Shown here one piece after another: positions 1 through 26,346 of a stretch of DNA of 26,346 nucleotides. A program made the translations under genes and the position numbers. Each line of letters opens with the position of its first letter. Position 1 is the stretch's first letter. This DNA comes from a virus: IMG/VR virus record IMGVR_UViG_3300025131_000359, positions 1 through 26,346 of that record; one strand, 5' to 3'. The notes beneath the pieces were generated by a model. It did no database searches. It was not told where the DNA came from and saw nothing but the letters and a program-made list of their open reading frames with translations.

Positions 1-1
1 C

Positions 2-1054
2 TGGCAGCACTTCGGGAAGGTGGTGGACGACATCACCTCTGTCCCTGCTATCAGGAAGAACGTAGAGCACTACGTCTCTAACGTGATTGAAACGGCGCGC
101 AGGCAGTACATGGTTGATGCGGCTAGACGGATCCTTGACCACGAAGAGAGCGGCTCTCCCTTCTCTGAGCTAATCAAGCTGTCGAGCACCATCACAAACC
201 TAGCCTCCTGGGCTCCTGAGGGCCGTTCAGAGCCACGCACAGCCCACGACATCACTAAGGACTACCTAGACGACCTACAGGCCCAGAGGATGGGCTTGAA
301 GACGAACACGCTTATCTCCACTGGTATCCCTGCTCTAGACAGCATCCTCAAAGTCAGACCTGGGCAGATGGTGATTATCGGTGGCAGGCCCAAGATGGGT
401 AAGAGCGCTGTGATGATGACCCTTCTCTCTAATATCGCTAGGTACAACGGGGCTCCTACGCTCTCTATCAGTGCTGAGATGAACGAGATGCAGATTGGAG
501 AGAGGATTGCGATGTCTGAGGCGAACCTAGGAGAGACTGCAGAAGACCTAGAGGGAGTTAGAGGTAAGATCTTGTCTCGCTGGGACGGTCTGCCTGTCTA
601 TTACGACGATAAGCCTAAGAGCTTAGGCGCTGCTCTCATGTCTATCCGCATGCAGAAGAGCAATCTAGACATCTGTGCCGCTGCAGTGGACTACTTACAG
701 CTTCTGAAGCTCCCTAAGGAGAACAGTAGAGAGCGACAAGTGGCTGAAGCTAGCTCTGCCTTCAAGAGACTGTCTATGGAGCTTAATATTCCTATCTTTG
801 TGCTCGCTCAGCTGAACCGTAGCTGCGAGTACAGAGAGAATAAGCGCCCCATGCTCTCAGACCTTCGTGACTCAGGCCAGATTGAGCAAGATGCAGACGC
901 TGTCATCTTCGTTTACCGCCATTCTGTCTACGATGAGGACCATGAGCCCGTCTCTGACCTTGAGATGATCGTAAGAGCCCAGAGAAACGGTCCTACAGGC
1001 ACTGCTCACTGCTCTTGGGAGCCCGGTAACGGCTGGATAACGAGCAGACGATGA
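2..1054 (+). CDS. DnaB-type replicative DNA helicase (5' partial)
   Basis: Hexameric ATP-driven helicase that unwinds DNA at the phage fork. The frame is open to the left edge (from base 2), so the N-terminal primase-interaction domain is mostly outside. A GTG at base 20 could be read as a start, but residues before it continue the frame and no ribosome site is visible, so I treat the gene as cut. Counting from base 20: a helical linker at about 10-45, Walker A GRPKMGKS at 122-129, the catalytic-glutamate motif SAEM near 151-154, Walker B AAVDYLQL at 221-228, LAQLNR near 262-267, the DLRDSGQIEQDAD signature at 281-293, and a likely arginine finger in QRNGPTG at 321-327. These are the ordered motifs of the DnaB C-terminal RecA-like domain. 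It is joined to the next gene by an ATGA overlap. Confidence 0.95.
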   Translation, partial: WQHFGKVVDDITSVPAIRKNVEHYVSNVIETARRQYMVDAARRILDHEESGSPFSELIKLSSTITNLASWAPEGRSEPRTAHDITKDYLDDLQAQRMGLKTNTLISTGIPALDSILKVRPGQMVIIGGRPKMGKSAVMMTLLSNIARYNGAPTLSISAEMNEMQIGERIAMSEANLGETAEDLEGVRGKILSRWDGLPVYYDDKPKSLGAALMSIRMQKSNLDICAAAVDYLQLLKLPKENSRERQVAEASSAFKRLSMELNIPIFVLAQLNRSCEYRENKRPMLSDLRDSGQIEQDADAVIFVYRHSVYDEDHEPVSDLEMIVRAQRNGPTGTAHCSWEPGNGWITSRR

Positions 1055-1452
1055 GTGACACGCTACTCAGGCTGTTTTCTTACGAGTACGGCAAGGACCA
1101 CTGCCGCCTTCACGACCTTCCGCACGAAGACTGGCGCTTATTCGCCGCAAAGACCTACGCATACGCAGTAGAGCGCGGAGCGAAGGACGGACTGCTCATT
1201 GTGGCAAGCTGGTTAGCCATGAGAGCCGCTACTTTAGGCTGGATGGACGACTTCGCACGGTGGGCAGCTAAGGCTCACTCTGTTGGGACTCCAGACAGCG
1301 CCCTCATAGAGTCTCCTCGCTTCAGGGCGGCTTCTGTGAAGCTAGTGCGGGAGGAGCGCCTGTACGCGGCTGCTAGGGTGTTCAGGCGGGAGTACGAGGA
1401 TGCGTTTGGCTACCCTCTGCACCTCATTACTATGGCAATGGAGATGAGATGA
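1051..1452 (+). CDS. Hypothetical protein, 133 aa, in replication module
   Basis: I do not recognise this protein. It is predicted soluble and mostly helical, rich in Ala, Arg and aromatic residues, with no signal peptide, membrane segment or metal-binding cysteine set. It starts at an ATG inside an ATGA overlap with the helicase stop and ends in an ATGA overlap with the resolvase gene. It is therefore almost certainly translationally coupled to both, and a role in replication or recombination is plausible from position only. The coupling makes it a real gene. Confidence 0.8.
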   Translation: MSDTLLRLFSYEYGKDHCRLHDLPHEDWRLFAAKTYAYAVERGAKDGLLIVASWLAMRAATLGWMDDFARWAAKAHSVGTPDSALIESPRFRAASVKLVREERLYAAARVFRREYEDAFGYPLHLITMAMEMR

Positions 1453-1949
1453 GGGTGTTTGTTGGTGCTGACCCTGGCATGACTGGCGGGCTAGCCGCTG
1501 TAGACGCAGGAGGCAAGCTCCTCTCTGTCATCGCTATGCCTAGAGTGAACGGGAGTGCTGGCCCTCAGGACTATCATGCGATTAAGGCATGGTTCGCTGA
1601 GATGAAGGGGCTAGGGAAGGTTGAGGCTGCTCTAGAGAAGATCTCAGTCAGACCCGGTGAGGGGGTCAAGTCCACACTTACCGCAGGCACAAATTGGGGG
1701 TTCCTCAAGGGAATGCTTGTCGCAATCGGGGCTCGCTATGTAGAGCCCACCCCTCAAGCCTGGAAAAAAGCGCTCTCTCTCCCGAAGAGGTCTGGAAAAG
1801 AGAGGAAGCAAGGAAAGGAAGACGCAGTAGTCCTCGCTACTCAGCTCTTCCCTGGCATCGACCTCACACCAGGGCGTAAGAGAGTCCCACATGATGGTAT
1901 GGCTGACGCTGTGCTTATTGCTGAGTACGCTAGAAGGACGCTAGGGTGA
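1449..1949 (+). CDS. RuvC-like Holliday junction resolvase
   Basis: Nuclease of the RNase H fold that cuts four-way junctions; in phages it debranches replicating DNA before packaging. The 166 aa length fits the RuvC family. Acidic active-site positions are visible: D8 in GADPGMTGG, E63 in ALEKIS, and H148/D149 plus D153 in the C-terminal HDGMADA motif. The PTPQAWKKAL segment (about 100-109) followed by a Lys/Arg-rich stretch (113-123) also matches RuvC-like phage resolvases. The ATG start lies in an overlap with the preceding gene. It ends the plus-strand replication block and converges on the minus-strand gene at 1941, sharing 9 bases. Confidence 0.87.
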   Translation: MRVFVGADPGMTGGLAAVDAGGKLLSVIAMPRVNGSAGPQDYHAIKAWFAEMKGLGKVEAALEKISVRPGEGVKSTLTAGTNWGFLKGMLVAIGARYVEPTPQAWKKALSLPKRSGKERKQGKEDAVVLATQLFPGIDLTPGRKRVPHDGMADAVLIAEYARRTLG

Positions 1950-2726
1950 GATCTCAAGCGGCTCAAAGTCTTCTGCGATAGCCACGTAAGGAGCGCCCTG
2001 TCTGAGGTATCTCTCTACTTCAAGAGCCTGCTCAATACCTTGGAGGTTTTCCGCTGCCTGACTCCTAGCTCGCTCTCTCGCCATCTCTGACAGCAGAGCT
2101 TCTACGTCACCCTGAGTTTGGAGGGACTCGTCCCTAAACACAGAGCCCTCTGGCTGGAAGGCCCCCCCAGGCACAAGCCTTGGCTCTGTTTGAGCCGTAG
2201 GGTTCCCTGCTGACCTAGCGTAGGCTCTTCCTGCTGGCCCAGACACAGCCCCAGCAGTGCCCATAGCTAGAGTTAGCGGCACGGCTGGCTTCAGAGCCCC
2301 CCTAGCTGCTGCCCGAAGAGCGCTAGGTCGAGCTACTGTTGAGGGCGTGGGCGCTCCACGAAGAGCGGCAGAGAGCCTCTGCTCAGCGGCAGCTTCCGCA
2401 GCCTGCTGCGCCCCCCTGTCTATAGCTTGCTCTTGAAGGGCACCCTGAATGAGAGGCCCAACAGTCCCCCCCGCTCTCCCTGCTGGGTTAACGAGTCTTA
2501 AGTAGGCTTCGTTAGAGAGCCTTCTTCCTCCGTGCCCCCCATCAGCGAATTCCCGAAGGATGGTCTCAGGGCCTCTCCCCCAGTACATGCCTCCCGCAGC
2601 AGCAGGCCCAGCAAGATCTAGCGGGACACCCACGCCACGGAGAAACGACTCAACAGGCCCTGCCATAGAGCTTCGCTCCTGTGGGGCATAGAGGGGGGTT
2701 CTTGTCTGGACTGACTTGGGCGGCAT
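1941..2726 (-). CDS. Ala/Gly/Arg-rich hypothetical protein, possible virion protein
   Basis: 261 aa with no enzyme motif I can name. It is unusually rich in Ala, Gly, Arg and Pro, with a helical region around residues 90-130 (many AAE/QQAAEA residues), a short moderately hydrophobic stretch near 148-168 (LTLAMGTAGAVSGPAG), and a helical C-terminus with heptad-like ERARSQAAENLQGIEQALEVERYL. This composition is common in phage proteins that travel inside the head, so that role is inferred. The ATG follows the stop of the 458 aa gene by 2 bases, with AAGGA just upstream, so the two are coupled. The gene contains several coding-strand G6-G7 runs (2162-2168, 2297-2302, 2411-2416, 2466-2472, 2535-2540). 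Confidence 0.78.
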   Translation of the reverse strand: MPPKSVQTRTPLYAPQERSSMAGPVESFLRGVGVPLDLAGPAAAGGMYWGRGPETILREFADGGHGGRRLSNEAYLRLVNPAGRAGGTVGPLIQGALQEQAIDRGAQQAAEAAAEQRLSAALRGAPTPSTVARPSALRAAARGALKPAVPLTLAMGTAGAVSGPAGRAYARSAGNPTAQTEPRLVPGGAFQPEGSVFRDESLQTQGDVEALLSEMARERARSQAAENLQGIEQALEVERYLRQGAPYVAIAEDFEPLEISP

Positions 2727-2728
2727 GG

Positions 2729-4105
2729 TTATCGTCCTTGAAGCCCGCGAACAGGGCCTAGGTAGTTGCTGATTTCCTCAATCCTGGCCCCAGGCTGCAA
2801 GGTGCCGGGTCCGTGGAGAGCGTTAACCTCGTCAATGTACTTCTGACGAAGGGCTTCTTTCCTGACGTTCTTAGCCTCAATCTGAGCTAGGAGGTCTTCT
2901 TGACTGAGAGCCTGCTGATACTCTCCAGGGAGGTTGAAGACCCCGGCTGAGCGCGGCTGTCCTGCTGCGTAACCAGCAAGGGCAGAGGCTGCTCCAACGC
3001 CAGCGCCTATCGTTGCGTCAGTGAGGAGGCTTGCCGGGCTGAAGGCGGATTTAAGCATCTTCTTTACCCCCCCAGCACGAAGGAAGGCCCCGGCCTTGTC
3101 GGCAAGAGATGTTTTCGACGGATCAAGGCCCCGGAAAAGAAGCCTCCCCTCTCCTGGGGTAAAGCGCGGGTCATCCCTTATTTGGTCAATCAATAGGTCC
3201 TTATCCCATGATGACAGGAGCCCCTCGGCCTGGCCCGTCGTCGCCAAGCCCTCCCTCGCGGCCCATTGGGGCACCGCACGGGCGAAGCTCTCCGAATCAA
3301 GCCCCCGCGCCTGCAACGCAGCAAGGTCCCCGGCGGTAAGCGCCGATCCTGCCGACTCAACCGCAGTCCCCGGCCCGTAAGCCCACTGTTCGCTGGGCGC
3401 TTGCCATAAACCGGCCCTATCCCACTGGTGGGCCATTCTCGTGCTGGGCCCCGTATCCATGACGTTGCGGGCAACCTGTGCCCTGCCCTGCGGCAGCTCT
3501 CTCGCAGCGGTAGAAAACCCATGCGGCCAGTTGTGACGACCCCAGTCTTCAGCATTCATCATGTTTGGCAGGCCTGCCCCTCCGGTCATTCGGCCCGCCG
3601 GCCTGCGGGGGAAGTCTCTTGGGTCGCGGGGGAAGGTCTCGGGCGGGAGTTCTACGTTCCCGTAACCAAGGGCCGACACGGGCCCCTCAGGGGCGGGTTT
3701 CCAGAGGGGGACCGTGTCCTGCCACACGCTGTCGGTCGGACGTACCATCCCCTCAACCCACCCGCCATGCCTAGCCTCGACCAACTCGTCTGGGCTGATT
3801 CTAAACGGGTAGACCTTGCCCTTGGGCCCGGCGTAGGTAGCCGCAACGTAGGGGTTGTCGGAAGCGAACGCCGCCCCAAGCCTCCCTCTGTCTGCCGCAA
3901 GGGGGTCAGACCATAACTCAGAGCCGCCACGGATAGCCCTGAGAGGCGGACCCCCGATGGAACCTCCCAATGACCCAGCCTGAGCAGCCGCAAGGGCTAG
4001 TTCGTAGGTTGGTAGCTCTTGCTCAGGGTCAATACGAATCTGAGTAGACTCAGCAGGAGACAAGTCTAGGAGGGGGAGGCTTCTGCGAAAACCGGGGGAG
4101 GGCAT
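2729..4105 (-). CDS. 458 aa protein with ADP-ribosyltransferase-like N-terminal segment
   Basis: Probable multidomain protein, possibly packaged in the virion and delivered to the host. Residues about 55-120 look like the mono-ADP-ribosyltransferase segment found in phage and prophage polyvalent proteins: an Arg motif (IRGG, R59), a later F/Y-A-S-D-N motif with NPYVAATYAGPKGKVYPF (84-101), then ISPDELVEARHGGW (103-116) with Glu residues E107 and E110. This would transfer ADP-ribose from NAD to a target; the catalytic Glu assignment is uncertain. The middle (about 120-330) is Pro/Gly/Arg-rich and unrecognised. A Gly/Ala-rich hydrophobic stretch (TIGAGVGAASALAGYAAG) and a charged helical tail follow. 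The middle is markedly GC-richer than neighbouring genes. The ATG is 2 bases after the 83 aa gene. The enzyme call is moderate; the gene itself is solid. Confidence 0.72.
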   Translation of the reverse strand: MPSPGFRRSLPLLDLSPAESTQIRIDPEQELPTYELALAAAQAGSLGGSIGGPPLRAIRGGSELWSDPLAADRGRLGAAFASDNPYVAATYAGPKGKVYPFRISPDELVEARHGGWVEGMVRPTDSVWQDTVPLWKPAPEGPVSALGYGNVELPPETFPRDPRDFPRRPAGRMTGGAGLPNMMNAEDWGRHNWPHGFSTAARELPQGRAQVARNVMDTGPSTRMAHQWDRAGLWQAPSEQWAYGPGTAVESAGSALTAGDLAALQARGLDSESFARAVPQWAAREGLATTGQAEGLLSSWDKDLLIDQIRDDPRFTPGEGRLLFRGLDPSKTSLADKAGAFLRAGGVKKMLKSAFSPASLLTDATIGAGVGAASALAGYAAGQPRSAGVFNLPGEYQQALSQEDLLAQIEAKNVRKEALRQKYIDEVNALHGPGTLQPGARIEEISNYLGPVRGLQGR

Positions 4106-4107
4106 TC

Positions 4108-4359
4108 TTAGTAAGCGCCCTTAAGCGCCTCTTCCATAGGACCAATGACTCCCTTGCGCCTCTTACCCTTAGGCTTCTCTTTCTTCTGAGCCTTCATCGC
4201 CTTACGGCGCATAGGCTTACGAGGGTGCTTAGGCATAGGAGGACCGCCAATGTTCACGACGATCTTAACTCCAGGCATCTGAGGCTCATCATGGTGCTCC
4301 TCAGCCTCCTTGATCGCCTTCTCTACGTCCTCAACGAGATGCTTCTTAGGGATTTTCAT
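4108..4359 (-). CDS. Small basic protein, 83 aa, histone-like C-terminus
   Basis: Unrecognised family. An acidic helical N-terminus (about 8-25, VEDVEKAIKEAEEHHDE) is followed by a short beta-like GVKIVVNIGG (30-39) and a strongly basic tail with Lys/Arg clusters (about 44-69, RKPMRRKAMKAQKKEKPKGK and on). The tail suggests nucleic-acid binding, or folding only on a partner. The ATG is preceded by GAAGGAAGAAATACTA, a good ribosome site. It is the second gene of the minus-strand cassette, followed after 2 bases by the ART-like gene. Confidence 0.75.
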   Translation of the reverse strand: MKIPKKHLVEDVEKAIKEAEEHHDEPQMPGVKIVVNIGGPPMPKHPRKPMRRKAMKAQKKEKPKGKRRKGVIGPMEEALKGAY

Positions 4360-4402
4360 TAGTATTTCTTCCTTCTAGATTGGGATGCCTTGATAGATAT
4401 CA
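4360..4402 (-). promoter_or_regulatory. Leader of 83 aa gene with CAAGGCATCCCA element
   Basis: The 43 bases between the two small basic genes hold, on the minus strand, TATCAAGGCATCCCAATCT followed by the ribosome site GAAGGAAG. A close copy (ACAAGGCACCCAGAT) sits at the same place before the 43 aa gene. It could be an operator or translational control site, or a remnant of gene duplication. No convincing promoter boxes are seen here. Confidence 0.35.
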
Positions 4403-4534
4403 TTAGTACTTACCTTTAGCCCCACCGGGCTTAAGCTTCTTGCGAGCAGTGTTCATGCGCTTAACGCTCTGCCGCTTAGGGGAGCACTTAGCTGCCCCAG
4501 CCTTCTTCTTCGGTGACCTCTTCTTAGCTGCCAT
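4403..4534 (-). CDS. Very small Lys/Arg-rich protein, 43 aa (protamine-like)
   Basis: A short frame reads MAAKKRSPKKKAGAAKCSPK and continues to a GGAKGKY end. Over a third of residues are Lys or Arg, with SPK/SPKK motifs like those of histone H1 tails, which bind the DNA minor groove. No hydrophobic core is possible, so it is probably disordered until bound to DNA or RNA. The start ATG has AGGG about 9 bases upstream. It is the first gene of the minus-strand cassette and its leader shares a CAAGGCA-CCC element with the leader of the 83 aa gene. A chance open frame is possible at this length, but the biased composition and position argue against it. Confidence 0.62.
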   Translation of the reverse strand: MAAKKRSPKKKAGAAKCSPKRQSVKRMNTARKKLKPGGAKGKY

Positions 4535-4538
4535 TTTC

Positions 4539-4567
4539 TTGCCCTATCTGGGTGCCTTGTTTATTGT
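4539..4567 (+). promoter_or_regulatory. Candidate sigma70-like promoter for packaging genes
   Basis: In the 57-base divergent gap between the 43 aa gene (minus) and the 4592 gene (plus) there is TTGCCC (4539-4544), a 17-base spacer and TATTGT (4562-4567), each matching the sigma70 consensus at four of six positions. A start at about 4574 would leave a short leader with GGAGAAG before the ATG at 4592. The match is modest; the divergent arrangement means some promoter must serve each side. Confidence 0.35.
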
Positions 4568-4591
4568 GTCGGCACACCTACTGGAGAAGTA

Positions 4592-4930
4592 ATGTTTAAT
4601 CCTAGCGAACTTACAGTGAAACAAGCTAGAGCCCGTCTCTGTGAACTTGATATTGCTGGCCTTGAGGAACTTCTTCAAGCAGAGATTGATGGTAAGCACC
4701 GAAGCTCCCTCATGGCAGACATCGGTAGAAACATCGACATGATTAAGACGGCTGAAGAGTCTGAGGCTGCTGAAGAAGAGGTTGTAGAGGCTGTAGAGGT
4801 GGTTGAGGCTAAGCCTGAGCCTAAGGCTGAGCCTGTCTGCATCATCTCAGAGACTGAGTGGTTCAGGTTCCCCCGTGGTGTGCGAAAGGGCTGGGAACGA
4901 CTCGATGACGGGACGTTCAAGAAAAGGTGA
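4592..4930 (+). CDS. Hypothetical protein, 112 aa, helical head plus acidic linker
   Basis: The N-terminal 50 residues (ELTVKQARARLCELDIAGLE and on) form two or three short helices, resembling the small LEM/Rho-N-like helical domains found in many phage head-region proteins. A low-complexity Glu/Val/Ala linker (about 54-80) follows, then EWFRFPRGVRKGWERLDDGTF, an aromatic and basic tail. The function is unknown. The start ATG has GGAGAAG 6 bases upstream. It begins the plus-strand packaging operon and overlaps the next gene by GTGA. Confidence 0.72.
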   Translation: MFNPSELTVKQARARLCELDIAGLEELLQAEIDGKHRSSLMADIGRNIDMIKTAEESEAAEEEVVEAVEVVEAKPEPKAEPVCIISETEWFRFPRGVRKGWERLDDGTFKKR

Positions 4931-5304
4931 GCAAGCGTTGCACCAAGTGTGATGAGTCTCTCCCTCTTTCTTCTTTCCACCGAGACTCAAGGTCTAAGGA
5001 CGGTAGGCGGGCTAGCTGTGCCCCTTGTGTGGCTAAGTCGAGCAGAGCTAGGTCTGAAGCTGAGCCTGTTTGGGACCCTAGCGTCACCCACAAAACATGC
5101 ACTAAGTGCAACCTCATCCTCCATATTGATGACTTCGGGGTAGCCCGCAGAATGATGGATGGCAGGAACTCTCGTTGTAGAGTGTGCTGCTCAGAGGCCA
5201 CTGCTGAGTGGCAGAGGTCAGACGTGGGTCGAGTGAAGCACGCTGAAGCGGTTAGGCGCTATAGAGAGCGCAAGAAGTGGGGAGATAGTGGCGGGAGTCC
5301 CTGA
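4927..5304 (+). CDS. Tandem CxxC zinc-finger protein, 125 aa
   Basis: Two copies of one metal-binding unit: C5-x2-C8 with C31-x2-C34, and C58-x2-C61 with C84-x2-C87. Both share the pattern CTKC, an aromatic F, then DGR before the second CxxC. This treble-clef-like unit matches the zinc-binding part of recombination endonuclease VII-type and related phage proteins. No HNH catalytic residues follow; the C-terminus is a basic helix (GRVKHAEAVRRYRERKK) suited to nucleic acid. A DNA-binding or packaging-accessory role is inferred from its place directly upstream of the terminase genes. It starts at GTG, overlapping the previous stop by 4 bases, and runs 17 bases into the next gene. Confidence 0.78.
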   Translation: MSKRCTKCDESLPLSSFHRDSRSKDGRRASCAPCVAKSSRARSEAEPVWDPSVTHKTCTKCNLILHIDDFGVARRMMDGRNSRCRVCCSEATAEWQRSDVGRVKHAEAVRRYRERKKWGDSGGSP

Positions 5305-5761
5305 GTTTGCTGATGACTATGAGCGGTATGACTGGGAGATCTACCAACGCTATCGGTGCATGGACAAGAGAGACAGGTGGCCCTCAGCAGACGGCATCTT
5401 CGTGCTCGGCCCTCCCCTCCCTCCTGACGCTCTAGTATTCACTCACGACAAAGCTACAGAAGCGTTCAAGCTAGCTACAGCTAAGGGCTACTTAGCCATG
5501 ATCCCCTGCTCTACTGAGCTTGGGATTAGTAAGATTGTAATGAGACGAATCTTCGACAGGATGAACGGGCTAGACATAGCCTTTGTCGTGTACGAAGGAA
5601 CGAAGGCGGGGAGCAGGTACCACTGCCGAATGGTTCACAAGAAGAGCATCGCGTACATGAAAAAGACGCTTCCGCTCTGGATAAGGGAGTCTAGACGTGG
5701 CGGTCAAAAAACGAACCCAGAGAACGTCCGACGAATTAGGAGAGGCGGAACTTCTTCTTGA
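5288..5761 (+). CDS. Probable small terminase subunit / DNA-binding protein
   Basis: 157 aa directly upstream of, and overlapping, the large terminase, the usual place for the small subunit that recognises phage DNA. About residues 77-92 (TELGISKIVMRRIFDR) look like a helix-turn-helix, and the C-terminus is strongly basic (ESRRGGQKTNPENVRRIRRG). No clear small-terminase sequence signature is visible, so the assignment rests on position and the DNA-binding look. The start is GTG at 5288, preceded by GGGGAGATA. The last 65 bases also encode the start of the large terminase in another frame. Confidence 0.6.
   Translation: MAGVPEFADDYERYDWEIYQRYRCMDKRDRWPSADGIFVLGPPLPPDALVFTHDKATEAFKLATAKGYLAMIPCSTELGISKIVMRRIFDRMNGLDIAFVVYEGTKAGSRYHCRMVHKKSIAYMKKTLPLWIRESRRGGQKTNPENVRRIRRGGTSS
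5683..5689 (+). promoter_or_regulatory. Ribosome binding site that fixes the large terminase start
   Basis: AAGGGAG lies 7 bases before GTG 5697. There is no other in-frame ATG, GTG or TTG until well into the conserved N-terminus (first Met is residue 60), so this site supports the GTG start inside the upstream gene. Confidence 0.7.
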
Positions 5762-7637
5762 CGAGAACAAGGACTTCACCACCTTCGCGGAGAAGAACCT
5801 GTTCATCCAGACTAAGAAGGGTGAGCTAATCCCGTTCAAGCTGAACAAGAGCCAAGTGCTCAGACAGAAGATGCTTGATGAGATGGATGCAGCAGGAATA
5901 CCCATCAGAGTCTGGGAGGCCAAGGCTAGGCAGGCAGGATGCAGTACCCACGTTCAAGGCTGGATGTTCCACAGGTGTGTGACGAGGCGTGATGAGGCTG
6001 GGTTGATTGCTGCCCACGCAGACCACGCTGTTCACAGCATCTTTACAAAGACAAAGCTCTTCTTAGACAACCTCCCTGCCCGTCTTCAGCCACTAACGAA
6101 GTACAACAACAGGGCTGAACTAGACTTCAGAGCACCTGTTGGTCCTAACGGTCTACGAAGCAGACTTACAGTGATGACTGCGAAGAGTGCAGAAGACGCT
6201 CGCGGAACGACAGCTAGGCTCGCTCACTTCTCAGAGGTAGCCTTCTATAAGCAACCAGAGCGTTACTTCTTAGCCACACTCCAGTCTATGCCTGACGAGC
6301 CAGGGACCTTTGCCTTTGCCGAGTCTACCTGTAACGGCTCAGGAGACTTTCACCACACAATGTACCTAGGTGCCAGGGTCTGGAACGAGGAGCCCTACCC
6401 CTGGATGCCGCTTAAGAAGAAGTACCCAGGAGACCCCGATTCAACTTGGTTCGCCTACTTCACTCCGTGGTTTATTGTTGATGAGTACACTCGTCCTCTT
6501 AAGTGTTCTCCAGAGGAGTTTGAGAAGTCTATTAACCCAGAAGAGAGGGCTCTTCTTGAGAACTTCGGGGAGTGGATTGACCTAGAGAACCTGTCATGGC
6601 GAAGAGAGACGATTGCTTCCAAGTGTGGTGGCTCAGTAGAGAGATTCCATCAGGAGTACCCAAGCACTGACGAGGAGGCTTTCAGCGCCTCAGGCTCTCC
6701 TGTGTTCGACAGGGACGCCGTCCAGGCTCAGAAGAACATTCATGGGTGTTGGTGCGAGATGTGTCTCCCGTACTCTGGCGCTATTAAGCCCGCTGAGAAT
6801 GTGGCTCCTCCACATAGGTGGTACGAAATAAGGGATATAAGCAATTACCCGCTAGGGAGAGAGCGTCTTTACTCCACCTACAAGCCAGTTCTTGATGAGG
6901 CGTCTGACGGTATGGGGAGGATGTCTGTTTGGGAGGACCCAGAGCCAGGGTGTCGGTACATAGTTAGCGCTGACGTTAGCAAGGGGACTGGGAGTGGGGA
7001 CTGGGACCACCTGTGTGTCTTCAACTTAGCCACCCTTGAGCAGGTTGCTGAGTGGAGGGGCAAGATTGAGTTAGACGCTCTGTCCCCCCTGTGTCTTCTT
7101 GTCGCCATTTACTACAACAACGCCATTCTAGCCCCAGAGGTGACTGGCCTTGGGGCTGGTCTGATTGCTCTGCTTGAGCGCTCTAGGTATTGGAACCTGT
7201 ACAGGCGAATCACTACAGACACGCTTGGTGGTCCTGGGATCCACCTTGGGTGGGACACGAACAGAAAGACAAAGCCTGCGATGGTTGGTCTGATGCAGAA
7301 GTCTATCAAGGAGGCTTATGTAAAAATTAGGTCGCGGGCTGTACTTGATGAGATGGAGGCGTACACGCGCACCGTCCTCTATAGCCGTGACGGCATTGAT
7401 TCCTTGCAGGCGAGGATGGGCGCTCCCCCTGGAAAGAATGATGACGCTTGTGTGTCAGCGATGATTGCTGTGGCAGTCGCCCACTACACCCCTGGAGGCA
7501 TGACGAAGATCAACGCCACAGAAGTGGACATGGACAAGGCTATGGACCACAACCAGTGGTCAGATGAGGACTGGTCTACTTACGAGCAGAGTCAGTCTGC
7601 TACGAGAAGGCTACTCAGTGGGAAGAGGCGGCAGTAA
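5697..7637 (+). CDS. Terminase large subunit
   Basis: Motor that packages DNA into the prohead and cuts it. Two domains are visible in 646 aa. ATPase: an adenine-side segment with IPFKLNKSQ (45-53), a Walker A-like KARQAGCST (76-84, the degenerate type common in phage terminases), Walker B with catalytic Glu LAHFSE (175-180) and the coupling motif ESTCNG (209-214). RNase H-like nuclease: D426 in SADVSKG, E481 in APEVTG, and D582/D583 in NDDACVSAM. The length is normal. The GTG start lies 65 bases inside the upstream gene. The stop end runs 23 bases into the oppositely oriented zinc/winged-helix gene. A CxC-x2-C cluster near 351-356 (CWCEMC) is an oddity that could bind metal. Confidence 0.95.
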   Translation: MAVKKRTQRTSDELGEAELLLDENKDFTTFAEKNLFIQTKKGELIPFKLNKSQVLRQKMLDEMDAAGIPIRVWEAKARQAGCSTHVQGWMFHRCVTRRDEAGLIAAHADHAVHSIFTKTKLFLDNLPARLQPLTKYNNRAELDFRAPVGPNGLRSRLTVMTAKSAEDARGTTARLAHFSEVAFYKQPERYFLATLQSMPDEPGTFAFAESTCNGSGDFHHTMYLGARVWNEEPYPWMPLKKKYPGDPDSTWFAYFTPWFIVDEYTRPLKCSPEEFEKSINPEERALLENFGEWIDLENLSWRRETIASKCGGSVERFHQEYPSTDEEAFSASGSPVFDRDAVQAQKNIHGCWCEMCLPYSGAIKPAENVAPPHRWYEIRDISNYPLGRERLYSTYKPVLDEASDGMGRMSVWEDPEPGCRYIVSADVSKGTGSGDWDHLCVFNLATLEQVAEWRGKIELDALSPLCLLVAIYYNNAILAPEVTGLGAGLIALLERSRYWNLYRRITTDTLGGPGIHLGWDTNRKTKPAMVGLMQKSIKEAYVKIRSRAVLDEMEAYTRTVLYSRDGIDSLQARMGAPPGKNDDACVSAMIAVAVAHYTPGGMTKINATEVDMDKAMDHNQWSDEDWSTYEQSQSATRRLLSGKRRQ

Positions 7638-7995
7638 GCCCGTAGACTCCCCACCCTGTCTTCACGATGTCGCCTGGATTTTTGTATACAACCTCGTACA
7701 CATCCTCTTTCGGCAGACCGCTAGCCTCTACGATGTCCTTTAAGCGCATCTCCCCCTGCTTCCTAAGGAGGGCTTCGATGGCATCCCTGGTGGGGTGTGC
7801 TGTGGGAGCCTTCTCTTCGTTAGGGCTTGGGATGTCAACGACTGCCGCTATCGCAGCCCCGAAGCGGCCACAGTGCCAACAACGGACCTCTCTAAAGTTA
7901 GACCGCTCAGCGATGTCGTAGATGGCTGACTTCGTTGTCCAGGCAAAGTCCCTGCTGCACAGCGGGCTCACACACTTCATGTCGTAAATACGCAT
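7615..7995 (-). CDS. Zinc-ribbon and winged-helix protein, 126 aa
   Basis: The N-terminal half has C8-x4-C13 and C39-x-H-C42, a probable zinc ribbon. The C-terminal half (about 68-122, from TRDAIEALLRKQGEMRLKDI) has the helix pattern and the GVYGL beta wing of a winged-helix DNA-binding domain like HARE-HTH or similar. It is probably a small transcription or DNA-binding factor; the target is unknown. AAGGGGAAG before the ATG is a strong ribosome site. It lies 15 bases downstream of the portal gene on the same strand, so it is likely co-transcribed with it, and its end overlaps the end of the large terminase gene. Confidence 0.78.
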   Translation of the reverse strand: MRIYDMKCVSPLCSRDFAWTTKSAIYDIAERSNFREVRCWHCGRFGAAIAAVVDIPSPNEEKAPTAHPTRDAIEALLRKQGEMRLKDIVEASGLPKEDVYEVVYKNPGDIVKTGWGVYGLTAASSH

Positions 7996-8010
7996 TACTT
8001 CCCCTTAGTT

Positions 8011-9975
8011 TTAGAATCTGCCCATCACAGCTTCAGCGCTGGATGGAGCTACCTCTCTCGGCCCAGTCCCAGCAAGGGTCTCTCCTTCAGCCCCCATGCC
8101 AGTGTTCTCTACGCCACCTTCAGCCCGTGGGTCTTCAGCCGCTTGCCCAGCAGCCCCGGCAGAGATAGCTGCTCCTTGTAGCTGCGACAAGGGACCGACA
8201 AGGACTCTCTTGTCTTGTCGCCATACCTTGAAGGCTTGATCCATGAAGTTTTGAATTGTGTCAGGAGGAAGCACTCCTCCCTGAACCAGAGGAGCAAGCG
8301 TTCCAGTGACTCCCTGGATAGTCTGAAGCAGACCCATAAAGGCTCTCTGCTCTTCCGCAGGATCAACTGGGATTGTAGACCCAGCCTGAATGTTCACATC
8401 GTAGAAGCCCTGGATGTCAGAGGCAGTAAAGGAGATGAACTCATCATCCCCAGCATCACCGTCAATCCTTAGGTAACGAACCTCATCGAAGTACTGACGC
8501 ATGATTGAAAGCATCTTGCGGCCAATGTTTGAGATGAACTTCTCTGTTCCCTCTAGGCGCATACCAACACGACCCTTAGTAGCAGCAGAGGCAATAGCGA
8601 CCTCAGTCGCTGTGGTCCCCTTGCGGCTTGCTCCTCCACGCTGGAACGAGTCAATGCCTGAGATCTCATACATCAGCTTAGACAGACCACTAAGAACCAT
8701 TGGAGTGGTACTCGGAGGGGGAGCTTCAGGCAGGAGCATAAGAGCATCCTGAATTCTAGCCACGCTGGCAGGAACCTCAGCTACAGCCATGTCTTCCTCA
8801 GACTCAAGGAGTCCAGCAAGCTGACCAGACTCAAGGGCTCCAGGGGCAGCAACGAACTTGCGCCGTGAAGACAAGCGGTGGTGCCTAAGGATGTAAGCCC
8901 ACTCGTCGTTAAGCCGCTGAGAGATGTCCTTGATGGAGTAGAGGTCAGCCACTCGCGTGCTGTAGAAGTTGTTAGGAACATCGACAAAGCGAAGGACTTC
9001 GTAGGGGTAGCCCTTCATTTCAATCGGGTCTGCGATGTGCCGAAGGATAGAATCCTGAGCATCACCAGTTCCTGGGTTCTTAAGCATCCACATGACGTAA
9101 CGACGAAGCCCGTCACCCGCATCACCCCAGTATCGAACCTCATAGAGCGTCACATACTCAGGCTCAATCTCGGGCTGGTTGAGATTGTTATGAGCCGAGT
9201 GCCCAGTAAGGGTTGCTGGGATTGCCTCTTCAAGCCAGGAGTCAGCAACAACGCTGTGGGGGACGTTAAACCTGTCGTCTTCTCTCAGGTCGTCAAGACG
9301 AACAATCATTCGCTCGCAAACCCAAGGGCACTTCTTAAGGTCTGTGTATCCAGGGGGGATGAGTAGGTCCCACGGGCAAACCCTGTTGTACGTTGGGTTG
9401 TCGTCAGGGCCTTCCTCAAACGACATCTGGTCGTCTGCCATGATTCTACGAAGCTGTCGCTGTTGCTCAGCGGTAAGGGCTCCGTCCTGCTCGTTCCCAG
9501 GCAGCGGCTTCTCTGGACCACTGTCGTAGTCTTCCTCTGTGTAGAAGGAGCCACTCCCCTCGTAGCCGACCTTAGCCACACCGATGCCAAACAAGATGGT
9601 GTCTAAGACAACGCTGCGAGTTGTTTTGTTTCCGTCAATCTCATTCCAGATGTAATTCAAAGCAGTCTCTGCCACACGGGCAGACTCTTTGTCACCGGGA
9701 CGACGAGGCTTAACGTAAATATATGGGTTGGCTGAGATGACCCCAGGGATGATGGTGTTGGCGTTAGCCAAGAGGAAGTTGAAGTTAACTTCCTGTCCCT
9801 CTTCAAAGTGGAGACCGTCTGGCCCTCCAGCCCCTTCAGCCGAGTAGGCATGCTGGACAGAGCGCCAAATTGGGAGGTGGTTTTCCTCAATAATCCTTTC
9901 TGACTCCTCGATCTTTTCGACCCAGGTTGAGATTTCTGAGGAAGACATCTGAATTTTTATATTTTCGTTTGGCAT
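8011..9975 (-). CDS. Portal protein
   Basis: Dodecameric ring at the unique vertex through which DNA enters and leaves. The protein is about 654 aa, in the range for podovirus portals. The N-terminal part has the portal-family order: an early helix (about SSEISTWVEKIEESERIIEE), HLPIWRSVQHAY, NFNFLLANANTIIPGVISANP, and NKTTRSVVLDTILFGIGVAK; a long helical stretch later includes the RRKFVAAPGA region; the C-terminus is Ala/Gly-rich. I place the start at the ATG 9973-9975. A TTG at 9996 in frame would add 7 residues but has no good ribosome site; the ATG has only a short-spaced GGAACC. It is on the minus strand, opposite to the terminase and the capsid genes, which is unusual. Confidence 0.88.
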   Translation of the reverse strand: MPNENIKIQMSSSEISTWVEKIEESERIIEENHLPIWRSVQHAYSAEGAGGPDGLHFEEGQEVNFNFLLANANTIIPGVISANPYIYVKPRRPGDKESARVAETALNYIWNEIDGNKTTRSVVLDTILFGIGVAKVGYEGSGSFYTEEDYDSGPEKPLPGNEQDGALTAEQQRQLRRIMADDQMSFEEGPDDNPTYNRVCPWDLLIPPGYTDLKKCPWVCERMIVRLDDLREDDRFNVPHSVVADSWLEEAIPATLTGHSAHNNLNQPEIEPEYVTLYEVRYWGDAGDGLRRYVMWMLKNPGTGDAQDSILRHIADPIEMKGYPYEVLRFVDVPNNFYSTRVADLYSIKDISQRLNDEWAYILRHHRLSSRRKFVAAPGALESGQLAGLLESEEDMAVAEVPASVARIQDALMLLPEAPPPSTTPMVLSGLSKLMYEISGIDSFQRGGASRKGTTATEVAIASAATKGRVGMRLEGTEKFISNIGRKMLSIMRQYFDEVRYLRIDGDAGDDEFISFTASDIQGFYDVNIQAGSTIPVDPAEEQRAFMGLLQTIQGVTGTLAPLVQGGVLPPDTIQNFMDQAFKVWRQDKRVLVGPLSQLQGAAISAGAAGQAAEDPRAEGGVENTGMGAEGETLAGTGPREVAPSSAEAVMGRF

Positions 9976-10050
9976 GGTTCCGATGGTACTTGACAAAACT
10001 TTCTGGTTAAACTCATATCCAGATCACGCGATAATGCGTTTGGAGGAACC
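9976..10050. promoter_or_regulatory. Divergent intergenic region, portal versus scaffold
   Basis: This 75-base gap must hold transcription and translation signals for both directions. On the plus strand there is a perfect -35 TTGACA (9990-9995); 18 bases on is CATATC, a poor -10, while GATAAT at 10030-10035 is a good -10 but lies 34 bases away. CTGG-12-CCAG forms a small symmetric element at 10003-10022. The two leaders share GGAACCATG as a 9-base inverted repeat (9973-9981 and 10045-10053). The scaffold ribosome site is GGAGGA. A promoter is likely but its exact boxes are not settled. Confidence 0.4.
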
Positions 10051-10863
10051 ATGACACTAGAGACGCCCATCGACAACTTTGAAGAAACCCTCGACGAGGA
10101 TAATTCTGAAGAGATCGGTAGTGAGGCTGACGATGCCTATGGTGAAGAAGAGCATCTAGCTGACCAAGTTGAACCTGAGCAAGAAAGCGACGAGGATTCT
10201 TTCTGGGGTGGAAACCCTGAAGAGCTTCCTGAAGAGTTAAAGGCTTCTTACAAGAACATGCAGGCTGCGTTCACTAAAAGAATGCAGCGAATGGCTACTC
10301 TTGAAAATAAGTACTTTGATTCTATCGACGCTGCCAATGCTGCCGTGCTTGCACGACAGGAAGCTCAGGCTCCCGTTGAGGAAGTTGAAGAGGATAGTCC
10401 TCCTGACCTTTCTCAGGGAGCAAAGCCTGAAGACGTAATCTCCTATTACGTTGAGAAGGAGGTTCAGAAAAGACTTGAAGCCTCCGGCATCAAGAACTTG
10501 GCCCAGGAGATGCAACCCGTTGCACATCGAGAGAGAGTTACAGGGGCTTACCGACAGTTTGCTTCCTCTGCTCCCAACCTCGATCACCAGAAGCTTGCGC
10601 CGCTGACAGGTCAGATCATTGATAATGATCCTGAGCTTGCTCAGTTGGCACAGGTCAACCCTGCCGCTGCCATTCGTCTCGCTGCCCGTGTTGCACAGGC
10701 TGAGATGAAGGCAGTATCTACTAAACAAAAAAGTCGAAAGCGTCGTCAGGCAGCTCCTGTGTCGGCTCGTAGTGGAACCGTTGTTAAGCCTAGGCGAGAG
10801 TCTATGCTTGATGCAGCCACCAGAGCCCTCAAAGAAGCTGGTTTGAATCCAGACAATTTCTAA
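10051..10863 (+). CDS. Capsid scaffolding protein
   Basis: Internal protein on which the prohead shell is assembled. 270 aa with the usual scaffold look: a very acidic N-terminus (about 1-50), a central helical/coiled region (KASYKNMQAAFTKRMQRMATL near 64-84 and EDVISYYVEKEVQKRLEASG near 126-145), and a basic C-terminal part (KQKSRKRRQ near 225-233) that would bind the capsid protein. No enzyme motif or protease signature was seen. It lies directly upstream of the major capsid gene. The ribosome site GGAGGA is 4 bases before the ATG. Confidence 0.82.
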   Translation: MTLETPIDNFEETLDEDNSEEIGSEADDAYGEEEHLADQVEPEQESDEDSFWGGNPEELPEELKASYKNMQAAFTKRMQRMATLENKYFDSIDAANAAVLARQEAQAPVEEVEEDSPPDLSQGAKPEDVISYYVEKEVQKRLEASGIKNLAQEMQPVAHRERVTGAYRQFASSAPNLDHQKLAPLTGQIIDNDPELAQLAQVNPAAAIRLAARVAQAEMKAVSTKQKSRKRRQAAPVSARSGTVVKPRRESMLDAATRALKEAGLNPDNF

Positions 10864-10880
10864 TTAAATAAGGAAATATC

Positions 10881-11972
10881 GTGGCAAATCCAACAGCTAC
10901 TATTACTTGGAACCGGGTCTACTCGACTACCGCAGCGGCAGAACGCGCTTCGGTAGCGATGGAGATCGTTCAGGCTAACCCTCTCCTCTGGCACATGTAC
11001 CGCCAGGGCGCAGTTATCTACGAGGGAGGCACTGAGTGTCGTGTCCCCGTGGTCCTCACCGAGTCGCAGAACATTGGTGCCATTGGCACTTATGAGACTT
11101 TCTCTACCACTGCGGAAGACGGTCCTACCAAGGCCCGCTACCCCAACTGGTACAAGAACCGCGCTTCGATGGTCATTGACAACACTGAGCTTGCTCAGAA
11201 CCGTGGCAAGTACCAGATCGTCAACCTCCTTCAGGCCAAGCAGGCGATTTCTAAGATCAGCATGATTAACGACCTTGCTCGTCAGATGTACGCTGATGGT
11301 GGCGCAGAGTCCGCCACCTCGACCACTCCGAAAGAAATTAACGGACTTCAGTCAATGCTGGACTTCGCTACTTTCGGAACTCAGACAGGCAACGTTGGCG
11401 GGATCGCGAAGGGTGATTTCACTTCTACGTGGCAGAACCAGTACGGCGCAATCACTGCGTTCGGCACTGATGGTCTAGACGTTTGGGAAGAGGTCTACAT
11501 GAACTGCTCTAAGAAGGGCACTCATCCTGACATCATCCTGACGGACCCGCAGGTCTACCGCTTCTTCAAGCGACTCGTTGCTCCTAATCAGGAAGAGCGA
11601 GACGTTGCGATGTGGAACCAGGGCTTTGAGAACCTGCTCTTCAACGGAACCCCCGTGGTCCCCGATGAGGAACTCGCAGCAACTGGCAAGACCTTCTTCT
11701 TGACGACCAGTGGAAAGCGCGGAGTCACCGACTTCAACCTGAAGCCGGAATACTTTGAGGTCCCCGGCAAGAACCCGCTTGTTCAGGGTAAGGGCACGGC
11801 CATTGGCCTTCAGCTCGCCATCCTGTCTTCGGACGACTTCCGTCAGACTGAGTTCCTCACGCCGCCTAACAGCGATGTGATCCTCAGCCATACCTACTTC
11901 ACCTCGATGCTGGTTGCGTCGTCGTTGTCCCGTCAGGGCTGCGTCGATTTCGCTGGCGCGATTCAGTTTTAA
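10881..11972 (+). CDS. Major capsid protein (HK97-like fold)
   Basis: Main shell protein, 363 aa. The order of motifs fits phage capsid proteins: an N-terminal arm, EGGTECRVPVVL (E-loop/beta region near 48-59), the long helix around 111-138, INGLQSML near 152-159, and PDIILTDPQVYRFFKRL near 217-233, the P-domain helix conserved in this family. It starts with GTG at 10881, with AAGGAAA 6-7 bases upstream; MANPTAT is a common capsid start. Arginine is coded by CGN only, unlike most neighbouring genes, consistent with high expression. It lies between the scaffold and a decoration-type protein. Confidence 0.93.
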   Translation: MANPTATITWNRVYSTTAAAERASVAMEIVQANPLLWHMYRQGAVIYEGGTECRVPVVLTESQNIGAIGTYETFSTTAEDGPTKARYPNWYKNRASMVIDNTELAQNRGKYQIVNLLQAKQAISKISMINDLARQMYADGGAESATSTTPKEINGLQSMLDFATFGTQTGNVGGIAKGDFTSTWQNQYGAITAFGTDGLDVWEEVYMNCSKKGTHPDIILTDPQVYRFFKRLVAPNQEERDVAMWNQGFENLLFNGTPVVPDEELAATGKTFFLTTSGKRGVTDFNLKPEYFEVPGKNPLVQGKGTAIGLQLAILSSDDFRQTEFLTPPNSDVILSHTYFTSMLVASSLSRQGCVDFAGAIQF

Positions 11973-11992
11973 GCTAAGAGAGGGATACTAAA

Positions 11993-12514
11993 ATGTCTGA
12001 TTTTATGTTTGGTGGTTCAGCTCTTACGCTGGACATTGGTGTTCGTAATGATACTGGTGCCGCTGTCGTCGCTGGTGATGTTGTGCAGATTGACTTCGCA
12101 CAGGGCGCAGTTGGGCAGGATGGCTATGGAGCCGTTACGCCCGCAGCGGGTGGTGCCGACAATGGATGGGCCGACAACCCGTTGGACGTTGGTTCTGGCT
12201 TCTTTTCGGTGACGGGCTCTGTTGTCGCGCCGACTGGGGCTAGCATCCAGACCCTTGACGGAATGATTATTCGCGTTGGAGGCGCTGCCCAGGTTCAGGT
12301 GCTTGCTCCTGGCGGCGGTATCGCAGTAGGAGACTTGCTTGACATCTCTCCTGGCAACGACTGGTTGGTTATCTCCGGTATGAACGGTGGAAATATCTCT
12401 GTTGCCAATACTGCGGCTTCAATCGGCTTGATTCGTGGCGTTGCTCTAGAGGCTCTCGGCGCTGGCCTGACCTCTGTTATCAACGTATGGCTCCGTCCGT
12501 TCGGCGGCGCATAA
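11993..12514 (+). CDS. Probable capsid decoration protein
   Basis: 173 aa, Gly/Val/Ala-rich and mostly beta, resembling capsid-associated decoration proteins of the DUF2190-like type: IAVGDLLDISPGNDW (about 105-119) then a small-domain end ALEALGAGLTSVINVWLRPF. It would sit on the outside of the shell and stabilise it; this rests on composition, motif and position directly after the major capsid gene. The ribosome site GAGAGGGA precedes the ATG. A strong hairpin follows the stop. Confidence 0.72.
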   Translation: MSDFMFGGSALTLDIGVRNDTGAAVVAGDVVQIDFAQGAVGQDGYGAVTPAAGGADNGWADNPLDVGSGFFSVTGSVVAPTGASIQTLDGMIIRVGGAAQVQVLAPGGGIAVGDLLDISPGNDWLVISGMNGGNISVANTAASIGLIRGVALEALGAGLTSVINVWLRPFGGA

Positions 12515-12530
12515 TAAACAACGTGTGTCG

Positions 12531-12554
12531 GGTGGGGGGCTTCGGCCCCCTGCC
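12531..12554 (+). terminator. UUCG-capped hairpin between capsid genes
   Basis: GGTGGGGGGC and GCCCCCTGCC pair into a 10-bp stem (two G-U pairs) around a TTCG tetraloop, 16 bases after the decoration gene stop. Such stems are strong terminator or RNA-stability elements. Only TTA follows, not a U-tract, so it may be a partial terminator or processing site that sets lower expression downstream. Confidence 0.6.
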
Positions 12555-12578
12555 TTACGCAACTAGGAGATTAGAATT

Positions 12579-13031
12579 ATGGCTGTTGCAGCACACGTTA
12601 GCCGGGTAGCGAAAGATTACGCTCCGCACGGTTATTCAATTATGGCCGAGGTAAGCAAAGAGATCTCGATTGATGAGGGCGAGGAGGACTTTACATTCGT
12701 TTATCTGATGCCGGATGACGCAGACATCTATGTGGAGTCTGTTGTCATTTCATCGTTTGACGGCATTGGTGCGGCGACCACCGACACCCTTTCGATCACG
12801 GTTCAGTCCGTGGACGATGCTGGCTGGGCAAACGCTCAGCAGATTGCGTTCCGCACTTTTGACTCTGACGAGGATGACGGAACTGCTTTGGCCGCAAAGA
12901 CTCAGGAGTCGCTTACTGTGACGAACCCGGTTGTTGCTAAGGGCAAGTTCTTGAACGTCGTCCTTACCCCAATCGGCACCTCGCCTGAGACAATCCTGGA
13001 CCTCCAAATCCGCTACCGCCGCAAGGCTTAG
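12579..13031 (+). CDS. Small beta-rich structural protein, 150 aa
   Basis: I do not recognise a named family. It is acidic and beta-rich with alternating strands (for example IYVESVVISSF, TLSITVQSV, LDLQIRYR), like small jelly-roll virion proteins, and lies between the decoration protein and the neck adaptor. It could be a second decoration protein or a head-tail joining part. The ribosome site AGGAG lies about 9 bases before the ATG. It lies after the UUCG hairpin, and its Arg codons are mostly CGN like the capsid genes. Confidence 0.72.
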   Translation: MAVAAHVSRVAKDYAPHGYSIMAEVSKEISIDEGEEDFTFVYLMPDDADIYVESVVISSFDGIGAATTDTLSITVQSVDDAGWANAQQIAFRTFDSDEDDGTALAAKTQESLTVTNPVVAKGKFLNVVLTPIGTSPETILDLQIRYRRKA

Positions 13032-13061
13032 TCAAACTCACCCACTCTAGGAGGGTCGTTC

Positions 13062-14381
13062 GTGAACCTTTCGGAACTCAGAACGGCTCTCCAAGAGCGG
13101 CGTGAGGACTACTCAGCCTCCGACGCTAAACTCAATCGCCGGATTAATCAGGCGTACCTAGACATCTGCTCTAGGCGTAAGTGGGGATGGCTTCGCAGGG
13201 AATACACTGCGAACACCCACGCAAGCACTACGATCACAGGAACTGGCCCTGCGGGAGGCCCAGCCCCAGGCTTGACTTCGATTGTAGCTACGAACGGGAC
13301 CAACGAGATTGGCCTTGGTGCCACAATCGCTGCGAACACTGAGACACTTCTCGGCAAGAGAATCCTCATTGACAGCGCCTTCTACACAGTCATAGACATG
13401 ACGCCAAACGGACTCACTCTGTTCTTAGACAGGGTCTACACGGGCAAGGATTACCCAGACTCTACGACAGACCCTCTGAACTGGGACTATGGAAGCATCA
13501 AGGTGGTCTACGACGAAGTGGCTCTCCCACTGGGCACAGAGTCAATCATTGAGTCCTCTCTCTTCACAGGCTCTACTTCTTACGCTCTAAGCCTAGAGGC
13601 TATCCAGCCAGCCACGATGTCCATGCGTGACAAGGATGTCTCTGGTCAGCCCACAGCCTGCTCTGTCATAGAGAAGAAGCCTATCTACAGGCCGCGTAAG
13701 AAGGTCAGTGACTTCGGGCCTCTAACAGCGGGAGCAGGTGGGCTTCTAACTGTTGGCGCTACTTATAAGTACTGGTACAGCTTCTACGATCAGAAGTCTG
13801 GAGCTGAGTCCTCCTTGAGCGAAGAGTCTAGCGTGACCTTAAGCGCTGCTCAGAACCGGGTTACGCTGCCCACGGTAGTGGCTCGCAAGGACTACGTCCT
13901 CCGCATCTACAGAAGCACTGCTGGTGGGTCTGTTCCATACCTTCTCAGGGACAAGCTTGAGGAGTCTGTTGCGGTTGTTGACGACGAGTCTGACGACTAC
14001 TTAGGCACCAGAGGCCCTGACAGCGCCTCTACTATGTTCCTGACTCTCTACCCATACCCAGACTCCACCTATCAAGTTCACACGCTCCTGATGATGGAAG
14101 CTCTTAGGCTTGATGACGACGACGACCGTCCGATGTTTGACTCAGGCTACTCGACCACTCTTCTTGATGGCGCTGAGATGCTGATGCTCAATGCAGAGGA
14201 TGAGCAGGCTAGGGCTAACGCTGTTCAGCGACGTTACGAGACAGGCATCCAGAGGATGATCATGCAAGACAGGCTCAACTTCCAGCAGCGTGTCTTGATT
14301 GGGAGAGGCGGGCGAAGGGTTGTAGGCAAGGGGACTTGGCTGTACGCCTCTGGCTCTGACGATAGTAACTTCAGGGCTTAG
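13062..14381 (+). CDS. Neck adaptor protein with Fn3-like insertion
   Basis: Probable head-tail adaptor that docks on the portal. Residues 1-50 (start MNLSELRTALQERREDYSAS, then KLNRRINQAYLDICSRRKWGWL) match the N-terminal helices of SU10/P22-type adaptors. The C-terminal YPYPDSTYQVHTLLMMEAL and DDDDRPMFDSGYSTTLL with helices to about 405 are the other conserved half. In between, residues about 215-318 form a beta-sandwich with KYWYSFYDQKSGAESS and VLRIYRSTAGG, typical of Fn3-like domains. At 439 aa it is about twice the usual adaptor length, which the insert and the loops near 50-200 explain. The start is GTG, with AGGAGGG upstream. Confidence 0.78.
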   Translation: MNLSELRTALQERREDYSASDAKLNRRINQAYLDICSRRKWGWLRREYTANTHASTTITGTGPAGGPAPGLTSIVATNGTNEIGLGATIAANTETLLGKRILIDSAFYTVIDMTPNGLTLFLDRVYTGKDYPDSTTDPLNWDYGSIKVVYDEVALPLGTESIIESSLFTGSTSYALSLEAIQPATMSMRDKDVSGQPTACSVIEKKPIYRPRKKVSDFGPLTAGAGGLLTVGATYKYWYSFYDQKSGAESSLSEESSVTLSAAQNRVTLPTVVARKDYVLRIYRSTAGGSVPYLLRDKLEESVAVVDDESDDYLGTRGPDSASTMFLTLYPYPDSTYQVHTLLMMEALRLDDDDDRPMFDSGYSTTLLDGAEMLMLNAEDEQARANAVQRRYETGIQRMIMQDRLNFQQRVLIGRGGRRVVGKGTWLYASGSDDSNFRA

Positions 14382-14384
14382 CCG

Positions 14385-16631
14385 ATGTCTAAAGCCAGAG
14401 GAAAGCTACAGGTCTTTGAGCCTGCGAATGTCGCAGGTCTAGACACCCGTGTCTGGCAGGGCAAGGGCTCCTCTGATGACATGGACGGAGTCGAGTTCTC
14501 CCTGAGGGGAGAGGTCGTAAAGGCTCTTGGGTATCAGCGTCTAGTTGAGTGGAGCCCAAAGCGTTCTATTGGTTTGTCCACTGAGGAGGGAGTTGTTGTC
14601 TCCTCAGGTGCGCCTGTCCAGAGTAACCCCCTTGAAGACGCTGAGGTGCTTACTCTTGGGACTTACACCTGGGGTGGCTCTACTGAGCTTGTGGTGGCGT
14701 ACTGGGTGCCTTCGTCTGACCCGTCGCTCCTCAAGAAGGGCCGTCCTCGCGGGGAGGTTCGCATAGCTGTCCTAGAGACCAACGAACTGAGGGTTATCTA
14801 CAGCTACTTCCTTGCTGGGTCTAAACCGCGACCACGCTTCTACCCTCGCTTTGTTGATGTGGGTGCGTACATGCTCATTCTTGTGGACGGAATGCGTCCC
14901 AGGAAGTGGGATGGTCGCATCCTGTCTATGGTGGGGATTCAGGAAGTCCCAGAGCCTATTCAAGCCGTTGTTATTCTCGGCAAGGGTGATGAAGAGGGGA
15001 GTACCCCCACGGAAAAGCCAGTAGTGGTGGGAGACTTTTGGGAGAGTCACTCGTTCGATCAGGACGACGCTACTGCCGCAGACCTTGAGTACTATCAGAC
15101 CTTTGTGAACATGTACGGACAGGAGTCAAACCTGTCTGCAGTGTCTAACAGACTGGTGTTGAATGACTACTTAGGGGTTGATGCAAAGAAGTCGTTTAAC
15201 ACGGACGTGTCTCCAGCCTCCACTCTCGGCCCAATGACTGCGGCGTCAACAGTTAGTGTGACCACTGAGGGTACTTACTCCACTGATGGAGGAGGCACCA
15301 ACACACTGTCGAATGTCATTAGGGACGAGGCCAAGAAGAACCTCAGACTCGTCTCCTTCCTTAGGCTGGGAGATCCACCTAATCAGCACGACATTGTTCA
15401 GAGACTTCTTTACAGGAGCGTTGGGGGGCAGACCCCTGTTGCCTTGCCTCGCAGGCTAGGCGTGGCATCGAACACTCACTTCGATGTTAGACGGGTCGCA
15501 ACCGCCTCAGTGACTCCTGCCCCGTCCCCTGGAGAGAACAACCCCCCGCCTTCTGCGCGCTGGGCCTTTTCTTTTAGGGGGCGGGTTTATTACAGAGGAG
15601 AGAACTCTCTTCTCCACTACTCCAAGGTGAACTTCCCAGAGGCTGTCTCTGTCGCGAACTTCATTGAGATCAACTCTAACGACGGAGATGAGATCACAGC
15701 TTGGGGTGCGGCTCAGGACTACGCGATTATCTTTAAGAGGAACAGCGCATACCTCCTTACGCACAGTAAGACCAACGACCCAATCATTACTCCTCTTCAG
15801 TCCACCTTTGGCGCAGTCACAGACAGGGCTGTAATCAGCTTCGACAACAACACCTACTTCATGTCTGACGTTGGGTTCCATCTGTTTGACGGGTCCAGCT
15901 TTAAGAGGCTCTCTTCAGTCTTAGATGAGATGGTGAAGCAGCTTCCCAAGCACACTAGAGAAGCGGCCACTGTCTTCGCTGACAGGCAGGAGAACCGTGT
16001 TTACGTTTCGGTTAACGGGAACCCTGGTGTGGAGAACAACGAGGTCTGGGTGATTCACACAGACACTGGTGCGTTCACCATCATTAAGGACAGGTCTGTT
16101 GTGGCTGCTATCCCATACAAGGGTGAGGTTGTTATCGCTTCTAATTCAGACTCAGATGGGAATGCGAACCTGTTCCTCTGGGGATGTGGTTACGACCTCG
16201 ATGGGGAGGCTTTCACCGGGAGCTATTCCACTGAGTGGCTTGAGCTAAAGAACCCTCATAGCGACAAGCGCTTCTATAAGATTCTCTTGTACTTCATCCA
16301 GACTGGGGACATCTCAATGAACGTGTCTTGGTACACGGACTGGGACGACAGGACGGCATCCGGCTCAACGACAGTGAAGGTGGACGCAGATGATGCGGTG
16401 GAGTGGGGGTCTACAGTTAACTGGGACACCACCAAGACCTGGGATGAGCGCAGGCTTGTCAGTAAGTTCGTTGACTTGCCTGAGGGCGAGGGAACACCGC
16501 AGGCGATTATTGCTAAGTCAATTAGGTTTAAGTTTGAAACGGACGCATTAAATACCCCGTTCCGTCTAGTTGGGTGGCAGGTTGTTGCTGACGACTACGG
16601 AGAGAGAGCAGAGGGGAGTGCTAAGCGATGA
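14385..16631 (+). CDS. Nozzle-like tail protein (beta-propeller-like)
   Basis: 748 aa, probably the tail nozzle/stopper that follows the adaptor in podovirus necks. It has repeated beta patterns expected of a propeller: RFYPRFVDVGAYMLILVDG near 150-168, RWAFSFRGRVYYRGENSLLH near 392-411, DYAIIFKRNSAYLLT near 445-459, NNTYFMSDVGFHLFDGS near 488-504. Residues about 225-372 hold a Fn3-like insert (YYQTFVNMYGQESNLS, later RLLYRSVGG). The gene is 3 bases from the adaptor stop and overlaps the next gene by ATGA. The nozzle name is inferred from order and pattern; a structural search would settle it. Confidence 0.75.
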   Translation: MSKARGKLQVFEPANVAGLDTRVWQGKGSSDDMDGVEFSLRGEVVKALGYQRLVEWSPKRSIGLSTEEGVVVSSGAPVQSNPLEDAEVLTLGTYTWGGSTELVVAYWVPSSDPSLLKKGRPRGEVRIAVLETNELRVIYSYFLAGSKPRPRFYPRFVDVGAYMLILVDGMRPRKWDGRILSMVGIQEVPEPIQAVVILGKGDEEGSTPTEKPVVVGDFWESHSFDQDDATAADLEYYQTFVNMYGQESNLSAVSNRLVLNDYLGVDAKKSFNTDVSPASTLGPMTAASTVSVTTEGTYSTDGGGTNTLSNVIRDEAKKNLRLVSFLRLGDPPNQHDIVQRLLYRSVGGQTPVALPRRLGVASNTHFDVRRVATASVTPAPSPGENNPPPSARWAFSFRGRVYYRGENSLLHYSKVNFPEAVSVANFIEINSNDGDEITAWGAAQDYAIIFKRNSAYLLTHSKTNDPIITPLQSTFGAVTDRAVISFDNNTYFMSDVGFHLFDGSSFKRLSSVLDEMVKQLPKHTREAATVFADRQENRVYVSVNGNPGVENNEVWVIHTDTGAFTIIKDRSVVAAIPYKGEVVIASNSDSDGNANLFLWGCGYDLDGEAFTGSYSTEWLELKNPHSDKRFYKILLYFIQTGDISMNVSWYTDWDDRTASGSTTVKVDADDAVEWGSTVNWDTTKTWDERRLVSKFVDLPEGEGTPQAIIAKSIRFKFETDALNTPFRLVGWQVVADDYGERAEGSAKR

Positions 16632-16831
16632 GCGACGACAGGCTCTTAGATAAGCTCTATCGGGCGGTTGTTTACTCTGACACTGGGATCTCGACGGCGA
16701 ACCTAGACAGAGACTTGCTCAAGGCTGTGAACAAGGCCCTCCGCACTGTTGGTGGGTCTTCGATAAAGAGCCTTGAGGATTCTGGTGCGATTAGGCGCGC
16801 AGTGCTTGTTCTGGAGGACGAGTCAGAATGA
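16628..16831 (+). CDS. Hypothetical protein, 67 aa
   Basis: Unrecognised. It is short, charged and probably helical (LLDKLYRAVVYS and LDRDLLKAVNKALRTVGG), without cysteines or membrane segments. It is linked at both ends by ATGA overlaps, so it is very likely translated with the nozzle and fibre-like genes. A minor neck or assembly part is possible, from position only. Confidence 0.65.
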   Translation: MSDDRLLDKLYRAVVYSDTGISTANLDRDLLKAVNKALRTVGGSSIKSLEDSGAIRRAVLVLEDESE

Positions 16832-17526
16832 AGTATGTGGTTAAGGAGCCGCCTCGCGATGGGCTTGTTGCTGACGCTGATGCATTGATGCGTGAGTTCA
16901 ATCGTGCAGTCGCTGTTGTGCATGATGACGTTGATCAGAACAACCTCTCTAACAACACGCTTAAGTGGAAGAAGATTGCTCACCCTGTGGAACAGTGGGA
17001 GTCCTCTACTAGCATTGTGGGTAGGGTTTCAGAGGTGTACGTGGGAGGCAATCTTGCCTTTGAGCCGCACTCTGTTCACCAGATTTTCAATCACACGCTA
17101 GACGCGCCAGCTGCCTCTGAGGATGGAGACTATGAAGAGCGTGCTGAGAGCAAGTTTTGGCAGTACGTTGAGTTTGATTCAGGGGTGAAGCTCTCTTTAG
17201 ACAGCCTGTCCTTAAACGAGGCTGCTGAGATGACCATTATGGTTAACGGGCAGATACGGATAGCCGCTGAGGCGACTGTTAACGATGGTCTGTTTCGCAC
17301 ATCTATCTACGACATTAGAATCTTAGATGGGGGCTCACCCCTCGACGCTTTCGTCACGGTGTCCTCTGAGACTAACCACGGATACTTGCCGTTTCACATC
17401 TCGGCTAGGCCGCTTCTTGTGGCTGGAGACCATACAATCAGAGTCCAGATACGAGATAGGTCTGATGGGGCGGCTGCGTCTGTTGTCAGCGATACCGTGA
17501 TCTGCGCTTATGGGTTTGTACGGTAA
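16828..17526 (+). CDS. Fibre-like virion protein 1 of 3, 232 aa
   Basis: An N-terminal segment (about 15-50, LVADADALMREFNRAV then DDVDQNNLSNNTL) has a short helix, then the N-L-x-N-T-L turn seen in head or tail fibre proteins that attach to the virion by a small coiled N-terminus. The rest is beta-rich and Gly/Asp-poor, ending AYGFVR. The next two genes share this plan, suggesting a family made by duplication. It would be an attachment or decoration protein on the particle, not proven. It is coupled to neighbours by ATGA and TAATG overlaps. Confidence 0.66.
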   Translation: MKYVVKEPPRDGLVADADALMREFNRAVAVVHDDVDQNNLSNNTLKWKKIAHPVEQWESSTSIVGRVSEVYVGGNLAFEPHSVHQIFNHTLDAPAASEDGDYEERAESKFWQYVEFDSGVKLSLDSLSLNEAAEMTIMVNGQIRIAAEATVNDGLFRTSIYDIRILDGGSPLDAFVTVSSETNHGYLPFHISARPLLVAGDHTIRVQIRDRSDGAAASVVSDTVICAYGFVR

Positions 17527-18215
17527 TGGCTGGTCTCTCTAACCTCATCCTCCCTAGAAGCGCTCGCTCTGCGTCCGACGTTGCTGCTGACTTTAACTCT
17601 TTGAAGGATACTGTTAACGACCTCAGGGATGACAACCTAGAGCCTGGGGCTGTCAACACACGGCATCTACTTGATAAGGCGCTCTCTTCTCCGACGCTCC
17701 CAGTAAAGAGGGTGTGGCGTAAGGAATTCAGCGCATTCAGCATAAATCGCACTTCATATACAGAGGTGGTCAAGTTTGGAAGCGTGGTTGACCCACCACC
17801 ATCTCTTTATCAAGAGGACACTGTGGTGTTTGTTATTGCGGAGCTTGTCGTTTACAACATCGCCGCTGCCACTACTCCAATCGAGGAAATGAATACCAGC
17901 GACGTTTACGGATTCTACTTAGACTTCGCTCAGTCGTACACTCCGATCTTACCCTGGGCCGGGATGGTCCCCTCAACGACTCGTTACGTCACTCCTGGGT
18001 CCGGCTCTGGGACCGTCGCTGATCCCGTCTTTGCTGAAATGACTGAAGTGGTTTTGTTTGGGTTTGCTCCTGTAGCTGCGTCGTCTACCTACTTCAATGC
18101 GAGGGTAATGGCTAAGTCATTCGGGATGACTGGACCCTCCTATGACCTGAGCACCAACGGCTCTGCCGATGGCAGGGTCTCTGGAGCGATCACAGCCCTG
18201 GTGATTGCGCGATGA
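17526..18215 (+). CDS. Fibre-like virion protein 2 of 3, 229 aa
   Basis: Same plan as the preceding gene: helix SASDVAADFNSLKDTVNDL (about 15-33), then DDNLEPGAVNTRHLL (35-49), a form very common in phage fibre N-termini, followed by a beta-rich globular part ending ITALVIAR. It is probably trimeric and surface-exposed. TAATG start overlap with the gene before, ATGA with the gene after. No receptor-binding domain can be named. Confidence 0.68.
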   Translation: MAGLSNLILPRSARSASDVAADFNSLKDTVNDLRDDNLEPGAVNTRHLLDKALSSPTLPVKRVWRKEFSAFSINRTSYTEVVKFGSVVDPPPSLYQEDTVVFVIAELVVYNIAAATTPIEEMNTSDVYGFYLDFAQSYTPILPWAGMVPSTTRYVTPGSGSGTVADPVFAEMTEVVLFGFAPVAASSTYFNARVMAKSFGMTGPSYDLSTNGSADGRVSGAITALVIAR

Positions 18216-19036
18216 CTACATATCAAGGCCCTGATGCGGGGATAGCTAACGGCAACCCCTTCCTGGCGACTCAGGTGGAGGACTCCTTTGATAGGTTCGC
18301 TGAGTCTGTCAACGCTGTAGACGACACGAACTTCCCTACAGACAACACGCTGACTTACCGGAGCGTCCACCCAGGTGCGCTCACTCAGACCTTTGGGGAG
18401 AGTCAGGTTATCTACCAAGAGCCTGCTTGTTGGGTGGCTATTGGTAGAGGGGGAGCAGCAGCATCTAAGTCAACGGATTACTCTCTGGGGTCTAGTGAGA
18501 ATCTGTACACAGTGGATGGTTGCTCTACTCGCGTGGTGGTTAGCAGGGATGGGGTCATCAAGGTTAATAGCTTCATCGAGATTGAGTCTATTAAGGTGTC
18601 TCAGGAGGTCTTGGACGGTGTGAATCCGAAGGAGATCTATACGGTAGACCTAGACATTGAGTTCAAGCTTAGGTTCATGGAGGCTGGGGAGACTCATGCC
18701 TCAGCAACTACGCTTCACACTGTGCGGAGGAGACAGAAGGTGCTGGTGTGGGACGGGAGTGCCACTCTCGATGCGGCGTATGAAGCGGCTAAGGGGTACC
18801 GTCGCGGACTATCTGTTTCTCTTGGGGATGACGTTACTATTTCTGGGGCTGACCCTAACGGCTCTGCCTACGATTTCTTTGTAACGATTGAACCCACTAT
18901 CGTTGCTGCGCGCGTGAAGGTCTCTCACCCTTATCCAGATCAGATTCTTTCCCACACAGATTATAACGGGATGCTCTTTTTAGCCCACCTAAGAAGTCGT
19001 AGTCGTTACACTTCCGCTCGTTTCTTTCTAGAGTAG
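18212..19036 (+). CDS. Fibre-like virion protein 3 of 3, 274 aa
   Basis: The longest of the tandem trio. LATQVEDSFDRFAESVNAVD (about 18-37) then DTNFPTDNTLTYRSVHPGAL again gives the helix plus N-x-(D/S)NTL turn. The body is beta-rich, and a short C-terminal segment (LAHLRSRSRYTSARFFLE) is basic. The role is inferred as for the other two. The stop is followed by a 7-base gap with GAGTAGG before the next ATG. Confidence 0.66.
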   Translation: MTTYQGPDAGIANGNPFLATQVEDSFDRFAESVNAVDDTNFPTDNTLTYRSVHPGALTQTFGESQVIYQEPACWVAIGRGGAAASKSTDYSLGSSENLYTVDGCSTRVVVSRDGVIKVNSFIEIESIKVSQEVLDGVNPKEIYTVDLDIEFKLRFMEAGETHASATTLHTVRRRQKVLVWDGSATLDAAYEAAKGYRRGLSVSLGDDVTISGADPNGSAYDFFVTIEPTIVAARVKVSHPYPDQILSHTDYNGMLFLAHLRSRSRYTSARFFLE

Positions 19037-19043
19037 GTACATC

Positions 19044-19862
19044 ATGTCTATCGAAGATCTATTCAGAACCAGATTTACTGAGCCCCTGCCCATGTCCTAC
19101 TACGACCCCCTGTTTGGGGAAGAGGAGATGGTGGCTTTACAGGCTGCTCGTCCTCGCCTTGAGGGTAGGACTGATGTTCCTATTGGGGCTACTGGTTTGA
19201 CTGGTGCTGGGATTGTAGCTGCTGGTCAGCGTGAGGCTTCTAGGGCTGTTGCCTTGGGAGACATGGTTGCTCAGGCTCGCGGGCAACGCATCAGAGCCAG
19301 AGAGGCGGCTAAACTGAAGCGCATTCAGGAGCGTGCTGCTGCAGAGTCTGCCGCTCGTCAACAACAGGCTCGCGCTATTGGGAATGTCATGGCTGGGGTT
19401 GGTCAGGCCGCTGGGAGCTTGGAGGACATCTTCTCTGACAAGAAAGTGCAGGCTCACTTTAAGGGGCTGAAGGAGCAGAGAGAGGCTCAGAAGGCGTGGA
19501 AGGAGGGGGGAGACAGGACCCTTAGAACAAGAAGGTCTGAGATAGCTGACTTCCAAGAAGCCGCTGCACTGCGGGGTCAACGCGCCCAAGAGAGGCTAGC
19601 TAGGTCGGAGGCTCTTGATCGAGACATCTCGTCTGACGTAAGAAAGATGGAGTCGCTCAATGCTCCTCTGTCCTCCCCCTTCCGCCCCTTAACCGCCAGT
19701 CTCATGGGAGACAAGGATTCAACCACGCGAATGCTGGAGGAGATGTACCTACCTGGGGTAGAGCGCAGCCCCCAAACCTCCTGGGAGGGTGCCCCAGAGA
19801 CTCCAGACTTTAATATCGCAGAGACCCCAGACTTCAGACTCTCAAAATACTGGAACCAATAA
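19044..19862 (+). CDS. Ala-rich internal virion protein, 272 aa
   Basis: Probable head-internal or ejection protein. It has a long helical, Ala/Arg/Gln-rich stretch (about 62-130) and a Gly/Ala patch, then a helical acidic-basic region and a Pro-rich end with a twice repeated ETPDF. The N-terminus begins MSIEDLFRTRFTEPLPMSYY. The ribosome-site region is GAGTAGG. It starts a run of such proteins and overlaps the next gene by one base (TAATG). Confidence 0.68.
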   Translation: MSIEDLFRTRFTEPLPMSYYDPLFGEEEMVALQAARPRLEGRTDVPIGATGLTGAGIVAAGQREASRAVALGDMVAQARGQRIRAREAAKLKRIQERAAAESAARQQQARAIGNVMAGVGQAAGSLEDIFSDKKVQAHFKGLKEQREAQKAWKEGGDRTLRTRRSEIADFQEAAALRGQRAQERLARSEALDRDISSDVRKMESLNAPLSSPFRPLTASLMGDKDSTTRMLEEMYLPGVERSPQTSWEGAPETPDFNIAETPDFRLSKYWNQ

Positions 19863-20593
19863 TGGCTTTTCGCAGACCAGACAGACGAGACGGGGGCAGG
19901 TCCTTCGGCATTAACGAAGAGGCCCTTAGCAGAGACATCCAGAGAGCCCAGCGAGCTGCTATGGGCACAGGCATGCAGATTGGCAGGGAGGCCACTGACG
20001 CGGCGCGTGGAGCCTCCGCTATCTATGCTGACCAGCTTTCCTCTGCTCGCGGAATTGGTGGGTCTGGCTTAGGAGAAACCCTCCGTGGGCTGATGTCTTC
20101 AGCTGACGCTGATGCAATCAACCAAGCAGAGGCTCGACGTAAGGCAAGACTTCTTCAGGACGCTCAGGGTATTGGAGCGTCTATGTTGGCTGAGAAGACT
20201 GCGGCTAAGCAGGCTAAGGCAGAGAAGAGGCTCTTAGGGTCGTCTATTGCCGGGTCTACTGCGGCTGCGGTTGGGGGGATAGGGGGGGCCTTGGCGGCTA
20301 TCCCCGGTCTTCAGATCCCAGGTGGCATCATGGCTGCTATTGGTGCTGGGGCTGGGGGTGCTGCTGGTGCCGGGTCTGCCGTAGCTAAGGGGGACATCTC
20401 TAAGATCCAGAGCCAAGCTGCTGGATTTGATATGCCTGAGGTCGAGCTACCTGATTCAACTGGCTTAGGCGTATCTGGTCAAGACAATATCTTCACTGGT
20501 GGGGTTGAAGACCCTAAGCGTAAGAGGCGCTCAGAAGACAGCTACGCAGAGGCCCTCGCTGGGTATAGCCCCACTTCCACTTACTTCGGTTAA
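19862..20593 (+). CDS. Gly/Ala-rich internal virion protein with hydrophobic stretch
   Basis: 243 aa. Helical, charged N-terminal half (residues 17-120), then a long Gly/Ala/Ile run (about 127-175: GSSIAGSTAAAVGGIGGALA and on to GAGAGGAAGAGSAVA) that could insert into a membrane, and a polar, acidic end. This matches the type of podovirus ejection protein that forms a membrane channel during DNA entry (T7 gp14-like in idea, not in visible sequence). The DNA holds G6 and G7 runs here. It sits between the 272 aa protein and the LysM protein. Confidence 0.68.
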   Translation: MAFRRPDRRDGGRSFGINEEALSRDIQRAQRAAMGTGMQIGREATDAARGASAIYADQLSSARGIGGSGLGETLRGLMSSADADAINQAEARRKARLLQDAQGIGASMLAEKTAAKQAKAEKRLLGSSIAGSTAAAVGGIGGALAAIPGLQIPGGIMAAIGAGAGGAAGAGSAVAKGDISKIQSQAAGFDMPEVELPDSTGLGVSGQDNIFTGGVEDPKRKRRSEDSYAEALAGYSPTSTYFG

Positions 20594-20604
20594 TAGGAAC
20601 AACA

Positions 20605-23600
20605 ATGCCCTTCATCCTCCCTGCTGGTGATTACGAAGCTGCCTTACGAATGGCTGGTGCCTCTAACTTTATGGAGGCGTTTGAGTCTGGCATTGACCGT
20701 AACATCCGTCGTCGTGGACAGAGAGAGGCTTTACGCCAGCAGCGTGACTTGTATGAGCGTGGGCTAGGTCTGGAGAAGGAGAGGCTTGCCGAAAAGCACC
20801 TCTCTGGGATTGAAGGATACGACCGCGACTTTCCTGCTGTGGCGACTGCTGGGGCGAATGAGGCTGCTCTTGCTGATGTCGTGACAGCTGCCTCTACTCA
20901 GGCTGCTGTTGATGGTGCCCTTGCTGAAGAGGCTGCTGTTGCCAGCCCAGACACCTCCGCGATTCACGCCAAGATAAGGGAGAATCGAATGGCCCGTCGT
21001 GCTGCTCAAGGAGTTCCTGTTGTTCAGGCTACTCCCGCTCAGGTTGAGCAGGCTGTGGTTGCTGCTGCTACTCCGATACCGGGGGTTACTCCTCGCCCAG
21101 TCAGTGGCTCAGTTCCGGCTGAGTCTGGTTGGTCTGAAGACGATATTGCTCGCTTGACGGAGATTGGCTTTATTGGGTCTAACAGCGCAAACAACATGCT
21201 TCATGCTGCTCGCAGGTACAGGGCTTCTGGTGACGCTGCCACTGCTGAGTTGCTTGAGCGTCGTGCTGCGATGACTGAAGGGGGGTCGTTCTCTGATTCA
21301 AGAGCCAACGCCCGGTCTACTGACTTGTTCAGGGTAACCCCCCCAGGTCCAGTGTACGGCCCAGTCGCTCCCCCCGCTGAGAAGCCTTGGTGGTATGGAA
21401 GGGACGAGGGAGGTCCTCGTCTGGGGCCTGAGCTTCCTCCTGGGTATAGGCCCCCTGGAAGGCAGTACACCCAGCAAGAGCTTGCCTTGGGGACTCCTCG
21501 CCCTGGCGTGGCTTACGGTCCAGCGCGCCCTGTCGGTGTTGTCACTCCTGACCCAGACCCCGTAATTACTGAGATCTGGAGAGCGCCTAACGTGGTTGAT
21601 GTGGGCTCCCTTCCCCCAGAGGAGTTTGCCTTAGCGACTCCCCGTGGAGAGAGCCAGCGAGAGGTTCAACTTAGAGAGGCTGTTAGGCTTATCTCTGAGG
21701 GTCGAGCCGTGGACGCACAAGAACTCCTTGGAGCGTCCGGCAAAGCCTATCCAAGCTTAGGCGTGGAGACGGCTGCCGAAGGTCCAACCATCCCCCCTGA
21801 CGCTGGTCCTGGCATTGCCCTCAACAGAGCTGTTCAGGAGCTTATGGATCAGGGGAGGTACATCGATGCCCAGAACCTTATCGGAGAGGCTGGTCAAGTT
21901 TATCCTGACGCAAGGACTGAGGAAGCTCTTAGTGGCGGCGCTCCGATTGATGAGCGGCCAGTCCCCTCTGACTGGATGGTAGAGCCTATTGCGGTGGACC
22001 TTCCCCCTGAGGGTGACGCTGTGTCCGATGCCGCTAGTGCGGCAGGAGCTATCGGAGCTAGTCTCCCTGGTGGAGGAGGCTCGTCTGCTATCCAGGCTGC
22101 GTTGAGCGCTATGGCTGGCGGGAGTCCGGTTGAAGCTGCAGCAAAAGCAGCTACTCCCTCCCCCCTTGAAGCAGCAATAGCTACTGGCGCTGAAGCTAAG
22201 GAGCGCGCTGAGCTAGTAGGCCCAGAGGTCGAGGTAAGCACAGCCCCCGTTGAAGTCATAGACGAGAAGACTGGCAAGGTTCACACAGTGAAGCCTGGGG
22301 AGTTTGTCTACGGCATTGCTAAGAGTTACGGCGCTAGCCCACAAGCATTGATTAAGGCTAACCAGTCTCTGTTCATCGGTAAGGACGGAAAAGCTCGTAG
22401 CCTTAAGACGAAGGGAGGGAAGCTCCTTGCTGGTGCTGACCTCATCTTCCCTGGAGAGAAGCTCCGCATCCCCACTGGAGAGGGGAGAGAGACTGGTGGT
22501 CCTGCTGGCCCTGTCGATACCCGCGAGGGAGTTAAGGAGGGTGTCCTAGCTAAGGCAGAGAAGGGCGCTAAGTCCGAGAAGGAAGTGGTGGCTAGGCTGG
22601 AGAAAGAGCAGGCTAAGAGGACGGACGTTCCCCTTAACCCCTTCCAGGCTTTCGGTCGTGACATTGGGTACACCCCGTCTGTTGGGGCTGTCGCTTACGC
22701 CACGCACATGGCTGAGCAGGGTGATTTCTCTATGATCAACATGATGGCAGGGAGGGTCGTCAAGAACGCTGAGCTTCCTGGTCTCTTCGCTAGGTACAGC
22801 AACTTCGCCTCTGGTGCTCGACGTAGGTCTAAGGAGATTCTCTTAGAAGAGAAGCTGGCTAAGGAGACTCAGGCTAACGCGGCTAAGCAGAAGGCGGCTA
22901 TGGGCGTTAGGACTATGGCTCTCACTCAGTTCCAGAGAGCGGGCCACGGTCTAGAGGACGCTCAGCTGTTCGCTGGTCACTACGCAGACCTGTGGGCTGT
23001 TGACCCGCAGCAAGCTAGGGCGTGGAGCACAAGTCTGAACGCGATGGGTACTGAGCGAGCTAGGGCTGAGGCTGAGACCATCAAGCACGGCAGGAAGAAC
23101 TACGGAGGCGGGCGCACTGGGGTTGTGGCTCCTGATGGTAGGGGCACAGCGAAGATGATTGCTAGTGCAGAGAAGCGGCTGGACAAGCTAGCCAGGACTA
23201 GGGGGGACGCGCTCAGGCCGCTGTTGCAAGCGCGAGGGCTCTCGGAAGGGATGAGGCTTGGCGACGATGACCTAGCTGCTCTGGCTAAAGACCCGGCTTA
23301 TGCAGCAGCCCTGACCGCATACAACCAAGCTAACGAGCGGTACGTCAGCCAGAAGAACCAGTTAGACATTCTCATTAACGGGAGACCAGAGAAGCCCAGC
23401 CCGTTTGACATGCTTACTTCAAGTAAGAAGATCGCGGATCTCGCTGACAAGTATGGGGAGACAGGGGACTGGGATGGGTTTACCAGGGAGATCTCTCTTT
23501 ATGGGGAGGTCACTCCAGAGATAGCTGAACAGGTTGTGGAGTTCTTCTCTGGGAAGGCACCTCCAGCTGTCACGCCTTCTAAGGTGACTTCGTCGCCAAA

Positions 23601-24027
23601 GGCTAGGAGTGAGCAGGATATTGCCGCTGAAGCCAAGCTAGTCTCTGCCAGGAAACCGCTCAGTGCCTCCGCCGCTAAGCAACAGTCTAGAAGGACTGCT
23701 GAGCTAAAGGCTGAGGCCCGCGATTCGGCTAAGGCTAGAGAGAACAAGGAGTTGCTAGCTGAGTTTAATAAGATCACCAGCCAAGCGGAGGACCTCTTGA
23801 TACAGAGGAACGCCGGGGAGTCGCTGAGCGCAGGAGCCGTTGAGCCAGTTACGTCTGGGCTAAGGGCGATTATTTCCACGTTGGTTGAGAAGCGCGAGCT
23901 TGAAGGGGGCGAACTGTGGGGCGACAGAATCTTCACCCCAGGCACGCCACCTCAGCTCCGACGCGGGACGAGCATCTCCAAAGACATCCGAAACCTGAGG
24001 TACTTACTTAGCGAGCTTGGCGGGTAG
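20605..24027 (+). CDS. LysM-containing large virion/ejection protein, 1140 aa
   Basis: Probably ejected or internal virion protein that meets the cell wall. Residues about 559-623 form a LysM peptidoglycan-binding domain: VHTVKPGEFVYGIAKSYGAS, then ALIKANQ, and IFPGEKLRIP, with a longer-than-usual loop in between. Before it are two repeats of an about 48-residue helical unit (starting near 356 and 405: LREAVRLISEGRAVDAQELL and LNRAVQELMDQGRYIDAQNL), TPR-like. The N-terminus is helical and basic; residues about 150-340 are Pro/Gly-rich low complexity. The C-terminal third is long helices, rich in Ala, Lys and Glu. AGGAAC precedes the ATG. No lytic catalytic motif is evident, so binding only is inferred. 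Confidence 0.82.
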   Translation: MPFILPAGDYEAALRMAGASNFMEAFESGIDRNIRRRGQREALRQQRDLYERGLGLEKERLAEKHLSGIEGYDRDFPAVATAGANEAALADVVTAASTQAAVDGALAEEAAVASPDTSAIHAKIRENRMARRAAQGVPVVQATPAQVEQAVVAAATPIPGVTPRPVSGSVPAESGWSEDDIARLTEIGFIGSNSANNMLHAARRYRASGDAATAELLERRAAMTEGGSFSDSRANARSTDLFRVTPPGPVYGPVAPPAEKPWWYGRDEGGPRLGPELPPGYRPPGRQYTQQELALGTPRPGVAYGPARPVGVVTPDPDPVITEIWRAPNVVDVGSLPPEEFALATPRGESQREVQLREAVRLISEGRAVDAQELLGASGKAYPSLGVETAAEGPTIPPDAGPGIALNRAVQELMDQGRYIDAQNLIGEAGQVYPDARTEEALSGGAPIDERPVPSDWMVEPIAVDLPPEGDAVSDAASAAGAIGASLPGGGGSSAIQAALSAMAGGSPVEAAAKAATPSPLEAAIATGAEAKERAELVGPEVEVSTAPVEVIDEKTGKVHTVKPGEFVYGIAKSYGASPQALIKANQSLFIGKDGKARSLKTKGGKLLAGADLIFPGEKLRIPTGEGRETGGPAGPVDTREGVKEGVLAKAEKGAKSEKEVVARLEKEQAKRTDVPLNPFQAFGRDIGYTPSVGAVAYATHMAEQGDFSMINMMAGRVVKNAELPGLFARYSNFASGARRRSKEILLEEKLAKETQANAAKQKAAMGVRTMALTQFQRAGHGLEDAQLFAGHYADLWAVDPQQARAWSTSLNAMGTERARAEAETIKHGRKNYGGGRTGVVAPDGRGTAKMIASAEKRLDKLARTRGDALRPLLQARGLSEGMRLGDDDLAALAKDPAYAAALTAYNQANERYVSQKNQLDILINGRPEKPSPFDMLTSSKKIADLADKYGETGDWDGFTREISLYGEVTPEIAEQVVEFFSGKAPPAVTPSKVTSSPKARSEQDIAAEAKLVSARKPLSASAAKQQSRRTAELKAEARDSAKARENKELLAEFNKITSQAEDLLIQRNAGESLSAGAVEPVTSGLRAIISTLVEKRELEGGELWGDRIFTPGTPPQLRRGTSISKDIRNLRYLLSELGG
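21670..21906 (+). repeat. Tandem TPR-like helical repeat in LysM gene
   Basis: Two in-frame units of about 48-49 residues, each with A-V-x-x-L/I, a Gly-Arg, D-A-Q-x-L-(L/I)-G and a final (A/V)YP: AVRLISEGRAVDAQELLGAS and AVQELMDQGRYIDAQNLIGE. They probably pack as pairs of helices, mediating contact with another virion protein. Confidence 0.65.
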
Positions 24028-24032
24028 CTTCA

Positions 24033-26346
24033 ATGCCTCAAGAAACTCAGCAGGGTCTCAGTGTATACGACCTAGACAGTGACGTTGCCACGCCGCCTAA
24101 GGCGCAGACACAGCAAGCTCCGTCTGTATATGACTTAGACGTAGACGTTGTTCCTACGTCTTTTCCTTCCGCGTCCCCCTCCACGCCGCCGTCTGTGTAT
24201 GACCTAGACACGCCCTCATATAGCGGTCCCCCCACCCAAGACCTTGGCGGCTTCGGAGTATCAGGCCCAGCTATCTCTGGGCTCGGTGTCACAGCTGGGC
24301 ACATCACTAGCCTTCCTGACACGCTCCCTATGGAAGCTCCAGACTCCCTTAAGGCAGAGCCAGGGAAGCTCAGCCTAGACCAACTAAACAACGCTCTTCG
24401 TCGTGCTGCGTCTAAATACAACAGGACCCGCGACCACGAAGAGAAGGTCAAGATTCTGGGCGAGTTCATCAGGGAGTGGGACCCAGACAAGGCAGAGGCT
24501 CTAGGTATATCTAGAGAGGGCTACATCGAGCCCACTGGTCTGTGGAAAGTCCTCGACGTTGTGGACATTGTCTTTGATCGCTGGGCTCGCGTAGCTGGTG
24601 AGACTCTCTGGGAGCACAAGGAGACTAACGCTGCGAATGTCCTAGCTGGCAAAGAGAAGGCTGGCATTGGGAACCTGGGTCATCTCTGGAAGCAGAACTG
24701 GGAAGAGGACAAGGGTCAGCTAGGCAAGGGTGGAGAAGCCATTAAGAACTGGGCTCTCTACATGACTACGCCCTTTGGCATCGACACTCAGGAAGAGGCT
24801 GAGGAGATCTTCAACCGCAGCGCTGGGTACGACGCGGCAGAGCAGGACGTTGCTGACAACATCACCTCTGGCTGGCACAACATGATGGGGGTCGTGAAGG
24901 GGCGCTCTAGGGAAGAGACTGAGTTCATCATTGATGAGGCTCTAGCTGCTGGTGGGACTGGTGGTCACATGACCATCGACATGATTGGTCTCATGGGAGT
25001 GAGTTCCTTGAACTTCGCTGGGCTAGGCCCATTCAAGGGAGCCATGCAGGGAGCGAGACTGGCTCCTCTGGCGAAGAATCTTACTCAGATGGGGCTCAAG
25101 ATTAACCCTCTAGGTAACGCTAGGTCTGCGCGCCTTGAGATGTCTGCCATGCCCCTGGCTAGAAAGTCCATGATTGACGAGCTTGAGGGTGTCGTCGTGG
25201 GGGCTGAGAAGGTTGGCCCGCCTACAGAGGCTAGGGCTGCTCTTGATGAGCTTACTAGGTTGTCTAACGACATGGCAGCTGTGGAGACAGAGCTTAGCCA
25301 GATTCGTGGCTTGCGAGAGCGCGCACAGGGTGGTCGAGTTATTGACGAGATCGGGGATGTTGTCGATAAGACTACTGCTACTGCTGCTGCAGCTGACTTA
25401 GACCGTAGAGCCGCTCCTCTAATAGAAAACTACAAGAGACTCATGGGTGAGTTTGACGAGGGCTTCAATGCTTTGTCTGAGATTGGCGGGAAGGGCCGTA
25501 TCCCTGGAGAGGTGCTCTTCGGTGGTATCCAGGCTCGCGCTATCGGCATCGTTGGAAAGGAGGTAGGGAACGCTGTAACCCTAGCCCTTCAGGGTGGGGT
25601 TAAGTCTGGCCCAGTAGGGGCTCAGTCTGTCCCAATGCTTGCAGACGCTAGAGCGTGGGCTCTGGAGGGTGGGCTGAGTGTCACCGAGGTAGAGAAGAAG
25701 TGGGTGGCTGCTCTTAAGGAGGGGGAGAAAAACAAGAAGGTTGTTGTAAGCCTGGGAGCCTCCGCTGAGGGTGGGCAGATTAAGACTGCTCCTGTCTGGC
25801 TGTCTCCTGGGGAGGCGCGTGTCTACGAGCAGGCTAAGGAGGGGCTCCACGGGTCGAAGGCTGCTGTTGCTGCTTACTACCCAGACAAGAAGATGCTCCA
25901 GCGCATGATGGGCGAGGAGAAGTTCGCCAGACTAGCTGAGCAAGCTGCTGATGAGATCATATCCGTTGCTCATGGTCGTGGCTTTGGGGGCTCAGGAAGA
26001 AGAGCTATAGCTGGTGGTGTGCGGGCTCTGAGGGGAAAGACTAAGGCTGACGCAGTCTTCCAGGCTGACCGCATTGTCACTAACGTCGAGCCTCTGTCCT
26101 TCGCTATTAACCACGCCTTAATAAAGAAAGCAGCGTGGATAGAATCTGTTCGCCTGCCTCTTGCTGGTGTGGCTTCTTTGTCTCGTCGTCCTATGCACTA
26201 CGCGACTAAGGGTGCTGACGGTAAGTGGGCTCCTATTGCTAGAGAGCACCTCACTCATCCAGGCATGTTCCACAAGATGACTACTGCGGAGCGTCAGAGG
26301 AAGACGACTGCAGCCTTCCTTCGGGCTGAGTGGCCTGTGTGGAAGG
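24033..26346 (+). CDS. Very large virion protein, 3' partial (SVYDLD repeats)
   Basis: The frame is open from ATG 24033 to the right edge (771 codons and one base), 5 bases after the LysM gene stop, so the protein continues outside. The N-terminus is disordered and Pro/Ser/Thr/Gln-rich with a thrice repeated SVYDLD at residues 10-15, 31-36 and 54-59. After about residue 110 it is helical (LDQLNNALRRAASKYNRT then TRDHEEKVKILGEF) with many Ala, Glu and Lys; no known enzyme motif was seen in what is visible. By position and composition it is the next internal/ejection protein. The only ribosome-site candidate is the poor GGCGGG. Confidence 0.8.
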   Translation, partial: MPQETQQGLSVYDLDSDVATPPKAQTQQAPSVYDLDVDVVPTSFPSASPSTPPSVYDLDTPSYSGPPTQDLGGFGVSGPAISGLGVTAGHITSLPDTLPMEAPDSLKAEPGKLSLDQLNNALRRAASKYNRTRDHEEKVKILGEFIREWDPDKAEALGISREGYIEPTGLWKVLDVVDIVFDRWARVAGETLWEHKETNAANVLAGKEKAGIGNLGHLWKQNWEEDKGQLGKGGEAIKNWALYMTTPFGIDTQEEAEEIFNRSAGYDAAEQDVADNITSGWHNMMGVVKGRSREETEFIIDEALAAGGTGGHMTIDMIGLMGVSSLNFAGLGPFKGAMQGARLAPLAKNLTQMGLKINPLGNARSARLEMSAMPLARKSMIDELEGVVVGAEKVGPPTEARAALDELTRLSNDMAAVETELSQIRGLRERAQGGRVIDEIGDVVDKTTATAAAADLDRRAAPLIENYKRLMGEFDEGFNALSEIGGKGRIPGEVLFGGIQARAIGIVGKEVGNAVTLALQGGVKSGPVGAQSVPMLADARAWALEGGLSVTEVEKKWVAALKEGEKNKKVVVSLGASAEGGQIKTAPVWLSPGEARVYEQAKEGLHGSKAAVAAYYPDKKMLQRMMGEEKFARLAEQAADEIISVAHGRGFGGSGRRAIAGGVRALRGKTKADAVFQADRIVTNVEPLSFAINHALIKKAAWIESVRLPLAGVASLSRRPMHYATKGADGKWAPIAREHLTHPGMFHKMTTAERQRKTTAAFLRAEWPVWK
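24060..24209 (+). repeat. Three SVYDLD peptide repeats in N-terminus of last gene
   Basis: Coding repeats at 24060-24077, 24123-24140 and 24192-24209 each encode Ser-Val-Tyr-Asp-Leu-Asp, spaced 63 and 69 bases apart in a Pro/Thr-rich background. They use different synonymous codons (for example GTA TAC GAC CTA and GTA TAT GAC TTA), so they are kept at the protein level rather than being fresh DNA copies. Confidence 0.75.

What the first reader, a model, noticed from the sequence alone, without database searches (positions are those of the whole stretch)
3745..3945. ADP-ribosyltransferase-like domain in a minus-strand phage gene
Residues about 55-120 of the 458 aa protein show R59 in IRGG, then ASDNPYVAATYAGPKGKVYPF and E107/E110, matching the spaced Arg / aromatic-Ser / Tyr-Glu pattern of phage polyvalent ADP-ribosyltransferases. 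If active, it would modify a host protein or RNA early after injection. It sits with two protamine-like proteins in a cassette that is not part of the main late operon, which suggests a host-takeover or virion-packaged effector set.
Basis: partly seen in the sequence, partly recalled or inferred. Interest (0 to 1): 0.65.

Follow-up and report, generated by a model that had tools for sequence, protein, structure and literature searches.

The report
Divergent ADP-ribosyltransferase-like module in phage
A phage gene carries a short stretch that looks like a worn or divergent piece of the enzyme family phages use to tag host molecules with ADP-ribose; it sits in a slot that close relatives have filled with something else, and whether it still works as an enzyme is not shown.

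Summary
An ADP-ribosyltransferase (ART) link is plausible but unproven. No Pfam, PHROG, NCBIfam or PDB sequence match; no match to Pfam ART-PolyVal; a profile from 14 independently gathered phage ARTs scores it like shuffled sequence; no ART fold or Foldseek match came from the models. For it: an IMG/VR scan with only the motif AxxYAxxxGxVYP (residues 88-100) found 28 in-frame families, about a dozen of them clear polyvalent ARTs; all seven families with the window's extended motif F-x-S-x5-motif are ARTs. R59, S82, Y91 and GxVYP persist in a divergent relative (L003); E107 and E110 do not. The clearer result is modularity: in two contigs 98% identical on both sides, residues about 68-339, including most of the ART-like segment, are replaced by unrelated sequence. 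Best reading: a divergent ART-PolyVal-like module, possibly inactive, in an exchangeable slot.

The parts
2729..4105 (-). 458-aa protein gene holding the ART-like segment
   Evidence: ORF; synonymous bias against L002; identical in L001
3776..3943 (-). ART-like segment, residues 55-110: LRAIRGG...GAAFASDNPYVAATYAGPKGKVYPFRISPDELVE
   Evidence: motif shared with ART-PolyVal phage proteins; 56% identity over residues 57-95 with L003; AF2 pLDDT 72-86 for residues about 75-104 only
3806..3868 (-). core: residues 80-100, with predicted helix 85-92 and strand 97-101
   Evidence: secondary structure; extended motif F.S.{5}A..YA...G.VYP
3903..4105 (-). N-terminal constant part (residues 1-67), kept in L002/L004; residues 1-58 at 69% identity in L011
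3089..3902 (-). exchangeable middle: replaced by an unrelated 592-bp stretch in L002/L004, divergent in L003
   Evidence: blastn junctions at 3903 and 3088 with 97-98% identity either side
2729..3088 (-). C-terminal constant part (last about 115 residues), with a Gly/Ala-rich hydrophobic stretch (residues 360-378) and a predicted helix 402-431
   Evidence: 99% and 83% identity to L002 and L003; hydropathy; AF2 helix
1941..2726 (-). 261-aa protein, next gene, 2 nt downstream; optional module, absent in L003, kept next to a different upstream gene end in L015
4108..4359 (-). 83-aa lysine-rich basic protein, first gene of the set, AAGGAAG Shine-Dalgarno-like site at 4368-4374

Best explanation
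Residues about 55-110 are the first half (strand 1, strand 2, helix, strand 3) of a divergent ADP-ribosyltransferase module related to the polyvalent-protein ARTs (ART-PolyVal, His-Tyr-Asp class), with Arg in place of the strand-1 His, Phe (Tyr in relative L003) in strand 2 and no recognisable strand-5 Asp. It occupies an exchangeable middle slot between constant N- and C-terminal parts of a small phage protein encoded with a basic 83-aa protein and an optional 261-aa protein. If active it would bind NAD+ between strand 1 and the strand-2/helix loop and mono-ADP-ribosylate a host macromolecule early in infection; the hydrophobic C-terminal stretch would fit delivery with the virion. Shown: the gene, the motif, its conservation in L003, the module exchange. 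Inferred: ART ancestry (about 0.7), enzyme activity (about 0.3), virion delivery (about 0.35).
For: Motif-only scan of IMG/VR: 28 in-frame families, about 12 with an upstream YHG in the ART layout; all seven ART families checked hit Pfam ART-PolyVal, E 6e-18 to 8e-5 (three of the seven above and four below Pfam's cut-off). Every family with the extended motif at the window's exact spacing is ART and none of about 14 others has it. L070: GAIFVSPDERVANTYAGPGGSVYPLYI against window GAAFASDNPYVAATYAGPKGKVYPFRI. L003 conserves RG, SDPLA, GAA, S.NP, AATYA, G.VYP within an otherwise diverged middle. AF2 with an 11-row alignment gives strand 55-59 and a confident helix plus strand for about 75-104. 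A profile of that alignment has H-Y-E class ARTs as its best PDB matches, E 0.2-1.1; that profile is dominated by known ARTs. Polyvalent ARTs occur in a wide range of architectures (PMC5512222).
Against: No Pfam, PHROG, NCBIfam or PDB match for the protein itself; no PF18760 match at E<=10 while control phages ring. Profile of 14 independently gathered ARTs: -2.4 bits, within shuffles; hhalign 0.5%. Models: pLDDT 35 and 48.5, no Foldseek match. Catalytic His absent; the YDG(I/V) Asp motif seen in the reference ARTs is absent (nearest GYGNV at 147); E107/E110 not conserved.
Confidence: 0.5

Rival explanations
1. Degenerate ART: the module descends from an ART but has lost catalysis and now serves as a binding or structural part of a phage protein.
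For: Strand-1 His replaced, strand-2 Tyr is Phe in the window, no Asp motif, E107/E110 not kept; the module is dispensable, being replaced in L002/L004.
Against: R59, S82, Y91 and GxVYP are kept in the divergent L003 while the rest of the middle has diverged; a YRG variant of the layout also occurs in Vibrio phage D479.
Confidence: 0.25
2. Not an ART: a Gly/Ala/Pro-rich phage structural or accessory protein whose 88-100 stretch resembles the ART motif by chance.
For: All profile, family and fold searches negative; about half the in-frame proteins with the 13-residue motif are not ARTs; in the motif-fixed control 1.1% of shuffles and 3.9% of real segments score as well.
Against: None of the non-ART motif carriers has the extended motif, all extended-motif carriers are ARTs; selective keeping of those residues in L003.
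Confidence: 0.25
3. One reading: an R-S-E class ART (Alt/VIP2-like) with R59, S82 and E107/E110, made to modify host protein or RNA right after injection.
For: R59, S82, E107 and E110 exist in the order named.
Against: E107/E110 align with Asn and Arg in L003; no E-x-E; the phrog_832 (RNA polymerase ADP-ribosylase) match is at residues 262-304 with E 0.26, i.e. chance; motif-sharing proteins are ART-PolyVal, the H-Y-D class.
Confidence: 0.06

Closest known systems
ART-PolyVal (Pfam PF18760), ADP-ribosyltransferases of phage polyvalent proteins
   Same: Order and spacing of strand-1 [H/R]G, [FY]x[ST]x5AxxYAxxxGxVYP; Gly/Ala-rich hydrophobic tails also follow ARTs in some small phage proteins (L061, L097)
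   Different: Arg instead of His, no profile match, no YDG(I/V) Asp motif, host protein short (458 aa) rather than a large multidomain polypeptide
Vibrio phage D479 hypothetical protein VPHD479_0070 (P0001)
   Same: YRG...TFLTENIHQAATYAGPDG, same R-for-H variant of the layout
   Different: Match not significant (E 7); no further homology; gene near an RNA ligase gene; not known to be in a swap slot
T4 Alt/ModA/ModB and the Alt/VIP2 R-S-E ARTs
   Same: Arg as the first motif residue; early host-modifying role proposed
   Different: No profile match in this region, no E-x-E; spacing shorter (from memory, not tested)

Membership tests
ART-PolyVal (PF18760) | match to the family profile | tested here: not met
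   no match at E<=10 in window, G001, G003; hmmscan none; controls ring
ART-PolyVal (PF18760) | strand-1 His (YHG) | tested here: not met
   IRG in window, FRG/LRG in L003; all motif-sharing ARTs have YHG or FHG
ART-PolyVal (PF18760) | strand-2 aromatic then helix AxxYA and strand GxVYP at fixed spacing | tested here: met
   Phe in window, Tyr in L003
ART-PolyVal (PF18760) | strand-5 Asp (YDG[IV] in the reference set) | tested here: not met
   not found by eye in residues 104-200; nearest GYGNV at 147
ART-PolyVal (PF18760) | ART fold | tested here: inconclusive
   low-confidence models, no Foldseek match
ART-PolyVal (PF18760) | NAD+-dependent transferase activity | not testable with these tools
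   needs assay
R-S-E ART (Alt/VIP2) | conserved catalytic Glu (ExE/QxE) | tested here: not met
   E107 and E110 replaced in L003; no E-x-E there
R-S-E ART (Alt/VIP2) | conserved strand-1 Arg | tested here: met
   R59 kept in L003; kept in L002/L004 too, but there the rest of the ART-like segment is gone

The most novel reading that the evidence does not exclude
The gene is an effector slot: constant ends (N-terminal 48-67 residues, C-terminal 115 residues with a membrane-like stretch) act as a delivery frame, and the middle is exchanged between an Arg-type ART-like module and an unrelated module, with a neighbouring 261-aa module also optional, in phages otherwise 98% identical nearby; the ART-like module would be an H-to-R variant of the polyvalent class.
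Probability: 0.25. Interest if true: 0.5.

Novelty: new variant of a known kind. Interest (0 to 1): 0.35.

Why it matters
If the module is an ART, it adds an Arg-for-His variant to the polyvalent ART class and shows an ART module being swapped out as a unit between near-identical phages, which would make it possible to compare sister phages that differ mainly, in that region, by one effector. If it is degenerate, it shows how such modules decay.

Tried and rejected
AF2 on the full protein with L003 (pLDDT 35) and on residues 45-175 with 11 rows (48.5): no usable fold; the second alignment contains known ARTs, so even its partial agreement is not independent. First HMM test put the window above all 25,000 shuffles, but three of its seven references had been found through the window's own motif or similarity and one more at one remove (Usaquen); repeated with independent ARTs the excess vanished. 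Genome-contig scans found no relatives. L003's weak match to NCBIfam A1S_2505_Nterm (E 0.081) was not resolved. The middle of L002/L004 looked GNAT-like to the eye (polyvalent GNATs often neighbour ARTs), but Pfam and PHROGs gave nothing at E<=10, so no claim is made. Joining L011 and L003 (same sample, abutting at gatataaa) into one gene is an inference, not used as evidence for the full protein.

Full report
What is there. The window is a virus record of 26,346 bases with a DnaB-like helicase, a Holliday junction resolvase, a large terminase subunit, a portal protein and a major head protein. A related IMG/VR contig of 52,763 bases (G001, holding L002) carries the same gene order and both its ends fall in the gene corresponding to window 14385-16631, so it looks like a nearly complete circularly permuted genome. 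The gene of the finding, 4105-2729 minus, lies between the replication genes and the terminase, second of three minus-strand genes spaced 2 nt apart: an 83-aa lysine-rich protein, the 458-aa protein and a 261-aa protein. The quoted residues are correct. Only one of the neighbours is protamine-like.

Relatives. Few exist in the collections searched: L001 is identical; L002 and L004 keep residues 1-67 and about 340-458 at 97-98% DNA identity, but window 3902-3089 is replaced by an unrelated 592 bp. Over window 1-12645 this is the only interruption against G001. L011 and L003, two contigs of one sample, hold a third version with a diverged N-terminus (69% over residues 1-58), a diverged middle and a C-terminus at 83%; L003 lacks the 261-aa gene exactly, window 2727 joining 1945. 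L015 keeps the 261-aa gene with a different upstream gene end. So the slot is modular.

Is the segment an ART? Direct searches are negative: Pfam, PHROGs, NCBIfam, PDB sequences, and PF18760 at E<=10, although control phages ring above cut-off. A profile from 14 phage ARTs gathered by tblastn from bona fide PF18760 members puts the window protein at -2.4 bits, among shuffles, though in the right register. hhalign gives 0.5% against that set. An earlier, favourable HMM test was biased by how its references were found and is set aside.

The positive evidence is motif-based. A scan of IMG/VR for AxxYAxxxGxVYP (residues 88-100) gave 69 loci, 50 with a long in-frame ORF, 28 families. About a dozen families have YHG upstream in the ART layout, and all seven ART families scanned match ART-PolyVal with E between 6e-18 and 8e-5, three of them over Pfam's cut-off. 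Extending the motif by F80 and S82 leaves only ART families besides the window. With the 13-residue core held fixed, the rest of the region beats 98.9% of shuffles and 96% of real phage segments against those motif-selected ARTs. In L003 the residues kept in an otherwise diverged middle are those of the motif. Together I put ART ancestry near 0.7.

Which ART, and is it active? The literature assigns polyvalent ARTs to the H-Y-D class and Alt/VIP2 to R-S-E (PMC5512222). Every motif-sharing ART family has His where the window has R59; strand 2 has Phe in the window and Tyr in L003; the YDG(I/V) Asp of the reference set has no evident counterpart. That this Asp is the strand-5 catalytic one is my inference from its conservation. 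E107 and E110 align with Asn and Arg in L003, while E118 is invariant.

Fold. Two AF2 jobs gave low-confidence models (pLDDT 34.8 and 48.5); the second shows strand 55-59, helix 85-92 and strand 97-101 with good local confidence only for about residues 75-104, and Foldseek found nothing in PDB or BFVD. The fold test is inconclusive, not negative.

Function. The C-terminal constant part has a Gly/Ala-rich hydrophobic stretch, as seen after the ART in small phage proteins such as L061 and L097, which would fit delivery with the virion; no packaging evidence exists. PMC9503650 notes that phage ARTs often sit near packaging and head genes, as here.

Verdict. A divergent, possibly inactive ART-PolyVal-like module in an exchangeable slot of a phage gene: a new variant of a known kind, moderate to low interest.

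Noticed in passing
L002:5226-5795 and L004: The unrelated middle that replaces the ART-like module has no family match; by eye it resembles a GNAT-type acetyltransferase, not confirmed.
   Followed up: partly
window 4927-5304: 125-aa protein matching endonuclease VII (E 6e-17) and Lar-like restriction alleviation (E 3e-16) PHROGs, possible zinc-finger nuclease or counter-defence gene.
   Followed up: no
window 8011-9996 and 7615-7995: Portal gene and a 126-aa gene lie on the minus strand inside an otherwise plus-strand packaging and structural region.
   Followed up: no
window 20605-24027: 1140-aa protein with a LysM domain is mosaic against G001 (50% identity).
   Followed up: no
L032, L033, L034: 283- and 267-aa open frames in phage contigs with a C-terminal YYTG...VYFSDNPEVAKVYAGPDG segment, an ART-like layout with Tyr at the His place and no Pfam match.
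   Followed up: partly
L061, L097: Small phage proteins in which an ART-PolyVal-type domain is followed by a short hydrophobic C-terminal stretch.
   Followed up: no
L015:1-336: Different gene end upstream of the 261-aa gene in otherwise 96-97% identical sequence, a fourth arrangement of the slot.
   Followed up: partly
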